This document shows positions 1 through 64,000 of a stretch of DNA of 64,000 bases, piece by piece. A model generated the notes under the pieces. The model ran no database searches, was not told the DNA's origin, and saw nothing but the letters and a program-made list of their open reading frames with translations. Origin of the DNA: Arcobacter porcinus (GTDB taxonomy: Bacteria; Campylobacterota; Campylobacteria; Campylobacterales; Arcobacteraceae); the NCBI RefSeq assembly GCF_004299785.2, contig NZ_CP036246.2, forward strand, positions 1,612,001 to 1,676,000, given 5' to 3'. Within the stretch, counting starts at the first letter, position 1. Every line of letters begins with the position of its first letter. Made by a program: the position numbers and the translations under genes.

Positions 1-1
1 A

Positions 2-715
2 ACAGGTGCAGGTCCTGGAGATATTGAACTTCTTACACTAAAAGCTTCAAGAGTTATAAAAGAGGCTGATATAATAATTTATGATAATTTAGTAAATAAA
101 GAGATTTTAGATTTGGCGAAAAAAGATGCTATTTTGCTCTTTGTAGGAAAAGAGTTTGGAAATCACTCAATACCACAAGAAAAAATAAATGAGATAATCT
201 ATCAAGCATCTTTAAAATATGAAAATATTGTAAGGCTAAAAGGTGGAGATCCTTTTGTTTTTGGGCGAGGTGGAGAAGAAGCTCTTTATTTAAAAAAAAG
301 AGATGTAGCTTTTGAGATAATTCCAGGAATTACTTCAAGCATAAGTGTTCCTGCATATGCTGGAATTCCTGTGACAAATAGAGGTGTTTCTTGCTCTTTT
401 AAAGTTGTAACAGGTCATGAATCAGCAGATAAAAACTGCTCACAAATAAACTGGAAAAGCTTTTTAGATGATGAAACAATAGTTTTCTTGATGGGAATGC
501 ACAACTTAAATCTAATCTCAAAAAATCTTATAGATGCTGGAAAAGATAAGAATACAGCTTGTGCAGTTATTTCAAAAGGAACAACAAAAGAGCAAAAAGT
601 AGTTGTGGCTACTTTGGAAGATATTTACAAAAAAGCAAAAGATTTGCCAACTCCTGCGATTATTGTTGTGGGCGAAGTTGTAAAACTAAGAGATGAGCTA
701 AATTGGTTTTTATAA
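2..715 (+). CDS. cobA: Uroporphyrinogen-III C-methyltransferase, 5'-truncated by window edge
   Basis: This enzyme uses SAM to methylate uroporphyrinogen III at C2 and C7, giving precorrin-2 for siroheme and cobalamin. The reading frame is open from base 2 and begins TGAGPGDIELLTLKA, the N-terminal SUMT glycine loop, so only a few residues are missing; the first in-frame start-like codon (TTG at 113) is internal. VRLKGGDPFVFGRGGEE, near codon 78, is the family signature, and GMHNL with the C-terminal TPAIIVVGEVV also fit. The length of 237 codons suits a single-domain SUMT without a fused CysG or HemD part. Its stop codon overlaps the end of the convergent hsdS by a few bases, and no terminator hairpin is visible there. 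The identification is firm. Confidence 0.93.
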   Translation, partial: TGAGPGDIELLTLKASRVIKEADIIIYDNLVNKEILDLAKKDAILLFVGKEFGNHSIPQEKINEIIYQASLKYENIVRLKGGDPFVFGRGGEEALYLKKRDVAFEIIPGITSSISVPAYAGIPVTNRGVSCSFKVVTGHESADKNCSQINWKSFLDDETIVFLMGMHNLNLISKNLIDAGKDKNTACAVISKGTTKEQKVVVATLEDIYKKAKDLPTPAIIVVGEVVKLRDELNWFL

Positions 716-1942
716 CTCACCTTTAAATGCTTTGTCTAAAATAGAGGCTTTTAAAGCTTTTAAGCTTTGCATTTTCTCTTTTTGAAGATTTTTGATTTTT
801 TCCATTTTGTTTGAAATTTCATCTAGGTATGAAACTACTTTTTGTTGGATTTGGAGTGGGGGAATAACTACATCAATTTCTTTTAATGTTTTATAATAAA
901 TTGCAGCAACATTTGTAGTAGCAGATTTAATGTTTTCCAATTGTTCTTTTAGATAATTACAACCAAATTGATATGAAACAAAATAAGAAGATATATCATC
1001 TCTAAATCTGACTCTCATAATGTTGTTATTATATAAAATATTTTTCATATCATAATCAAATATACAACTTTTACCTACTAATTCAGCACTATTTCGAGTA
1101 TTGAAAAGGAAGTCCCCTTTCTCTAAATTGAATTTTCTAACCTCTTCATCTGTTGCATCTACATTAATTATATTATCAAATGTAAATCTATTATTATTTG
1201 TAATATTATTCATTTTAACATATTGATATTGTAAAGATGGTGATTGCTCTTTTACACTTCTAACCAATCCTATTACATTTGATGTTTTTATTTCATCAAA
1301 TTTTTCTTTATTATACTTTTCTTCCAACTCTCCAAAAACATCATTTAAAACACTTGCCATAAAAATATCTGCTTCATCAATATTTTTTTGATGTAAATCT
1401 ATGGCTTTATCGATTTTGGCAAATAAAATATCCAACTTAGCCACAATTCTTTTTTGTTCTTCAAGTGATGGAAGAGGAATTGATAATTCCTTAATTGTTT
1501 TTAATACAATTCTTTTTATTGCGGCACCAGTTTTATTTTTAATTGCATTATTATAAAAATATGGACTCAATAAATAGTTTTTCAAATATTCAGATGATAT
1601 ATTTTCTGCTGGTTTTAAAATAGCTAAAGATGATAGTACAACAAAATCTATATCATAATTTACTAATGCAACTTTTCCTACTGTTCCATCTTTAGAAAAA
1701 AGAACATCTCCTTTATTAGGTTTACAGTTACCTTTAACTAATAAATCAAAATCTTCATTTGAAATAAATTTACAATCTTTAAAATTGATAATTCCATCAT
1801 CATTTACATCTTTAACTGTAATGTAAGGTTTTCCACTTTCAATAGTTTTTGGTGATTTGTGAGCACCATCTGTGACTTTATTACAGACATCATTTATAGT
1901 TCTCCACTCCCACCCTTTAGGCAAACTGTATAATTCACTCAT
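710..1942 (-). CDS. hsdS: Type I restriction-modification specificity subunit HsdS
   Basis: HsdS recognises the bipartite DNA target and bridges the two HsdM subunits and HsdR. The 410-residue protein has the usual two-repeat plan. A first target-recognition domain (about 1-155, opening LPKGWEWRTINDV) is followed by a conserved helix (about 160-200, LEEQKRIVAKLDILFAKIDKAI). A second recognition domain (about 215-355) is followed by a second helix (about 360-410, ending ILDKAFKGEL). The recognition domains are hypervariable in this family, so the target cannot be read from sequence. It is the last gene of the hsdR-fic-hsdM-hsdS run and is separated from hsdM by 92 bases. It looks intact. Confidence 0.93.
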   Translation of the reverse strand: MSELYSLPKGWEWRTINDVCNKVTDGAHKSPKTIESGKPYITVKDVNDDGIINFKDCKFISNEDFDLLVKGNCKPNKGDVLFSKDGTVGKVALVNYDIDFVVLSSLAILKPAENISSEYLKNYLLSPYFYNNAIKNKTGAAIKRIVLKTIKELSIPLPSLEEQKRIVAKLDILFAKIDKAIDLHQKNIDEADIFMASVLNDVFGELEEKYNKEKFDEIKTSNVIGLVRSVKEQSPSLQYQYVKMNNITNNNRFTFDNIINVDATDEEVRKFNLEKGDFLFNTRNSAELVGKSCIFDYDMKNILYNNNIMRVRFRDDISSYFVSYQFGCNYLKEQLENIKSATTNVAAIYYKTLKEIDVVIPPLQIQQKVVSYLDEISNKMEKIKNLQKEKMQSLKALKASILDKAFKGEL

Positions 1943-2034
1943 TATTAAACCTTAATTTGTTATAATCTTTTTGTAATTCCCCTGTAAGACTATATACAAG
2001 CTTTAAGCTCCGAGATATAGCTAGGGGTGATTTT

Positions 2035-3519
2035 TTATTCAACACTTTTCCCAATCAAAATATCTTCAACCTCATCTAGCAAATCATTTATCAAAGCATT
2101 GTTTAGTTTTATATTTTCCACAAGTTCTATTGGGCTTTTGTGCTCTATCTTCTCATTTTTATTTGGATTTTTTGCACTTAAATCAAAATCTTTTATATCA
2201 TTTACATTTACTATCCAAGATTTTTCTGTGATTTTTCTATCTTTCCAAGATTCTAAAAACTCAGAAAAATGCTCTAAAACAATTGGCTTATTTTTTGTAA
2301 GTTTATATGGTGGATTTACTTCATAGTAGTAAATATCGCTTGTACTTCCAGCTCTATCAAAGAAAACAACATTTGTTTTAACTGCACTATAAGGCAAAAA
2401 AACTCCACTAGGAAGAGATAAAATAGTGTGTATATTAAACTTCTCTAGCAACTCTTTTTTTACACTTGCAAAGGCATTGTTTGTTTGAAACAAAACACCC
2501 TCAGGAATTACAACTCCACATCTACCACCAAGTTTTAAATGATTCATCATATGTTGTAAAAAGAGCAACTCTGTTGCATTTGATTTTATTGGGAAATTGC
2601 TTTGTATTTGCTCTTTCTCTTTTCCACCAAAAGGAGGATTTGCTAAAATACAATCAAATCTATCTTTCTCTTCAAGTCCTCTAATATTTTTTGTTAAAGT
2701 GTTTGATTTACTTATATTTGGAGATTCTATTCCATGTAAAATCATATTCATAACACCCATTACATAAGATAGTGGAGTTTTTTCATTTCCAAAAAATGTA
2801 TCTTCATTTAAAAATTTTAGTTGATCTGTTGATAACTCTCTTTGAATGTTTTTTTCTACATCTATATATCTTATATGATTATAAGCTTCAATCAAAAATC
2901 CACAACTCCCAACTGCTGGATCATAAATAGTTTGTCCAATTGTAGGGTTTACAACATCTGTGATTACTTTTATAAGAGGGCGAGGAGTATAAAACTCTCC
3001 ACTATTTCCACCATCACTTCCCATATCTTTTAGAAGTTTTTCATAAATAATTGATAGTTGAAAAAGGTCTGATTGGCTATGAAAATCCATATTATCAATA
3101 ATATCAAGGATTTCTCTAAGAGTATGACCATTTGCAATACGATTATCCAAAAACTCAAATATTGCACCTATTTTATATTTGATAGATTTTGGATTTTCAC
3201 TTATAGATTTGAAACTTTTTAAATATGGAAATAACTCTTTATTTACAAAATCAAGTAAATCATCTCCACTTTGTGCATTTAATAGATCTATCTTTCCATC
3301 TTTTTTTGGAGTTGCCCAAATATTCCATCTATACTTCTCTTCCAAAATATATGTATAGTTCTCTCCATCTAGCTGTGCATCTATGTATTTGCTATCTTCT
3401 AAATCTGATAAAAATTTTAAAAACAAAATCCAAGAGATTTGTTCTGTGTAGTGCATAGCACCACTTATTCCATCATCTCTTCTTAGGATGTCTGTTATTC
3501 TGTTTATTTTGTTTTCCAA
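2035..3519 (-). CDS. hsdM: Type I restriction-modification DNA methyltransferase subunit HsdM
   Basis: HsdM is the SAM-dependent adenine-N6 methyltransferase of the type I complex. It protects host DNA and forms the M2S core. The N-terminal helical domain (about 1-150) is followed by SGEFYTPRPL, the SAM-binding motif I DPAVGSCG (about 200-207) and the catalytic motif IV NPPF (about 294-297), all expected for the family. The 494-residue length is normal. The start is TTG at 3519, placed eight bases after a GGA-type ribosome site, and no upstream ATG fits. The 180-bp spacer in front carries three palindromes and separates it from fic, so hsdM-hsdS probably has its own promoter. Confidence 0.94.
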   Translation of the reverse strand: MENKINRITDILRRDDGISGAMHYTEQISWILFLKFLSDLEDSKYIDAQLDGENYTYILEEKYRWNIWATPKKDGKIDLLNAQSGDDLLDFVNKELFPYLKSFKSISENPKSIKYKIGAIFEFLDNRIANGHTLREILDIIDNMDFHSQSDLFQLSIIYEKLLKDMGSDGGNSGEFYTPRPLIKVITDVVNPTIGQTIYDPAVGSCGFLIEAYNHIRYIDVEKNIQRELSTDQLKFLNEDTFFGNEKTPLSYVMGVMNMILHGIESPNISKSNTLTKNIRGLEEKDRFDCILANPPFGGKEKEQIQSNFPIKSNATELLFLQHMMNHLKLGGRCGVVIPEGVLFQTNNAFASVKKELLEKFNIHTILSLPSGVFLPYSAVKTNVVFFDRAGSTSDIYYYEVNPPYKLTKNKPIVLEHFSEFLESWKDRKITEKSWIVNVNDIKDFDLSAKNPNKNEKIEHKSPIELVENIKLNNALINDLLDEVEDILIGKSVE

Positions 3520-3570
3520 ATCTCTTTTCCTTTTTATTATTTATATTTATATGTAAAGTTTTTGCTCTTT

Positions 3571-3600
3571 TTTTTACATATCATCTACTATATGTAAAAA
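3571..3600. promoter_or_regulatory. Perfect 11-bp inverted repeat upstream of hsdM
   Basis: The arms TTTTTACATAT (3571-3581) and ATATGTAAAAA (3590-3600) are perfectly complementary around an 8-base loop. The site lies between the fic stop and the hsdM start. It could be the fic terminator, because reading on the minus strand it is followed by a long T run, or an operator for hsdMS. The sequence shows the symmetry; the role is inferred. Confidence 0.5.
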
Positions 3601-3612
3601 AATTGTAATTTT

Positions 3613-3681
3613 TTACTCATAGATTTGTAACTATGGGTAAATTTTGCATCTTTTTACTCATAGATTAACCAATATGAGTAA
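3613..3681. promoter_or_regulatory. Two tandem TTACTCATA-N10-TATGRGTAA palindromes upstream of hsdM
   Basis: Two near-identical dyads are present: TTACTCATA (3613-3621) with TATGGGTAA (3632-3640), and TTACTCATA (3654-3662) with TATGAGTAA (3673-3681). Both have a 10-base spacer, and their starts are 41 bases apart, about four helical turns. Paired, evenly phased dyads in a promoter region are typical of repressor operators. The neighbouring Fic protein carries a C-terminal winged-helix-like segment and is a candidate binder. This is inferred from position only. Confidence 0.5.
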
Positions 3682-3698
3682 TTTTTGATGAATTTTAC

Positions 3699-4757
3699 CT
3701 ATATACCTTTTCGTAATAAATTAAACAATTCAATATTTATAAAAAATTTACTATTTTTAATTTGTATATTTTTCAATATTCCAATATTTTCAAGTTCATT
3801 TAAATATTTGGATGCTGTTTTTCTAGTAATATTTAATCTATCAACCAAAAAATCTATTTTTGTATATGGATGCATAAAAAGTATCTCTACTAAATCTTTA
3901 CTATAAATTTTTGGTAACTCTTGCGATATTTTATCTTGAGTTTTTATCATCAAATCGCTGATATTATTTATAAGTTCTATGGTTTCAAGTGAAGTTTGCT
4001 CAACTGCATCTAGCATATATAAAATCCACTCTTCCCACTTATCTTCTGTTCTAACTTCTTGTAACAGCCTATAATAATCGGCTTTATGTGTGATGATATA
4101 ACGGCTTAGATAAAGTACGGGAATATCTAATAAATCTTTTAGTATCAAATACAAAATATTTATAATTCTTCCCGTTCTACCATTTCCATCATAAAAAGGG
4201 TGAATTGATTCAAATTGATGATGAATGATTGCCATATTTACAAGTGGGTCAATATCGTTTGGCTCATTGATATAATTTTCAAGATTTGTAAGAAGTTCTT
4301 GTATAGTTTCATAATCTTGTGGTGGAGTATAAATCACCTCTCCTGTCAAAGAATTTTTTAGATTTGTTCCTGCTTGTTTTCTAACTCCTGCATCATTTTG
4401 TTCTAAAACAGCTTGAATATCTACTATATGTTTTTTTAGAAGTAGTTTTGTATCTTTTACAAGTGAAAATCCTCTTAGAAGTGCTTCTTTGTAGTTTTGT
4501 ACCTCTTTTGCTTCATTTGTTACACTTTCTATATCTAAATTTGCTCTATATAACTCATCGTGTGTTGTGATGATATTTTCAATAGCACTACTATCTTTTG
4601 CTTCTTGCAATACCAAAGAGTTTATTAAAATAGCACTATTTGGAATAATCCTTGCAACTCCGTTTAAATTTGCTAAAGCCTTATTTGCTGATATTGCTTT
4701 TTTTAGAACTTTTGGGGTTTCTATCTCTTTGTTTAAAGGTAGGTTATTTAATTTCAT
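3699..4757 (-). CDS. Fic-domain AMP-transferase-type protein with N-terminal inhibitory motif and C-terminal HTH
   Basis: Fic enzymes usually transfer AMP from ATP to hydroxyl side chains of target proteins. The 352-residue protein has the complete active loop HPFYDGNGRTGR (about 186-197), with catalytic His and the ATP-phosphate-binding residues. It also has a class II self-inhibition motif, SSAIEN (about 56-61), near its N-terminus. The last 75 residues (KIDFLVDRLNITRKTASKYL region) look like a winged helix. It starts with ATG four bases inside the end of hsdR, so translation is probably coupled. Fic genes are often found inside type I loci of Campylobacterota. Whether it modifies the Hsd complex or only regulates the locus cannot be told from sequence. 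Confidence 0.88.
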   Translation of the reverse strand: MKLNNLPLNKEIETPKVLKKAISANKALANLNGVARIIPNSAILINSLVLQEAKDSSAIENIITTHDELYRANLDIESVTNEAKEVQNYKEALLRGFSLVKDTKLLLKKHIVDIQAVLEQNDAGVRKQAGTNLKNSLTGEVIYTPPQDYETIQELLTNLENYINEPNDIDPLVNMAIIHHQFESIHPFYDGNGRTGRIINILYLILKDLLDIPVLYLSRYIITHKADYYRLLQEVRTEDKWEEWILYMLDAVEQTSLETIELINNISDLMIKTQDKISQELPKIYSKDLVEILFMHPYTKIDFLVDRLNITRKTASKYLNELENIGILKNIQIKNSKFFINIELFNLLRKGI

Positions 4758-7141
4758 CTATAAATCTCTTTTTGAAGCTCAAAATACTCATCTCTTATTT
4801 TAAAATCACCAAATGAAGCCATAAGTTCTCTTCTATCAAATCCACTTTGTTCTATTAGTGTTGAGAGTTTATTCTCTCCTAGCTCTTTGAAACCATATTT
4901 TCTATATTTTTCTAAGATAAACTCTATAAAATCTTTTGCTTTTTCATTTTGATATTTCTCTATAAATTTTGAGTTTAAAGCAGCTATTGCTCTTTCATCT
5001 CTTGTTTTTATATTACAATTAAAAGACAAATGAGCCAAAACATCATAAATATCACTATTTTTTGCTTCAAAAATATCTTTTAAATCTTCAAGCTGAGACT
5101 CATCTATATTCATATCTTTTAGTTTCTCTAAAAGCTCTTTTCTATTTTTTGGATTACTCCAAATATCTCTTAGAGTTTGCTCATCATTGTAAAATCTTCC
5201 CAAAACACCTATTAAAAGCTCAAGATATTCAGAGCTTCTTAAAGGCTTTCCATCTACTCCTACATAAGTTGTCTCTATGTTTATTACTTTTAGTTTTTTA
5301 CCTTTTATATCTATGATTACTTGCTCTTTTTTTGCTTTTTCCTCTTTTGTTTTTGCTTCAAATTCATCATCATTTAAAAACTCTTCTTTTTTATTTTGCT
5401 CTTTTTTTGTTTCATCTGTTTTATTCTCTTCATTTAGCTCATCATCTTCAATATTTTCAATATTTGTTGTTTTTATATCAACACTTAAAGGGTCATCATC
5501 CCAAGCTTTATCATAAAATAAGTTTGTAGCACCTACAAAATCTATAATAGTGAAGAAATCTTTTCCCTCATAAGTTCTTGTTCCTCTTCCAATTATCTGT
5601 TTAAACTCAGTCATAGAAGCAATTGGTGCAGTTAAAACCACATTTCGTACATTTTTTGCATCAACTCCAGTTGTTAGCATTTTTGAGCTTGTAAGAATAG
5701 TTGGAATATCCAAATCATTGTTTTGAAACTTCTCCAAAAATTCTCTTCCAATCTCACCCTCATCACTTGTAACTCTTACACAATAGTTGCTATCTTTTAT
5801 AGTTTTATATCTATCTATTGCTGCTTTCATACTACTTGCGTGTGCTTGATTTACACAAAAAATAATTGTTTTATCAAAAGGATTTATATTTTCTAAAATT
5901 GTTTTGGCTATTAGTTTTGTTCTTTTTGGAATAATCACACTTTTTTCAAACTCTTGAAGAGTTACTATATTTTTATCCAACTCACCTGTGATTATATCAT
6001 CTGGATTGAAGTGATACTCATCTATATTTGTTTGAATTCTCTTTACTTTATATGGAGTTAAAAATCCATCATTTATTCCATCTTTTAAAGAGTATTCATA
6101 AACTGGTTCTCCAAAGTATTTGTAAGTATCGCCGTTGTCATCTCTTTTTGGAGTTGCTGTAAGTCCTAAATGAGTAGCATGTGAGAAATGATTTAAAATA
6201 TCTCTCCAAGAGCTAGTATCATTTGCACTACCTCTATGACACTCATCTATGATAACTAGGTCAAAAAAGTTTGACGGATACTGTTTATAGTAAGCTATTA
6301 CATCATCTTCATTCTCTTCATCACTATTTTCAATAATTCTATTTTTATTCTCAGCAATAGATTGATAAATAGCAAAAAATACATTTCCATTTGTAGGAAC
6401 TTTTCCACCTCTTCTTTTTATATCTTTTCCATTTATATCCACCAAATCCTTTTCCATAGGATTAAACTCATTCATAGCTTGAGATTTTAAAACATTTCTA
6501 TCTGCAAGAATCAAGATTTTTGGTCTTCTATTTGTTTTATCTTTATTCCATCTTGCTTGAAACAATCTATATACGATTTGAAAAGCTATATATGTTTTTC
6601 CTGTTCCAGTTGCTAGGGTTAAAAGAACTCTATTTTTATCATTTGCTATTGCTTCAACTGCTTTTTGAACTGCGATTTGTTGATAAAATCTTGGTTTTTT
6701 ATTCCCTTCAAAATAAAAATTTTGAGTAATTACTCTCTCTTCTTGCTCTTTTAATTTTCCAAATTTTCTATAAAAAAGCTCTTCTGGAGTTGGATAATCT
6801 TCTATAAATCGACCTTTTCCACAAAGAAGTGAGTGTTCATAGATTTTATCTCCATTTGTAGAGTAAACAAAATCAATTTTTAGTTTTTGTGCATAGTTTA
6901 TGCTTTGTTGAAGTCCATCAAGTGGATCTTTGTTTTGAGCTTTTGCTTCAATGATTGCAAGATTTGTATTTTTATAAACCAAAAGATAATCTACAAAATA
7001 TCTCTTCCCTCTTTTTCCACCTATTAATTTTCTACCATCTGTAAAATAGTATTCTCTAACTATATTTGAAGATTTCCAATTTGAAGTTTCAAGTTTTGGA
7101 TCTATTAAATTTGCACGAGTATCAGATTCACTATAAGCCAT
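4754..7141 (-). CDS. hsdR: Type I restriction enzyme endonuclease/translocase subunit HsdR
   Basis: HsdR pumps unmethylated DNA past the bound complex and cuts it. The N-terminal nuclease is of the PD-(D/E)XK kind, with D at about 51 (FVDYLLVY) and EAK at about 65-67. Superfamily 2 helicase motifs follow: Walker A TGTGKT (about 178-183), DECH in motif II, LTATP in motif III and QIIGRGTRT in motif VI. A charged, low-complexity linker (Glu/Lys-rich, about 560-610) precedes the C-terminal HsdM-contacting part. The 795-residue length is within the shorter HsdR group. It is the first gene of the locus; a TATAAT-like -10 (7169-7174) precedes the ATG. Confidence 0.93.
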   Translation of the reverse strand: MAYSESDTRANLIDPKLETSNWKSSNIVREYYFTDGRKLIGGKRGKRYFVDYLLVYKNTNLAIIEAKAQNKDPLDGLQQSINYAQKLKIDFVYSTNGDKIYEHSLLCGKGRFIEDYPTPEELFYRKFGKLKEQEERVITQNFYFEGNKKPRFYQQIAVQKAVEAIANDKNRVLLTLATGTGKTYIAFQIVYRLFQARWNKDKTNRRPKILILADRNVLKSQAMNEFNPMEKDLVDINGKDIKRRGGKVPTNGNVFFAIYQSIAENKNRIIENSDEENEDDVIAYYKQYPSNFFDLVIIDECHRGSANDTSSWRDILNHFSHATHLGLTATPKRDDNGDTYKYFGEPVYEYSLKDGINDGFLTPYKVKRIQTNIDEYHFNPDDIITGELDKNIVTLQEFEKSVIIPKRTKLIAKTILENINPFDKTIIFCVNQAHASSMKAAIDRYKTIKDSNYCVRVTSDEGEIGREFLEKFQNNDLDIPTILTSSKMLTTGVDAKNVRNVVLTAPIASMTEFKQIIGRGTRTYEGKDFFTIIDFVGATNLFYDKAWDDDPLSVDIKTTNIENIEDDELNEENKTDETKKEQNKKEEFLNDDEFEAKTKEEKAKKEQVIIDIKGKKLKVINIETTYVGVDGKPLRSSEYLELLIGVLGRFYNDEQTLRDIWSNPKNRKELLEKLKDMNIDESQLEDLKDIFEAKNSDIYDVLAHLSFNCNIKTRDERAIAALNSKFIEKYQNEKAKDFIEFILEKYRKYGFKELGENKLSTLIEQSGFDRRELMASFGDFKIRDEYFELQKEIYR

Positions 7142-7168
7142 ATTTTCCCTATGTTTAAAAAATATTAG

Positions 7169-7174
7169 ATTATA
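7169..7174 (-). promoter_or_regulatory. Likely -10 box of the hsdR promoter
   Basis: TATAAT is read on the minus strand 27 bases upstream of the hsdR ATG. I see no good -35 at 17 bases, which is common for housekeeping promoters of Campylobacterota, where -35 boxes are weak. Confidence 0.4.
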
Positions 7175-7212
7175 TCAAATAATAAGTTAATTGACTTTTT
7201 TAAAAAATAAGC

Positions 7213-7241
7213 AAAAAAAAAGGAAGTGAAATTTCACTCCC
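7213..7241 (-). terminator. Intrinsic terminator of groES-groEL
   Basis: On the minus strand the hairpin GGGAGTGAAATTTCACTTCC (7222-7241) is followed at once by nine T residues (7221-7213), about 20 bases after the groEL stop codon. This is a textbook Rho-independent terminator. Confidence 0.85.
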
Positions 7242-7261
7242 TTTTATAAATTTAGATGATT

Positions 7262-8908
<1,647 letters not shown>

Positions 8909-8991
8909 TTATTAATCTCTGTTTTAGTTTAAATTTTATTTTTTTAATAGTTTTACATAAATGAATAGATTGCTTTAGCAATCTATTTCAA

Positions 8992-9249
8992 TTACATAAC
9001 TCCTAAAATATTTTCAATATTTAATACAAGGTAATCTTTACCATCAATTTTTATCTCTGTTCCTCTATATTGTTCAAATATAATAGTATCTCCAACTTTT
9101 ATATCTTCAACTTTATTTCCAATTGCAAGAACTTTTGCACTTGCTGGTTTCTCTTTCGCATTATCTGGAATTATAATTCCACTTGCAGTTTTGTTCTCAA
9201 TTTCAGTTCTTTCAACAAGAACTCTCTCACCTAGTGGTTTAAAATTCAT
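8992..9249 (-). CDS. groES: Co-chaperonin GroES (10 kDa)
   Basis: GroES caps the GroEL ring. The 85-residue protein starts MNFKPLGERVLVER and has the mobile-loop region KTASGIIIPDNAKEKP and the roof-loop segment, ending YLVLNIENILGVM. The start follows an AAGGAAAG ribosome site. It is the first gene of the groESL operon; promoter and CIRCE element lie within 90 bases upstream. The length is slightly short of the typical 94-97 residues but normal for Campylobacterota. Confidence 0.97.
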   Translation of the reverse strand: MNFKPLGERVLVERTEIENKTASGIIIPDNAKEKPASAKVLAIGNKVEDIKVGDTIIFEQYRGTEIKIDGKDYLVLNIENILGVM

Positions 9250-9281
9250 TTTCTTTCCTTTTTATATATTTAGCTTAAAAC

Positions 9282-9308
9282 TTAGCACTTACTAGTTTTA
9301 AGTGCCAA
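9282..9308. promoter_or_regulatory. CIRCE operator (HrcA site) of groESL
   Basis: TTAGCACTT, nine bases, then AAGTGCCAA. This matches the CIRCE inverted repeat (consensus TTAGCACTC-N9-GAGTGCTAA) with the exact 9-base spacer. It sits directly downstream of the -10 box at the predicted transcription start, as expected for HrcA heat-shock repression. Confidence 0.88.
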
Positions 9309-9337
9309 ATTTTATTAAATTTTTTCTTTTTTGTCAA
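9309..9337 (-). promoter_or_regulatory. groESL promoter (-35 TTGACA, -10 TAAAAT)
   Basis: On the minus strand TTGACA (9337-9332), a 17-base spacer and TAAAAT (9314-9309) make a near-consensus housekeeping promoter. The CIRCE dyad begins immediately after the -10, so HrcA would block initiation here. Confidence 0.75.
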
Positions 9338-9356
9338 GAACCTTTAGTCAATTTAA

Positions 9357-10244
9357 CTAAGAGTTATATTTTTTATGTCTATTTATATAGTTTAATAGTA
9401 AGTTTTCTAAAGAATTTTTGATATCTTCATCAAAACTTTCAAGTTTTTCTATACATTTTTGTGCAAGTTTATCTGCACTTTTAATACTCTCTTCAAGTCC
9501 TAAAAGATTTACAAAAGAGTTTTTAAAAGTATCATTTTGAGTTGTTTTTCCAGCCTCTTCGCTAGAAGCTAACTCATCAATAATATCATCTTGTATTTGA
9601 AAAAGTAATCCTATATCAAGTCCAAAATTGTATAACTCTTCTTTTGTATCTTCATCAAGCTCAACTATTGTTGCACCCATTTTTAAACTCGTTGCAATCA
9701 GTTTTGCTGTTTTATGTGTATGCAAAAATTCTAATCTATCCAAGCTTATTTTTTGCTTTTCAAAAAAACAATCTATTGCTTGACCAATTATCATTCCATC
9801 AATTCCACCATCACTTGATAAAAGTTTTATTAACTCAACTTTTATATCATTATGAAGTGATGCATTTGCAATTAAATTAAAACTATGAGTATTTAAAGCA
9901 TCTCCAACTAAAATAGCTGTAACTTCATCATATTTTTTATGTAAAGTCTCAAAACCTCTTCTTAAATCAGAATTATCCATTGAAGGTAAATCATCGTGAA
10001 TCAAAGAGTATGTATGTAAAAACTCTATTGCTAAAGCAACACTCATACTATTTTGGATTAATAGTGGTTTTTTTGAGTTTACAAGAGCTAAAAGAAGCAT
10101 TGGTCTAAATCTTTTACCGCCTGCTTTTAACATATATCCTAAAGCATCTTCAAAATATGGATGAAAAGAGTTACTTTTTGGAAGATTATTTAATAGATAC
10201 TCTTCAAATTTTTCTTGTAATTTCTCCATACTATTTTTGTCCAA
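9357..10244 (-). CDS. ispA: Short-chain trans-prenyl diphosphate synthase (farnesyl/geranyl type)
   Basis: The enzyme condenses isopentenyl diphosphate with allylic diphosphates to C10-C15(-C20) chains for quinone and undecaprenyl precursors. The 295-residue protein has GGKRFRPMLLLA, the first Asp-rich motif in HDDLPSMDNSDLRRG and the second in QIQDDIIDE. The DDLPSMD spacing with a two-residue insertion between aspartates is typical of bacterial IspA. It overlaps the end of ybaB by 14 bases and ends about 20 bases before the groESL promoter, closing the panD-ybaB-ispA operon. Exact chain length is not readable here. Confidence 0.9.
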   Translation of the reverse strand: MDKNSMEKLQEKFEEYLLNNLPKSNSFHPYFEDALGYMLKAGGKRFRPMLLLALVNSKKPLLIQNSMSVALAIEFLHTYSLIHDDLPSMDNSDLRRGFETLHKKYDEVTAILVGDALNTHSFNLIANASLHNDIKVELIKLLSSDGGIDGMIIGQAIDCFFEKQKISLDRLEFLHTHKTAKLIATSLKMGATIVELDEDTKEELYNFGLDIGLLFQIQDDIIDELASSEEAGKTTQNDTFKNSFVNLLGLEESIKSADKLAQKCIEKLESFDEDIKNSLENLLLNYINRHKKYNS

Positions 10245-10551
10245 AGCTACCTAAATTTCCCATAAGATTCATAGCCATTCTTTTTTTATTCTCTTCACTT
10301 TGTTTTATAATATCATTCATACAAGAGATTAGAAGTATTTGTAGTGAATCTTTATCTTCAAGAAGTGAATCATCAATTTTTAAATCAACAACTTCAGAGT
10401 TTCCATTTATAGAGATTTCTACCATTCCACCACCAGCTTTTGCAGTAAAAAGTTCAGACGCATTTTTACTCTCTTGCTCTTTTGCCATATCTTGGAATTT
10501 ATTTATCATATCTCCAAGATTTAGGTTTTTTAAATCAATTCCATCAAACAT
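10231..10551 (-). CDS. YbaB/EbfC-family nucleoid-associated protein
   Basis: YbaB/EbfC proteins are small dimers that bind DNA. The 106-residue sequence has the expected pattern: an N-terminal helix ([19 protein letters not shown]), a central sheet with the family core [21 protein letters not shown], and a C-terminal helix ([22 protein letters not shown]). It overlaps panD upstream (8 bases) and ispA downstream (14 bases), so the three are probably translated from one message. In many bacteria the gene lies beside dnaX-recR instead; this placement is a Campylobacterota-type arrangement. Confidence 0.82.
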
Positions 10552-10927
10552 CTTTACTTCCTACTAACTCATTTGTAATTAACTCAATATTGTTTTTATC
10601 ATCAACCAAAACAACTGTTGGTTTATAGTTTTTTAACTCTTCTTCACTATATGTAGCATAAGCAATAACAATTATTTTATCTCCAACAGATACTTTTCTT
10701 GCAGCTGCTCCATTTAAGCACATATCTTTTTGTCCAAATTTACCTTTTATAACATAAGTTTGGAATCTCTCTCCATTGTTAATATTTACAATATCAACTT
10801 TTTGTCCAACTCTTAAATTTGAAGCATTCATAAGCTCTTCATCAATAGTAATAGAACCAACATAATTTAAATTTGCATCACTAACTGTTGCTCTGTGAAT
10901 TTTGCTATATAACATCTCAAATGTCAT
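10544..10927 (-). CDS. panD: Aspartate 1-decarboxylase (pyruvoyl enzyme)
   Basis: PanD makes beta-alanine from L-aspartate for pantothenate and CoA. The proenzyme cleaves itself between Gly24 and Ser25; here the site is NYVGSITID with G24-S25 exactly placed, Ser becoming the pyruvoyl group. [12 protein letters not shown] before it and [20 protein letters not shown] after it (substrate and oxyanion region) are family features. The 127-residue length is normal. It is the first gene of panD-ybaB-ispA. Confidence 0.96.
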
Positions 10928-11019
10928 AATAAATTTCCTTATCTTTTTTATTAATTTATTTTAGTTGAATTTTAGCACTTTATCTTTAAAACACTATTTT
11001 ATCTACTTTTTAAAGCTAT

Positions 11020-11025
11020 TATAAT
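11020..11025 (+). promoter_or_regulatory. -10 box of the cyclophilin gene
   Basis: TATAAT ends 37 bases before the GTG start of the cyclophilin gene and stands alone in a 135-base spacer between the divergent panD and ppi genes. No clear -35 is seen. Confidence 0.55.
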
Positions 11026-11062
11026 ATACTAAAAATCTAAAAAATCTTATTAAAGGATATAA

Positions 11063-11596
11063 GTGAAAAAGATTATTTTTCTATTAATTGCTCTTTTCTC
11101 TTTTGCAATAGCAAAAGATCCAATTGCAATTTTTAATACAAATTTAGGTGAATTTAAAGTTGAGTTAAAACCATCTTTAGCTCCAAAAGCAGTTGAGAAC
11201 TTTATAGCTCTTTCAAAAAAAGATTACTACAATGGTACTATTTTTCATAGAGTTATAAAAGGATTTATGATTCAAGGTGGGGATCCAACAGGAACAGGTG
11301 CTGGTGGAGAATCTATTTGGGGTCAATATTTTGAAGATGAATTCTCTCCAAATGCTCTTTTTGATAAACCATATATTTTAGCTATGGCAAATAGAGGAAA
11401 AAATACAAATGGAAGTCAATTCTTTATAACAACTGTTCCTACATATTGGCTAAATGGAAATCACTCAATATTTGGTTATGTTATAGAAGGTTTTGAAACT
11501 GTGAAAAAAATTGAAGGTGTGCAAACTGCTGGAAGATATGGTGCAGATAAACCACTTTCTGATGTAGTAATAAATAGTATTAAAATAGAAGAGTAA
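11063..11596 (+). CDS. Periplasmic peptidyl-prolyl cis-trans isomerase (cyclophilin)
   Basis: The enzyme speeds proline cis-trans isomerisation during folding of exported proteins. A signal peptide (about 1-17, KKIIFLLIALFSFAIA then KD) precedes a single cyclophilin domain with FHRVIKGFMIQGGDPTGTG, the active Arg/Phe/Met/Gln set, followed by MANRGKNTNGSQFFIT. The 177-residue length is normal for exported cyclophilins. The start is GTG, five bases after AAAGGA. It is a single gene between the panD operon and the convergent cheW, closed by a 12-bp hairpin. Confidence 0.92.
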   Translation: MKKIIFLLIALFSFAIAKDPIAIFNTNLGEFKVELKPSLAPKAVENFIALSKKDYYNGTIFHRVIKGFMIQGGDPTGTGAGGESIWGQYFEDEFSPNALFDKPYILAMANRGKNTNGSQFFITTVPTYWLNGNHSIFGYVIEGFETVKKIEGVQTAGRYGADKPLSDVVINSIKIEE

Positions 11597-11610
11597 TTTC
11601 TTCTATTTTA
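11581..11610. terminator. Bidirectional terminator hairpin between cyclophilin and cheW
   Basis: TAAAATAGAAGA (11581-11592) pairs perfectly with TCTTCTATTTTA (11599-11610) around a 6-base loop. The hairpin spans the stop codons of both convergent genes, so each message ends inside the other's last codons. The A- and T-rich arms supply a U tract in each direction. Confidence 0.7.
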
Positions 11611-12084
11611 GTCTTCTAATTCGTCTTTATGAACTACTCTTTCAATATCCATTAAAACTAACATTTGGTTATCATTTAATCTTACATAACCTTTTAAATA
11701 TTTTGCAGGAATAGCAGAACCCATTTCAGCAACTGGTGCAAGCATATTTGTATCTATTTTTTGAACATCATCAACTAAATCTACAACTATTCCTATCATT
11801 CTTTTATCTTCAGTTATAACTGTAATAATAGATGTATTTTCATCATATACAGCTGGTCCTGTGTTAAATTTTATTCTAATATCTAAAATAGGAACAACTT
11901 CACCTCTTGAGTTTATCAAACCTTTTACCCAATCAGAAGTATTTGGAAGAGTTGTTATATGTTCTGGATATGTTAATATCTCTTTAATTTTTGGTAACTC
12001 AATAGCATATTTCATCTTTCCAAGTTCAAATGTCATAAATTCTGTTATATTTACACTTTGATTTTTTCTTGAGCTTTTTTCCAT
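11608..12084 (-). CDS. cheW: CheW-type chemotaxis coupling protein
   Basis: CheW links chemoreceptors to the CheA kinase at the inner membrane. The 158-residue protein is one CheW domain: FMTFELGKMKYAIELPKIKEI, then WVKGLINSRGEVVPILDIRIKF (the core signature), RMIGIVVDLVDDV and YLKGYVRLNDNQMLVLMDIERV. The length is typical. It is a single gene, not next to other che genes here, although a CZB chemoreceptor lies 9 kb away. It may serve that receptor or be the main CheW. Confidence 0.93.
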   Translation of the reverse strand: MEKSSRKNQSVNITEFMTFELGKMKYAIELPKIKEILTYPEHITTLPNTSDWVKGLINSRGEVVPILDIRIKFNTGPAVYDENTSIITVITEDKRMIGIVVDLVDDVQKIDTNMLAPVAEMGSAIPAKYLKGYVRLNDNQMLVLMDIERVVHKDELED

Positions 12085-12125
12085 TTTATTTATCCTTGTT
12101 TATAAATATTTTCAAAATTGTAATA

Positions 12126-13316
12126 TTATACTTGTTGTTTACTTAAACTAATAATTTTTGCAATAGCTTTTACTTTGGCTGTTTGTAGTTCTATTGTATC
12201 GTTAATTTCTAATTTTTCTAAATCTGTTAAACTATTATTTTTTGATATTTGTACAAAAGATATTTTGTCTTTTTTACTAGGATTATTTAATTCATAATTT
12301 TGTTTTAAACTATCTAATATATTTTGAAATATCTGATATTTTTGCAAAACAATTCTATTGAAATTGTCTTTTAATAAATCTATTTGATTTTGAATAAAAT
12401 TAATTTTTGAATCAATTGAATTTAGTGAAAATAGTTTTTTGATATTTATTAACTCATCCTCTTTTTTCTGAAAAATATTTTTCATACTTCTTTCTAACTC
12501 TTGCATATATAAATCTATTGTTAAAAGCTGGTCATTTTTATTTGGAAGTGCAATTTCCATAGCATTTGATGGAGTTGCAGCTCTTATATCTGCTACAAAA
12601 TCACTTATTAAAAAATCTATTTCATGTCCAACTGCTGATATTATTGGAGTTTTTGCTTCAAAAATAGAGTTTGCAACTATTTCACTATTAAATGCCCATA
12701 AATCTTCAATACTTCCTCCACCTCTTCCTACAACTATAATATCAACATTTAAACTATCTGCAAATTTTATACTTCTTGAAATATCCTCTTCACTTCCATT
12801 TCCTTGAACCAAAGTTGGAATAAGAATTAATTCACATAAGTTCCATCTATTAGTTGCTACTTTTTTCATATCTTCAATAGCAGCTCCTGTTGGACTTGTA
12901 ACAATAGCGATTTTTTTTGGGAATTTTGGAAGAGCTTTTTTAATACTTTGTTCAAAATAACCTTTTGCTTGAAGTTTTGTTTTGAGTTGTTCAAATGCTA
13001 GTGCCAAACTTCCAACACCATCTGGCTCTATTTTTGTACAAAGAAGTTGATAGTTTCCTCTTGGAACAAAAACTGTTATATTTGCACTTACTTGAACTTT
13101 TTGTCCATTTTCAAGCTGAAATTTTAGATATCTTGCATTTCCTTTAAACATAACACAAGATATTGTTGAACTTTCATCTTTTATGGAAAAATATATATGC
13201 CCTGAACTATGTATAACTAAATTTGAAATCTCTCCTACAACTTGAATTTGCATAAAAGTTGTCTCAAGAAGAGATTTTATTTGTGTATTTAATGCTGTAA
13301 CACTAAGAGCTTGCAT
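12126..13316 (-). CDS. xseA: Exodeoxyribonuclease VII large subunit
   Basis: XseA with XseB degrades single-stranded DNA to oligonucleotides. The N-terminal OB fold (about 15-105, VVGEISNLVIHSSGHIYFSIKD) is followed by the catalytic part with IVTSPTGAAIEDM, IIVVGRGGGSIEDLWAFN and SAVGHEIDFLISDFVADIRAATPS, all family signatures, then a long coiled coil (about 265-340). At 396 residues it is shorter than the E. coli protein (456) but normal for Campylobacterota. It begins right after the ubiE stop. No xseB is seen in the window. Confidence 0.95.
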   Translation of the reverse strand: MQALSVTALNTQIKSLLETTFMQIQVVGEISNLVIHSSGHIYFSIKDESSTISCVMFKGNARYLKFQLENGQKVQVSANITVFVPRGNYQLLCTKIEPDGVGSLALAFEQLKTKLQAKGYFEQSIKKALPKFPKKIAIVTSPTGAAIEDMKKVATNRWNLCELILIPTLVQGNGSEEDISRSIKFADSLNVDIIVVGRGGGSIEDLWAFNSEIVANSIFEAKTPIISAVGHEIDFLISDFVADIRAATPSNAMEIALPNKNDQLLTIDLYMQELERSMKNIFQKKEDELINIKKLFSLNSIDSKINFIQNQIDLLKDNFNRIVLQKYQIFQNILDSLKQNYELNNPSKKDKISFVQISKNNSLTDLEKLEINDTIELQTAKVKAIAKIISLSKQQV

Positions 13317-14027
13317 TTAGATTTTTTTTGCAATTATCAATGTTGAGATTTTCATAGAGAAAGCTTTTGTATAAACTATTTCAAAACCAGCTATTTCTAA
13401 CTCTTTACATAGATTTTCAGTAGTTAAAAACTCATCAATAGAATCTGGTAAATATCTATAAGCTTCTTTGTTTTTCGAAATTATTCCACCAATTATTGGT
13501 AAAATATTATCCATATAAAATGCTGTTAATTTATCCAAAAAAGATTTTTTCTTGTTTTTAGTAAATTCACTAATTACAACTAATCCATCTTTTTTTAAGA
13601 CTCTTGCAAACTCATAAAAAGCCTCTTGTCTTTGAACAACATTTCTAATTCCATATGAGATTGATAAAATATCTGCACTATCATTTTCAAGTGGCATTTT
13701 TGTAGCAAATGCTTCTATAAATTCAACTTCTGGAAGTTTTGTTTTTCCAACTTCCATCATTCCTACACTTGGATCTATTCCTACAATATTTTCTAAAGTA
13801 ATATCTTTCTTCTTTGCATTTTGTTTCCAAAACAGAATCATATCTCCAGTTCCACAAGCAACATCAACTATTTTTTCTATAGTTTTTTTATTATAAATTT
13901 CAAAAGTTTTATTACAAGCTTTATCTCTCCAACTTTTGTCTATTCCCATTGACATTACTCTATTTGCTTTATCATAAGTTGGAGCAATGTTATTAAACAT
14001 TGATACTATTTTTTCTTGTTTTTCCAA
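13317..14027 (-). CDS. ubiE: Demethylmenaquinone/ubiquinone C-methyltransferase UbiE/MenG
   Basis: The enzyme performs the last methylation of menaquinone, the respiratory quinone of Campylobacterota. SAM motif I is VDVACGTGDMILFW; VGIDPSVGMMEVGK, DILSISYGIRNV and the DxFxYYR-like AFYMDNILPIIGGIISK region fit the family. The 236-residue length is normal. The start is TTG at 14027 behind an AAGGA site, with no better ATG. It directly precedes xseA, with no spacer. Confidence 0.93.
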   Translation of the reverse strand: MEKQEKIVSMFNNIAPTYDKANRVMSMGIDKSWRDKACNKTFEIYNKKTIEKIVDVACGTGDMILFWKQNAKKKDITLENIVGIDPSVGMMEVGKTKLPEVEFIEAFATKMPLENDSADILSISYGIRNVVQRQEAFYEFARVLKKDGLVVISEFTKNKKKSFLDKLTAFYMDNILPIIGGIISKNKEAYRYLPDSIDEFLTTENLCKELEIAGFEIVYTKAFSMKISTLIIAKKI

Positions 14028-14045
14028 ATTTTTCCTTTTTATTTT

Positions 14046-14294
14046 TTATAAAAGATATTTTCCTATAAAAATACCTATAATAACTCCAATATTAATTGCA
14101 ACTGCAACTTTCATAATAGTAAGTTTTTTATCCATATATGGAATTCTATTTAAAATCTCTTCTTGAACTTTTAAACTTATTTCAAAATCATTTGAAGCTT
14201 TTTCTAAATGGTCAATAGACTTCTTGATTGAGATTTCACTAAATTCCATTCTTTCAACAAGCTCTTTAGCCTGTTTAAAGCTCATTTCACTCAT
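14046..14294 (-). CDS. Small membrane-anchored helical protein, partner of the ParA-like gene
   Basis: I do not recognise a family. The 82 residues are helical and charged (about 1-55), followed by one C-terminal membrane segment (about 58-80, MKVAVAINIGVIIGIFIGKYLL), so it would be a tail-anchored inner-membrane protein. Its ATG overlaps the stop of the ParA-like gene by four bases, a sign of translational coupling. A membrane anchor or activator for the ParA-like ATPase is a reasonable guess, not shown. Confidence 0.7.
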   Translation of the reverse strand: MSEMSFKQAKELVERMEFSEISIKKSIDHLEKASNDFEISLKVQEEILNRIPYMDKKLTIMKVAVAINIGVIIGIFIGKYLL

Positions 14295-15082
14295 TTTTTA
14301 ATCTCTATCCATTGATCTAAATTAAAAAATATTTTATTTAATGTATTTAATACATAATCTTTTGCTTCAGTTTGAATTCTTCTAAAAAATAGATATTTTC
14401 TTGCAGATTCTAAATCTCCAAGCTCTTTTGCTTCAATAGCTTTTTTTGCAAAATCTGTATTATTGTAAGCCATTTCCCAAACAGTGCTTCCTAGATATCT
14501 ACTCATTGTAATAATCTTATCATTTTGTACAGGGAAATATTTTGGATCTTTCACAAAATCACAAATTGCTGAATTTGAATCAAGATATTTATGACCAAAG
14601 AAGTTTATAAATTGTTCTGAATAATAATCCTCTTCCATAGAGATTGCTCTTGTAAGTGCAAAAATCATATTCTCCTCAGGATTTTTCTCAATTTTTTTAA
14701 TTTTTTTCATTGTTGCAATAGCATTTTTACCATCAAGTTCACCATCACCTAAAGGTATAATCCACTTAACATTTCCAAAACTTCCAACTTTTTTAATCTC
14801 ATCTAAAACCAAAGCCGATGTTTTATTTCCCCCAACATCAACTATTACTTCATGATTATCATCCATTAAAATAAGCTCATCAAGCTCATTTATACGGTTT
14901 GTTCCTAGCATTCTTTTTTCTACTATTTCTGTTCTTGTAAAAGACTTTGAGTCATTGTTTTCATCATCAATTTCTATGTAAGTTATCTTTTTCCCATGTT
15001 TTTTATATAAATATGGTGCAATAACTTGCATGGCTACTGTTGATTTACCAACACCACCCTTTGTTTGAGGAATTATTATCAT
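14291..15082 (-). CDS. ParA/MinD-like P-loop ATPase
   Basis: The protein begins MIIIPQTKGGVGKSTVAMQVI, with the deviant Walker A (KGGVGKS, signature Lys at about residue 8) of the ParA/MinD group, followed by the switch Asp in VIVDVGGNKTSAL. Such ATPases position DNA, protein clusters or flagella. The 263-residue length fits a ParA without an N-terminal HTH. No parB, rep or partition-site repeats are nearby and the surroundings are chromosomal, so this is unlikely to be plasmid partition. It is coupled to the tail-anchored protein that follows. Confidence 0.83.
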   Translation of the reverse strand: MIIIPQTKGGVGKSTVAMQVIAPYLYKKHGKKITYIEIDDENNDSKSFTRTEIVEKRMLGTNRINELDELILMDDNHEVIVDVGGNKTSALVLDEIKKVGSFGNVKWIIPLGDGELDGKNAIATMKKIKKIEKNPEENMIFALTRAISMEEDYYSEQFINFFGHKYLDSNSAICDFVKDPKYFPVQNDKIITMSRYLGSTVWEMAYNNTDFAKKAIEAKELGDLESARKYLFFRRIQTEAKDYVLNTLNKIFFNLDQWIEIKK

Positions 15083-15136
15083 TTTTCTTTGCCCTTTTTT
15101 AAAAACTTAGATTCTTTGATTTTATCCAAATCATCA

Positions 15137-15961
15137 TTAAATAACTATTGCTTCACTCTTGTAAATTTCACTATGATTACAAAACTTTTTAAGCTTAAAA
15201 CTACTCTTTGCTTTTCCATCTTCTATATCAACAATCATAAGCTGTAAAATACTTTTACAAGAGTTTGGAACTTCAAAATGACTATTTATTCCCGTTGTTG
15301 CTCTTTTAATTGGTGCTTCTTTATCCATTCCTATTACATTGTCAAAACAACCTGTAAGTCCTATATCTGTTAGATATGCAGTGTTTTCAAATATTTGTAA
15401 ATCATCTGTTCCAACATGAGTGTGAGTTCCACAAATAGCACTTACTCTATTTTTAAACATCATAAGCATAACTCTTTTTTCACTTGTTGCTTCTCCATGA
15501 AAATCTATAAATATATTTTTTATATTTTGCTCTTCTAACTCTTTTATAACTTCACTTGCAAGATTAAATGGATTATCAACAATTGGCATTGAAAATTGTC
15601 CCATAAGATTTAAAACAGCAAGTTTTTCTATATTTTCATCTATTTTCACATCACAAATTTTAAGTCCTGTTCCAATAACACCTTTTGGATAGTTATGTGG
15701 TCTTAAAACATTTCCATTCTCTAAAAGTACATTGAGATCTTTTTTCTTATCAAAACTATGATTTCCACCTGTTATTAAATCTATTCCACTATTTATAAGC
15801 TCTTTATAGCTTTCAACTGTAAGTCCAAAACCGTGACTTGCATTTTCAGCATTTGCAATTATAAAATCTATTTTATACTCTTCTTTTATACTTTTTAAAC
15901 TCTCTTTAATTATTTTTCTTCCAGGACGACCTACAATATCTCCTATAAATCCTATTCTCAA
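15137..15961 (-). CDS. YmdB-type metallophosphoesterase (cyclic-nucleotide phosphodiesterase)
   Basis: This family (TIGR00282) contains dinuclear metal phosphodiesterases; B. subtilis YmdB hydrolyses 2',3'-cyclic and 3',5'-cyclic nucleotides. Metal motifs appear in order: GFIGDIVGRPGR (about 4-15), ANAENASHGFGLT, GGNHSFDKK, FIDFHGEATSEK and CGTHTHVGTDD. The 274-residue length matches. Its ATG lies inside the last codon of the upstream kinase gene, so the two may be co-transcribed. The physiological substrate in this organism is unknown. Confidence 0.88.
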   Translation of the reverse strand: MRIGFIGDIVGRPGRKIIKESLKSIKEEYKIDFIIANAENASHGFGLTVESYKELINSGIDLITGGNHSFDKKKDLNVLLENGNVLRPHNYPKGVIGTGLKICDVKIDENIEKLAVLNLMGQFSMPIVDNPFNLASEVIKELEEQNIKNIFIDFHGEATSEKRVMLMMFKNRVSAICGTHTHVGTDDLQIFENTAYLTDIGLTGCFDNVIGMDKEAPIKRATTGINSHFEVPNSCKSILQLMIVDIEDGKAKSSFKLKKFCNHSEIYKSEAIVI

Positions 15962-18345
15962 TTATTTTCCTTATACTTTTCTAAATTTACTTCAAATATT
16001 GCACCAAATTCATCATTATATCCATCAATACTTCCACCATTTTCTTCAATAATGTTCTTTGCAATAGATAATCCTATACCCATTCCACCTTTTTCTTTTT
16101 GGCTATTAAAAGGTTCAAAAAGCTTCTTCATAGCCTCTTTTGGAATTCCACCAGCATTATCTTTAAACTTAATATTTATATTATCTTCTGTGCTAGTTAC
16201 TTCTATTTTCAGCCATCTGTTTTCATATTCAGCTATTTTTTCTAACTCATCAAGAGCATTATTTATTATAATAATCCAAACTTGTTCAAGCTTTTGTTTT
16301 TGTCCAAAAATATATATTGGATTTTTAATTATCAAATCTTCGTCAAAATTTAATAATCTATTATTTAAATATATTTTTCCTATATGTTTTGCTCTATTAT
16401 GTGCCATTGTTAAAGAAGTTACAATAGTTTGGCAAACATTTATCTTCTCTTTATTTGCTGTTTTTGAATGAGTAACTTCTCTCATACTTTCAACAATATT
16501 TGCAATTCTATTTATTCCATCTTTCATTTTTTTGCTATCAAGAAGCATTCTTTGTTTACTTTCACTCTCTTCTAAATCATTTAAATCATACTGCATAAGT
16601 TCTAAATTACCTTTTACATAAGTAAGTGGAGTGTTTATTTCGTGTGTAATTCCAGCTGCCATTGCACCTATATAACTTAATCTTGCACTTTTTATCTGCT
16701 CTTCTAAATGTATTTTATCTTTTGCTTTACTTTTTTCTAACTCTTCTTCTATTCTAGCTTCTAAATTAAGATTTAGCTCTTGAAGTTCCCTTTTATCTTC
16801 AAGTGAATTTACAATAAAGATTATCTGATTTTTCTCTCTTAGAAGTTTTAAACTAAGCTCTAAATGGATCTGTTGTCCATCTTTTCTTATAAATATTTTC
16901 TCAATTTTTGATATATTTATTAATTCTTTTAATTCAATAAATAGTTTTGCTAAGCCACTTTTAGAATCTTTTTCTATTAGATTAAGAATTTGTGATTTAT
17001 AAAGTTCATTCTCTTTATATCCTAAAAATAGTTCTAATTGTCTATTTACTTTTACTATATTATATTCAGCATCTAAAATAGCTATTCCACTTTGAACATT
17101 TTCAAAAATACTATTATATAGTTCAACTTGATTATTTAAATTATTATAAAGCTCTTCAATCTTTAATTTATTTGTATTATCTTGACAAATAATATTAAAA
17201 TATCTCTTATTCTTAATAGTTGTAACTTCAACAAAAACATCTAAAAAGAAAATTTCTCCATCTTTTTTAACACCTTTTATTCTTTTAAGCTTTATTGGTT
17301 TATTTTTTGAGCTCTTTGCGATAATTGTATTTACAACTCTTTTTAAATTACTTTTTACTATAAATTGATATTTTTGCCCTAACAACTCACTTCTTGAAAA
17401 ACCTAAGAAATCTGAAAAAGCACTACTTACATCATTTATAATTCCTTGATTATCAACTCTTAAATATAATATATATCTATCCATAATCTCAGAACTTTTA
17501 TCTAATCTTATATTGTTTTTTTGGTTTGTTATATCTAATTCTTGATTCTCTTTTTCTATCTTTTTATTCTCTTTTGCAATAATTAGTGTTGCAATACTTG
17601 CAAATAAAAATGATAAAAATATACTAACTAAGCTTATAGTAAAAATATTTTCAAGATAAAACTCTTTTAATATATTATTTTGATCTCTTACTAAAATCAC
17701 AAAATATTCATTACTGTTTATATATATTTTTTTAATATTAAAATCTTTATATTCACCATTTTCGTACTCTGTTTGAGTTAAAATTTTACTATTTGTGAAA
17801 TATGTTTTTGATCTCTTTTCTAAAAAAACTTTAGTATCTATTTTGAGGATAAAAAACTCATGCTCCCCTCTTATAGCTATATTTATAATACTCTTATCTT
17901 TTGAGTCTAAAAAAGAGTATTTTTCATGTTTTTTAAGAGTTCTCAAATTTTTATAATAATCTTTTGTATAGTTTGTTTTTAATCTTTTAAACTCTTTATT
18001 TACATTATCAAAAACAAATCTATCTTTTGAATCAAAACATAAAGATCTAATCTCCAAAATTTCTTTTTCTTGAAGAATAGTGTTTTCTATAAATATTTTT
18101 AAAACTTCATCTGAGAGATAATTTCTAAATACTATTTCTAACATATTTAATTTTTCTTCATATGTAGATATAAAATTTAAAAGTATAAACTCTTGTTCTT
18201 CAATTGTTGTTTCAACTCTTTGTTCACTGTTATTTGTTTTATAAAAACTATTTTTTCCATTAAAAGAGTAGAAAGTATAAGATAGTAAAAGTATAAAGAA
18301 TAGAATAAAAGTTAAAAATATTTTTATATAAAACAGAGGTCGCAT
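15958..18345 (-). CDS. Membrane PAS-PAS sensor histidine kinase
   Basis: This is a two-component sensor. Two membrane segments (about 7-27 and 230-252) enclose a periplasmic sensor of about 200 residues. Two PAS domains follow (about 285-395 and 405-515), then a coiled linker, the phosphorylated-His box GITHEINTPLTYVKGN, and an intact ATPase domain with N box IIIINNALDEL, DNAGGIPK (D-x-G-G) and GGMGIGLSIAKN. It is therefore probably active. It follows a second kinase by five bases and is in the same run as a single-domain receiver. The signal is unknown. Confidence 0.9.
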   Translation of the reverse strand: MRPLFYIKIFLTFILFFILLLSYTFYSFNGKNSFYKTNNSEQRVETTIEEQEFILLNFISTYEEKLNMLEIVFRNYLSDEVLKIFIENTILQEKEILEIRSLCFDSKDRFVFDNVNKEFKRLKTNYTKDYYKNLRTLKKHEKYSFLDSKDKSIINIAIRGEHEFFILKIDTKVFLEKRSKTYFTNSKILTQTEYENGEYKDFNIKKIYINSNEYFVILVRDQNNILKEFYLENIFTISLVSIFLSFLFASIATLIIAKENKKIEKENQELDITNQKNNIRLDKSSEIMDRYILYLRVDNQGIINDVSSAFSDFLGFSRSELLGQKYQFIVKSNLKRVVNTIIAKSSKNKPIKLKRIKGVKKDGEIFFLDVFVEVTTIKNKRYFNIICQDNTNKLKIEELYNNLNNQVELYNSIFENVQSGIAILDAEYNIVKVNRQLELFLGYKENELYKSQILNLIEKDSKSGLAKLFIELKELINISKIEKIFIRKDGQQIHLELSLKLLREKNQIIFIVNSLEDKRELQELNLNLEARIEEELEKSKAKDKIHLEEQIKSARLSYIGAMAAGITHEINTPLTYVKGNLELMQYDLNDLEESESKQRMLLDSKKMKDGINRIANIVESMREVTHSKTANKEKINVCQTIVTSLTMAHNRAKHIGKIYLNNRLLNFDEDLIIKNPIYIFGQKQKLEQVWIIIINNALDELEKIAEYENRWLKIEVTSTEDNINIKFKDNAGGIPKEAMKKLFEPFNSQKEKGGMGIGLSIAKNIIEENGGSIDGYNDEFGAIFEVNLEKYKENN

Positions 18346-18350
18346 CTATA

Positions 18351-20372
18351 TTACTTTTTAACTTTTATATAGTAGCTTGTCTCATTTATAGAATTTTTAC
18401 ATATAAATATTGCACCATTTTTTTCAATTAATAGTTTTGCTAAGTATAGTTTTGAGTCTAAATATGTACTATCTAATTTACTTATAATCTCATCTAAAAA
18501 CTCTTTTTTCTCTATACTATTTATATTCTCAGAAATTTTTAGAATCTGCTCTTCATCATTCTCTATTAATTCAATTTTTATTGTACATTTTTCTTCTGAA
18601 TAGATTTCTATCTGCTCTAAAATAAATAAAATTATATTTTTTAGAATAGATTTTAATTCAAAAAAACCAATTTTTACTTCTGCTTCATTTTCTATATCTA
18701 AAATCAATTTACAGTTTTTACTATTTTTTAATTTTGAATCTAATGTCATATTTAAATTGTCAAAAACTAAAGCAAGATTAGAAAAACTATGCTTTGAAGG
18801 TTTAAATAGTTTTTTTGCATCATTTAATATAAATGATAAATTTTGTAACTCATCTGAAACATTGTCTTGAAGTTTTTCAAATGATTTTTGATCCAAATCT
18901 TCTACATTTTTTACTTTTTTTATTTCATAAGATATTTTTGAAATTGGTTGTTTCCACTGATGAGAGATAGAGTCTAAAATTTTTGATACTAAAGATAATT
19001 TTGATTCATCTTTTAAATCTCTATCATGAAGTTTTAATTCACTCAATCTATTTGATAAATCATCTTTTAAAAGCTTATTCATCTTTTCAAGCTGTTTTTT
19101 ATCTGTAATATCACTTCTTATAGAGCTATATCCAATAAGCTTATTATTTGAACTATATTTAGGAAAAATATTGATTTTTACCCAGTAAGTATTTCCAAAT
19201 TTATCTCTATTTTTTATTTCACCTTGCCAGTTTTTAACATCTTTTAGCTCTTTTTTTAAATTTTTATAAAAATTCTCTGAAACATCATTATGTCTTAATG
19301 TTTCAATATCTTTTCCTAATACTTCATCTTCAGAGTATCCTGAACTTTTACAAAAAGCTTTTGAAACATATGTTATTTTTCCATCTAAATCAAAATCAAT
19401 TTTTAAAATATATCTATCTATTTGATTTAATATATCTTTTAGATCATTTTTTATTGAACTATTGTTTACTTTTAATTGAAGTAAATATATAGTTATTATT
19501 ATTAAGATTACAAGAAATATTGTAGATATTACAAATATATAGCTATAAAAATTATCAATTTTTTCTATTTTTATATCATTTTTATTAAAAAATACTAGAT
19601 AAAATGTATCATCATAAAATTTCAAATCTGCTATTTTCATAAAAGTAAGAGTTTTTTTAACTCCATCTTCATTTAAAATATATGTTGTATCAAAATTCTT
19701 TTTGAGTCTATCTTCAATTTTTACTAAATCTGATTCTTTTTTTATAATATTATCAAGATTGTTTTTATTTAACTTAGAAAGGAATAGTTTTAAAAAATCA
19801 AACTCTTGCATATTTGCTTCAAGTTTATTTAACAATGTATCTAGTTCAAACTCTATATTTATAATTGCTATAAGTTTTAAATTTTTATCAAAAATTGGTT
19901 TTGAAAAAACCAAATATCCCTCATTTGAAACTACTTTATATGCAACTTGCTCTTTCTTACTACTTGTTACACTATCAAGTAATGAGTTTGTAAAACTATC
20001 TTTGAAGTTTATATCTTGAAAATTTAATATTAAAGCTCCATCCTTTGTATAAAAGCTTATATCAAATACTCCTAAACTACTATAATATGAGTAATTTGAT
20101 TCAAACTCATCATATAATCTATTTTTTAATCTAATAGGATTTTTTTCTGAAACCAAAAGATTAAGTAACTCTTTGCTTTTGATAAGTTCTGTAAAATAGA
20201 TAAATTCAGCAGTATCTGCCAACTCTTTTTCTACAACTTTAAACTCTTTAAGTGCTCTTAATTTTGTCTGTTCATTTATCTTTTCAAAATCACTATTCTT
20301 TAAATAGTTAAAGAAAAAAACAAATGTGATAAAAGCCAAGAAAAAAAGTATGAGATACTTAATTTTTTTCAT
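18351..20372 (-). CDS. Membrane PAS histidine-kinase-like protein with degenerate ATPase domain
   Basis: Two membrane segments (about 5-23 and 275-300) flank a dCache-like periplasmic sensor. A PAS domain follows (about 325-430, with SKAFCKSSGYSEDEVLGKDIETL and a C-terminal KNWQGEIKNRDKFG), then a His box SHQWKQPISKI of the HQWRQPL type. The expected C-terminal ATPase motifs are not visible: the N box is LKNIILFILEQI, the D-x-G-x-G position reads SENINSIE, and the Gly-rich G2 loop is replaced by TYLDSKLYLAKLL. I infer a sensor that is phosphorylated by, or only modulates, the kinase encoded next to it. It is 673 residues long and not truncated. Confidence 0.82.
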   Translation of the reverse strand: MKKIKYLILFFLAFITFVFFFNYLKNSDFEKINEQTKLRALKEFKVVEKELADTAEFIYFTELIKSKELLNLLVSEKNPIRLKNRLYDEFESNYSYYSSLGVFDISFYTKDGALILNFQDINFKDSFTNSLLDSVTSSKKEQVAYKVVSNEGYLVFSKPIFDKNLKLIAIINIEFELDTLLNKLEANMQEFDFLKLFLSKLNKNNLDNIIKKESDLVKIEDRLKKNFDTTYILNEDGVKKTLTFMKIADLKFYDDTFYLVFFNKNDIKIEKIDNFYSYIFVISTIFLVILIIITIYLLQLKVNNSSIKNDLKDILNQIDRYILKIDFDLDGKITYVSKAFCKSSGYSEDEVLGKDIETLRHNDVSENFYKNLKKELKDVKNWQGEIKNRDKFGNTYWVKINIFPKYSSNNKLIGYSSIRSDITDKKQLEKMNKLLKDDLSNRLSELKLHDRDLKDESKLSLVSKILDSISHQWKQPISKISYEIKKVKNVEDLDQKSFEKLQDNVSDELQNLSFILNDAKKLFKPSKHSFSNLALVFDNLNMTLDSKLKNSKNCKLILDIENEAEVKIGFFELKSILKNIILFILEQIEIYSEEKCTIKIELIENDEEQILKISENINSIEKKEFLDEIISKLDSTYLDSKLYLAKLLIEKNGAIFICKNSINETSYYIKVKK

Positions 20373-20375
20373 ATA

Positions 20376-20753
20376 TTATCTTTCAGTTAAAACTTCTAAA
20401 ATCTTTTTTTCTAATGAATCCAAAGAACTAAAAGGTTTCATTACATAGTTTGTTGCTCCAACTTTATGTGCTTTCAATACTTTATCAAGAGTAGAATAAG
20501 CAGTCATCATAATAACTTTTTGTTTATCATTTTTATTTTTTATTTTTTCCAAAACATCAATACCATTCATTTGTGGCATCATAATATCAAGCATTACTAA
20601 ATCATACTTTCCTTCATTAATAGGCTCTAAAGCTGTAACAGGATTTGAAAAAGATGATATTGAAAAATTTGGATTTCTACTTAAAAATCTATTTAAAAGA
20701 TCTAAAATTTCTGTCTCATCATCAACAATTGCAATTTGATATTTTTTATTCAT
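20376..20753 (-). CDS. Single-domain response regulator (CheY-like receiver)
   Basis: The 125-residue protein is a receiver alone. It has the acidic pair in IVDDETEILDL, the phospho-acceptor Asp in LVMLDIMMPQMNG, the Thr in VIMMTAYS and the Lys in NYVMKPF. With no output domain it acts by protein contact, either on motility or as a phosphorelay shuttle between the kinases next to it. It lies two bases after the chemoreceptor gene and three before the degenerate kinase, so all are probably one operon. Confidence 0.92.
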   Translation of the reverse strand: MNKKYQIAIVDDETEILDLLNRFLSRNPNFSISSFSNPVTALEPINEGKYDLVMLDIMMPQMNGIDVLEKIKNKNDKQKVIMMTAYSTLDKVLKAHKVGATNYVMKPFSSLDSLEKKILEVLTER

Positions 20754-20755
20754 TA

Positions 20756-22159
20756 TTAACTCCCTTTAGCAAATAACTTAACAGCTGCATCTTTCATAAC
20801 AGCATCATTTTTCTCTTCTAAAATTCTATCTAAATAGATAAATACATTTTCACTTGCATCTTCTACAAGTTTTATTTTATCTTCTATTAACTCTTTAGAA
20901 CAAGATATTTTCCCTCCTGCACACTCTTTTGCCAATATATTTGCCTCTTTATGCACAACTGCGTGTGGGTTATCTAAGCCTCTATATGAAGCTGTAAATG
21001 CAAACTCTTGTTTTCCAAGCCCTGTGTTATACCACTGTCCTAATCTACATTGTGTATGATCAACTGCTTTAAATCCATTTTCATTTCCAAAAATTAGTTG
21101 ATATAAATTATTTTTATATATTACGTGATCTAGTTTTGCAAGATTTATAAATATTTTATTTGAGATACTTTCAACTTCATAAACAGCTCTATTTGAGTTC
21201 TTTTGGAATGTATGCATAAGCCCATTTAGAGTATCAATTCTTGTTTTTGTTTCATCTACAACTTTAGAAACAATATCTGAACTATCTTTTATTCTTAATG
21301 TCTCTTCTTGAATAGAATTTACAACTTCTTTAATCTGTTTTGCAGCATCAGCACTTCTACTTGCAAGATTTCTTACTTCTTGTGCTACAACTGCAAAACC
21401 TTTTCCAGCTTCTCCAGCAGTCGCTGCTTCAACAGCTGCATTTAAAGATAATATATTTGTTTGGAATGCAATTTCTTGAATAAGATTAATAACTTGTGCA
21501 ATATCTTTACTTTTTGAAACTAATGAATCTACTACATTATTCTCTTTTGCTATCTCTTTATATAAGTTTTCAGTATCTAAAACAATATCTTTTGTAAGGT
21601 CTAATCCATTTGTAGAACCAATTGCAGTCTCTCTTGACTCTTTTTGCATTCCTTGAAGTTCATCTAAAAGCTCTAAATATGTTTTTTGTGTATCACTTAA
21701 TGACCTTGTCATATTTTTACTATGTCTTGCTAAAAGTCCACCCTCTTTATTATCATGAATAGATGTTTTTCTTAGTGCTACAATTGTAAATCTATCATGT
21801 TTTTTAATAAACATTTCAGCTTCACACTCTGCAAGTATTAATCTATCTCTTCCCTCTTTTATAGCTTCAATAATTGGTGAAAAATCATCTAAATTTGATT
21901 TTGTAACTGCATTTGCAAAAAATGTTTTATCTTTGTCATCAAATACAACTTTCCCCTCTTCATGCGAGAAAGATGCAATTTGTTTAAAGAGTTCTATCTC
22001 TTTATCTTTTTTATTTAAAGTATCTGAAAAGTGTCTCTCTTGCTCTTTCATTTGATAAGCAAAATCTTCATCTTTTTTAAGAAGTTGTGTTTTTAAAGCT
22101 CTTAATTCTGTCTCTAGTCCCCTAATCTTCTCATCTTTTTCTTTATTTCCAAAAAACAT
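20756..22159 (-). CDS. Soluble methyl-accepting chemotaxis protein with C-terminal CZB zinc domain
   Basis: This is a cytoplasmic chemoreceptor; no membrane segment is present. An N-terminal coiled coil (about 1-65) and a small PAS-sized segment (about 70-150) precede the signalling hairpin, whose tip [18 protein letters not shown] contacts CheA and CheW. The last 110 residues form a CZB domain: H in [10 protein letters not shown] in [10 protein letters not shown] and H in [10 protein letters not shown], the three-His/one-Cys zinc site used by receptors sensing oxidants such as hypochlorite through zinc-bound Cys. The 467-residue length is normal. It heads the operon that continues with the receiver and two kinases. 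Confidence 0.92.
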
Positions 22160-22205
22160 AAGTGCCTCCTGTGAATTTTAAGATGATAGAGTAGCAAAAA
22201 TTTAC

Positions 22206-23357
22206 TTAAGAGTTATTTTGTCCTATTGCACATATAAAGGCTTGTGCAAAAACCATTTGAAAATTGAATCCACCAAGCTCTCCTGTTAAATTCAAACACT
22301 CCCCAATAAAAAATAAGTTTTTATGTTTTTTACTCTCAAAAGTTTGATGATTTACCTCATCTGTACAGATGCCTCCTTTTGTAACTTCTGCTTTAGTAAA
22401 TCCAAAATTACCAGCTGGGCTCATCTCATAGTTTTTTAATATTTTTAATCTATTTTTTTCATTTTCACTTAGTTTTGAACAAGCTTTATCTTCAAGCTCA
22501 ATACTTTTTAAAAACTCTTGTAAAAACCTTTTTGGCAAAGGAATAGCTGTTGAAATATTTTTATTTGTTTTTAAAAGTTTTTCTAAATTCTGTTTTGCTA
22601 AAAAATCTATAAAAAACTTCCCTTTTTTCCAATATAAAGAACTATTTAGAATAGCTGGTCCACTACAACCTTTATGTGCAAAAAGCAGACTTCCTTCAAT
22701 ATTTTTATTTTCTAGTTTTATATTTACATCTAAAGATATCCCACTTAAATCTTTAAACCAAAACTGCTCTTTTTGAACAGTAAATCCAACTAATGCTGGA
22801 GTTGGAGTAATAATTTTATGACCAAATTTTTCTGCAATTTTATATGCAATATCACTTGCATTTAATGTAGCAAATGATAATCCACCACTTGAAATCACAA
22901 TTTTTTTTGCTCTAAATTCTACATTATTTGTAAAAATTTTAAAATAACCTTCAAAATATTCAATATCTAAAACCTTTGTGTTTAGATAAATTTTTGTATC
23001 TTTTAAAATATTTTCAAACATTTCAATAACATCTTGTGAACTCTCACAAAAGTAGGCACCTTTTACAAGTTTTTCTCTAAGTTTTGGTTCTATATTGTTT
23101 CTTCTTAAAAACTTTAGCAAATCATCTTTTGAGAATTTACTTAAAATCTCTTTTGCAAACTCTTTATCTCCTAAATATCTATCAGATTTTGCAAACTCAT
23201 TTGTAATATTACACTTTGCTCCACCAGAGATCTTGATTTTTTGTCCTATTTTACTATTTGCATCAAAAAGTGCAATATTTTTAAATCTATTTCTATCTAA
23301 AGTAGAAGCAAACATCAAACCACTTGCTCCTGCACCAATTATTGCAAAATCTAAAAT
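22206..23357 (-). CDS. HI0933/YhiN-family FAD-binding flavoprotein, apparent ATT start
   Basis: This family has a Rossmann FAD domain with an inserted substrate domain; its reaction is not established. The frame must begin upstream of the first TTG/ATG to contain the FAD loop AIIGAGASGLM, without which the domain cannot bind FAD. In frame there is no ATG, GTG or TTG before that loop; the only well-placed codon is ATT at 23357-23355, six bases after AAGGA and two bases past the upstream kinase stop. That gives 383 residues, the family length. Other signatures are GQKIKISGGAKCNITNE, IVISSGGLSF and the C-terminal GECLNLTGELGGFNFQMVFAQAF. It is last in the Spy-regulator-kinase operon. Confidence 0.85.
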   Translation of the reverse strand: MLDFAIIGAGASGLMFASTLDRNRFKNIALFDANSKIGQKIKISGGAKCNITNEFAKSDRYLGDKEFAKEILSKFSKDDLLKFLRRNNIEPKLREKLVKGAYFCESSQDVIEMFENILKDTKIYLNTKVLDIEYFEGYFKIFTNNVEFRAKKIVISSGGLSFATLNASDIAYKIAEKFGHKIITPTPALVGFTVQKEQFWFKDLSGISLDVNIKLENKNIEGSLLFAHKGCSGPAILNSSLYWKKGKFFIDFLAKQNLEKLLKTNKNISTAIPLPKRFLQEFLKSIELEDKACSKLSENEKNRLKILKNYEMSPAGNFGFTKAEVTKGGICTDEVNHQTFESKKHKNLFFIGECLNLTGELGGFNFQMVFAQAFICAIGQNNS

Positions 23358-23358
23358 C

Positions 23359-24573
23359 TTATATCCTTTTTAGAGTAATTATATTTTTTCCATCTTTATG
23401 TCGATAGTTTACATCATATGAATTTGCTTTTAAAATATTATAAACAATATATAGACCCAAACCAAAAGATTCATTTGAAGATTTCTTTGAAAATGGTTCT
23501 AAATAGTTTTCAAAATCATCTTTTAAAGCTTCAGCTTCATTTATTATTAAAATATCTTCATTTTCTGTTCTTATAATCACTTTACTATTTTTTGAGTATT
23601 TTACTGCATTATCTATTAGATTTTTAAGTGCTATTGAGAAAAGCTTGAAATTTACATTTAATTTTATATTCTCAAACTCACAATCAACTAAATCATCTTC
23701 AATCATTAAAATATCTTTTGCTTCATCTATTAAGTCAGCAAGATAATAACTCTTCTTGTTTATCTTCTTTTTTGTTGCTATTAACTCTTCAATATTTGCA
23801 AACTCATTTATAAGTGATTCAAGCTTATTAAAAACCATCTTTAAAATTTGATCATTTTTTTCACTTTTTGGAAGCTCTTGAACTATTTTTCCTTTTGTTA
23901 TTGGAGTTTTTAATTCATGCATAATATTTCGTATAAAAACATTTCTTGACTCTTTTATATCTTTTAGTTTTTTTGCTGTATTTTTAAACTCATTTATAAG
24001 TAATGAGATCTCATCTTTTTTTGAGCTCTCTTCAAACTCTATATCATAATTTTCTTCAGCTAATTTTGCAAAATTTTGTTTTAGTTTTTTAAGTGGAGAT
24101 AGCTTTTTGAGTGTCTTTATATATAAAAATGTAATTACAAAAAACAATAATATAAAAACAGATGATAAATATATATTTGTATCTTTCTTTGAGTATTCAT
24201 TATCTTTTATTATAAATCCATCATGTACTCTTCCAAAAATCAAATAGTTATTTCCCTCTATTTCATAAACCCTAAAGCTATCTCTACCTTTTCCTCTTAT
24301 AAAAATTGGTTTTCTATCTTTTTCAAATACTCTTGAACTCTCTTCAATTGATAACAATTCATAGTTCATATCATTTAAAAGCTTCTTAAACTCTTGATTT
24401 ATCTTTCCATTTTGTTTATGAACAAACTTTACAATAGTTTTATATTTATCTATTGCATGTTCTTGTCTATTTACTTTATCACTTGTATGTAAAAATAGGA
24501 ATGAAAATATCAATAAAACTATTGTAATAATATAGTTTAAACTTGTTGAAAATATTATTGAATCTTTATTCAT
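23359..24573 (-). CDS. ArsS-like sensor histidine kinase
   Basis: This is the membrane sensor paired with the regulator just upstream. Two membrane segments (about 10-27 and 130-152) enclose a short periplasmic loop. A linker with HAMP-like helices follows, then the His box IMHELKTPITKGKI, N box LKNLIDNAVKYSKNS, and GLGLYIVYNIL as the G2 loop. The D-x-G-x-G position reads IINEAEAL, weak but similar to other epsilon ArsS kinases, where this box is poorly kept. The 404-residue length is normal. It overlaps the regulator gene by four bases. Confidence 0.9.
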   Translation of the reverse strand: MNKDSIIFSTSLNYIITIVLLIFSFLFLHTSDKVNRQEHAIDKYKTIVKFVHKQNGKINQEFKKLLNDMNYELLSIEESSRVFEKDRKPIFIRGKGRDSFRVYEIEGNNYLIFGRVHDGFIIKDNEYSKKDTNIYLSSVFILLFFVITFLYIKTLKKLSPLKKLKQNFAKLAEENYDIEFEESSKKDEISLLINEFKNTAKKLKDIKESRNVFIRNIMHELKTPITKGKIVQELPKSEKNDQILKMVFNKLESLINEFANIEELIATKKKINKKSYYLADLIDEAKDILMIEDDLVDCEFENIKLNVNFKLFSIALKNLIDNAVKYSKNSKVIIRTENEDILIINEAEALKDDFENYLEPFSKKSSNESFGLGLYIVYNILKANSYDVNYRHKDGKNIITLKRI

Positions 24574-25259
24574 TGTACAAATTTATATCCCATTCCTCGA
24601 ACTGTTTGAAGGTATTTTGGCTCTTTTGAATTCTCTTCAATTTTATTTCTAATTCTATTTATTATTACAGCCAAAGAACCTGAACTTTCATAATCACTAT
24701 TTAAAATATTTGAATTCTCAAAAATATCATCTCTACTTATTATAAAACCCTCTTTTTTTATAAATAGAGATAAAATTTCAAACTCTGCTGCTGTTAATTT
24801 AAGAGAAATTCCATCTTTTGTAATCTCTTTTTTCTCATCATCATAAACAAAAGTTTTAGATACTCTATTTTCATCTTTATCATCTTGATGAAGTGATTTA
24901 TTAAATCTTCGCAGAATTGTTCCTATTCTTACTTCAAGTTCTCTTGGGTCATAAGGTTTTGGAAGATAATCATCAGCTCCAAGTTTTAAAGCTGTTACTT
25001 TATCTGTAATATCACTTCTTGCACTTGATATTATAATAGGAATATTATGCTCTTTTACAAGCTCTCTACAAACATCTAATCCATCCATTTGAGGTAATGA
25101 TAAATCAAGAATTATCAAATCGTATTTTTGAAGCTTTATACTTGCAAGAGCCAAAAAAGGCTCTGCAAAATTTGTAACTTCGATATTAAATTGTTTCAAA
25201 TATATTGATAATACTTCTGCTAACTCTAAATCATCTTCTATCATCGCTATTTTTATCAA
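24570..25259 (-). CDS. OmpR-family response regulator
   Basis: The receiver (1-120) has the acidic pair (MIEDDLEL), the phospho-acceptor Asp in LIILDLSLPQMDGLDV, and Lys in DYLPKPYDPREL. The C-terminal winged helix (about 130-229, LTAAEFEILSLFIKKEGFIISRD to TVRGMGYKFVQ) binds DNA as direct repeats. The 229-residue length is standard. It is located between the Spy-like gene and its kinase. Three GTT(A/C)A direct repeats at 11-bp spacing upstream of the Spy-like gene are a good candidate binding site, implying autoregulation of the operon. Confidence 0.93.
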   Translation of the reverse strand: MIKIAMIEDDLELAEVLSIYLKQFNIEVTNFAEPFLALASIKLQKYDLIILDLSLPQMDGLDVCRELVKEHNIPIIISSARSDITDKVTALKLGADDYLPKPYDPRELEVRIGTILRRFNKSLHQDDKDENRVSKTFVYDDEKKEITKDGISLKLTAAEFEILSLFIKKEGFIISRDDIFENSNILNSDYESSGSLAVIINRIRNKIEENSKEPKYLQTVRGMGYKFVQ

Positions 25260-25275
25260 TTTAACTCCTTTTTTA

Positions 25276-25752
25276 TTACTTATTAGAGAATCTTTGATTA
25301 TGTTTCTCTTTTCTTATATCAAGAAGAACCCTTAATTGCTCTTTTTGTTTTGCATCTAGAACTTTATAAGCTTTTTCCATAATTTCTGCTTGTATCTCGA
25401 TTTTTTGTTCTCTTTGCTCTTTTTTCATTTTAATAAATTTATCTTTATCAAAACTATTTTTTGTAAATGCATCATATGGGTGTACCATTTTTGCTCTACT
25501 TTCTCTTACAATTTCTCTAATTTTTGTTTTTTGATCATTTGTTAAACTTAGTTGACTAAAAATATACATTCCTTGCATTTCACTTTTGTTATAAGAATTT
25601 TTATTATTCATCATTCCTCTATCACCATTTTGCATATAACAATCTTGTGAGTTGTTATTTCTCATCTGTCCGTTTTGTGCATAAAGTGCTGTTGAAAGTG
25701 TTGAAACTAAAGCCAAAGCTAAAACTGTTTTTTTTGTAAATATATTTTTCAT
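25276..25752 (-). CDS. Spy/CpxP-like periplasmic protein (LTxxQ motif)
   Basis: Members of this family are periplasmic helical chaperones or metal-stress sensors that restrain a partner kinase. A signal peptide (about 1-25, ending ALYAQ) is followed by a Met/Asn-rich stretch and helical repeats with LSLTNDQKTKIREI, the LTxxQ motif, and a second such segment near the end (KVLDAKQKEQLRVLLD). The 158-residue length is typical. It opens the operon with the OmpR-type regulator and kinase, the same logic as CpxP-CpxRA. The Met-rich region could bind copper, a guess only. Confidence 0.85.
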   Translation of the reverse strand: MKNIFTKKTVLALALVSTLSTALYAQNGQMRNNNSQDCYMQNGDRGMMNNKNSYNKSEMQGMYIFSQLSLTNDQKTKIREIVRESRAKMVHPYDAFTKNSFDKDKFIKMKKEQREQKIEIQAEIMEKAYKVLDAKQKEQLRVLLDIRKEKHNQRFSNK

Positions 25753-25797
25753 CTTCTATCCTTTATTTTTGATATGTGAAATTATGACATAACCGTT

Positions 25798-25824
25798 TTA
25801 ACCCTTTTTGAACTTTGTCTTAAC
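25798..25824 (-). promoter_or_regulatory. Three direct repeats GTT(A/C)A at 11-bp spacing, candidate OmpR-type box
   Basis: On the minus strand GTTAA (25824-25820), GTTCA (25813-25809) and GTTAA (25802-25798) recur exactly 11 bases apart, one helical turn, about 46-72 bases upstream of the Spy-like gene. A further GTTA follows nine bases on. OmpR-type regulators bind such phased direct repeats, and one is encoded two genes away. Confidence 0.45.
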
Positions 25825-25857
25825 ACTATATTAATGGCTTTTTCTCTAATATTTCAT

Positions 25858-26805
25858 ATGAATTTAAAACTAGCAACATTTAATCTTTTCCAATTTTGTG
25901 AACCATCTTTCTCTTTTTATACAAAAAAAGAGAAGTTTAAATCTGATGAGTGGGCAAAAAAAATTAGCTTTGTAAAAGAACAAATAAATAAAATGAATCC
26001 TGATATTATAGGTTTTCAAGAAGTTTTTTCTCAAGATGAGTTAAAAAACCTGTGCTTTGAGTGTGGTTTTAAGTATTTTGTAGTTTCTGAACTGCCAAAA
26101 CTTGATGAAAAAATCAATACTTATAAAAGTACAACTCTTGCACTTGCTTCAAAGTTTCCTATAAAAAAAGTAGAAAAGGTAAATAAAAAAGATGATTTCT
26201 TTTTTGCAAGAGTTCCAATAAAAACGATAATTTCACTAAGAGAGGATTTAGAAATAACTGTTTATGTAGCTCATCTAAAATCAAATAGATTAAATGAGTT
26301 TGAGTATAAGTTCACTTCACAAACAAGCTTTGAAGAGAAAAAACAAAAACTAGAAACAGCATATAAAAACAACTTCTCAAACTCTTTAAAACAAAGAATA
26401 AATGAAGCAAAAGCACTTCACTTTGATATAAAAAAGGAGAAAAATCCTGCTGTTTTACTTTGTGATTTAAATGATAGAGAGTTTTCAGTAACTATTGAAG
26501 CTTTATGCAATCAAAGATTTTACAAAAAAGAGTCAAAAAAAGATGAATATATTTTATTTGATACTTACAATCTAGCTCCAAAAAATATCTATAATCCTCA
26601 TCCAGAGTTCAAAGGATTTGTAAGAACACCTACAAGCTATTTTATAGGATATGGAAACACTTTAGATTTTATTTTTGTAAATAAACTTTTAAAAAATAGA
26701 GTAAAATCTTTTAAAATTTTTGATGAGCACTTGCAAAAAAACAAAAATGGAACTTTGATTACAAGTGATCATGCTCAAGTTGTTTGTGAAATTGAGTTAA
26801 ATTAA
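25858..26805 (+). CDS. Endonuclease/exonuclease/phosphatase-family protein
   Basis: This superfamily of Mg-dependent phosphodiesterases includes nucleases and lipid or sugar phosphatases. Motifs are LKLATFNLFQF at the N-terminus, IIGFQEVFS (metal Glu), YVAHLKSNR, LLCDLND (catalytic Asp/Asn), LDFIFVNKLL and ITSDHAQVVCEI (catalytic His). The protein is 315 residues from ATG 25858. I prefer this to ATG 25834 because the conserved fold starts right at it, though neither has a clear ribosome site. No signal peptide is seen. It is divergent from the Spy-like operon and shares its promoter spacer. The substrate is unknown. Confidence 0.82.
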   Translation: MNLKLATFNLFQFCEPSFSFYTKKEKFKSDEWAKKISFVKEQINKMNPDIIGFQEVFSQDELKNLCFECGFKYFVVSELPKLDEKINTYKSTTLALASKFPIKKVEKVNKKDDFFFARVPIKTIISLREDLEITVYVAHLKSNRLNEFEYKFTSQTSFEEKKQKLETAYKNNFSNSLKQRINEAKALHFDIKKEKNPAVLLCDLNDREFSVTIEALCNQRFYKKESKKDEYILFDTYNLAPKNIYNPHPEFKGFVRTPTSYFIGYGNTLDFIFVNKLLKNRVKSFKIFDEHLQKNKNGTLITSDHAQVVCEIELN

Positions 26806-26822
26806 ATTTTTTATCTTCTATT

Positions 26823-27364
26823 CTAAAGTTTATTATTCAAAATATCTACTAGTTCAAATACTTTAGTTGAGGGATTGTCAAGTTCTGGATTGTGTAAATC
26901 TGCATAATTTTCAAGTAGTTTTTTTGCATTTCTTATAGCTGTTTCTTGTAATTCTAAAAGTTCATTAAAGATAAGTTCTGTCATCTCTTTTGTTTTTATA
27001 TTCTCTTTATTTAGTTTTGAAAAAGTTGCAGAATTTTTTTCTTTTAATTTTTTGATAACTTCTTCTATAACATCATCTCTGTTTATAGCCGTATCTCTAT
27101 AAACAAAATGTAACAGATACCAAATCTCAAAACAATCATTTGAATAGGGTTTACATGTTCATGCTTTGCTATTACCAAAGAGTCTTGAGTAATTTTTTTA
27201 TCTTCTATTAATCTTTTAATAATCATTTTAAAATAGTTTGGAGAAGATATTTTATCTTCACAAGCTATTAATACACTTTTTACTTGCTCTTTGATTTGCT
27301 TTTTTCTTTTAAAATCATCTTTAGATTTTTCTTTATTATTTGTATATAGTTTTTTTCTAGCCAT
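26823..27364 (-). pseudogene. rloB: rloB, internally deleted and frameshifted
   Basis: RloB-like proteins pair with AAA ATPase RloA in restriction-linked loci and are thought to carry a TOPRIM-like nuclease core. The N-terminal part is intact to about residue 67 (VLIACEDKISSPNYFKMIIK, then IAKHEHVNP), after which the frame runs out at residue 93. The C-terminal part continues in another frame as SNDCFEIWYLLHF, the conserved RloB segment, through NRDDVIEEVIKKL to a stop at 26823. The middle of about 50 residues, where the family has its Asp-rich catalytic segment (VFDxD), is missing near 27155. It begins directly after rloA. The gene is therefore broken rather than short. Confidence 0.8.
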
Positions 27365-28642
27365 TTAAAACTCAAATTCCCCAATATATGGAACTGCTCC
27401 ATATTTACCTTGGATATAGTGCTTTTCAAAATCATCACTTGCTCTTACCCCTTTAATTTCTAGCATAGAATATAAATTTGTAGAACCATATTTATCTTTT
27501 TGTGTAAACCAAATTTGCTCTCTTTTAAATATAGTTGGTTTTAAAAGATTTGTATCGTGAGTTGTAAATATTAGTTGAGCGTTGTTTTTATTTATTTTTT
27601 TATCATTAAATAGTTTGATTAAATGCTTTGTTAAAATTGGATGCAAACTACTATCTAACTCATCTATTAAAAGTATTTTTCCATTTTTTAAAGTATCTAT
27701 TACAGGTGCAGAGATTTTAAAAAATTTTTTTGTACCAAATGATTCATCTTTTTCTAATTCAAAAGTCTCAAATGCTGTAAAATTGTTTTTATCATCAAAA
27801 ACTTTATGAGAAGTATTTATACTAATAGATTTTACACCACCATTTTTTAGTATCTCTTCTTTTATAAAATCTGGTAATGGTACTTTTGAAACATCGTCAA
27901 AATGAATGTCATCTTCTTGCAAATCGATATTTTCTATCCCTATATCTGCTGTTTTTACTAGATTCACTATCTCTTTTTTGAACTCTTCATCTTCCATTTT
28001 TCTAAGTGTAAAGTTCATATAGCCGTTGCTATCTGTACCGTCTAGCATATTGAAATTTGAAAACCATTTTAAAATAGATTTTGATATAGTTGAATTTGCT
28101 AATCTATCACAAACCCATAAAAAAAGCTGATTTTGTGCAATATTTATTTTTTTGTTTGATTTATCAAAAAAGCTATAACCCTCTTTGAATTTTTGATTGT
28201 TTACATAATCTTCTTCATCTATATCTCTATAAAAAAGTTTTGCTTCTTTGCCTTTTTCATCTTCAAATAACCACTCACTATATATTGTTGTGCTATCTAG
28301 TTCAAAACCATATCTATATTTTTTTTCATCTATAAAAAAAACCATCTCAAAACTACTAGAAGACTCTTTTGTGCTAGTGTTAAGTCTAAAAGGAGAGTAT
28401 GGTAATATATCTGTAGATTGGATAATTTTGTATTTATTTAAAACTAAAGTTCTCATAAAACTCATGGCTTTTAAAATATTTGTTTTTCCACTTGCATTTG
28501 CACCATATATCACAGATGTTCTAAGTAAGTTGTAATTTCTAATAGAAAAAGAGTTTTTATCTTCTTTTGAACTATCTAGCATACTAAAAGTTGCTTTTTC
28601 TTTGATAGATAAAAAATTATTCACTGTAAATTGTAAAAACAT
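27365..28642 (-). CDS. rloA: RloA-like AAA ATPase
   Basis: This is an ABC/OLD-like ATPase of the kind that drives RloAB and related ATPase-TOPRIM defence pairs. The start MFLQFTVNNFLSIKEKATFSML is typical of the family. Walker A is YGANASGKTN (about 48-57), the signature region is kept, and Walker B is ILLIDELDSSLHP, followed by LIFTTHDTNLL. The 425-residue length is complete. Its stop meets the rloB start, so the pair was coupled, but rloB is deleted; the ATPase either now works alone or is a leftover. It follows the SLOG gene by 84 bases on the same strand. Confidence 0.87.
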   Translation of the reverse strand: MFLQFTVNNFLSIKEKATFSMLDSSKEDKNSFSIRNYNLLRTSVIYGANASGKTNILKAMSFMRTLVLNKYKIIQSTDILPYSPFRLNTSTKESSSSFEMVFFIDEKKYRYGFELDSTTIYSEWLFEDEKGKEAKLFYRDIDEEDYVNNQKFKEGYSFFDKSNKKINIAQNQLFLWVCDRLANSTISKSILKWFSNFNMLDGTDSNGYMNFTLRKMEDEEFKKEIVNLVKTADIGIENIDLQEDDIHFDDVSKVPLPDFIKEEILKNGGVKSISINTSHKVFDDKNNFTAFETFELEKDESFGTKKFFKISAPVIDTLKNGKILLIDELDSSLHPILTKHLIKLFNDKKINKNNAQLIFTTHDTNLLKPTIFKREQIWFTQKDKYGSTNLYSMLEIKGVRASDDFEKHYIQGKYGAVPYIGEFEF

Positions 28643-28726
28643 ATTATAAATCCTAATTAAATTTTAGAATTGTAGCAAAATAAACTTTATATTTGTAATT
28701 TTTTTACAAATATATGATTTATTATT

Positions 28727-29458
28727 TTAAAAACTAGCAAAAAGAGAATTGTTTTTAAAAAGTTCTAAAATATTTGCTTTGTATTTTATATTTTCATTTC
28801 CTCTATAATTTTCTACTATAAAATAGTTTTTATATTTTTGATTTATAGATAGTTTGTCATTGTAGATTTTTAAAATATCATTATTTATTAGCCACTGTTT
28901 AATCTCATTTGCTTTATTTATATTTGTATATATTTTTGACTCTTTTATTTTATTATAAATCTCTGTTTGTGTGTAGCCTGTATTTTGTTTATAAATATTT
29001 GTAATATTTTCTATATTCAACAACTCTTTATCTAAAAACCTATTTTCTAAAGTATAAAAAACTTTTAATTTTTTATTATTTGTTATTGCTCTTTTAATAT
29101 TCTCAAAACTTCCTTTGCTTTTTCCATCCCAAATCACAAAAGAATAATTACTATTCAAAGTCATAAATTCATCTTTAAAAGTCTGTTTTTCTCTTTCTCC
29201 AAAAAGATTTTTATCATAATCTACTTGTATGATTTTAAATTTATTAGAAGCTAAATTTCTAGGAGTTTCATAAATAGTGCAAATATTTATGTTTGTATAG
29301 TTTTTTTTATAAAAGTATTGTTGAATCAAAGTATCAACTCCTTTTGCATCTCCAACAAAAATTTTAAACCCTTTATCTATAATATTTTCCAAACTTTTTA
29401 TAACATCATTTGCTAAATATTTTATAGAACTTGAGCCACTTATGAAAACACTACTCAT
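28727..29458 (-). CDS. SLOG-domain protein (YspA/DUF2493-like) with C-terminal helical segment
   Basis: SLOG domains are Rossmann-like folds that bind or cleave nucleotide ligands and are common in conflict systems. The N-terminal 135 residues read FISGSSSIKYL, a strand, then FVGDAKGVDTLIQQYF (the G-x-x-x-G-x-D signature) and FVIWDGKSKGSFENIKRAI (the second Gly-rich strand with bound-phosphate Ser/Gly). The remaining 100 residues (about 150-243) look like a winged helix (TEIYNKIKES to NDILKIYNDKLSIN). It overlaps the PRTase gene by four bases (ATGA), so the two products are probably made together. I know of no exact named family for this architecture. Confidence 0.72.
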   Translation of the reverse strand: MSSVFISGSSSIKYLANDVIKSLENIIDKGFKIFVGDAKGVDTLIQQYFYKKNYTNINICTIYETPRNLASNKFKIIQVDYDKNLFGEREKQTFKDEFMTLNSNYSFVIWDGKSKGSFENIKRAITNNKKLKVFYTLENRFLDKELLNIENITNIYKQNTGYTQTEIYNKIKESKIYTNINKANEIKQWLINNDILKIYNDKLSINQKYKNYFIVENYRGNENIKYKANILELFKNNSLFASF

Positions 29459-30180
29459 ATTTTTACATCCTTTGCAACTATTAAAAAGAAATTTAATTTA
29501 TTTGTTTTATCATACAATTTCTTTAATATTGTAGCAATAGAGCTACCATTTCCCATAACATCATCTATAATTATATATTGATCACTCAATGATAACAAAC
29601 TTTCATTTAATGTATATTTTGAAGAAGAGTTTTCTACACCAGCTTTAAAAGTTTCTATACTTTTACTATCCTGTCCACCATTTTTTATAATAATATTTGC
29701 TACTTCCAAAGATGATAATTCTTTAATCTGATTTACAATTTCATCTGGAATAAGTGAACTAGATGAAATGTAAGAGAGTTTTATATTTTTGTATTTATTT
29801 ATTATTTCTTTAACATAAGTATTCATCTCATCTGCAAAAAATTTAATAAAAACTTTTCTTTCTTCTTTTTTAATTGGAGGACTTTTAAGATATTTGAGTT
29901 TATAAATCTTTTGTCCATAATTTGTAAACCTTTCATAGATATTTCCATTTGAAGAAAAAGTTTTTATCTTTGTTATAATATTGCCATTTTCTCCTATATT
30001 TTCAAATTCTTTATAAAAATCTAAAATAACACCTCGTCCTATTTCTATTTTATCGTAATAAATTTTTACAAATAAATCATCAATAGTTTCTTTTTCTATA
30101 TAACTTAAATTTGTATTGTCAATTATAGGAGTTTCTTTATTTGTATAAATGTCTATTTTGAATTTTGTAAAATCAATCAT
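29455..30180 (-). CDS. Phosphoribosyltransferase-domain protein
   Basis: Type I phosphoribosyltransferases use PRPP to make or salvage nucleotides. The C-terminal half (about 110-241) has the PRPP-binding loop IIIDDVMGNGSSIATIL, equivalent to the usual DD-x-x-x-x-G-T/S, and an upstream strand (KLSYISSSSLIPDEI). The first 110 residues do not match any domain I recognise; they are beta-rich (KIYYDKIEIGRGVILDF). It sits between a dGTPase-type gene and the coupled SLOG gene. It could generate or degrade a nucleotide signal or act as a regulator; the acceptor base is unknown. Confidence 0.75.
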   Translation of the reverse strand: MIDFTKFKIDIYTNKETPIIDNTNLSYIEKETIDDLFVKIYYDKIEIGRGVILDFYKEFENIGENGNIITKIKTFSSNGNIYERFTNYGQKIYKLKYLKSPPIKKEERKVFIKFFADEMNTYVKEIINKYKNIKLSYISSSSLIPDEIVNQIKELSSLEVANIIIKNGGQDSKSIETFKAGVENSSSKYTLNESLLSLSDQYIIIDDVMGNGSSIATILKKLYDKTNKLNFFLIVAKDVKI

Positions 30181-30223
30181 AAATTTCCTTGTGTTTAAAT
30201 AATATTATTATATAAAAGATAGT

Positions 30224-31558
30224 TTAATATCCCATTCCACTAAATTGATGAGCTAAATACGTTGCATGATTATCTGTCATTCCAACAATGTAATCTGTAA
30301 CTCTTTGATATTTTTCATATAAGGTCATATTTGATTTAGGTGAATTTTCTTCTCCCATAAGTTGTAAAACTCTTCTGTTTTTAAAACTCATTTGTTTTAT
30401 ATCTTTTTTTTCATGCAATTCATAAGTAGCTTTTATCATATTATCTAATAAAACACCCAATATATTATAAGCTCCAAGCTCTAATTCTATTTTTCTTGTT
30501 TCATTAAATACTTTTTTAGATGAAAGCTCTTTAGCAAGTTTTAATCCTGATTTTAAATTTTCATCTGTAAATAAAAATATTAAATCTTTCACATTTTCTT
30601 TTAGTAATCTTTCATAATTCTTTTCAAAAATATTCGAAGTATGATTTGCTAAATTATTTATTCCTTTAGCTATTAATTTTGAAAGTTTTTGTATTTCAGT
30701 TAAATTTTTATCATTTAAAACTTCTTCAAAAAAAAGTTTAGAAGTTAAATCTATAAATATCTTTTCTAATTCTTCAAGTCTTAATATTTTCAATTCAACA
30801 GCATCTTGAATATCAAGAAGCCCATAACATATATCATCAGCCGCTTCCATAAGATAAGAAAAAGGGTGTCTTAATATAATATCATCTTGTATTAAATTAA
30901 ACTGTTCAAAAATATTAATAATATTGCTTTTTTCACTTTGAAAAAAACTAAACTTATCTTTATTGTTTTTATCATCATTTGAAGCCCAAGGATATTTTAT
31001 CATAGTAGCAATAGTTGAAAATGTTAAACTCATTCCAACTTCAAAATTGTGTTCTATTTTAGAAACTATTCTAATGCTTTGAGCATTTCCATCAAAAGAT
31101 ATAAAATCTTTCTTTTCTTCTTCACTTAATTTTAATAAATATTTCTGATTTTCATCTTTTTTAAACCACTCTTTTATAACTTCTTCACCAGCATGTCCAA
31201 AGGGTGGATTTCCTATATCGTGTGCCAAACAAGCAGTCTGAACTATGTAAGCAACATCATAGGGATTTATATCTTTATCAAATTTATTTTTTAATATCTC
31301 ACCTGCTTTCAATCCCAAACTTCTTCCTACACTTGCAACCTCTAAACTATGAGTTAATCTATTATGAATATGGTCATTTTTTGCCAGTGGATGAACTTGA
31401 GTTTTTTTAGAAAGTCTTCTAAAAGAGTTTGAAAATATAACTCTATCATAATCTCTGTGATAGGGTGTTCTATATTCATTTTCTAATTTGTCTTCTTCTA
31501 TTTGCACAGTTCCATCTTTTATTTTATATCTTTTATTAGATAAAAGTTGTTTTTGCAT
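30224..31558 (-). CDS. HD-domain deoxynucleoside triphosphate triphosphohydrolase (dGTPase type)
   Basis: These enzymes split dNTPs into deoxynucleoside and triphosphate, with dGTP usually preferred. The 444-residue protein has [36 protein letters not shown] (metal His), [17 protein letters not shown] (the HD pair) and the last metal residue in [18 protein letters not shown]. The length is normal. It may be a plain dNTP-pool enzyme, but dGTPases are also known anti-phage effectors that starve phage replication. It leads a same-strand run with the PRTase and SLOG genes, 43 bases apart. A TATAAT-like box (31595-31590) lies upstream, and AAGGA precedes the ATG. Confidence 0.88.
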
Positions 31559-31650
31559 TTTGTTTCCTTGTAAATTAAATTTATATTAAATTATACAAAT
31601 TTTTTATAAATATATTATGATATATTGTGGTAAAGTTATACTTTATTCTC

Positions 31651-31687
31651 ATATAAATAAAATATAATAATTTTATTTTATTTATAT
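31651..31687. repeat. 13-bp perfect AT inverted repeat
   Basis: ATATAAATAAAAT (31651-31663) and ATTTTATTTATAT (31675-31687) are perfect complements with an 11-base loop. It is 93 bases upstream of the dGTPase start and could be a terminator-like hairpin or an operator. All bases are A/T, so chance symmetry is more likely than for a mixed sequence. Confidence 0.4.
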
Positions 31688-31803
31688 GGGATATATTGGC
31701 TTGTATTTATACTGAAGTAGCTCTTTTTTGTAATTTTATAATTTGTCTAAACATAAAAATTGATTTAACAATTTCTATAAATATTAAAGTACAAGGAGTA
31801 ATT

Positions 31804-31866
31804 ATGACATTATTAGAGTTTCAATGGGGTGTGTTGTGTGGGGGAATGGTTTCCAATCCACGTTGA
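31804..31866 (+). other. Possible 20-residue leader peptide
   Basis: An ATG six bases after AAGGAG opens a 20-codon frame (MTLLEFQWGVLCGGMVSNPR) ending at TGA. No gene follows on the plus strand; the next gene, FRG, is convergent. The strong ribosome site is the main support. It may instead be part of a structured RNA. Confidence 0.35.
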
Positions 31867-31947
31867 ATAACTACTTCGATAGTATAAATCTTGCTAATTT
31901 TTACCAATAACGACACACAGAGAAGTTCAATTCTTCTCACCCACACC
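31828..31947 (+). ncRNA. Possible structured RNA with complementary GU/CA ends
   Basis: GTGTGGG (31836-31842) pairs with CCCACAC (31940-31946), and GGTGTG (31828-31833) could also pair with the 3' CACACC. The interval between holds ACTA-CTTCGA-TAGT and the hairpin GAGAAG-TTCAATT-CTTCTC (about 31920-31938). The GC-rich ends stand out in a very AT-rich neighbourhood. The pairing is seen; expression and function are inferred. Confidence 0.3.
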
Positions 31948-31956
31948 AAAATTCAA

Positions 31957-33033
31957 CTATTTAGCAAACTGTGGAGCTGTAAATCTAAATCTTACTTTAG
32001 ACATAGTTTCATCAAATTTTCTTTCCCAATATAAAACATCAGTATCTAATAAATTATCCCAACATAAATCATTTTTTTCAATAATTTCAATTTTTAAACT
32101 ATCTAAAGTTTCATCTTTTTTTAATGTTTTTCCACTCCAACTTTTAAATCTTTCTAAAGCTTTATCTATTTGTTTTTGAGTAAAAGAGTTTAATTTACTA
32201 CATTCATTAGCTAAATCAGCAGCACTATCATCTGGGAAAAGTGTTTTTCCTTCATCAAACATTTTCCATATTTTTCTAGATTGAGAAATAGAGTGTTTAA
32301 AATAGTATTTTTGAACTCCATTAACAGTATCCAAATTTGTATCCTTTGAAACTTTTAAAATATTTGCTCTTTGCTGTTCTGGTCGAGGTAATGGTTGCCA
32401 TCCTAGATAATCTATTTCTACATCGCTTTTGAAATAAGGTGGTGTCATAAAAAGTTCATAAATTCTATATATTACTCCTGCTTTTTGAATATTACCTATT
32501 GGATGATATTTTCCATTTTCATATTTACAAGTAGCAAAAAAACAAGCAACATCAAAATTGTTTGTTATATCCAAATAATCTGTATGTAAACCATAGTGCT
32601 GTGCTATTCCTGTAAGATTTATACTTAATGGATTATCATATATTGAAATTGAGCTAGAAAGCATTACGAAAGGATGAGTTTCTAAAAGCTCTTCAAATGC
32701 AATAGTCCTACAAATATTTAAAAATTGTTCTTCTTCTGTTTTACATCTATCTAAAGTAGTTTTGCAAACTCCAAAGTCTTCATTTTGTCCTCTATAATGA
32801 GTCATAGTAAATTCAACACCACTTCTAAGTTTAACATAGCCATCTTTCCCAACTACTGGATATAAAGCTTCCATATCATAAAAGACTATTCCACTAGCAT
32901 CACCATTATGTGTAAATTGTCTACCAGTATTTATAGTCTGTATTTTAAGTTTTTGTTTTAAAGATTTTAAAGTTGGGTAAAAAATCATAAATCTACTTTC
33001 ATAATATTTTTTAGTTTTTATAGTAATTTGCAA
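31957..33033 (-). CDS. FRG-domain protein
   Basis: FRG domains (named for a Phe-Arg-Gly motif) are found in phage, plasmid and defence-island proteins of unknown activity. Here the core reads THYRGQNEDFG and AQHYGLHTDYLDITNNFDVACFFA, matching the second conserved segment (H-Y-G-x-x-T-x-x-L-D). The protein is 358 residues from a TTG at 33033. No clear ribosome site precedes it, so ATG at 32985 is also possible. The C-terminal 90 residues are helical without a known motif. It is 46 bases downstream of the 691-residue nuclease-like gene, same strand, likely co-transcribed. Confidence 0.75.
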   Translation of the reverse strand: MQITIKTKKYYESRFMIFYPTLKSLKQKLKIQTINTGRQFTHNGDASGIVFYDMEALYPVVGKDGYVKLRSGVEFTMTHYRGQNEDFGVCKTTLDRCKTEEEQFLNICRTIAFEELLETHPFVMLSSSISIYDNPLSINLTGIAQHYGLHTDYLDITNNFDVACFFATCKYENGKYHPIGNIQKAGVIYRIYELFMTPPYFKSDVEIDYLGWQPLPRPEQQRANILKVSKDTNLDTVNGVQKYYFKHSISQSRKIWKMFDEGKTLFPDDSAADLANECSKLNSFTQKQIDKALERFKSWSGKTLKKDETLDSLKIEIIEKNDLCWDNLLDTDVLYWERKFDETMSKVRFRFTAPQFAK

Positions 33034-33079
33034 GTTTATAAAATATTTTCAAAACAGACTTCTTTGCTCTAAATTTAGT

Positions 33080-35155
33080 TTATTTTTTATAAGATTTTAT
33101 ATACTTAGTATAGTCATATATATGCAATATATTATCAACATTCATACTAGTTTGCACTAAAGTCTTTAAAATATCAATAAAATCATCATCTCTATATTTC
33201 TCTACTACTAGTTCTAAAGGCAGAAAAAGTGTTTGATTTAAAGAAACTCTAATATCATAATCTTTAGATAGTTCATCTATGATTTTTTGTAATTTGTCTA
33301 AATACTCATTTGCTTTATTAAAATCACTTTTTTCTTCTTTTACATTAAATCTTAAATCAATTATTTCAAGCAACATAGTTTTTGTTAAATTATTCATAAT
33401 ATTAAACCAATTATTTGTAGATATTGAGATTTTAACTATATTTTCATTATTGTATTTTAACTCTTTTTTATCGTTAAATACAATATTTTTATATTTTCTT
33501 ATATTTTTTTCATGTCTAAATAGTTGTAGTTGTGAATGAACAAAAGATAAAGCCAAATCTTTCAAAATATATGAATCTGATCCATTAAAAGCTTTAGCTG
33601 TTAGATACTTGTTTTTACTTTCAAAAAATATTATGTCTTTTTCTAGTTTTAAAGCTAAATCACTTTCTGGATTTTCATTTTTTGGTGGAGAATAGTTTCC
33701 TGAAAACATTTTATAATTGTGTTTATTCTTTATCCTTTCAAAGATATTTACAAGTAGGCTTTCTGCATTAATGCCTATTTTTTGATTTATATCTTTATCT
33801 ATTTCTTGTCTTATTTTTTCTACTAAAGAGTTATAAAAATTCATTTTAAAATATTTAAACCCAATTATTAAATATATATTTTTATGTTTTATAATTGGAT
33901 TCATAGCAAAAAGATTTGTAGATTGTTCTAAGCTATTTAAAGATGAATAATTAATATTTACAAGATTTGAGTCTATAGAATAGAAATCTAAGATTTTTAA
34001 ATTGAAAGGGAAAGGTTCATTTTTTTCTATTTTTATAATATTACAATTGCATTTATCCACAAAAATGAAAAAATCTATAAAATTTTCTATAGTAAATCCA
34101 AGCTTCTCTAAAAAGAGTTTTTCACATATACTTGGTTTTACAATATTTTCTATATATTCTATTAAAACTGTAGTTTTTAGTTCATAGATTGGATAAAAAT
34201 TTGTATATAAAATTTGATTACTTAGATGCTTAAGTATTCTTGTATGTGGTATATTTATTAATGAAAATTTATCTTCCTTTAACTGATATAATCCAATAAA
34301 AGAACTTAATAAATTTTTAATATTTATAATCTTTTTTATATCTTTATTTTTATATTTTGATTTTGAAATATTTTTTATTAAAATATTTATAATATATTTG
34401 TATGGTATAGTATACTCTAAATTGTTTCTTTTTTTATTTTCTTTATATAGCTCTAAAATGAAGTCTATAAAAAAATACAAATCGATATGGACTAGTTTTT
34501 TTTCTATCTTTTGAACTATTCTATCTTCTTGTCCTTTTTTAAAAATAACTACTCCATCTATAATCTCTAATTTTTCTTTTAGTTTTTGTTCTATAATATT
34601 TTTATTATCTACTAATCTATGTAAGAAATTAAAATCAGGATTATTTGAATAACTCTCACAACACATATTAAAATCCGAATTATGCATCAAATTTAATAAA
34701 TAAATTTTTTTTATTAAATTTTTCCAAAAAATAATATTTTGAAAAGAAACAATATTTCCATTTTTACAAATTCCATAGTAGATTAGAGCATTTGAGATAG
34801 AAAAATAAAACTTTGCGTCTTTCTTTGAGAATATTTTTAATAGATAATTTATTTCGATTTGCTTTGAAATATCTCTTAATATTTGTAAATTCATAAAAAA
34901 TTCATCTTTAAAAGAAAAAATAAACTCTTTTATATGCTCTTGATAAGATTCTTTTAAAAGTAAATAGTGTATTTTTTCAGAATCTTTTTTATAAATATTT
35001 AAATCAGGCTCACTATCTTTAAGTATTTTTAGTAGCAAATTAATTTCATTTTCCGTATTTATGTTTTTTAAATTATCAAATAAATCTCTGTGTTCAATTA
35101 GAACTTCATTTACTAAAGCAATAAAAAGGTTTGTATTATTTTTTCTTATACTCAT
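33080..35155 (-). CDS. Large helical protein with C-terminal PD-(D/E)XK-like nuclease motif
   Basis: I do not recognise a family. The 691 residues are Lys/Asn/Ile-rich and mostly helical, with no membrane segment. Near residues 495-520 the sequence ENPESDLALKLEKDIIFF is followed directly by ESKNKYLT. An Asp, a beta strand, then E-S-K is the arrangement of the PD-(D/E)XK nuclease core (D...ExK), with a helix bearing a possible Glu before it (GINAESLLVNIFERI). I infer a nuclease domain. Codon use is even more AT-rich than the flanking genes, suggesting transfer. It lies upstream of the FRG gene, within the defence-like island. An alternative is a non-catalytic protein with a chance motif. Confidence 0.6.
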   Translation of the reverse strand: MSIRKNNTNLFIALVNEVLIEHRDLFDNLKNINTENEINLLLKILKDSEPDLNIYKKDSEKIHYLLLKESYQEHIKEFIFSFKDEFFMNLQILRDISKQIEINYLLKIFSKKDAKFYFSISNALIYYGICKNGNIVSFQNIIFWKNLIKKIYLLNLMHNSDFNMCCESYSNNPDFNFLHRLVDNKNIIEQKLKEKLEIIDGVVIFKKGQEDRIVQKIEKKLVHIDLYFFIDFILELYKENKKRNNLEYTIPYKYIINILIKNISKSKYKNKDIKKIINIKNLLSSFIGLYQLKEDKFSLINIPHTRILKHLSNQILYTNFYPIYELKTTVLIEYIENIVKPSICEKLFLEKLGFTIENFIDFFIFVDKCNCNIIKIEKNEPFPFNLKILDFYSIDSNLVNINYSSLNSLEQSTNLFAMNPIIKHKNIYLIIGFKYFKMNFYNSLVEKIRQEIDKDINQKIGINAESLLVNIFERIKNKHNYKMFSGNYSPPKNENPESDLALKLEKDIIFFESKNKYLTAKAFNGSDSYILKDLALSFVHSQLQLFRHEKNIRKYKNIVFNDKKELKYNNENIVKISISTNNWFNIMNNLTKTMLLEIIDLRFNVKEEKSDFNKANEYLDKLQKIIDELSKDYDIRVSLNQTLFLPLELVVEKYRDDDFIDILKTLVQTSMNVDNILHIYDYTKYIKSYKK

Positions 35156-35171
35156 AAAATATATATTATCT

Positions 35172-35804
35172 TTACTTAACTAAACACTCCATTAACTCAT
35201 TTACACTATTTTTATTTATAACTTTTAAATTTTTATCAAAAATACCAAATCCATAAGAAACTCCAATAAAATCTATATTGTTTTCTTTTGCTCCAATAAA
35301 ATCACTTATACTATCCCCAATTAAAACGGTATTTGATGTATCCGATTTCAATTCATCAATACAAATTTTTACGATATCACTTTTGGTTAATCTATTCTCA
35401 AAATCTGCACCTTGAATAAAATCACAATATTTATCTATCTTAAAATGAGATAATAACATTTTTGCATAATCATCTCTTTTATATGTTGCAATAGCAATCT
35501 TTTTGTTATTTTCTCTTAATAAATCTAGTAATTCAAAAATTCCATCATATACTTTTGCTTTTAGCAAATACTTATTCTTATAAATTTCTCGAAAATAATT
35601 AGAAATTTCAATAGATTTTTCATCTGTTAAATTATAAGTTTTTTTAAAAGATTTAATTACTGGTGGACCAATAAATGACTTTTTAATTTCCATACTCAAC
35701 GGAGTTAAGTTAAAAAAATCTATTGTATCATCTATACTACAAACTAAACCTTCAGATGTATCCATCAAAGTTCCATCAAGGTCAAATAAAACAGTTTTAT
35801 ACAT
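35172..35804 (-). CDS. HAD-superfamily phosphatase (Gph-like)
   Basis: HAD phosphatases remove phosphate from small metabolites through an Asp nucleophile. The motifs are VLFDLDGTLMDTSEG (motif I, about 5-19), IAIATYKR (motif II Thr), and VLIGDSISDFIGAKENN (motif IV acidic pair) with a cap domain between (about 20-85). The 210-residue length suits phosphoglycolate-phosphatase-like enzymes. Its ATG lies inside the aldolase gene's end (8-base overlap), so it belongs to the glycan operon; the substrate is likely the phosphorylated product of the aldolase, by analogy with Kdo-8-phosphate phosphatase. It is the last gene of the operon. Confidence 0.83.
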   Translation of the reverse strand: MYKTVLFDLDGTLMDTSEGLVCSIDDTIDFFNLTPLSMEIKKSFIGPPVIKSFKKTYNLTDEKSIEISNYFREIYKNKYLLKAKVYDGIFELLDLLRENNKKIAIATYKRDDYAKMLLSHFKIDKYCDFIQGADFENRLTKSDIVKICIDELKSDTSNTVLIGDSISDFIGAKENNIDFIGVSYGFGIFDKNLKVINKNSVNELMECLVK

Positions 35805-37386
35805 TTTCTTTCTCTTCTTTAAATATCGAAGGAGTTATAAAATTAATATTTATTTTATCTTTATTAATAAAATCTTTAATTTGTTGATTCATTAATTCTA
35901 AAGTATCAGTTGATACTTCATATTCTAAATATTCATCATAATAGCTATTTTTATATAGTAAAAAACCATCAAAACCAGCAATAGAAACTTCTTTCTGTCC
36001 TATATCTATTAAAAATTGTAAAAACATCAGCATTGAGTTATCTACTATATTTCCATCTTCTATTATCAATTTATTATAATCAAGTGTATATTTAAACTTA
36101 TTCTTTGTAGGAGTTATATTTGAAGTTGCTATCAAATTATTAAAATTAGAAAGATTGTAAAATAAAGAACTATATCTTTTAGAGTTTGATATAAATATAT
36201 AATCTAATTTATAATTATTTACAATGTTGTTTATAGCTATTACAATACAATTATTATCTTTTATATATTTTTGAATATCATCTTGATTTGTAGCTAAAGT
36301 TTTTCCAGGAGCAAGTAATAAGATATTTTTATTTAGAAGTTCATTTTTAAGTTTTTCTCTACTTATTTCATCATCTACTTTATTAGCCTGATAGATTTTA
36401 TAAATATTTTCTATATGATTTTCATCATAATTTAGTTTTTTTGATTTCTCTATTTGTGATATTATTTCATTCACAGCTTTTATAGAAAGTGTTTTTTTCT
36501 CTATTAAATAATTTATATAATTTGGATGACAGTCATTTAAAGCTGATAAATAATACTTAAAAGAGTACCCCCAATAATATTTTTTATATATTTTTAAAAT
36601 AGTACTATCTAAAGCTTCGAGAATATAATCAACTTTATAATCTGTTTTATAAAATTCATTTAAATGCATAGCTAATAATTCACTAGGAGCATTTCCAGCA
36701 CTTTTCCCCATACCATAAATACTTCCATCAATAGCTATTTCTCTATTTTTATTTATTTTAAGTAACTCAATACTATTTGCATAAGCTAATTGAAAATTAT
36801 TGTGAGAGTGGTAGCCAATCACAATACCTTTTCTGATATTGTGATTTAGTATTTCAAAATAGTGAAATAATTCTTCTTTATGCATTAAACCATATGTATC
36901 AACTATAGCAACAGAATAAGGATTTAATTTATTTATCTCATCACAAAAATCTAATATTTCTCTATCTGTATATGATGTAGTTGAAACAAGTTGCAAACTA
37001 ACTAAATAGCCTTTTTCTTTAATCTGCTTCGCTAAATCAATAGCCTTATACATATTTACTTTTTTAAAAATGATACGAATACCATCAATAAAATTATCCT
37101 TTGACTCTTCAATATTTTCAATACCACAAGTACCATAATCAATCATTGCAAATATTTTAGAAGTTTTTTTATCTATATTATTAAAAATTTTACTAAAGCT
37201 ATTTGTATTTGGAACAATAGTTTTATTAATATCAAACTCTACTCTTTGGTCTAATAGCCCAATTTCTATAAAATCAACTTTTGCATTAATTAAACTTTCT
37301 AGTATATAATTTGCTGTACTTTTCCCAAAATTCCAATCATTTACATAACCACCATCTCTTAAAGTACAATCTAATAGTTTAATCAT
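35797..37386 (-). CDS. HMGL-family aldolase fused to a C-terminal Rossmann-like domain
   Basis: The N-terminal 280 residues form an HMG-CoA-lyase/4-hydroxy-2-oxovalerate-aldolase type TIM barrel. It has LLDCTLRDGGYVNDWNFG (catalytic Arg and metal Asp), VDTYGLM, GYHSHNNFQLAYAN (His-x-His metal site) and DGSIYGMGKSAGNAPSELL. These enzymes join or split a 2-oxo acid such as pyruvate and an aldehyde. After a helical linker (about 290-340), residues 345-529 read as a second alpha/beta domain (LLLAPGKTL, DYIFISNSKRY, VSIAGFDGF) resembling nucleotide-sugar-binding folds. Its neighbours are a KdsB-like CMP-transferase and a HAD phosphatase, so it probably makes a ulosonic acid. The exact reaction is inferred. 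Confidence 0.75.
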   Translation of the reverse strand: MIKLLDCTLRDGGYVNDWNFGKSTANYILESLINAKVDFIEIGLLDQRVEFDINKTIVPNTNSFSKIFNNIDKKTSKIFAMIDYGTCGIENIEESKDNFIDGIRIIFKKVNMYKAIDLAKQIKEKGYLVSLQLVSTTSYTDREILDFCDEINKLNPYSVAIVDTYGLMHKEELFHYFEILNHNIRKGIVIGYHSHNNFQLAYANSIELLKINKNREIAIDGSIYGMGKSAGNAPSELLAMHLNEFYKTDYKVDYILEALDSTILKIYKKYYWGYSFKYYLSALNDCHPNYINYLIEKKTLSIKAVNEIISQIEKSKKLNYDENHIENIYKIYQANKVDDEISREKLKNELLNKNILLLAPGKTLATNQDDIQKYIKDNNCIVIAINNIVNNYKLDYIFISNSKRYSSLFYNLSNFNNLIATSNITPTKNKFKYTLDYNKLIIEDGNIVDNSMLMFLQFLIDIGQKEVSIAGFDGFLLYKNSYYDEYLEYEVSTDTLELMNQQIKDFINKDKININFITPSIFKEEKENV

Positions 37387-37389
37387 AAT

Positions 37390-38127
37390 TTAATTACCTT
37401 TTTCTATTTTTTCATACATTATTTTTCTAACTTTTTCTAAATCTTTTAGAGTATCAACTGATAAAGAATTACTTTGTACCATTTTAAAAAATACAGGGAT
37501 ATTATTTTCTAAAAATCTTATCATCATAATATCTTCTACTTTTTCCCATTCACCGCTTACAGAATTACAATAAAAATCTAAAGCTTTTTTATTAAAACAC
37601 TCTATTCCTATTGTTTTTTTATATTTAAATTGAACTGATTTATACGGATATGGTATTGGTGTTCTTGATAAAGATAGACACTGACCATTTTTGTTTGTAA
37701 TTATTTTTATATTTGCAGAATCAATAGTTTCAGCTGGGTCAATAAGTTCTCTCATTGCTCCACGAATTAAATATTCACCATCAATTTTTGTTGGAATTAC
37801 AGCTTCAATAACATGTGGTTCAACAAGTGGCTCATCTCCACAGATAACTACATATGCATCGGCTTCAATAATATTTGAAAATTCATTTATTCTATGTACA
37901 TGTGAAGGGTGTTCGTTTGAAGTCATAACAACATTCATTCCGTTATTTTTACAAAAATCTTCTATTCTTTTGTCATCTGTTGCAACATATATTTCATCCA
38001 ATCCTTTAGCTTTTTTTGCTTGTTTATAAACCCGCCAAATCATAGGCTTACCACAAATATCTACAAGAGGTTTGCCCTCCAGCCTACTAGAACCATATCT
38101 AGCAGGTATTACTCCTATAATTTTCAT
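37390..38127 (-). CDS. KdsB-like CMP-ulosonic acid cytidylyltransferase
   Basis: These enzymes use CTP to activate 3-deoxy-ulosonic acids such as Kdo. The 245-residue protein starts IIGVIPARYGSSRLEGKPL, the CTP-binding signature (R-x-G-S-S-R-x-x-G-K-P), then VATDDKRI, CGDEPLVEPH and the sugar-binding part with RTPIPYPY. The length is that of KdsB. Its location in an accessory glycan operon and its divergence from strict Kdo enzymes suggest another acid (the aldolase product) as substrate, not the core-LPS Kdo. It ends four bases before the aldolase start and overlaps the GT29-like gene by four bases. Confidence 0.82.
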   Translation of the reverse strand: MKIIGVIPARYGSSRLEGKPLVDICGKPMIWRVYKQAKKAKGLDEIYVATDDKRIEDFCKNNGMNVVMTSNEHPSHVHRINEFSNIIEADAYVVICGDEPLVEPHVIEAVIPTKIDGEYLIRGAMRELIDPAETIDSANIKIITNKNGQCLSLSRTPIPYPYKSVQFKYKKTIGIECFNKKALDFYCNSVSGEWEKVEDIMMIRFLENNIPVFFKMVQSNSLSVDTLKDLEKVRKIMYEKIEKGN

Positions 38128-39689
38128 TTTTTATCCTTTTTGGTAGTGGTTTTTATAGTATCTCTATAAATATTTTCAATATTTTGTATATAGTCCTCTG
38201 TTGAAAGCTTAATAACTTCTAAAACATTTTCATCGCACTCTACTAATCCCAACTCATAAAGTCTTTTTAAATATATATGCCCAGCAACTAAGCTATCTCC
38301 CCCAAGAAATAGCCAATGCAAAGTTGGTAATCCCCTATAATTTTCTAAATAAGCATTTGTGGACATAAAAAAATTCATACTAAAAAGAGAAACTTTTTTT
38401 GCACCTGAACCAATTAAAAAGATTGTAGTTTCAGGAACATTATTTAAGTTTATTCCTGACATTAAAGTTTTACTTCCATATAGTTTTCTTTTTTTTATAA
38501 CAGGGATTTTAAATTTAAAGTTTTTTAATATAGTGCTATCTAAATTTTTAAAAATTAAACATTTAACCTTTTCTCCAACTATAAACTTACTATTTTTCAT
38601 ACATCTTGAAGCATGAATATCCCCATTATTAAAAGATCCAATATCGGTTTTTGAACCATATATTAGTGAGTTTAGATTTTCAGGATGATAAGAAAAACCT
38701 GTTCTAAGTGTAAAGTCATGAGAATCAATCTTTTCTCCTGATTTTGTTTCTACTGGCATTGGAGCTACAATCGCTACTGATTTATTGGAGATAAACTTCA
38801 TAAACTCTTTTTCTTCTTCATTTGCTAAAAGTTCAAAAGATTTTGTAAAGTTTTTGTTTGTAAATAGATTGTAATAAAAAGTTAAAGTATTCAAAATATT
38901 TGGATTTATTTTTAGTCTGTTTGCTATATCTAGTATCTTTTTACTCATCTCAAAGTCTAAAGTTTCAATAGAAGCAAAAAATGCTCTTCTTATAGATAGT
39001 TCATCTAGAGTTTCAATAGAGTTTATGCACTCTAAAGATTTAAAAGCTATCTTTTTTCTAAAAGAATAAGATTTACTTGGGAAACCTAGCAGTGTTGTAA
39101 TTCGTTCTAGAAGCTCTAATTGACTTATGAAAAGATTATCATCTATATTTGGAACTATTGGAAGTTTGTTTGTAAAACTAAATATATATAATGCACAATT
39201 TAAAATAAAATCTTCTATATCTTTGCTAGTTTCTGGAAGCTCTAATAGTTTAATAATTTTATTTATATTTTCTAAAGCAATATCTCTATCTTCTTTACCT
39301 CTACCATAAAATGAATCTAAAAGAAGTATCTCTATAGATTTTTTTACTATCTGATTTTTGGCTTTTTTTGAATATGATAGTTGATTTGCTAAATCTATAA
39401 GTAGAATATATTCATTCCATTTTTTAAGAGTCAATTTTATGCCTGAATAGTTATTTATCTTATAAACTAATTCAGTATAAATAATTTTTTGAACAATTGT
39501 ATATATCATACTAATTTTTACACTTATAATTTTTTTATTATTTTTAGGCATAAATCTATCTATATAATTTAAATAAAACATAAAAACTTTAAATCTAGAA
39601 AATCCTTTATCTTTTATCTTTAGTTTAAAAATATTTCTTTTAACTACTTTTAAAAAATAGTTAAAATTCATTTTCAAAAAACCTCTCAT
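38124..39689 (-). CDS. GT29 sialyltransferase-like protein with N-terminal helical region
   Basis: The 521-residue protein has an N-terminal helical part (about 1-300, no clear membrane segment). Its C-terminal domain resembles GT29 sialyltransferases. VAIVAPMPVETKSGEKIDSH (about residue 310) continues DFTLRTGF, like sialylmotif L (G-x-x-IDSHDFVLRMN). Further on, LMSGINLNN and IFLIGSGAKKVSLFSMNFF match the position and feel of motif S (P-T/S-G, then strand, G-F), and TLHWLFLGGD may carry the His. GT29 enzymes transfer CMP-activated ulosonic acids, and a CMP-transferase is the next gene. The similarity is by eye and distant. Confidence 0.6.
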   Translation of the reverse strand: MRGFLKMNFNYFLKVVKRNIFKLKIKDKGFSRFKVFMFYLNYIDRFMPKNNKKIISVKISMIYTIVQKIIYTELVYKINNYSGIKLTLKKWNEYILLIDLANQLSYSKKAKNQIVKKSIEILLLDSFYGRGKEDRDIALENINKIIKLLELPETSKDIEDFILNCALYIFSFTNKLPIVPNIDDNLFISQLELLERITTLLGFPSKSYSFRKKIAFKSLECINSIETLDELSIRRAFFASIETLDFEMSKKILDIANRLKINPNILNTLTFYYNLFTNKNFTKSFELLANEEEKEFMKFISNKSVAIVAPMPVETKSGEKIDSHDFTLRTGFSYHPENLNSLIYGSKTDIGSFNNGDIHASRCMKNSKFIVGEKVKCLIFKNLDSTILKNFKFKIPVIKKRKLYGSKTLMSGINLNNVPETTIFLIGSGAKKVSLFSMNFFMSTNAYLENYRGLPTLHWLFLGGDSLVAGHIYLKRLYELGLVECDENVLEVIKLSTEDYIQNIENIYRDTIKTTTKKDKK

Positions 39690-40087
39690 TGTGCAAACTC
39701 CTTTATCTTACTACTAGAAATATCCTCAGTCCTTTTCAAATAAACCACCTCACAAAACTCTTTTAGAAAATCAAACTTTCCTTCCCAATCATCACCTATG
39801 ACAAAGACATCAACTCCATACTTTTTTATATCTTCAAGTTTTTGTTCCCAAGAGTTTTCAGCTATTACCATATCCACACAATCTATATGCGAAACAATTT
39901 TTGCTCTTTGTTCATAGCAAATCACAGATTTTTTATTTTTCAAACTATTAAACTCATCACTTGAAACAGCAACTATTAGTCTGTCTCCAAGCTTTTTTGC
40001 CCTTTGTAGTAAATTTAGATGCCCTATATGAAACATATCAAAAGTGCCATAAGTGATGACTATTTTCTCTTTTTTCATCTCTTTCAC
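39686..40087 (-). CDS. tagD: Glycerol-3-phosphate cytidylyltransferase
   Basis: The enzyme makes CDP-glycerol from CTP and glycerol 3-phosphate. The 133-residue protein has the nucleotidyltransferase motif TYGTFDMFHIGHLNLLQRAK (HxGH), RLIVAVSSDEFN, the family-typical FVIGDDWEGKFDFL and the closing LKRTEDISSSKIKEF (I-S-S-S/T). Its length is the normal TagD length. It overlaps the membrane-protein gene upstream and the GT29-like gene downstream by four bases each. CDP-glycerol is the donor that the LicD-type protein of the same operon could use. Confidence 0.92.
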   Translation of the reverse strand: MKEMKKEKIVITYGTFDMFHIGHLNLLQRAKKLGDRLIVAVSSDEFNSLKNKKSVICYEQRAKIVSHIDCVDMVIAENSWEQKLEDIKKYGVDVFVIGDDWEGKFDFLKEFCEVVYLKRTEDISSSKIKEFAQ

Positions 40088-40812
40088 TGTTTTTTTAACT
40101 CCTTGTGTATTGATATTAAATTTATAGAAAATGAAGATAAACTTCTAAAATAGAGCCTTGAGAGCATAAATGCCAATAAAATATTTATCAAAACTATTTT
40201 TATCCCACCAAAATACAAAGCTATGATTAAAATAAAAGTTAGATAAAAACATATATTTCCAAATGTTTGGAAAATGATTTGATACTCTTTTTTCAAAGAG
40301 TCAAAAGCTACTTTTCTTGCATAAGATACAAAAATAAAAAAACAAATTATCAAAAAAAGTGATATATAAAAATCAAGAAACAAAACCAAAGAAAAAATCA
40401 AAACTATACTTATAATATCGCAGTTTATATCTATAGCTTTTTTAAAAACTCTATTAAAAACCACTTTTTTTAGTACAGCATTTTCGCTACTTTTGTATAT
40501 ACTCCAAAGATTTTCTTTTAATTTTAAAGAGATTTTACTAATATAAAGTTTCCCAAAAATAGTGATAATAACAGCTACAAAGAAAACAAAAATAAAACTA
40601 TAAAAAACTAAATTTATAGAGAAATCTTCACTTATAAAACCATTTATTGAAGCTGGATTTTCAAGTATTAATATTATTTTTAAAGGTATAAAAAAAGATA
40701 CCACAGAAGATATTGATACAATACTTGTAAAAAATCCCAAAAACCATATTTTTTTCTTGTTCATCAATACTTTATTTATATATGAAAAAATATCTTCAAA
40801 AAAACCAATCAA
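40084..40812 (-). CDS. Polytopic membrane protein, ABC-exporter TMD-like
   Basis: I see about five to six membrane segments in 242 residues (around 25-45, 65-88, 133-150, 152-172, 185-205 and 205-222). Cytoplasmic loops contain SKISLKLKENLWSIYKSSE, reminiscent of ABC-exporter membrane domains, but there is no ATP-binding domain in the protein and none is encoded beside it. It lies between the LicD-type protein and tagD and overlaps tagD by four bases. A transport or scaffold role for the glycan or its lipid-linked precursor is possible; this is not shown. Confidence 0.55.
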   Translation of the reverse strand: MIGFFEDIFSYINKVLMNKKKIWFLGFFTSIVSISSVVSFFIPLKIILILENPASINGFISEDFSINLVFYSFIFVFFVAVIITIFGKLYISKISLKLKENLWSIYKSSENAVLKKVVFNRVFKKAIDINCDIISIVLIFSLVLFLDFYISLFLIICFFIFVSYARKVAFDSLKKEYQIIFQTFGNICFYLTFILIIALYFGGIKIVLINILLAFMLSRLYFRSLSSFSINLISIHKELKKQ

Positions 40813-40817
40813 AGCAT

Positions 40818-42050
40818 CTATTCCTTTATAAATGGAATATTGATTTTTTTATCTACAACTATTTTTTGATTTTCAAGCATAGATAAAACTTTTTCATAAC
40901 TCATTTTTGGCTCTTTTCCTTGAGTTATAAATACAAGTCTTCTCAAGAAAAAAGATATAGAGTAAAAATTTGAAACAACAGTTAAATTTGGAGTTCCAGT
41001 GCTACAGCTAAACTCTTTTACAGGAGTTCTCCAGTCACCATAATTTTCAGTTAAATATACATCAGCATTGTTTGGACAATATAGTTCAATACCTTCTAAA
41101 TTATCAATTACCAATTCAAATGGGCTATTTTCCCAAAGATGAATTTTGCTTCCATGAACTATTTTGCCATTTTGTCTGTAATGTATAAACAAATCTATTT
41201 GTATACCTGATTTGTCTATAAGTTTGATTATGCCTATTCGATTATCATAAAATATCTCATCTTTTTCTATTTTTATATTTGGCATATATATAATATTTTT
41301 TATAGTGATATTTGGTAATTTTTTTAAAACTTGAATAAAATCATCAATATTTTCTATATCTTCATAATTTATTCCAAAATCTAGGTCAATATCATGTTTT
41401 AAAAAACCTCTTTCTCTATGAAGTCCTAAAAAAGTACCAGATATTACATACCATGGGTAAATCTCTTTTGACACATACTTTGAAAATATTTTCAAAATCT
41501 CTCTTGCTTGTTTTATAAACTCTTCACTATCTGCATCATCTATTTTCTTTGATTTTTCTATATTTATATTTTGGCTAGTGTTTTGAGCTACATAAATATA
41601 TTTTAGTATCTCATTTGAAATCTCTTTAAACTCATTTATAAATGGTTTTGCTTTTTCTAAATCATTATTTTGTAAATAACAGTGCAAATAAAAAGATAGT
41701 AAAAATAGATATTCTGCTTGATAAGCACTATTTTCTAAGCTATTTTTTCTATTTTTTAAAAAACTCTCTACTGTTTTTACTTCTTCTATTTCTAAATCTT
41801 CTGTAAAATCAAAATTATCATCATTTATAATTCGCAACTTCAAATAACTATTTCTTACAAACCAAGCGGCTCTTCTTAAAGCTGATTTTACATTTTTCTT
41901 AAAAACTTGATTGAAAGATAGTTTTGCACAAGAGAGACTAAAAGTAGAGACAAATGTCAAAGTAAATGCAAAAATTGCTATACAAAATAGCACCAGTATA
42001 TTGTGATCTTTATTTCCAAACTCTATAAGCTTATAACTCTTTTTTATCAA
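40818..42050 (-). CDS. LicD-family phosphotransferase with N-terminal membrane anchor
   Basis: LicD/fukutin-family enzymes transfer phosphocholine, phosphoribitol or phosphoglycerol from CDP-linked donors to glycans. The 410-residue protein has one membrane segment (about 17-45), a helical linker and the catalytic domain (about 190-330), whose core YVISGTFLGLHRERGFLKHD is followed by IDLDFG, giving the G-x-x-L-G-x-x-R and D-x-D pattern. The start is TTG at 42050 after a GAGGGA site. It is the first gene of the operon, facing the divergent HTH regulator across the operator pair. TagD in the operon makes CDP-glycerol its most likely donor. Confidence 0.82.
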   Translation of the reverse strand: MIKKSYKLIEFGNKDHNILVLFCIAIFAFTLTFVSTFSLSCAKLSFNQVFKKNVKSALRRAAWFVRNSYLKLRIINDDNFDFTEDLEIEEVKTVESFLKNRKNSLENSAYQAEYLFLLSFYLHCYLQNNDLEKAKPFINEFKEISNEILKYIYVAQNTSQNINIEKSKKIDDADSEEFIKQAREILKIFSKYVSKEIYPWYVISGTFLGLHRERGFLKHDIDLDFGINYEDIENIDDFIQVLKKLPNITIKNIIYMPNIKIEKDEIFYDNRIGIIKLIDKSGIQIDLFIHYRQNGKIVHGSKIHLWENSPFELVIDNLEGIELYCPNNADVYLTENYGDWRTPVKEFSCSTGTPNLTVVSNFYSISFFLRRLVFITQGKEPKMSYEKVLSMLENQKIVVDKKINIPFIKE

Positions 42051-42075
42051 AACAAATCCCTCTTAAATATATAAA

Positions 42076-42147
42076 TTGTATCTATAGTACAATTATAAAA
42101 GTAGAATTGTATCAAAGATATTCTTATATTTTGTACTATAGATACAA
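42076..42147. promoter_or_regulatory. Perfect 17-bp inverted operator pair between licD operon and HTH regulator
   Basis: TTGTATCTATAGTACAA (42076-42092) and TTGTACTATAGATACAA (42131-42147) are exact reverse complements with 38 bases between them. Each is itself a near-palindrome (TTGTA-N7-TACAA), the shape of a dimeric HTH operator. They occupy the divergent promoter region: one near each gene start. A further TTGTATC half-site lies between them (about 42107-42113). Confidence 0.75.
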
Positions 42148-42168
42148 AAAAATAGGATAAGTACATTT

Positions 42169-42630
42169 ATGGAGACTTTTGAAAGAATAAATCAACTTCT
42201 TAAAATTAATAAATTATCAAAAAAAGAGTTTTCAAAAAAGCTTTTAGCTTTAGAGCCAAAATTAAAAAATACAGGAGAAATACCATCAGAAAATACAATT
42301 TATGCTTATTTAAATGGGAGAATTGGTATAAAAATAGAGTTGATTCCATATATTGCAGAAGTCTTAAAAGTTCCAGAACAATTACTTTTTGATGATAGTG
42401 CAATTACTAGAAAAATGTATTTAAAACATATTTTAGCTACTGCTACAAATGAAGAACAAGAATATATAAAATCACATTTACAAAATAGTCCAGATAAAAA
42501 ATTTGAAAAAAATAAAGATAATTTAAATTTAGTTTGCGAGTTGCTAAAATATGCCCCAGAAATATTTTTAGATGAGTTAAAAATGACTTTAAAAAACTAC
42601 AAAGATTTGACTTTGAAATTTACAAAATAG
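42169..42630 (+). CDS. Cro/CI-type HTH transcription regulator
   Basis: The 153-residue protein has an N-terminal helix-turn-helix (about 5-70, ERINQLLKINKLSKKEFSKKL to ENTIYAYLNGRIGIKIELI), then a helical C-terminal part without a recognised effector domain. The start ATG follows an AGGA site. It is transcribed away from the licD operon and the perfect 17-bp operator pair lies in the shared spacer, so it very likely represses itself and the glycan operon. The inducing signal is not evident. Confidence 0.82.
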   Translation: METFERINQLLKINKLSKKEFSKKLLALEPKLKNTGEIPSENTIYAYLNGRIGIKIELIPYIAEVLKVPEQLLFDDSAITRKMYLKHILATATNEEQEYIKSHLQNSPDKKFEKNKDNLNLVCELLKYAPEIFLDELKMTLKNYKDLTLKFTK

Positions 42631-42633
42631 ATA

Positions 42634-42658
42634 GGAAAAAGATTAAATCTCTTTTTCC
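42634..42658. terminator. Bidirectional hairpin between HTH and GNAT genes
   Basis: GGAAAAAGA (42634-42642) pairs perfectly with TCTTTTTCC (42650-42658) around 7 bases, covering the GNAT stop codon region. Both genes end here convergently. The A/T tracts lie within the stem, so termination efficiency is uncertain. Confidence 0.5.
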
Positions 42659-43161
42659 AAAACAAGCAATTTTATCTCTTCTTTTGTTGTAGGTGCCCAA
42701 AGGTCAGATTTTGGAAACTCCAAATAAACATCTGTATTTTTATATCCTCTTCTATTGTAATAAGCTATTAATTCAGTTCTACTTGAAATAACTTCCATAA
42801 TAAATTTTTTACAATCTTTAAAAATATCTTTTGCTCTATTTTCAGCAAACTCTAAAAGCTTTTTTCCTATTCCACTTGATTGCATATCTGTATCAACAGC
42901 AAAAAGTCCAATAACAAGATTTAAATCCTCTTTTTTTACTTGTATTGTAGCTAAAACTTTATCATCTTTTTTTGCAAGAAAAGTTCTAATATTTTCATTT
43001 TCTAACATCTCTTCAAGCATAGCTTCATTTACTCTAATCCCACTTAAAAGATGTGATTCTCCTGTCCATCCACTAGCAGATATTTTTCTATAAGCAATAT
43101 TTATTATATTTTCCATATCTTTTATATTCTCTTTTTTTGCTTCACAAAATTCTAAATTCAT
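42643..43161 (-). CDS. GNAT-family N-acetyltransferase
   Basis: The 172-residue protein has one GNAT domain; the acetyl-CoA loop is seen in VIGLFAVDTDMQSSGIGKKLLEFAE (about 92-115) and the C-terminal strand in IAYYNRRGYKNTD. Substrates in this family range from amino acids to antibiotics and cannot be told here. It follows mfd by one base on the same strand, so it is probably read from the same message. It ends facing the HTH gene with a shared hairpin. Confidence 0.85.
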   Translation of the reverse strand: MNLEFCEAKKENIKDMENIINIAYRKISASGWTGESHLLSGIRVNEAMLEEMLENENIRTFLAKKDDKVLATIQVKKEDLNLVIGLFAVDTDMQSSGIGKKLLEFAENRAKDIFKDCKKFIMEVISSRTELIAYYNRRGYKNTDVYLEFPKSDLWAPTTKEEIKLLVLEKEI

Positions 43162-43162
43162 C

Positions 43163-46150
43163 TTACTTCCTTAAATATTCTAATGTACTATTTATAATAT
43201 CGTCATCATCACGACTTCTTGCTTTTAAACTCTCTTTTACTCCATCAACTTTTACAAAAGTTATATTTGTTTCATAAGAGCTTATTTGATTTATTCCTTT
43301 TTCCAAAGCTAAGATTTTTATTAAAATCAAATCCATAAACTGTTTTGTAGGAGTATCAAGTTTCCCAAATCTATCTTCCATCTCTTCTTCTATTTCATAT
43401 AAAGTCTCTTTACTTATAGCTTTACTAAGTCTTCTATAAAGCTCAAGTCTTACTCTATCTTCACTTATATAATCTTCACTAATAAATGCAGAAATGGCAA
43501 GTTTTATATCGATATTTTTCTCTTTATTTTTCTCTTCTCCACTTAAGATTGCCAAAGTATCTTCAAGCATTTTAAGATATAAACCATAACCTATTTGCTT
43601 GATATGACCACTTTGTTCAGCTCCAATTATATTTCCACCGCCCCTTATTTCTAAATCTTGATGAGCAAGTGCTGTCCCACTTCCTAAATATGAATTTGAT
43701 TCCAAAGCAACCAATCTTTTAATAGCCTCAGGTGTGATTTTACTTTTATCTTCAACTAAATAATAACAATATCCCTCTTTATTACTTCGTCCAACTCTTC
43801 CTCTTAATTGATGCAAATCAGCAATTCCAAATCTATCTGCACTTTCAATTATTATTGAGTTTGCATTTGGAAGATGAATTCCACTTTCTACAATAGAAGT
43901 CGCAAGTAAAATATCAAATTCCCTATTTTCAAATGCTTCTACAATTTTTTCAGTCTCATTTGCTTTTATTTGTGAGTGAATAATCTCTACTTTTATATTT
44001 GGCATAAGTTCAAGCAGATCTTTTTTCTTTGCTTCAATAGAAGCTATATTATTATGCACATAAAAAAGCTGTCCACCTCTTCTTTTCTCTCTTAAAATTA
44101 TCTCTTTGATAAGTCCATTGTTGTACTCTTTTACAAAAGTTCGTACTCCTAGTCTTTCGCTTGGAGGAGTAAGCAAAGAGCTCATTCCTTTTAGTTTTGA
44201 TAAAGCTAGATTTAGAGTTCTTGGAATTGGAGTTGCACTCATTGAAAATATATGAACATCTTCTCTAAGCCCTTTTAATTTCTCTTTTTGTTTTACACCA
44301 AATTTATGCTCTTCATCAACTATTACTAAAGCAAGGTTTGAAGTTTTTATATCAAGTAAAGAGTGAGTTCCAATTACAAATTTTACACTTCCATCTTCAA
44401 GACCTTTTTTAATACTATTTTTCTCTTTTGTTGTAGTTTTTCCATCAAGTTTATAAACATCTATTCCAAACTCTTTGAATCTTTTACTTATTGAGTTGTA
44501 ATGCTGAGAAGCAAGAAGTGTTGTAGGACATACAAAAACAGCTTGGTAACCACTTGAGATAACCGCTAAAAGTGCATTCATAGCAACTTCTGTTTTACCA
44601 AAACCAACATCACCACTTAAAAGTCTATCCATAACTTTTCCACTACTAATATCAGCAAAAATTTCGTTTATACTTCTTGTTTGATCTTTTGTATATGAAA
44701 ATCCTGAACTATTTTGGAATTTTTGTATTAAAAAATCATCTATAAAGATTTTAATTCCATTTACAAGCTCTCTTGCAGCTGCTAGTTTTATAATATCATT
44801 TGCTATTTCAAAAAGTCTATCTTTTACTTTTTCTTTAAGTTTTGTAAAACTTCCACGACCTAGCTTATCAACTATTGCATAACCTTCACCATCAGCAACA
44901 TATCTATCAATAGTATCAATATTTTCAACAGGAATTAAAAGTCTATCTTCGCCTTGATAATTTATAATTACAAAATCTCTTTTTGCTCCCATAATTGAAA
45001 CTGGTTCAATTCCTTTATAAATACCAATTCCATGTTTTTCATGAACTACAAAATCATTTAAAACAAGCTCATCAACTACAAGTTTTACTCGTTTCTTTCT
45101 TCTTCTTTTTATCTCTTTATTTAAAGAGATTATAAGTTCATCTTTTCCTAAAAGATTAATAATCTCTTCACTAAAATGATATTTTATATCTTTATCATCA
45201 AGTGGTAAATCAAGAGATTTTATTCTTGCTTCACTTGAACTAATCAAAGTAACTTTTTTATCTTTATGAAAAGATATAAACTCTTTTATATTTGCTGGAC
45301 TAATTTCCTTATACTCTTTGCTTGAATATATTTGTGGAGTTGCTAAAAACTTATCTTTGTTTAATCTTTTTTCTTCAAAAATATATGCTTCATCTAGTTC
45401 ATTTAAAGCTTCTTGAGTAATAAAAGAACTCATATTTTGTGGTAAATAGTGAGCTAAATTATCTAAATACCAAAAACCTAAAGAGTGAATATCTTTTACA
45501 AATGCATCACTTGAGCTAAGCTCTATTTTCTCATTTATATCTTCAAAGCCATCTTCACTTAAAGATAAAAAAGCTGGAGTTATTGTGATACTTTCTAGCT
45601 CATCTTTTTGTGATTTTTGGTCTTCAATATCAAAAATTCTAATACTTTCAACTTCATCATCAAACAAGCTAACTCTATATCCAAAATCGCTTCCAAGCAT
45701 CGCAATATCAAAAATATCTCCACGAAGAGAGACTTCTCCTGCACTTGTAACAATATCTACAAAATAGTAACCCCAATTATAAAGCTTTTGTTTAAAACTA
45801 TTTAAATCTAATTTATCTGCAAAATTTATTGTAAAGCTATCAAAACACTCTTTTTTTGGCATAGGAAATGAGATTGTTCGCAAAGGAGAAATAAGAATTT
45901 TATCCTCTTTTTTGTATGAATAAAACTCTTGCAAAGCTTTTGTAGTATCTTGTAATTCATCACTAAAAGAGTGTAAATCATCTTTAAAATTTGCTCTAAA
46001 ATCAGCCAAAACAAAAGGCTTGAAACCCAAAAAAGATACAATATGTGAAGCTTTTATAGCTTGAGAATCATCATTTACTATTAAAAGTTGACACTTTTTT
46101 AAACTCTTTTCATCTTTTAAATTTTTTAAAAACTCATATATATTTTTCAC
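43163..46150 (-). CDS. mfd: Transcription-repair coupling factor Mfd
   Basis: Mfd removes stalled RNA polymerase and recruits UvrA. The N-terminal UvrB-like region (about 1-320) is followed by the polymerase-interacting domain (LNDFVVHEKHGIGIYKGIEP, about 360-430), the superfamily 2 translocase with Walker A GDVGFGKTEVA (about 520), DEEHKFGVKQ, LSATPIPRTL, QLRGRVGRSNKEGY and the C-terminal D7 domain. At 995 residues it is shorter than E. coli Mfd (1148) but normal for Campylobacterota. The start is GTG at 46150, overlapping the stop of the 102-residue gene upstream by one base. Confidence 0.96.
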   Translation of the reverse strand: MKNIYEFLKNLKDEKSLKKCQLLIVNDDSQAIKASHIVSFLGFKPFVLADFRANFKDDLHSFSDELQDTTKALQEFYSYKKEDKILISPLRTISFPMPKKECFDSFTINFADKLDLNSFKQKLYNWGYYFVDIVTSAGEVSLRGDIFDIAMLGSDFGYRVSLFDDEVESIRIFDIEDQKSQKDELESITITPAFLSLSEDGFEDINEKIELSSSDAFVKDIHSLGFWYLDNLAHYLPQNMSSFITQEALNELDEAYIFEEKRLNKDKFLATPQIYSSKEYKEISPANIKEFISFHKDKKVTLISSSEARIKSLDLPLDDKDIKYHFSEEIINLLGKDELIISLNKEIKRRRKKRVKLVVDELVLNDFVVHEKHGIGIYKGIEPVSIMGAKRDFVIINYQGEDRLLIPVENIDTIDRYVADGEGYAIVDKLGRGSFTKLKEKVKDRLFEIANDIIKLAAARELVNGIKIFIDDFLIQKFQNSSGFSYTKDQTRSINEIFADISSGKVMDRLLSGDVGFGKTEVAMNALLAVISSGYQAVFVCPTTLLASQHYNSISKRFKEFGIDVYKLDGKTTTKEKNSIKKGLEDGSVKFVIGTHSLLDIKTSNLALVIVDEEHKFGVKQKEKLKGLREDVHIFSMSATPIPRTLNLALSKLKGMSSLLTPPSERLGVRTFVKEYNNGLIKEIILREKRRGGQLFYVHNNIASIEAKKKDLLELMPNIKVEIIHSQIKANETEKIVEAFENREFDILLATSIVESGIHLPNANSIIIESADRFGIADLHQLRGRVGRSNKEGYCYYLVEDKSKITPEAIKRLVALESNSYLGSGTALAHQDLEIRGGGNIIGAEQSGHIKQIGYGLYLKMLEDTLAILSGEEKNKEKNIDIKLAISAFISEDYISEDRVRLELYRRLSKAISKETLYEIEEEMEDRFGKLDTPTKQFMDLILIKILALEKGINQISSYETNITFVKVDGVKESLKARSRDDDDIINSTLEYLRK

Positions 46151-46458
46151 TATTTCTCAACTTCACTTAACTCAAAATCATTTGTATATTTATCATAATA
46201 ATATGCTGGATATGGTGTTTCATTTAATAAAAAAACCAAAGATGCAGTAGAAAAACCAGCTTTTTGTAAGCCTTTTTTAAAAACTTCCAAAATATAAGCT
46301 TTTGTAGAAAAAGTTGTAGTTGTTGAGTGTCCTGTATAGACAAACTCTTCACCATCAACTTTTACAAAACCCTCTTTTTTTACATGTCTTTCAAATCTAT
46401 CTCTATCTTCTATTCCAACAACATCCAACAAAACCAAAACATCTATTGTAATCATCAA
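46150..46458 (-). CDS. Conserved hypothetical protein upstream of mfd
   Basis: I do not recognise a named family. The 102 residues are alpha/beta mixed (IDVLVLLDVVG, FVKVDGEEFVYTGHSTTTTFS, AGFSTASLVFLLNETPYPAYYYDKY) with no signal or membrane segment. It overlaps the mfd start by one base (TAGTG), so it is translationally coupled and probably present in the same order in relatives. No function is claimed. Confidence 0.72.
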   Translation of the reverse strand: MMITIDVLVLLDVVGIEDRDRFERHVKKEGFVKVDGEEFVYTGHSTTTTFSTKAYILEVFKKGLQKAGFSTASLVFLLNETPYPAYYYDKYTNDFELSEVEK

Positions 46459-46562
46459 AAACCTTCAAAAAAAATTCATAGATTTTATCATAAGTTTAAT
46501 TTAGGAAAAATTACTATAATTTTATGTATAATCAAAAGCTTAAGAGATTTAAAGGATTTTTT

Positions 46563-46982
46563 ATGAATTATGAACTTCTAAGTCGTCTTGCAATGCAAGA
46601 TTCAAAAAGATTAAAAAGTGAAAACCTAATTTTAGTAAAGAAAAATGTTCTTCTTGAACAAGAAAATAAAAATATAAAAGAGATGAATGCACTTTTAGAT
46701 AGAGAAAAAGATGCTTACAAACTAAGAGCTAGAGAGATAAAAAAAGAGATGAATGAGCTTGAACTTCAAAAAGATTTACTCTTAAAAGAGAATAGAAAAC
46801 TTGAAGATAAAATCTTAAGTTTGCAACAGGAATTAAAATTAAAAGAGCAAAAAGAGATTCACAGTGAACAACAAAGAGTAAGAAGAAAAATATATGCTGA
46901 TGATATTGAATCTACTAAAGATGAAGATTCAACTCCTACAAGACAGATAAATAGAGCTAAATCTGTGGAGTTTTATTCTTAA
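46563..46982 (+). CDS. Coiled-coil protein of unknown function
   Basis: A protein of 139 residues from ATG 46563, which I prefer to ATG 46524 because AAAGGA lies six bases before it. Residues about 15-105 form a continuous charged coiled coil (ENLILVKKNVLLEQENKNIK and onward), with a basic, Ser/Thr-rich tail (TPTRQINRAKSVEFYS). No known domain. It is transcribed divergently from mfd with a TATAAT-type box at about 46520. It could be a structural or cell-division-type protein; this is not known. Confidence 0.68.
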   Translation: MNYELLSRLAMQDSKRLKSENLILVKKNVLLEQENKNIKEMNALLDREKDAYKLRAREIKKEMNELELQKDLLLKENRKLEDKILSLQQELKLKEQKEIHSEQQRVRRKIYADDIESTKDEDSTPTRQINRAKSVEFYS

Positions 46983-47044
46983 AATTATCTGTAACTAATT
47001 TGAAACTATAATTTCCTATCATTTCTAATACACAGGAGTTAGAA

Positions 47045-48751
47045 ATGATAAATATCCAAAAAGAGATTGAAAACAAATTTCCAAAAATAAAAACCAAAGA
47101 AAACTTCATAAAAAAATCTATTTTTAAAATAGCAAAAAAGTTAGTTCACGAAGATACTATAAATAAATTTTTATCTCAAAACTCTCATCTAAAAGGTTTT
47201 GATTTTGTTGATGCTGTATTAGATTATTTTGATTTTGACTATACAGTTTCTAGCAATGATTTACAAAATATTCCATCAAATGGAAAAGTAGTAATAATCT
47301 CAAATCATCCACTTGGTGGGCTTGATGCACTTTGTTTACTCAAACTTGTAGGAAGTGTAAGAAAAGATATTAAAATTGTAGCAAATGATTTTTTAGCAGG
47401 TTTTGAAGCACTAAATTCGCTTATTATTCCAATAGATAATTTTCAAAGAAAACAGAGTAAAGATAGCATAAAAAAGATTTATGACTCACTTTTAAATGAT
47501 GAAGCGCTTATAGTTTTTCCAGCTGGAGAAGTAAGTCGTGCAACACATATTGGAATAAAAGATAAAAATTGGAGTAAGGGTTTTTTAAACTTTGCTAAAA
47601 ACTCAGGTTCTCCTATTTTACCAATTTTTATAGATGCAAAAAATTCAAAAACTTTTTATACTATCTCTTTACTAAATAAAACTTTTTCAACTCTTCTATT
47701 ATCAAATGAGATGTTTAATAAAAAATCAAAACATATAAATATTAAAATTGGGCAAATTATTCCAAATGAGAATATTTTACCAAAAGCTCTTGATAGAAAT
47801 TTTGTAGTAAATCTATACAAAAAACATCTTTATGCTCTAAAAAAAGGTAAAAAATCATATTTTCAAACACAATCAGCAATAGCTCATCCAGTAAGTAGAA
47901 TTGATCTTTTAAATGAATTAAAAAAATCTCAACTTTTAGGTCAAACAAACGATGGTAAAATGATATATTTGTATGATTATGTTGAAGATTCTATTGTATT
48001 AAAAGAGCTTGGAAGATTAAGAGAACTATCTTTTAGAAAAGTTGGTGAGGGTGTAAATAAAAAAAGAGATACAGACAAATATGATATTTACTACCAACAT
48101 ATTATTTTATATGATAAAAGTGATCTTGAAATAGTTGGTGCATATAGAATTGCAAACTCTGAAAAAGTTTTTAAAGAGTTTGGTGTAAAAGGATTTTATT
48201 CAAACTCTCTTTTTGAATTTAATGATGAGTTTTTATTTTATCTTCAAAACTCAGCTGAACTTGGAAGATCTTTTGTACAACCAAAATATTGGGGAACACG
48301 AGCTTTGGACTATCTTTGGTTTGGAATTGGTGCATATTTAAAAGCAAATCCAAATATAAAATATCTTTTTGGTCCTGTTTCAATATCTGGAACTTTTCCA
48401 TCTGTTGCAAAAGATTTGCTTGTATATTATTACTCTTTTTATTTTAAAGAAGAAAAAGAGCTTGTAGTTGCAAAAAATAGATACAACTACAAAAATAGTC
48501 CAAATGATTTATCAGAATTTTTTATTTTTGAGAGTAAACAAAAAGATTTTAGAACACTCAAATCAGCTTTAGGAAATATTGGAGTTACTATTCCAACACT
48601 TTATAAACAGTATGCTGAACTTACAAATGATGAGGGAGTTAAGTTCTTAGATTTTAATGTAGATAAAGATTTTAGTGATTGTGTTGATGGTTTTATTTTA
48701 GTAGAAATAGAGAAAATAAAAGAGCATATAAAACTAAGATATATCTCATAG
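47045..48751 (+). CDS. OlsF-like bifunctional ornithine-lipid acyltransferase
   Basis: The 568-residue protein fuses two acyltransferases. The N-terminal part (about 70-270) is a PlsC-type domain (VVIISNHPLGGLDALCLLKL, acyl-transfer His/Asp; VFPAGEVSRA). The C-terminal part (about 290-560) is an OlsB-type GNAT domain (LRELSFRKVGEGVNKK, VGAYRIANSEKV, ELGRSFVQPKYW). In OlsF enzymes the C-terminal half makes 3-hydroxyacyl-ornithine and the N-terminal half adds the second acyl chain, giving ornithine lipids. A good AGGAG ribosome site precedes the ATG. It is a single gene with its own spacer. The product assignment is by domain order. Confidence 0.78.
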   Translation: MINIQKEIENKFPKIKTKENFIKKSIFKIAKKLVHEDTINKFLSQNSHLKGFDFVDAVLDYFDFDYTVSSNDLQNIPSNGKVVIISNHPLGGLDALCLLKLVGSVRKDIKIVANDFLAGFEALNSLIIPIDNFQRKQSKDSIKKIYDSLLNDEALIVFPAGEVSRATHIGIKDKNWSKGFLNFAKNSGSPILPIFIDAKNSKTFYTISLLNKTFSTLLLSNEMFNKKSKHINIKIGQIIPNENILPKALDRNFVVNLYKKHLYALKKGKKSYFQTQSAIAHPVSRIDLLNELKKSQLLGQTNDGKMIYLYDYVEDSIVLKELGRLRELSFRKVGEGVNKKRDTDKYDIYYQHIILYDKSDLEIVGAYRIANSEKVFKEFGVKGFYSNSLFEFNDEFLFYLQNSAELGRSFVQPKYWGTRALDYLWFGIGAYLKANPNIKYLFGPVSISGTFPSVAKDLLVYYYSFYFKEEKELVVAKNRYNYKNSPNDLSEFFIFESKQKDFRTLKSALGNIGVTIPTLYKQYAELTNDEGVKFLDFNVDKDFSDCVDGFILVEIEKIKEHIKLRYIS

Positions 48752-48804
48752 CTTAAGCCTTTTTTGATACAATTTTCAAAAATCTTAAATAAAAGGGTAT
48801 CAAA

Positions 48805-49314
48805 ATAGAGCTAATAAGATTAAATAAATCCCATATAGATGATTTTAAAAATATAAATAAAATTACAGAAAAAGAGTTAGAAAATCCCGAATTTTTTATA
48901 GGATTTTTTAGTGATGAAGAGATTGTTGAGATATTAAATCAAAAAGAAAATTATGAAGATACTGTATTTTATGGCTTTTTTAAAGATAAAAAACTACTAT
49001 CTATTTCAGGACTTTTTTTTGATGTAGAAGATTTTAAAAATGAGTTAAAAAATTTAAATATAGACTCCAAAAAATGTGCTGAAATTGGTGCTTCAATGAC
49101 TTTAAAAAGTGCAAGAGGTAAAAAATGTATGCTAAATTTAAATAAAATTTTACTAGATTTAGCAAAAGAAAAAAATATTAAATATATTATTGCAACTGCT
49201 CATCCAAAAAATATTGCAAGTAACAAATCTTTAAAAAATTTAAATATGGTATTTGTAAAAGAGATTATAAGATCAAACTATCCAAGAAATTTATATATTT
49301 TAGAATTAAATTAA
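48805..49314 (+). CDS. GNAT-like acetyltransferase with apparent ATA start
   Basis: A full-length frame of about 169 residues runs to TAA at 49314. It opens IELIRLNKSHIDDFKNINKI, continues with FFIGFFSDEEIVEILN and DTVFYGFFKDKKLL, and ends with SARGKKCMLNLNKILLDLAK and KNIKYIIATAHPKNIASNKS (GNAT acetyl-CoA and C-terminal parts). There is no ATG, GTG or TTG before residue 98 in this frame. The codon in the start position, seven bases after AAAAGGG, is ATA at 48805. So it either starts with ATA or has lost its ATG and is a silenced gene. An IS256 element follows 14 bases after the stop. Confidence 0.62.
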   Translation: MELIRLNKSHIDDFKNINKITEKELENPEFFIGFFSDEEIVEILNQKENYEDTVFYGFFKDKKLLSISGLFFDVEDFKNELKNLNIDSKKCAEIGASMTLKSARGKKCMLNLNKILLDLAKEKNIKYIIATAHPKNIASNKSLKNLNMVFVKEIIRSNYPRNLYILELN

Positions 49315-49315
49315 G

Positions 49316-49328
49316 CTCTTTCCAAAAT
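49316..49328 (+). terminator. Left half of a terminator split by the IS element
   Basis: CTCTTTCCAA (49316-49325) is the first arm of a hairpin whose other arm, TTGGAAAGAG, now lies at 50647-50656. Joined without the insertion and its duplication, they give a perfect 10-bp stem with an AA loop between the GNAT gene and the convergent rhodanese gene. Confidence 0.75.
49321..49328. repeat. 8-bp target-site duplication, left copy
   Basis: TCCAAAAT here and at 50640-50647 flank the IS element exactly. Eight bases is the usual IS256-family duplication length. Confidence 0.88.
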
Positions 49329-50639
49329 GGTAGTGTTCAATATTCTGTGTCATCATCAGATAAGTCCTAAAATTTTATCATAAATTTAAACTATCATCAA
49401 GCCGTCCTTCAAAGTGGATGGCTAGTTGAGACAAAGTTAAACTCCAATTTCTAATTGGCATTGTCCATTTTTCTTGAGCATTTTTTATACCCATAAATAG
49501 TAGTTTTAGTAAGCTATCATCATTTGGAAAAGCCCCCTTAGTCTTAGTTAAAGTTCTAAATTGTCTATGTACTGATTCAATAATATTTGTAATATAAATT
49601 ACTCTTCTTATATCTTCAGGATATTGGAAATAAACTGTTAAATTTTCCCATTTATTTCTCCAGGATTGAAATACTATAGGGTATTTTTTACCCCATTTTT
49701 CTTCAAGTTTATCAAGTTCATATAATGCTTCTTCTTTTGTAAAAGCTTGATATACAGATTTTAACTCTTGTGCAAATTGTTTTTGGTTTATAGATCCAAC
49801 ATATTTAATTGAATTTCTTATTTGATGAACTATACAAAGTTGTACTTCGGTATTTGGAAATACAGAATTTATAGCTTCTGGAAATCCTTTTAAACCATCA
49901 ACAGAAGCAATAAGAATATCTTTAACACCTCTATTTTGTAAATCAGTTAAAACTTGTAGCCAGAACTTAGCTCCTTCACTTTCATTCAAGTAAAGTCCTA
50001 ATACCTCTTTTTTACCATCAACTCTAACTCCTAAAACTGTATAAAAAGCTTTAGCGATATATTTCCCATCTTCTTTTACTTTATAATGAATTGCATCAAG
50101 AAACACAAATGGATATACTGATTCTAGAGGTCTTGTTTTCCAATCATTAAGCATTGGTATTATTTTATCTGTTACAGCACTTATTGTAGCTTTTGAGAAG
50201 CCTACACAATAAAAATCCTCTATATGTTTTGCTATTTGTGAATAGCTATTACCTAGTGCAAACAAAGATAATATTTTATCTTCAATTTCACTTGTCATGG
50301 TTGTTTGATTTTTCTTTACAATTTCTGGTTCAAAGTTACCATTTCTATCTCTTGGAACATCTAGTTCGAATGTTCCATGATCACTTTTCATAGTCTTTGA
50401 GCTATATCCATTTTTTCTATTATTACTCAAATCTTGAGCAAGATGTGAATCTATCTCAGCTGCAAGTGCAGCTTCTGTTAATTGTTTGATTAAAGAGCCT
50501 AGAGCACCATTTGCTCCACCGATACTTTTACCAGCTTTTATATCTTTAGCAAATTGCTCTACATCTATTTCTATTTTCATCTTTGTGTCCTTTGGTATTT
50601 TTTATTTTACCTAATTGACACAAAATTATGAACGGTCCC
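49329..50639 (-). mobile_element. Complete IS256-family insertion sequence, 1311 bp
   Basis: Imperfect 23-base terminal inverted repeats are seen: GGTAGTGTTCAATATTCTGT (then GTC) from 49329, and on the other strand GGGACCGTTCATAATTTTGT (then GTC) from 50639, with 17 of 23 positions matching. One transposase gene fills the element in the minus direction. Both 8-bp target copies are perfect, which suggests a recent insertion. The element split a terminator hairpin. Confidence 0.92.
49378..50580 (-). CDS. IS256-family (Mutator-type) transposase
   Basis: The 400-residue DDE transposase moves its IS by a circular intermediate. Domain features: N-terminal DNA-binding part (SLIKQLTEAALAAEIDSHLA), first Asp in FVFLDAIHYKVKED (about 165), second Asp in ILIASVDGLKGFPEA, the conserved CIVHQIRNS, and the catalytic Glu in YITNIIESVHRQFR. 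The length is typical of the family. It appears intact, with no frameshift. A GTGTC-type end lies just upstream. Confidence 0.95.
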   Translation of the reverse strand: MKIEIDVEQFAKDIKAGKSIGGANGALGSLIKQLTEAALAAEIDSHLAQDLSNNRKNGYSSKTMKSDHGTFELDVPRDRNGNFEPEIVKKNQTTMTSEIEDKILSLFALGNSYSQIAKHIEDFYCVGFSKATISAVTDKIIPMLNDWKTRPLESVYPFVFLDAIHYKVKEDGKYIAKAFYTVLGVRVDGKKEVLGLYLNESEGAKFWLQVLTDLQNRGVKDILIASVDGLKGFPEAINSVFPNTEVQLCIVHQIRNSIKYVGSINQKQFAQELKSVYQAFTKEEALYELDKLEEKWGKKYPIVFQSWRNKWENLTVYFQYPEDIRRVIYITNIIESVHRQFRTLTKTKGAFPNDDSLLKLLFMGIKNAQEKWTMPIRNWSLTLSQLAIHFEGRLDDSLNL

Positions 50640-50647
50640 TCCAAAAT
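50640..50647. repeat. 8-bp target-site duplication, right copy
   Basis: TCCAAAAT, identical to 49321-49328, directly after the right inverted repeat of the IS. Confidence 0.88.
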
Positions 50648-50656
50648 TGGAAAGAG
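50640..50656 (-). terminator. Right half of the split terminator
   Basis: Because of the duplication, TCCAA-AA-TTGGA still forms a short 5-bp stem here, but the full 10-bp stem (CTCTTTCCAA/TTGGAAAGAG) is lost. It belongs to the rhodanese gene, whose stop is a few bases away. Confidence 0.6.
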
Positions 50657-50661
50657 TTTAA

Positions 50662-51195
50662 CTATTTTTTACAATGTTCAGCGTAATAATTACCAAACTT
50701 TGTTTTTGTACCACCTTTATAATCACCTGATGTGTACTTTGTAACCACAGGATTACACTCATCTATCCATTTGTTTATCTCATAAATTTTAACAGTTGTA
50801 AATCCCATTTGTTTAAAAGCTTGTGCTTCAATTGCAGCTCTTGAAGCTGTATTACAAACAACAACTAGTTTATCTTTTACAAAATTATCATCATCATCTA
50901 AAACTATATTTTCTAAAGCTTTTTCAGGAGCTTCTCTTCCAACTCTAAAACTACCTTTTATTGCAGCTCCAGCCCACTCTTCCATAGTTCTTACATCAAC
51001 AACAGCCCAATCTTTTGCTTTTAAAGCATCTTTTACTTCTTCCGTTGTTGCCATCATTCCACTTTTTTTTGCTTCATCTTTAAGTTTTTTACTAAATTCA
51101 TCATAAGATATAAATTCTGCACTGAAAAGTGACACACTTAGTAAACTAGTAAAAGCAAATATTTTTAATATTTTCAAAACGCACTCCTTATTCAA
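50662..51195 (-). CDS. Exported rhodanese-like protein
   Basis: Rhodanese domains carry sulfur or persulfide on an active-site Cys. The 177-residue protein has a signal peptide (about 1-26, LKIFAFTSLLSVSLFSAEF), then WAVVDVRTMEEWAGAAIKGS, KLVVVCNTASRAAIEAQAF with the Cys in the active loop, and a C-terminal tail with two further Cys (DECNPVV, AEHCKK). It would act in the periplasm. A GGAG ribosome site lies upstream of the ATG. Its terminator is the hairpin split by the IS. Confidence 0.85.
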   Translation of the reverse strand: MNKECVLKILKIFAFTSLLSVSLFSAEFISYDEFSKKLKDEAKKSGMMATTEEVKDALKAKDWAVVDVRTMEEWAGAAIKGSFRVGREAPEKALENIVLDDDDNFVKDKLVVVCNTASRAAIEAQAFKQMGFTTVKIYEINKWIDECNPVVTKYTSGDYKGGTKTKFGNYYAEHCKK

Positions 51196-51259
51196 ATAAT
51201 CTTAGTATATTAAAAAGTTTATTAACTTATAATAAAATATTATTCTAAGTTTATTTGTA

Positions 51260-53386
51260 TTACTTATAGTGCATCTGTTTGTAACCTTCAACTCTTTTTT
51301 TATAACTTGAGTTTAACATAGCATTTTTACTATCCAAAAAATCTATTGCAAGGCACTCTTGATTCCCTCTTCCAACTCTTCCTAAATACTGAATCAATCT
51401 TCCATAATATGAAATTGGAGTTGCAAATAATATTGTATTTAGATGTGGAAAATCTATTCCTTCTCCAAAAAAAGAGCTTGTTGCAAGTATTAAAGAGCTT
51501 GTTTTTACTTTTTGCATATTTTCTACTTGCTCTTTTTTATTTTGACTTCCATGTACTGAAACAAACTCTATTTTCTCATCTTCTAAAAGTTTTTCTAATA
51601 TATTTATATGCTCTATTCTATCGCTTAAAAGAAGTATTTTTCTATCTTTATTATCTTTTATTGCATTTATTATCTCTTTATTTCTATCTTCATCTAAGAT
51701 TAGTTCATTTATTATTGAAGCATAATTATCAAGATTTGATGTGAAGTTTGTTCTTACAATTTTTAATCTATTTGTATGAGTTTTTGGCTTTTTATACTCA
51801 TAAGAAATTTGCCCTAATTGCTGATATAAAATTGGGTCTAATTCATCTTTTCTATTTGGAGTTGCACTAAGTCCTAAAATATATCTACCTTTGAAGTTTT
51901 TAATGATTTGTTCAAATGTTAGTGCTGGAATATGATGGCACTCATCAACTATTACTTGAGTATAATTTTGTATAAGTTCACTATTATTATTTAAACTTTG
52001 CATAGTAGCTACATCTAAATTTGTATTTAATCTATTTTGACCTTTTCCTAAATATCCAATATCTTTTTTTGAGTATCCAAAATATTCAACAAAACGGCTA
52101 ATCCACTGATCAAGAAGCATATTTTTATTCACAATTATAAGTGTTTTTACTGCTCTTTGCTCAAATATTTTTGCACCAATTAAAGTTTTACCAAATCCAG
52201 GAGGGGCAACACAAATTGATGAATCATATTTCAAAATCTCTTTAATAGCATCTTCTTGTTCTGGTCTTAAAGTGTATAAAAGTTCTTTTACTTCTGTTTT
52301 ATCGTAAACTCTTTTATCTTCTATTTTAAAATCCAAAGCATTTTCATTGAAATACTCTATTAAACTCTCTTTTAAACCTCTTGGTAATATTATAAAATTT
52401 GCACTCTCTTCATATCCTTTTAGATATTTTGGAGTGTTATAAAGTGGCTTTCTAAGAGTTGTTAAAAGTTTTATTTGTGGATTTAGAAATGTTGCAAAAG
52501 ATTTTAATTTTGATATAAAACTCTTTGAGAAGTTTGCTATATGAAATTTAATTCCACTTTCAAGCTCAATTTTAAACTCATTTATAGGAAACTCTATACT
52601 TTTTAAACTCTTTTCTACATTTCTTGTACTAATAACTTCTGCAAAACTATAAACAACTTGTTTTGATACTTTTTTGATATTTAATAGATAATTCCACTGA
52701 TCCTCATAAACTTTTTTACTATTAATATCAAAAAAAACTGTACGATTTTTATTTCTATATAGAAGTTGTAAAGGAAGTTCTATATAAGAGCCTAATCTTT
52801 CATTTGAAGAAAACTCACTATTTGGGTAGATTTTTGCACTAATATTTGCTTTTCTTTGAAGAAAATATAAAAAACTATAAGATATTTTTGAACTAATTTT
52901 CTCCTCAAAAAAAATCCAAGCAAAAATTGAATTATATGAACTTATACTATAAATAGCATCAACATTTAACTCTTTTAAAGCTCTTTGCAGTTTAAATATC
53001 TCTTCACTATTAAGCTCAAGAACAACATAAGAGCACTCTTGGTTTTTATTTATTAAGTAAGAAGCTAAAAAAACATTTCCTCTTAAATGTTCTTCTAACT
53101 CTTTATTTGTAAGTGGAAGATAATCTTCTCCCATAAAAGTTGTACTTACAGGGCTAAATCCAACTCTTTTTTGATCTTTACTTTTCCATCTTTTTAAATA
53201 GATATTTTCTCTTGCTACAAAAAGCTCTCTAAAAAGCTCTATTCTTTCATTTTTTGATAATTTTCTTTCTACTATATTTTGACTATTTCTTAAACTATTT
53301 TCTAGTTCTTCTATTCTTCTTTCAACTCTTTCTTTTTGTAAATATAGCTCTTTTAACTCTTGTTCAATCTTAATATTTTGCTTCAT
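51260..53386 (-). CDS. TOTE-type primase-like/SF2 helicase fusion, primase site degenerate
   Basis: The 708-residue protein (ATG 53386; a TTG two codons earlier is less likely) starts with a coiled coil (1-40). An archaeo-eukaryotic-primase-like TOTE domain (about 48-240) follows: FVARENIYLKRW, VGFSPV, LTNKELEEHLRGN and WIFFEE are its landmarks. The catalytic positions look lost: where the family has xxDFD this reads VVLELN (121-126), and where it has SGNGxHxWIFF this reads SYNSIFAWIFF. The helicase part has PPGFGKTLIGAKIF (Walker A), VDECHHIPA, GLSATPNRKDE and YLGRVGRGNQ. The gene overlaps folC by 17 bases. TOTE systems are linked to DNA modification conflicts; a repair helicase role is equally possible. 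Confidence 0.75.
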   Translation of the reverse strand: MKQNIKIEQELKELYLQKERVERRIEELENSLRNSQNIVERKLSKNERIELFRELFVARENIYLKRWKSKDQKRVGFSPVSTTFMGEDYLPLTNKELEEHLRGNVFLASYLINKNQECSYVVLELNSEEIFKLQRALKELNVDAIYSISSYNSIFAWIFFEEKISSKISYSFLYFLQRKANISAKIYPNSEFSSNERLGSYIELPLQLLYRNKNRTVFFDINSKKVYEDQWNYLLNIKKVSKQVVYSFAEVISTRNVEKSLKSIEFPINEFKIELESGIKFHIANFSKSFISKLKSFATFLNPQIKLLTTLRKPLYNTPKYLKGYEESANFIILPRGLKESLIEYFNENALDFKIEDKRVYDKTEVKELLYTLRPEQEDAIKEILKYDSSICVAPPGFGKTLIGAKIFEQRAVKTLIIVNKNMLLDQWISRFVEYFGYSKKDIGYLGKGQNRLNTNLDVATMQSLNNNSELIQNYTQVIVDECHHIPALTFEQIIKNFKGRYILGLSATPNRKDELDPILYQQLGQISYEYKKPKTHTNRLKIVRTNFTSNLDNYASIINELILDEDRNKEIINAIKDNKDRKILLLSDRIEHINILEKLLEDEKIEFVSVHGSQNKKEQVENMQKVKTSSLILATSSFFGEGIDFPHLNTILFATPISYYGRLIQYLGRVGRGNQECLAIDFLDSKNAMLNSSYKKRVEGYKQMHYK

Positions 53387-54533
53387 AATCAACTAAATCC
53401 AGAAATTTCTCAACAACTAGAAAAGAGCCAAATACTAAATACTCTTTTGATTTTTCCAAAGATATTTTTTCTATCTCTTTTATTTTAAGTTCTTTTATAC
53501 ACTTTTGTAAAATATCTTTTTTTACAACTCTTTTATCTTTTAGATCCAAAATAAAAAGCTCATCAATAATAGGTTCTAAAATAGTTAAAACTTCTTTAAA
53601 ATCTTTATCTGCATATGAGTTATAAATCAAAGATATCTTTTTGTTTTTAAACTCATTTAATATTACTTTTGCTGCAAGTGGATTATGCCCAACATCAATA
53701 GTGATATTATCTGTAATTTTTTGGCATCTTCCAAAAAGTGGAGTTGAGTTGAAAGTCTCAAAATCAATATCAATTTTTAACTCTTCTAATGCTTTTAAAA
53801 CCAAAGATAGATTTCTTTTTAAATATGAAGCAAAAGTAAACTCATAGTTTATATTAAAATCTTCAACTTTTAAGATTTCTATCTCTTTATTAAACTCATT
53901 TTTCAACTCTTCTTTTACTATTTTTGCTGTTTCAAAAACTTCACTAAACTCTTGATAACCAATTATCATCTTTGTATCAACCGATCTCATTTTTGTCTTT
54001 GCAATATCTTCTATTGTATCACCTAAAAATGAAGTGTGGTCAATTCCTATTGTTGTTATTAAACTTAAATCATTTTTTATAGAGTTTGTAGCATCAAACT
54101 CTCCACCAAGACCAGCTTCAAGAATAAGATAATCACAATTTTTACTGATATAGAATGCTAAAAGAGTTGTATATTCAAAATAAGTAAGCTTTTCTAAAAG
54201 CTCTATTTTATAAATTTCTTGTAAGAATTGGTGTGCTTTGTTTAGTTCTTCATCATTTATATCAAAACCATTTAACCAAATTCTTTCATTGAATTTTTTT
54301 ATATGTGGAGAACTATAATGAAGAGTTTTAAAACCTTTTTTATATAAATAATAGGCTAAAAATCTTCCTGTACTTCCTTTACCATTTGTTCCAACAATAT
54401 GAATTGTAAAAGGAGTTTTTATATGAGTTAGAAGCTCTTTTGAAGCTTTTTCTATGTAGCTATAATCTATTTTATCATAGTACATAGTTTTATGTTCTAA
54501 AAACTCCTTAAGAGTTATATCTTTTAAATTCAT
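53370..54533 (-). CDS. folC: Folylpolyglutamate/dihydrofolate synthase FolC
   Basis: FolC adds glutamates to folates (and makes dihydrofolate). The 387-residue protein has the P-loop IVGTNGKGSTGRFLAYYLY (about 44-62), FEYTTLLAFYIS, LEAGLGGEFDATN, IGIDHTSFLGDTIEDIAKTK, and IDVGHNPLAAKVIL in the C-terminal domain. Length and motif order are standard for the Mur-ligase fold. It lies three bases after lptE on the same strand, within the leuS-lptE-folC run. Confidence 0.93.
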   Translation of the reverse strand: MNLKDITLKEFLEHKTMYYDKIDYSYIEKASKELLTHIKTPFTIHIVGTNGKGSTGRFLAYYLYKKGFKTLHYSSPHIKKFNERIWLNGFDINDEELNKAHQFLQEIYKIELLEKLTYFEYTTLLAFYISKNCDYLILEAGLGGEFDATNSIKNDLSLITTIGIDHTSFLGDTIEDIAKTKMRSVDTKMIIGYQEFSEVFETAKIVKEELKNEFNKEIEILKVEDFNINYEFTFASYLKRNLSLVLKALEELKIDIDFETFNSTPLFGRCQKITDNITIDVGHNPLAAKVILNEFKNKKISLIYNSYADKDFKEVLTILEPIIDELFILDLKDKRVVKKDILQKCIKELKIKEIEKISLEKSKEYLVFGSFLVVEKFLDLVDYEAKY

Positions 54534-54536
54534 TTT

Positions 54537-55046
54537 TTACTCAAATGAAGCAACAGCTACTCTTGATAAAAGTTCACTTACAGCCATATCACTAGCTTTT
54601 GAAACTGCTTCAAATCTATGTGTATCATTTAAAGTAACTCCTTGACCAATAGCAAAGTCATACTCACCTGAAATATCAAATCTTATAGTTTTTCCTGTAC
54701 CTTTTGTAAAATATTTAACTCCAAGATTCACATTTGCTTTATAAAGTTTGTTATATCCATCTTTATCATATTGCAAAACATTAAAACTAACACTTTTTAT
54801 ACTCAAATCCATTATTACATCTGCTTCAAACTCATTATCAACTAGTTTTGAATCAATCTTTTGAATCAAAATCTTTGTAACTGCATCTTTTACAAGAATA
54901 GAGTTTCTTGGATCATTTGCCCTTATTTCAACTCTTACATAAACATTTTTATCCAATTGCTCTTTTGCATAATAAGCACTTGGTTTATATCCACAAGAAG
55001 AGAAAAATATAGCAAGAAGTAAAAAAAGTGTAGTTTTTTTAAACAT
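54537..55046 (-). CDS. lptE: LPS-assembly lipoprotein LptE
   Basis: LptE plugs the LptD outer-membrane LPS translocon. The 169-residue protein has a lipoprotein signal (LFLLLAIFFSSCGYKPS, lipid-modified Cys at about 18) and the CGYKPSAYYAKEQLDK start that is characteristic of Campylobacterota LptE. The rest is beta-rich (VYVRVEIRANDPRNSILVKD). It is two bases after leuS and three before folC, the usual leuS-lptE order in this class. The identification rests on lipobox, length and order. Confidence 0.83.
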   Translation of the reverse strand: MFKKTTLFLLLAIFFSSCGYKPSAYYAKEQLDKNVYVRVEIRANDPRNSILVKDAVTKILIQKIDSKLVDNEFEADVIMDLSIKSVSFNVLQYDKDGYNKLYKANVNLGVKYFTKGTGKTIRFDISGEYDFAIGQGVTLNDTHRFEAVSKASDMAVSELLSRVAVASFE

Positions 55047-55048
55047 AA

Positions 55049-57520
55049 TTAACCTTTTATTACTATATTTACAAGCTTATTTGGTACAACAATCTCTTTA
55101 ATTATTGTTGCATTTTCTAGCCATTTTTCAGAAGATTTCTTAGCTAATTCTAAAATTTCTTCATTTGAAGCATCTTTTGAAACTTCTATTTCAGCTCTTT
55201 TTTTACCATTTATTGTAACAGCTAAAAGAATAATATCTTGTTCAAATACTTCATTTTTAATCTCAATAGTTTTTTCAAAATTCTCTAAAGCAAAAAATTC
55301 ATTTGCTAACTCCCAAGCTGTATGAGGAATAATTGGCTCTAAAATATTTGTTAAAATATAGTAAGCTTCTGCCCAAATAGCTTCATTTTTTTGTACTTGT
55401 AATGAGTTTAATGCTTCCATACAAGATGCTATTAAAGTATTAAATGCATAAGTTTTTGTTAAAACTTCATTTGATTTAACTAAAGCTTCATAAACTTTTT
55501 TTCTAGCTTCTTTCTCTTCTTTATTTAATGCTTTTTGGTCAATATTTCTAAATGATTTTAATCCATTTGGAGTGATATTTGAAGCTCTTTCATAAAATCT
55601 TTTTATAAATTTATAAGCTCCTTCAACCGCACTATCATTCCACTCAAGCTCTTTTGTTGGTGGTGCTGCAAAAAGAATAAACAATCTTGCTGTATCTGCT
55701 CCATATTTTTGAATAATTAAATCAGGATCTACAACATTTCCTTTAGATTTACTCATTTTTGCACCATCTTTTAAAACCATTCCTTGAGTTAAAAGATTTT
55801 TAAATGGCTCACTTGAATTTGTATATCCTAAATCTTTAAGAACTTTTGTAAAGAATCTTGCATATAAAAGGTGTAAAATTGCATGTTCAATTCCACCAAT
55901 ATATTGATCAACATCCATCCAATAATTACTATCTTCAAGATTTATAGCTTCATTATTCCATTTTTTAAAGTTTGTTGCATATCTTAAAAAATACCAAGAT
56001 GATTGAACAAAAGTATCTAAAGTATCACTCTCTCTTCTTGCATCTTTTCCACATTTTGGACAAGCACAATTTTTCCATGTTGGGTGTTTTTCAAGAGGAT
56101 TTCCTTCTCCTGTAATTTCAACATCATCTGGAAGTGCAATTGGAAGATTTTCTATTTTTTCAGGTACAAGTCCACAAGAATCACAATGCACAAAAGGAAT
56201 TGGAGCACCCCAATATCTCTGTCTTGAAACTCCCCAATCTCTTATTTTAAAGTTTACTTTTTTTGTTCCTATTGAATTTTGTTCAAAGTGATAAATTATT
56301 GCTTCTTTTGCTTGACTTGTTGTTAATCCGCTAAATCCTTCACAATCAACTAAAATTCCATCTTCAGTGAAAGCCTCTTTTAATCTACTTGAAATAGCTT
56401 CATCTTTATCTTTTACTATAACTTGTTTAATAGGTAAATCATAATTTTGTGCAAACTCAAAATCTCTTTGGTCATGTGCAGGTACACTCATAACAGCACC
56501 TCCACCATAAGATTTTAATACAAAATTAGCTGTCCAAACTGGAAGTTTTTGTCCAGTTATTGGATGAATAACCTCTATTTCTAAATCAACACCCTCTTTT
56601 TCTAAACTTGCTCTATCTTTTTCAGCAATTTTTTGGATATTTTTTATAGCATTTAATTTATTTTTTGGTAAAAGTTCATTATCTACTATATATTTTACAA
56701 TATCGTGTTCAGGTGCAATAGCAACATAAGTTACTCCATAAATTGTATCAGGTCTTGTTGTAAATACTTCAAAACTTGAAAACATTTTATCTAGCTTTGC
56801 TCTTGTCTCTTTTGTAACTTCAAATTTAAACTCTAGCCCTTCACTTCTTCCTATCCAATTTTCTTGCATAGTTAAAACTTGTGATGGCCAAGAGCTTTCT
56901 AATGTTTTTAAATCATCAAGAAGTTTTTGTGCATATTTTGTAATAGCAATATAATATCCTGGCATCTCTTTTTGTACAACTTCATTGCTACATCTCCAAC
57001 AACATCCATCTTCAACTTGCTCATTTGCCAAAACTGTTGCACAATCATTACACCAGTTTAGATTTGCACTTTTTTGGTAAACAATTCCAGCTTCATACAT
57101 TTTAATAAAAATTTCTTGTTCAAACTTAGTATATAGTTCATCACTTGTTGCAAACTCTTGTTTTTCGCAAAATGATAATCCTAAACTTCTAAGCTCTTCT
57201 TTCATATAAGCAATATTTTCATAAGTCCATTTCTTTGGATGTAGTTTATTTTGTATAGCAGCATTTTCAGCTGGCATTCCAAAACTATCCCACCCTATTG
57301 GATGAAGAACATTAAATCCATTTTTTCTAAAGTGTCTTGCAAAAGCATCTCCAATACAATAATTTCTTACATGCCCCATATGTATTCTTCCACTTGGATA
57401 TGGAAACATACTTAAAATATATTTTTTTGGTAATTTATAATCCTCTTTTACTTCAAAAGATTCGTTTTCTTTCCAGAAATTTTGCCATTTTTTTTCAATA
57501 ACTTTACTTGCGTATTGCAT
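55049..57520 (-). CDS. leuS: Leucyl-tRNA synthetase
   Basis: LeuS charges tRNA-Leu. The 823-residue protein has the class I HIGH equivalent [14 protein letters not shown] (about 41-54), the editing domain (about 220-400, with [12 protein letters not shown] and [13 protein letters not shown]), and [11 protein letters not shown] (KMSKS, about 600). A zinc-finger-like insert has [20 protein letters not shown] (CxxC...CxxC, about 155-175), and a second set is seen in CDSCG. The ATG overlaps the stop of the membrane gene upstream (TAATG). Confidence 0.97.
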
Positions 57521-57864
57521 TAATAATCATCCTTTTCATTACTTTTTGCACTCTCAATTAAAGATAGTGCAACTGATACAATATTTGCTATAACAGCTCC
57601 AATTGCAAGAGCAATTGCTAGCTTAACATTTCCACTAAAAACATATACTAAAAATGCAGGAATTAAGTGTAAATCTGCAACCAAAGAACTAGCCAAGAGC
57701 TCAGCAGCCAAAAGATTTTTTACCCCTATTTTTATAATTGTTGAAATTAAATTCACACCTGATGCAACAAAAAGTGCCACTGCATTTGGATCATATATAA
57801 ATCCAGCTGTTGTAGTGAGTGACATCAAAGATAAGAAAATATAGGTAACTTTACCCCAGTCCAT
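57520..57864 (-). CDS. DUF6394-type small membrane protein
   Basis: A protein of 114 residues from ATG 57864, chosen because AAAAGGATT lies just before it; the frame is open further upstream to 57900. There are three to four membrane segments (about 5-25, 28-50, 58-78, 85-105), and the sequence begins [20 protein letters not shown]. It is found as a conserved family of unknown function in Campylobacterota. Its stop overlaps the leuS start, so it is coupled. No function is claimed. Confidence 0.7.
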
Positions 57865-58006
57865 TTTAATCCTTTTGATTTTAGTTTTTAAATCTAACAT
57901 ACTATCAAATTATCCATAAAAAACTAATTTTAGAGCTATTTTATGATACAGCTTATTTTTAATTTTTTTTAGCTATCATTAAAACAATTTTTTTTTAGGA
58001 AAATAA

Positions 58007-58759
58007 ATGGATTTATCTGTAGTAATAGGTTTAATAGGTGCTTTAATTTCTATATCTGTTGGAGTTATTTTAGAAGGTGGGAACCCAGCTGGAGTTCTTC
58101 ATATAGCTTCGTTTATTATTGTTATTCCAACTGCAATGTTAGCAGCTGTTACTGCAACTGAAAGTTCATATGTAAAAGCGGCTTTTAAAGAGTTCAAGAT
58201 GATTTTTAAAAAATCTCCTGTGAATTATGAAGCAAGAATTGATGAACTTGTTGAGTATGCAATTACAGTAAAAAAACAAGGTGTTTTAGCTTTAGAAAAA
58301 GATATCCAAAACATTGATCATGCATTTTTAAAAGAGGCTTTAAGTATGGTTGTTGATGGTTCAAGAGAAGAGCAACTTGAAGAGCAACTTGAACCAGTAA
58401 TTGAAGCAACTGAAGAGTACTATCATGGAGCTTCACATTTTTGGTTACATGCAGGTGAAACTTCTCCTACTATTGGTCTTGTTGGAGCTGTTTTTGGTCT
58501 TATTCTTGCACTTCAACAATTAGATAATCCTCCAGCAATGGCAGCTGGAATTGCTGGAGCATTTACAGCAACAGTTATGGGAATTGCTGGTTCATATATT
58601 TTCCTTGGTCCTTGGGGAGCAAAAATGAAAGCTAAAGGTGGTTTAGTTGTAAAAGAGCAACTACTTATTTTAGCTGCATGTAAAGCAATAGCAAGAGGTG
58701 ATGCTCCAGGTGAGTTAAAACTTAAGTTATCAAAAATGGTAACTCCAATGCCTTTATAA
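58007..58759 (+). CDS. motA: Flagellar stator protein MotA
   Basis: MotA forms the torque-generating ring around MotB. The 250-residue protein has four membrane segments (about 5-23, 33-50, 150-172 and 182-205). The cytoplasmic loop (about 60-145) carries basic and acidic residues that engage FliG, and GLVGAVFGLILALQQL contains the conserved channel-lining region. A leader of about 100 bases precedes it. It is followed by motB at 13 bases. The identification is firm; the partner MotB has a peptidoglycan-binding domain, so this is not an ExbB-type pair. Confidence 0.95.
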   Translation: MDLSVVIGLIGALISISVGVILEGGNPAGVLHIASFIIVIPTAMLAAVTATESSYVKAAFKEFKMIFKKSPVNYEARIDELVEYAITVKKQGVLALEKDIQNIDHAFLKEALSMVVDGSREEQLEEQLEPVIEATEEYYHGASHFWLHAGETSPTIGLVGAVFGLILALQQLDNPPAMAAGIAGAFTATVMGIAGSYIFLGPWGAKMKAKGGLVVKEQLLILAACKAIARGDAPGELKLKLSKMVTPMPL

Positions 58760-58772
58760 GAGTTAAAGAAAT

Positions 58773-59513
58773 ATGGCAAAAAAGAAAAAATGTGAGTGCC
58801 CTGCTGGTGAAAAGTGGGCTGTTCCTTATGCAGATTTTTTAAGTCTTCTTCTTGCACTATTTATTGCACTTTATGCTTTAGCATCAATAAATGTTGAAAA
58901 ACAAAAAGCTTTAAAAGAAGAGTTTATAAAAATATATAATTTCCCTACTGCTAATATTATTGAAGAAGAGACTAAAACAGAAAAAGCGATGACTGATGAA
59001 GCTAGTCCTGATAATGTTGAAGGAAGAAAAGTTATTGTTCATACTTTAGAAAACAATCAAGAAGCTGAACAGAATAAAAATAAAGGTGCAAATTTAATTG
59101 AACTTCCTGATGGTTCAGTTATGAGTGTTCCTGCTCACTTAGTATTTGATGCAGGTAAAGCTGAAACTAGCTCTATATTTGCAAAAGATTTTTTAGAGAA
59201 TCTTGCAACTTTGATTCAAACAATGCCTGAGGATACAGAAGTAAATGTACAAGGTTTCGCTGAAGAGTCAGAAATTAGAGGTTCAAGATTCAAAGATGCC
59301 TTAGATTTATCAACTGCAAGAGCTAATAATGTTATTAGAGAGCTTATAAAATATAAGGTAAATCCTAAAAAACTATTCTCTAGTGGTTATGGTAGCAATA
59401 AAGAATCAACTCTTCAAGATAAAAGAGTTGTAGTTTTTGAATTAAGAACAACTGGGAATCCTATTAGTGAAGAAGATATGGATTTAGAAACTATTTTTAA
59501 GAATATGAAATAA
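58773..59513 (+). CDS. motB: Flagellar stator protein MotB
   Basis: MotB carries protons through the stator and anchors it to peptidoglycan. The 246-residue protein has one membrane segment with the proton-binding Asp at residue 21 (VPYADFLSLLLALFIALYAL). It continues with a plug and linker region and an OmpA-like domain (about 110-235): LVFDAGKAETSSIFAKD, VNVQGFAEESE, LSTARANNVIREL, SSGYGSNKEST and KRVVVFELRTT. It follows motA, co-transcribed, and is followed by a 10-bp hairpin terminator. Confidence 0.95.
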   Translation: MAKKKKCECPAGEKWAVPYADFLSLLLALFIALYALASINVEKQKALKEEFIKIYNFPTANIIEEETKTEKAMTDEASPDNVEGRKVIVHTLENNQEAEQNKNKGANLIELPDGSVMSVPAHLVFDAGKAETSSIFAKDFLENLATLIQTMPEDTEVNVQGFAEESEIRGSRFKDALDLSTARANNVIRELIKYKVNPKKLFSSGYGSNKESTLQDKRVVVFELRTTGNPISEEDMDLETIFKNMK

Positions 59514-59524
59514 TCTATAAATAT

Positions 59525-59549
59525 TTTAGAAGAGTTTATCTCTTCTAAA
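59525..59549. terminator. Terminator hairpin after motB, shared with the convergent secF side
   Basis: TTTAGAAGAG (59525-59534) pairs perfectly with CTCTTCTAAA (59540-59549) around 5 bases, 12 bases after the motB stop and 24 bases before the end of the small convergent gene. It suits both directions, since the stem itself is AT-rich. Confidence 0.6.
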
Positions 59550-59572
59550 TTCTCTATCATAATTTTAATCTA

Positions 59573-59800
59573 TTAATTAAACATCTTTCTTAAAGCATCT
59601 CTTTTTTCTTGTATAGTTGAGTTTTGTATAGTTTTTTGAGTTTCATTAGTAGTTGTAGTATCATCTTCTTTTTCTATTGTTTCTTCAATTTTTATAAACT
59701 CTTCTTTTATATCTTTTAAGCTTTTATTATTGATTAATAAGTATGCACTAATTGCTACTAAAATAAGAAGAGTTAGAAAAAGAGTTAATAGTCTTTTCAC
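59573..59800 (-). CDS. Small membrane-anchored hypothetical protein after secF
   Basis: 75 residues from a GTG start at 59800, which directly follows the secF stop. One membrane segment (about 4-24, LLTLFLTLLILVAISAYLLI) precedes a charged Lys/Glu/Thr-rich tail. No family is recognised. It is likely translated together with secF and its role is unknown. Confidence 0.6.
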   Translation of the reverse strand: MKRLLTLFLTLLILVAISAYLLINNKSLKDIKEEFIKIEETIEKEDDTTTTNETQKTIQNSTIQEKRDALRKMFN

Positions 59801-59802
59801 TA

Positions 59803-60789
59803 TTAAACTCTTCCTTGTTCATACATAGATCTTAGTTTTTCTTTCTCTTTTTTTGCTATCTCTTTTTGCTGTTCTTTTGATCTATAATCATTTATATTAA
59901 ATCCTAAGAATTTAATAAATGGTGAAACAACAAAAATAGATGAGTATGTTCCGATTATTATTCCTACAAATAGAGTAAATGTAAATGCATAAATAATCTC
60001 TCCACCAAATAACAACATTGTTACAACAACAAACCAAGTTGTTGAAGATGTTAATACTGTTCTTGATAAAGTTCTACTTACAGATTCATTTATAAGAGCA
60101 TCTAAATCTGTCTGCTTAGAAGTATGTAGAGTTTCCCTGATTCTGTCATTTACAATAATAGTATCATTTATCGTATATCCAATAAGTGTCAAAATTGCTG
60201 CAATCATATCAAGGTTTACATCTATACTAAATAGGCTTATAAATCCTAAAGATATAATCACATCATGAACAAGTCCAATAATTGAAGCAACAGCAAATTT
60301 CCATTCAAATCTATATGTAATATAAATAAGCATTGCAAGAAGCGCAAGAGCAAGTGCTGTAACACCTTTTACCCTTAGTTCTCCTCCAACTTTTGCTCCT
60401 ACCATATCAATTTTTCTTATCTCAAAATTTCCTGTTGGATCTAATATTTTATGCATCTCATCACTAATATCATTTGTAATATCACTTGTACTTCCAGTAA
60501 ATCTAATAGTTATCTCTTCTTTACTTCCAAACTCAGTAACAGTTGAATTGGCATAATTTGTACTTTGTAAAACTTCTCTAATATGATCAATTGGTGCTTC
60601 TTTATCATATTTTACTTGAACAACTGTTCCTCCTACGAAATCTATTCCGTAGTTTAATCCTTTAGTAAATAAAAGAACAAGAGAAGCTATAATTAATACA
60701 CCTGAAAGCCCAAGAAATGGTATCTTTTTACCCATAAAATCATATGTTTTATTATTGCTAAAAATTTCCATTATGCTACTCCAAACCAT
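59803..60789 (-). CDS. secF: Protein translocase subunit SecF
   Basis: SecF with SecD uses proton motive force to complete Sec-dependent export. The 328-residue protein starts with a membrane segment and has GLNYGIDFVGGTVVQVKYD (family signature), a periplasmic part, and a C-terminal set of five membrane segments with LTLIGYTINDTIIVNDRIRE and LFVGIIIGTYSSIFVVSPF. It overlaps secD by 19 bases, as expected for the pair. Length and order are normal. Confidence 0.95.
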   Translation of the reverse strand: MVWSSIMEIFSNNKTYDFMGKKIPFLGLSGVLIIASLVLLFTKGLNYGIDFVGGTVVQVKYDKEAPIDHIREVLQSTNYANSTVTEFGSKEEITIRFTGSTSDITNDISDEMHKILDPTGNFEIRKIDMVGAKVGGELRVKGVTALALALLAMLIYITYRFEWKFAVASIIGLVHDVIISLGFISLFSIDVNLDMIAAILTLIGYTINDTIIVNDRIRETLHTSKQTDLDALINESVSRTLSRTVLTSSTTWFVVVTMLLFGGEIIYAFTFTLFVGIIIGTYSSIFVVSPFIKFLGFNINDYRSKEQQKEIAKKEKEKLRSMYEQGRV

Positions 60790-62336
60790 TTTTTATTATT
60801 TTTATCTTTTGCTATTTTTGGTAAAATAGCTTTATAAATACCATGTGTTCCTACAATTGCTGTTAACATTGATGTTAAAATACCAATAGAAATTGTAACT
60901 GCGAAACCTTTTATAGGTCCACTTCCATAAGCATATAATACAACAGCAATCAAAAGAGAAGTTATATTTGAATCTAGAATTGCTCTTAAAGCATTTGAAT
61001 AACCATCTTCAATAGCTTTATGAACACCTGCTCCACTTCTTAAAGCTTCTCTGATTCTTTCATTTATAATTACGTTTGAGTCAATTGCCATTCCCATTGT
61101 AAGTATAATTCCTGCCATTCCTGGAAGTGTTAAAGTTGCTCCGAAAATTGCCATAACTGCTAATATAATAAATATATTTGCAATAAGTGCAATATTTGCA
61201 ATAACTCCAGCTCTTCTATAATAAAACATCATAAATAAAAATATTAAAGCCGTTCCTGAAACCAATGCTATCATTGAAGCTTTTATACTATCAGCTCCTA
61301 AAGATGGTCCAACACTTCTTTTCTCAAGCATATCAATACTTGCCAAAAGTGCTCCACTTCTAAGTGCAATTGCTACATTTCCAGCTTCTTGAACTGTAAA
61401 ACCACCACTTATTTGACCACTTCCACCACCAATTCTCTCATTTATATTTGGTGCAGAGTAAACTTTTCCATCAAGAACAATAGCAAGTCTTTTTCCAACA
61501 CTTTTTGATGTAAAATCTGCAAAAATTCTAGCTCCAGCTGAATTAAGTGTAAAGTTAATAATAGGTTGATTTGATTGATTAAAAGCAACTTGTGCATCTA
61601 CAATTTGACTTCCATCTAAAATTGGAATCTCTTTTACTAAAAATCTTCTATTTGGATCATTTGTATCTTCTAAAATAATATCACCATACATAGATGCTTC
61701 TTTGCTTGTCATTTGATTAACTCTAGAGTTTCTCTCCTCATCAACTGCCATAAGCTCAAGATTTGCTGGTTTTGAGATTAAATCTCTTGCATCTTTCTCT
61801 TCTTGAGCTGTTTTAATTCCTGGAAGTTCTACAACTATATAATCTTCACCTTGTCTTAAAACGCTTGGCTCACTAAGTCCAAATTGATCAAGTCTATTTC
61901 TAATAGTTTCAACAGCTTGTGCAACAGAATAATCTTTTGTTTTAATTATCTCTTCAGCATTTAACTCTATTTTATACTCTAAATTATCTTTTACTATATC
62001 AAGACCTTTTATCTCTGCTAGCATCTTATCCATTTTTGGTATTTCATCAATATCTAAAACAGAAAAAATAATACTATTTTCAATAATAGTAAGTCCATCA
62101 ATTAAAAGCTCTTCATCATCTGTAAAATACTTAATAGCAGTTGCTATTGATTTTATTTTAGATGTAACTGCTTCTTCTGTTTTAACTCCAAGAAGCATAT
62201 GAAGTCCACCTTGAAGATCAAGTCCAAGATTTACTTTTTTTCCATAATCTTTATCAAATAAAGATGGAAAAGAAAAAACAATTCCAAATATAAAAGCTAT
62301 TAGAAAAATTGTTAGTTTAAAATTAAAAAATTTCAA
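60771..62336 (-). CDS. secD: Protein translocase subunit SecD
   Basis: SecD is the larger partner of SecF. The 521-residue protein has an N-terminal membrane segment, KKVNLGLDLQGGLHMLLGVK, the periplasmic P1 domains (about 100-340, VETIRNRLDQFGLSEPSVLR, IVVELPGIKTAQEEKDA), and membrane segments with LPGMAGIILTMGMAIDSNVI and the final SIGILTSMLTAIVGTHGIY. It is second in the yajC-secD-secF operon, with a strong hairpin in the 51-base spacer after yajC. Confidence 0.96.
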   Translation of the reverse strand: MKFFNFKLTIFLIAFIFGIVFSFPSLFDKDYGKKVNLGLDLQGGLHMLLGVKTEEAVTSKIKSIATAIKYFTDDEELLIDGLTIIENSIIFSVLDIDEIPKMDKMLAEIKGLDIVKDNLEYKIELNAEEIIKTKDYSVAQAVETIRNRLDQFGLSEPSVLRQGEDYIVVELPGIKTAQEEKDARDLISKPANLELMAVDEERNSRVNQMTSKEASMYGDIILEDTNDPNRRFLVKEIPILDGSQIVDAQVAFNQSNQPIINFTLNSAGARIFADFTSKSVGKRLAIVLDGKVYSAPNINERIGGGSGQISGGFTVQEAGNVAIALRSGALLASIDMLEKRSVGPSLGADSIKASMIALVSGTALIFLFMMFYYRRAGVIANIALIANIFIILAVMAIFGATLTLPGMAGIILTMGMAIDSNVIINERIREALRSGAGVHKAIEDGYSNALRAILDSNITSLLIAVVLYAYGSGPIKGFAVTISIGILTSMLTAIVGTHGIYKAILPKIAKDKNNKKWFGVA

Positions 62337-62353
62337 TATTTATCCTTTAAGGC

Positions 62354-62382
62354 ATTTAAGATATGAGTCTCATATCTTAAAT
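62354..62382 (-). other. Hairpin between yajC and secD
   Basis: ATTTAAGATATGA (62354-62366) pairs perfectly with TCATATCTTAAAT (62370-62382) with a 3-base loop. No U tract follows on the minus strand, so it is more likely an RNA processing or stability element inside the operon than a terminator. Confidence 0.5.
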
Positions 62383-62387
62383 ATTTT

Positions 62388-62654
62388 TTATGCTGTAATT
62401 TGTCTAGCTACGAACTCTTTTGCTAGTTTCATCTCTGAGTTATCACTATTTTTTACTAAAAAATAAGTCTCTTCAACTTTTACAACCTCAACCATTAAGC
62501 CACCATTAGTTACAATGCTATCACCTTTTTTAAGTCCTGCAATCATTTCTTTATGAGCTTTTGCTTGTTTTTGTTGCGGTCTTATAATTAAAAAATAAAA
62601 TATCGCAAATAAAGCAACCAAAGGTAGTAATGATGTTAATAAATCACCTTGCAT
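62388..62654 (-). CDS. yajC: Preprotein translocase accessory subunit YajC
   Basis: YajC associates with SecDF in the inner membrane. The 88-residue protein starts at ATG 62654 (AAAAGGAAATGAC before it) rather than at the upstream in-frame codon. It has one membrane segment (about 6-25, LLPLVALFAIFYFLIIRP), then QQKQAKAHKEMIAGLKKGDS, IVTNGGLMVEVVKVEETYFL, the typical YajC sheet. It is the first gene of the yajC-secDF operon; its promoter lies inside the 5' end of the divergent lnt gene. Confidence 0.93.
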   Translation of the reverse strand: MQGDLLTSLLPLVALFAIFYFLIIRPQQKQAKAHKEMIAGLKKGDSIVTNGGLMVEVVKVEETYFLVKNSDNSEMKLAKEFVARQITA

Positions 62655-63948
62655 GTCATTTCCTTTTTCTAAGAAGTTATCTATGTTTTTTCTAAAAACC
62701 CAACATTTTAACAAAAGAAGTATAATAAACGGCTTGGTTTTATCAATACTTTTAAGCTCTTTTATCTATCTTGATTATTTTAATATTAGTTTTAAATTGC
62801 TTGATACATTTTTGGCTTTGGCTTCAATTTTTCTTCTTTTAAAATATTCAAAAAGTGATCTATTTTTCACTGGTTTTTTTGTAGGAATATTTTGGTTTTG
62901 GTGGTTTATAAATAGTTTACAATACTATGATTTAAACTATTTAGCACCTCTTATTATTTTGGGATTGGGTATTTTTTATGGACTATCCTTCTTAATTTTA
63001 GGAATATTCAAAAATATTTATCTTAAAGCTATTTTAATCTCTCTTTTTTTGTTTTATGCTCCTTTTGGATTTGATTGGTTAAAACTTGATTTAATATTTA
63101 TAAACTCATATTTAAATAGTTCAAAACTATCTTTTATTCTTGTTATTATAGGATTTTTAATTCTTTTTGAAAATAGATTAAAAAGCCTTAGAATTATTGC
63201 TATTTTACCTTTTATTTTGGCTCTTTCATTTTCACAAAATTTTCTAAAAAATGAGAATCAAAACACTATTTTGGCAAAAAAAGATTTTCCAAAAATTTAT
63301 ATGAGTCAATTTTATATAAATCAAGACTTAAGATGGCAAAAAGAGAATTTCAAAAAAATAAACAGTATGGTTTTAGATAAGATTTACAAAGCAATAGATG
63401 AAAAATATGATGTGATAGTTCTTCCTGAAACTATATTTACTTTTGTTTTAAGTGATTATAAATCTTTGTTTGAAGAGTTAAAAATATTATCAAATGATAT
63501 TGATATTATTGCTGGTTCAATATATAAAGAAAACAATTCTTACTACAATGCTTCATATTTTTTTAGTAAAGAAAATATACAAATAGCAAAAAAAGTTGTG
63601 CTTGTTCCTTTTGGGGAAGAGATTCCACTTCCTAAATTTATGCAAGATTTTATAAATAAACTTTTTTATGGAGGAGCAAGTGACCTTGCAAAAGCTAATT
63701 TTCCAACAGATTTTTTAGTAAAAGATACAAAGTTTAGAAATGCTATTTGCTATGAAGGGACAAATGATAAAATTTATGAAGATTTAAATGGTGTAGAAAA
63801 TATGATTATGATTTCAAATAATGCTTGGTTTACTCCATCTATTGAGCCAACTTTACAACATCTTCTTTTAAAATATTATTCAAATAAGTACGATATAAAT
63901 ATCTATCATATTGTAAATGGAAGTAAAAATAGAGTTTATAAAAGATAG
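62653..63948 (+). CDS. lnt: Apolipoprotein N-acyltransferase
   Basis: Lnt adds the third acyl chain to lipoproteins. The 431-residue protein has about six N-terminal membrane segments (about 25-200) and a C-terminal nitrilase-type domain with the catalytic set: Glu in VVLPETIFTF, Lys in GSIYKENNSYYN, and Cys in RNAICYEGT. The start is uncertain: ATG 62653 overlaps the yajC start codon, and ATG 62683 or TTG 62722 are possible; the yajC promoter lies across this region. It is single and followed by a terminator. Confidence 0.88.
   Translation: MSFPFSKKLSMFFLKTQHFNKRSIINGLVLSILLSSFIYLDYFNISFKLLDTFLALASIFLLLKYSKSDLFFTGFFVGIFWFWWFINSLQYYDLNYLAPLIILGLGIFYGLSFLILGIFKNIYLKAILISLFLFYAPFGFDWLKLDLIFINSYLNSSKLSFILVIIGFLILFENRLKSLRIIAILPFILALSFSQNFLKNENQNTILAKKDFPKIYMSQFYINQDLRWQKENFKKINSMVLDKIYKAIDEKYDVIVLPETIFTFVLSDYKSLFEELKILSNDIDIIAGSIYKENNSYYNASYFFSKENIQIAKKVVLVPFGEEIPLPKFMQDFINKLFYGGASDLAKANFPTDFLVKDTKFRNAICYEGTNDKIYEDLNGVENMIMISNNAWFTPSIEPTLQHLLLKYYSNKYDINIYHIVNGSKNRVYKR
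62719..62746 (-). promoter_or_regulatory. yajC-secDF promoter
   Basis: On the minus strand TTGATA (62746-62741), 16 bases, and TATACT (62724-62719) form a near-consensus promoter 65 bases upstream of the yajC ATG, inside the 5' part of the lnt frame. Confidence 0.6.
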
Positions 63949-63952
63949 TTTT

Positions 63953-63976
63953 CAACAAGGAGTTTAATCCTTGTTG
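63953..63976 (+). terminator. Intrinsic terminator of lnt
   Basis: CAACAAGGA (63953-63961) and TCCTTGTTG (63968-63976) are perfect complements with a 6-base loop (GTTTAA), followed by a T-rich stretch, five bases after the lnt stop. Confidence 0.75.
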
Positions 63977-64000
63977 AGTAAGTTTGTTTTAGAATGTTAG

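Follow-up and report, generated by a model that had tools for sequence, protein, structure and literature searches.

A candidate operon for an acidic surface sugar

We identified in Arcobacter porcinus an operon that probably produces an acidic 3-deoxy-2-ulosonic sugar by an aldolase route and transfers it to a surface glycan (estimated probability about 0.6), the chemistry of every step being predicted. The pathways to CMP-sialic acid and CMP-Kdo form a 3-deoxy-2-ulosonic acid, strip phosphate where present and activate the acid with CTP, and genome surveys usually trace such CMP-ulosonic acids, among them sialic acids, Kdo and pseudaminic acid, via their PEP-dependent synthases. The operon would follow the logic of the NeuB-NeuA and KdsA-KdsC-KdsB pathways, with a downstream sialyltransferase-type enzyme, but its C-C bond is proposed to be made by a DRE-TIM pyruvate aldolase rather than by a PEP-dependent synthase. 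This route to CMP-activated acidic sugars would be a variant of known CMP-ulosonate biosynthesis that has so far gone unnoticed; if the reading is true, sugars of this kind have been missed in the window's own family and in some Bacteroidota, Melainabacteria, Fusobacterium and Clostridia. Among the literature matches listed, which covered few subscription papers, no title or abstract opening described ulosonic-acid synthesis by an HMGL aldolase together with a CMP-transferase, and the novelty of the route is therefore provisional.

The window, the whole stretch of 64,000 nucleotides of contig NZ_CP036246.2 that was analyzed, contained seven confirmed open reading frames of this operon, all on the minus strand between positions 35172 and 42050 (Table 1). 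They were packed as the earlier note had described, with overlaps of 4–8 bases at four of the six junctions: 4 bases each for membrane protein/TagD, TagD/GT29-like and GT29-like/KdsB-like, and 8 bases for aldolase/HAD. The LicD/membrane protein and KdsB-like/aldolase junctions had gaps of 5 and 3 bases. The statement that the operon lacks a KdsA or NeuB homolog also held, as domain profile searches found neither domain among the seven proteins. Domain searches likewise detected no TPP-enzyme domain among these proteins and no aldehyde dehydrogenase domain in the operon, and no polymerase, flippase or further glycosyltransferase was seen in the 33 scanned of the 50 other window ORFs of at least 120 aa.

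In the proposed pathway, the metal aldolase would form a phosphorylated 2-keto-3-deoxy acid from pyruvate and an aldehyde carrying phosphate, for which a common sugar phosphate, for example glyceraldehyde 3-phosphate, is the likeliest candidate; we infer this condensation from the fold, metal ligands and partners of the enzyme. The HAD enzyme, judging from its family and adjacency, would remove the phosphate, and the KdsB-like enzyme, which has the family signature and metal site of such transferases, would activate the free ulosonic acid as a CMP-sugar. Transfer to a surface glycan would fall to the GT29-like protein, a role supported by the exchange of partner genes in a congener described below. 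Phosphoglycerol might conceivably be added by TagD and the LicD-like protein.

Table 1. Features of the operon (positions in the window)
Feature	Position	Strand	Basis and remarks
HAD phosphatase, 210 aa	35172..35804	-	HAD_2 116.1 bits; homologs near the aldolase in many relatives
C-terminal domain of aldolase, residues 338–529, sialyltransferase/HPPK/SteA fold	35800..36375	-	Alignment A3, AF2 model
HMGL/DRE-TIM aldolase domain, residues 1–336 of 529-aa protein	36379..37386	-	PF00682 81.5 bits
KdsB-like CMP-transferase, separate from the KdsB of the genome	37390..38127	-	NF003952, TIGR00466
GT29-like (sialyltransferase-type) C-terminal domain of 521-aa protein, putative CMP-ulosonate transferase	38124..39689	-	PF00777 and intermediates
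TagD-like glycerol-3-phosphate cytidylyltransferase, putative CDP-glycerol supply	39686..40087	-	TIGR01518
Membrane protein without known family, 242 aa	40084..40812	-	Membrane nature by eye
LicD-like protein, 410 aa, putative transferase for phosphoglycerol or a related group	40818..42050	-	TTG start uncertain

Occurrence of the aldolase and its partners

The 104 genomes of the family contained eight long-type relatives of the aldolase. Seven of them were single open frames of 768–783 aa in which the aldolase, the C-terminal domain and a KdsB-like domain were fused, and in the eighth (L009) a NeuA-like gene stood apart from the aldolase. Six of the eight had a HAD gene after the fusion or, in L009, after the NeuA-like gene; in the other two no HAD was detected by profile near the aldolase, within a flank of only about 1.5 kb. 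Against the HAD profile these HADs scored 109–120 bits, most others 190–273 bits, and they may represent another subgroup. Three fusions (L008, L011 and L014) had GT4-family genes (138.9–146.2 bits) immediately upstream, and a fourth, L007, had a neighbor of the polysialyltransferase family (36.8 bits, cut-off 23.3). The genes adjoining the aldolase in L009, L012 and L013 matched no Pfam family.

We also analyzed the best 80 of at least 582 confirmed loci from other genomes, such that the counts cover close relatives and not the whole family. Thirteen of these 80 loci, from Bacillota, Bacteroidota, Fusobacteriota and Cyanobacteriota/Melainabacteria, contained a CMP-transferase, and nine of the 13 had the order seen in the window (CMP-transferase, aldolase, HAD). 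HAD was not found by profile in three of the 13, one of which (L106) had a HAD-cluster gene five genes away by clustering. Neither NeuB nor KdsA was matched in the 13 loci; the NeuB profile did find a homolog in L059, and the KdsA search, whose sensitivity is unproven, matched nothing in any locus. The most frequent partner was a ThDP enzyme like those of branched-sugar pathways, present in 60 of the best 80 loci by profile over the locus and in 55 by clustering within five genes. No locus among the 80 had both a ThDP enzyme and a CMP-transferase, and seven, several on short contigs, had neither. The ThDP profile had no match in L006, and no relatives of the aldolase were detected in viral contigs.

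As a control, we checked 21 loci of short paralogs with similar flanks, none of which contained a CMP-transferase, this HAD or a ThDP enzyme. Together with the fusions, this rejects a chance neighborhood as the origin of the trio. The expectation that the trio would be conserved elsewhere was thus confirmed: it recurs in other loci, and the aldolase is fused to the CMP-transferase in seven of the eight family relatives.

Many aldolase relatives resemble the YerE/ErwE branched-sugar pathways in that they occur with a ThDP enzyme and, in some cases, RfbF/G/H-type genes (by eye and Pfam), whereas the window operon lacks a ThDP enzyme and has a CMP-transferase in its place. According to PMC12247030, the YerE-like ErwE prefers 4-hydroxy-2-oxo acids as donors. 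Aldolases of the present class yield such acids. As both partner types use 2-keto acids, a 2-keto acid product is supported. The aldolase and HAD would be a general 2-keto acid source, and most of the relatives studied would pass the keto acid to a ThDP enzyme coupling it to a CDP-4-keto sugar. We tentatively propose, at just under even odds, a module with two outlets, in which a DRE-TIM aldolase with a sialyltransferase-fold cytidine-nucleotide sensor and a HAD would generate free 3-deoxy-2-ulosonic acids. These would feed either a CMP-transferase, leading to a new class of CMP-ulosonates without a PEP-type synthase, or a ThDP carboligase that makes long-branched CDP-sugars. Branched sugars would then draw their keto-acid donors from the same aldolase, and one set of assays would cover two biosynthetic questions. 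The erwiniose literature cited in PMC12247030 may already name an aldolase for the ThDP branch; newly recognized here are the ThDP partner in 60, and both partners in none, of the best 80 of at least 582 loci.

Several features of individual loci were also observed. The trios in L073, L093 and L104 were located among genes without an obvious glycan role by eye. Three CMP-transferase loci (L055, L083 and L086) carried members of the sugar-nucleotide clusters typical of ThDP loci, and the two contexts therefore share some neighbors. The CMP-transferase tree omitted L012 and included largely cut versions of the L007, L010 and L014 fused domains (11–20% of columns); a separate fused lineage can thus be claimed for L008, L011 and L013 only. 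The aldolase tree had a length limit of 440 aa, and L015, a short aldolase with a NeuA-like neighbor, was excluded.

GT29-like, TagD-like and LicD-like proteins

The C-terminal part of the GT29-like protein scored 15.2 bits against PF00777 (cut-off 23), and the protein alone had no match in PDB at E values up to 1. The assignment was supported by two intermediates from the same order found by protein search, whose C-terminal parts scored 61.5 and 73.2 bits against PF00777. A profile that included both matched GT29 structures at 4.5e-7, a result that partly rests on the intermediates; the His in their HYF stretch was not conserved in the window protein. GT29 enzymes transfer ulosonic acids from CMP donors, as stated in PMC13171606.

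A congener (G016) possessed a 78% identical ortholog of the GT29-like gene next to NeuB (216.5 bits), in a contig (C130) of just 3.9 kb that also contained a CBS/cupin gene and a CTP_transf_3 gene truncated at the contig end (93.6 bits). This pairing of the same GT29-like gene with NeuB and a CMP-transferase fits the earlier proposal that the aldolase replaces the usual synthase. The proposal has to be narrowed for the family, which is not dedicated to ulosonic acids, as the ThDP enzyme outnumbers the CMP-transferase (60 against 13) in the best 80 of at least 582 loci.

The TagD-like protein scored 164.8 bits against TIGR01518 (cut-off 165.4). The LicD-like protein scored 11.9 bits alone and 24.3 bits with the neighboring stretch against PF04991 (cut-off 22.6), and the membrane protein had no Pfam match up to an E value of 10. 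It is quite conceivable that the operon combines two unlinked jobs, the trio making one sugar and the LicD-like, TagD and membrane proteins placing phosphoglycerol on something else. The best 80 of at least 582 aldolase loci agree with such a division, as TagD homologs were present in just six and the window LicD profile matched none, and a neighbor cluster that looked LicD-like by eye occurred in three; against it, TagD is coupled to both of its neighbors by four-base overlaps.

The CMP-transferase

The KdsB-like protein contained CTP_transf_3 (134.6 bits) and CTP_transf_like (96.6 bits) domains. Among subfamily models, it exceeded the cut-off of NF003952 (218.6 vs 193 bits) but not those of NF009905 and NF003950, and it missed both KdsB equivalog cut-offs (TIGR00466, 138.5 vs 155.2; NF003948, 145.6 vs 281). 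Aquifex KdsB has a CTP loop and two metal-binding aspartates, D95 and D219, as described in PMC3149649. The CTP loop and metal aspartates were conserved in the window enzyme (PARYGSSRLEGKPL, GDEP and VDT), and both Asp residues were present in all 17 aligned rows, with the matching of motifs to residue numbers being our own. Three stretches, SHVHR, VICGDEP and KTIGIECF, differed from SGTDR, NVQADEP and GHLGIYGF of the genome's own KdsB; these presumably line the Kdo site.

Elsewhere in the genome we found one PF00793 gene (KdsA by eye), one NeuB-family gene and three further PF02348 places, of which the first reads as KdsB and the second as a NeuA/PseF-type gene adjoining the NeuB-family gene, the third being a weak match (22.8 bits). 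The operon CMP-transferase is therefore an extra one, and the idea that it is the only one of the genome was rejected. The novelty could also be confined to the synthase, the trio then being an alternative route to a known sugar, either ordinary CMP-Kdo or the CMP form of another known C7–C9 acid. The KdsB-like nature of the transferase is in line with this, and four fused homologs (L008, L011, L013 and L014) retain GTDR and a Gln before GDEP, like KpsU and, with ADEP, the genome's KdsB, so that some members could load Kdo. For the window enzyme we consider a known sugar unlikely, given the KdsA-, KdsB- and NeuB-type genes already present elsewhere, the three divergent stretches and the missed equivalog cut-offs.

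The aldolase and its C-terminal domain

The aldolase domain scored 81.5 bits against PF00682 (HMGL-like, cut-off 29), and the metal site of this superfamily (Arg-Asp and HxH; R10, D11, H193 and H195) was conserved in all 47 aligned rows. A structure comparison of its AF2 model (pLDDT 90.1), which the earlier note had suggested, placed the fold closest to 3dxi (Z 30.9), followed by the 4-hydroxy-2-oxovalerate aldolases 1nvm, 4jn6, 4lrs, 8ih7 and 4lrt (Z 27.9–29.4, 311–321 residues aligned). The 3dxi entry is BVU_2661 of Bacteroides vulgatus, a putative aldolase with 26% identity to the window domain, and its title presents it as the N-terminal part of a larger protein and assigns no function.

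The enzyme shares with DmpG/BphI/AmnG the HMGL fold, the RD and HxH metal site and an aligned C-terminal helical part. It differs in its extra C-terminal domain, its anabolic partners and the lack of a detected dehydrogenase partner in the operon. It also differs at the His of the catabolic RDGxH stretch, which we take to be the catalytic base of 4-hydroxy-2-oxovalerate aldolase and which aligned with Tyr14 (Tyr in 42 and Phe in 5 of the 47 rows). The active site thus does not match that of the catabolic enzyme, and the scores for TIGR03217 (69.9 bits, cut-off 286) and NF006049 (82.6 bits, cut-off 229) were far below the cut-offs. It is very unlikely that the aldolase runs in the cleaving direction, as a catabolic or salvage enzyme freeing pyruvate from an ulosonic or related 2-keto acid: aldolases are reversible and the fold resembles 4-hydroxy-2-oxovalerate aldolase, but the partners look anabolic (CMP-transferase fusion; sugar-nucleotide and ThDP genes in relatives), the catabolic-family cut-offs were missed and the operon searches gave no aldehyde dehydrogenase domain. 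Hardly probable, too, is an acyl-CoA-dependent synthase of the citramalate/isopropylmalate type, with the CMP-transferase acting on an unrelated acid from elsewhere, since homocitrate and isopropylmalate synthases of the same superfamily reached at most Z 26.6 over about 250 residues, a poorer fit than the pyruvate aldolases, and the fusion and two-partner pattern point to a 2-keto acid product.

As a fold search with the whole model hardly probes the C-terminal domain, this part was modeled separately (AF2, pLDDT 89.5). It matched HPPK, SteA, CstII, Cst-I and GT29 structures at Z 8.1–10.7, and the first chain outside these folds and thiamin pyrophosphokinase had Z 4.7. The domain has the GT42 fold (CstII 1ro8: Z 10.2, rmsd 3.5, 160 residues aligned), but HPPK 8sd5 and SteA 9hmz tie with CstII (Z 10.3–10.7), and the fold therefore does not single out GT42. 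Foldseek gave no match at or below 0.001 (best 1.1e-3), and the top PDB hit of the sequence profile was a sialyltransferase with E 0.15, not significant alone. CstII has a conserved catalytic histidine, whereas no invariant or near-invariant His was present in the domain among the 47 aligned rows. Together with an identity to CstI/CstII of about 15% (Z about 10), this absence leads us to propose nucleotide binding rather than transfer. The domain is perhaps a cytidine-nucleotide sensor, and it would probably bind a cytidine nucleotide and regulate or tether the aldolase. It is an addition to the earlier reading, which had missed it. Two 503-aa frames (G077 and G078) matched aldolase residues 1–491 at 28%.

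Organization of the operon

Seven tightly packed minus-strand genes, described in the earlier note, were confirmed by ORF positions and junctions: neighboring genes share 4 to 8 bases at four of the six junctions and are separated by 3 and 5 bases at the remaining two. The note read the set as a ulosonic-acid pathway in which an aldolase replaces the KdsA/NeuB synthase. Genome context gives good support to the core of this reading, the chemistry itself being inferred, and we regard the operon as a variant route to CMP-ulosonates. The membrane protein matched no family in profile searches. Elsewhere, the 2.02 Mb genome has a KdsA-type gene (identified by eye), KdsB, and a NeuA/PseF-type gene accompanied by one of the NeuB family; since it has its own KdsB and NeuA/PseF-type genes, the CMP-transferase of the operon is an additional one. 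A Pfam scan that covered 33 of the 50 remaining window ORFs with at least 120 aa revealed no polymerase, flippase or additional glycosyltransferase, and thus the operon appears to stand alone. The CDP-glycerol branch, suggested to decorate the glycan, is putative: the TagD-like protein scored 0.6 bits below the family cut-off, the LicD-like protein gave a weak profile match, and among the 80 best of 582 confirmed aldolase loci only 6 contained a TagD homolog.

Features of the window and of related loci (G000, genome of the window; L-numbers, loci compared)
Feature	Location	Strand	Observation
Type I restriction-modification genes	window 710-7141	-	Fic protein between methylase and restriction subunits
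Defence-like island directly 3' of operon	window 27365-35155	-	AbiLi-type ATPase (PADLOC 4.5e-96), dGTPase-type HD protein (4.5e-73), FRG-domain protein, 691-aa protein with no Pfam or PADLOC match
Operon	window 35172-42050	-	5' to 3', by family profiles: LicD-like, membrane protein, TagD-like cytidylyltransferase, GT29-like, KdsB-like CMP-transferase, aldolase, HAD phosphatase
AEP-TOTE conflict-system primase-helicase	window 51260-53392	-	151 bits
Short HMGL paralog (L003/L125)	G000:C1:1124805-1125776		323 aa, beside ribonuclease H-like gene (by eye)
L126, looks like a pseudaminic-acid locus	G000:C1:1905001-1922000		NeuB-family and NeuA/PseF-type genes near two flagellin-like genes and Maf-like protein (by eye)
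Polysialyltransferase-family protein	L007 474-1484		PF07388, 36.8 bits (cut-off 23.3); adjoins aldolase-KdsB fusion

Occurrence of the trio in Arcobacteraceae

The operon aldolase is an HMGL-type protein of 529 aa. Among 104 genomes of the family, 78 had an aldolase match, mostly a short paralog (~320-350 aa) carried by the majority of the family's genomes, and the long type was detected in the genome of the window and eight others. In seven of these eight relatives the aldolase and the KdsB-like enzyme were fused in a single open frame of 768-783 aa, whereas the eighth (L009) had a separate NeuA-like gene after the aldolase; a HAD gene came next in six of the eight, following either the fusion or, in L009, the NeuA-like gene. 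Flanking DNA covered ~1.5 kb for most of these relatives. GT4-family genes were located upstream of three fusions, a fourth (L007) adjoined a polysialyltransferase-family gene, and no family was found for the genes adjoining the aldolase in L009 and two other loci (L012 and L013). In a control set of 21 short-paralog loci, neither a CMP-transferase nor a HAD of this type nor a ThDP enzyme was found. One short-type aldolase gene (L015, genome G057) had a NeuA-like gene 0.7 kb downstream.

The GT29-like protein was rare (2 of 104 family genomes). The other carrier, a draft genome of the same genus (G016), encodes a 78% identical protein on a 3.9 kb contig together with NeuB (216.5 bits), a CTP_transf_3 gene (93.6 bits, cut by the contig end) and a CBS/cupin gene, and the aldolase found in this genome was of the short type only. 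A transferase of this kind is therefore paired with NeuB and a CMP-transferase in G016, and with the aldolase, HAD and KdsB-like enzyme in the window; we regard this partner swap as the strongest support for CMP-ulosonate synthesis by the trio. The GT29 assignment itself is indirect, through sequence intermediates. The window protein scored 15.2 bits against a GT29 cut-off of 23. Three genomes of the same order encode proteins related to it (for one genome, E 2.7e-6 to 1e-5). The C-terminal parts of two of these relatives scored 73.2 and 61.5 bits to GT29, and a four-sequence profile including both retrieved ST8SiaIII at 4.5e-7.

Alternative partners of the aldolase

Of 582 loci confirmed in a species-representative genome collection, the best 80 were compared, and 13 of these had a KdsB- or NeuA-like CMP-transferase (CMP loci). 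The gene order of the window (CMP-transferase, aldolase, HAD) was kept in nine of these 13, the nine spanning Bacillota, Bacteroidota, Fusobacteriota and Cyanobacteriota/Melainabacteria, and a HAD was detected by profile in 10 of the 13. The trio proposed in the note thus recurs both within and beyond the family. The window CMP-transferase was closest to enzymes of these loci (62% identity to that of L086), not to its own KdsB. No NeuB was found in any of the 13 loci (10-18 kb each) by a profile that did detect one in L059; KdsA was also not matched there, in a search without a positive control that gave zero matches in any locus. Several of these trios were surrounded by genes with no obvious glycan role (by eye). 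An MptE-like protein, with a sialyltransferase-related fold, was matched in five of the 13 CMP loci (L036, L043, L080, L104 and L107), three of which had supplied the profile; the remaining 67 loci gave no match.

A second partner of the aldolase in the same best 80 loci was a ThDP enzyme (60 by profile, 55 by clustering), whose gene was the first or second downstream in 48 of the 55 clustered loci. An NAD-dependent epimerase-type gene was found in 40 of the 80, and an RfbH-type (DegT-family) gene in 25 of 55 ThDP loci versus 0 of 13 CMP loci. Sugar-nucleotide clusters found with ThDP were, through other members, also represented in three CMP loci (L055, L083 and L086). The two partners never occurred together in the 80 loci (Fisher p 1.7e-8, clustered counts, uncorrected for relatedness). 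The CMP label requires 4 changes along the aldolase tree, compared with 19.8 in shuffles; thus, apart from a few switches, contexts were largely inherited. CDP-4-keto-3,6-dideoxyglucose is reported to be the acceptor for pyruvate in the YerE reaction and for a hydroxylated keto acid in that of ErwE, which favors 4-hydroxy-2-oxo acids as donors (PMC12247030). Such acids would be the expected product type of this aldolase class. The alternation of two different keto-acid users beside one aldolase supports a 2-keto acid product, dephosphorylated in loci that contain the HAD.

Structural features of the aldolase

The best fold match of an AlphaFold2 model (47-sequence alignment, pLDDT 90.1) was 3dxi (Z 30.9), followed by 4-hydroxy-2-oxovalerate (pyruvate) aldolases (Z 27.9-29.4 over 311-321 residues) and, below them, homocitrate synthase (Z 26.6 over 250 residues). 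Arg10, Asp11, His193 and His195 are kept in all 47 rows. Assignment as a catabolic 4-hydroxy-2-oxovalerate aldolase was set aside because family cut-offs were missed; in addition, the active sites do not match, the His position of the catabolic enzyme being occupied by Tyr (42/47) or Phe (5/47).

A separate second domain comprises residues 338-529 (pLDDT 89.5); its fold is common to HPPK, SteA, CstI/CstII, ST3Gal1, ST6GalNAc2 and ST8SiaIII (Z 8.1-10.7). Thiamin pyrophosphokinases gave Z 7.9-8.4, the next chain 4.7, and Foldseek alone a marginal match (1.1e-3). The alignment contained no conserved His in this domain; N49, N64, R67, N86 and a GxDG motif (domain numbering) are conserved. Since cytidine nucleotides are the end point of both partner systems, we propose that it may be a cytidine-nucleotide-binding regulatory or tethering part.

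Possible identity of the sugar

In the window CMP-transferase both metal aspartates are conserved, but three stretches (SHVHR, VICGDEP and KTIGIECF), which we take to line the sugar site, differ from the KdsB of the genome. Judged from these differences, Kdo itself is less likely to be the sugar. As a guess, the aldehyde substrate may be glyceraldehyde 3-phosphate, giving a C6 acid.
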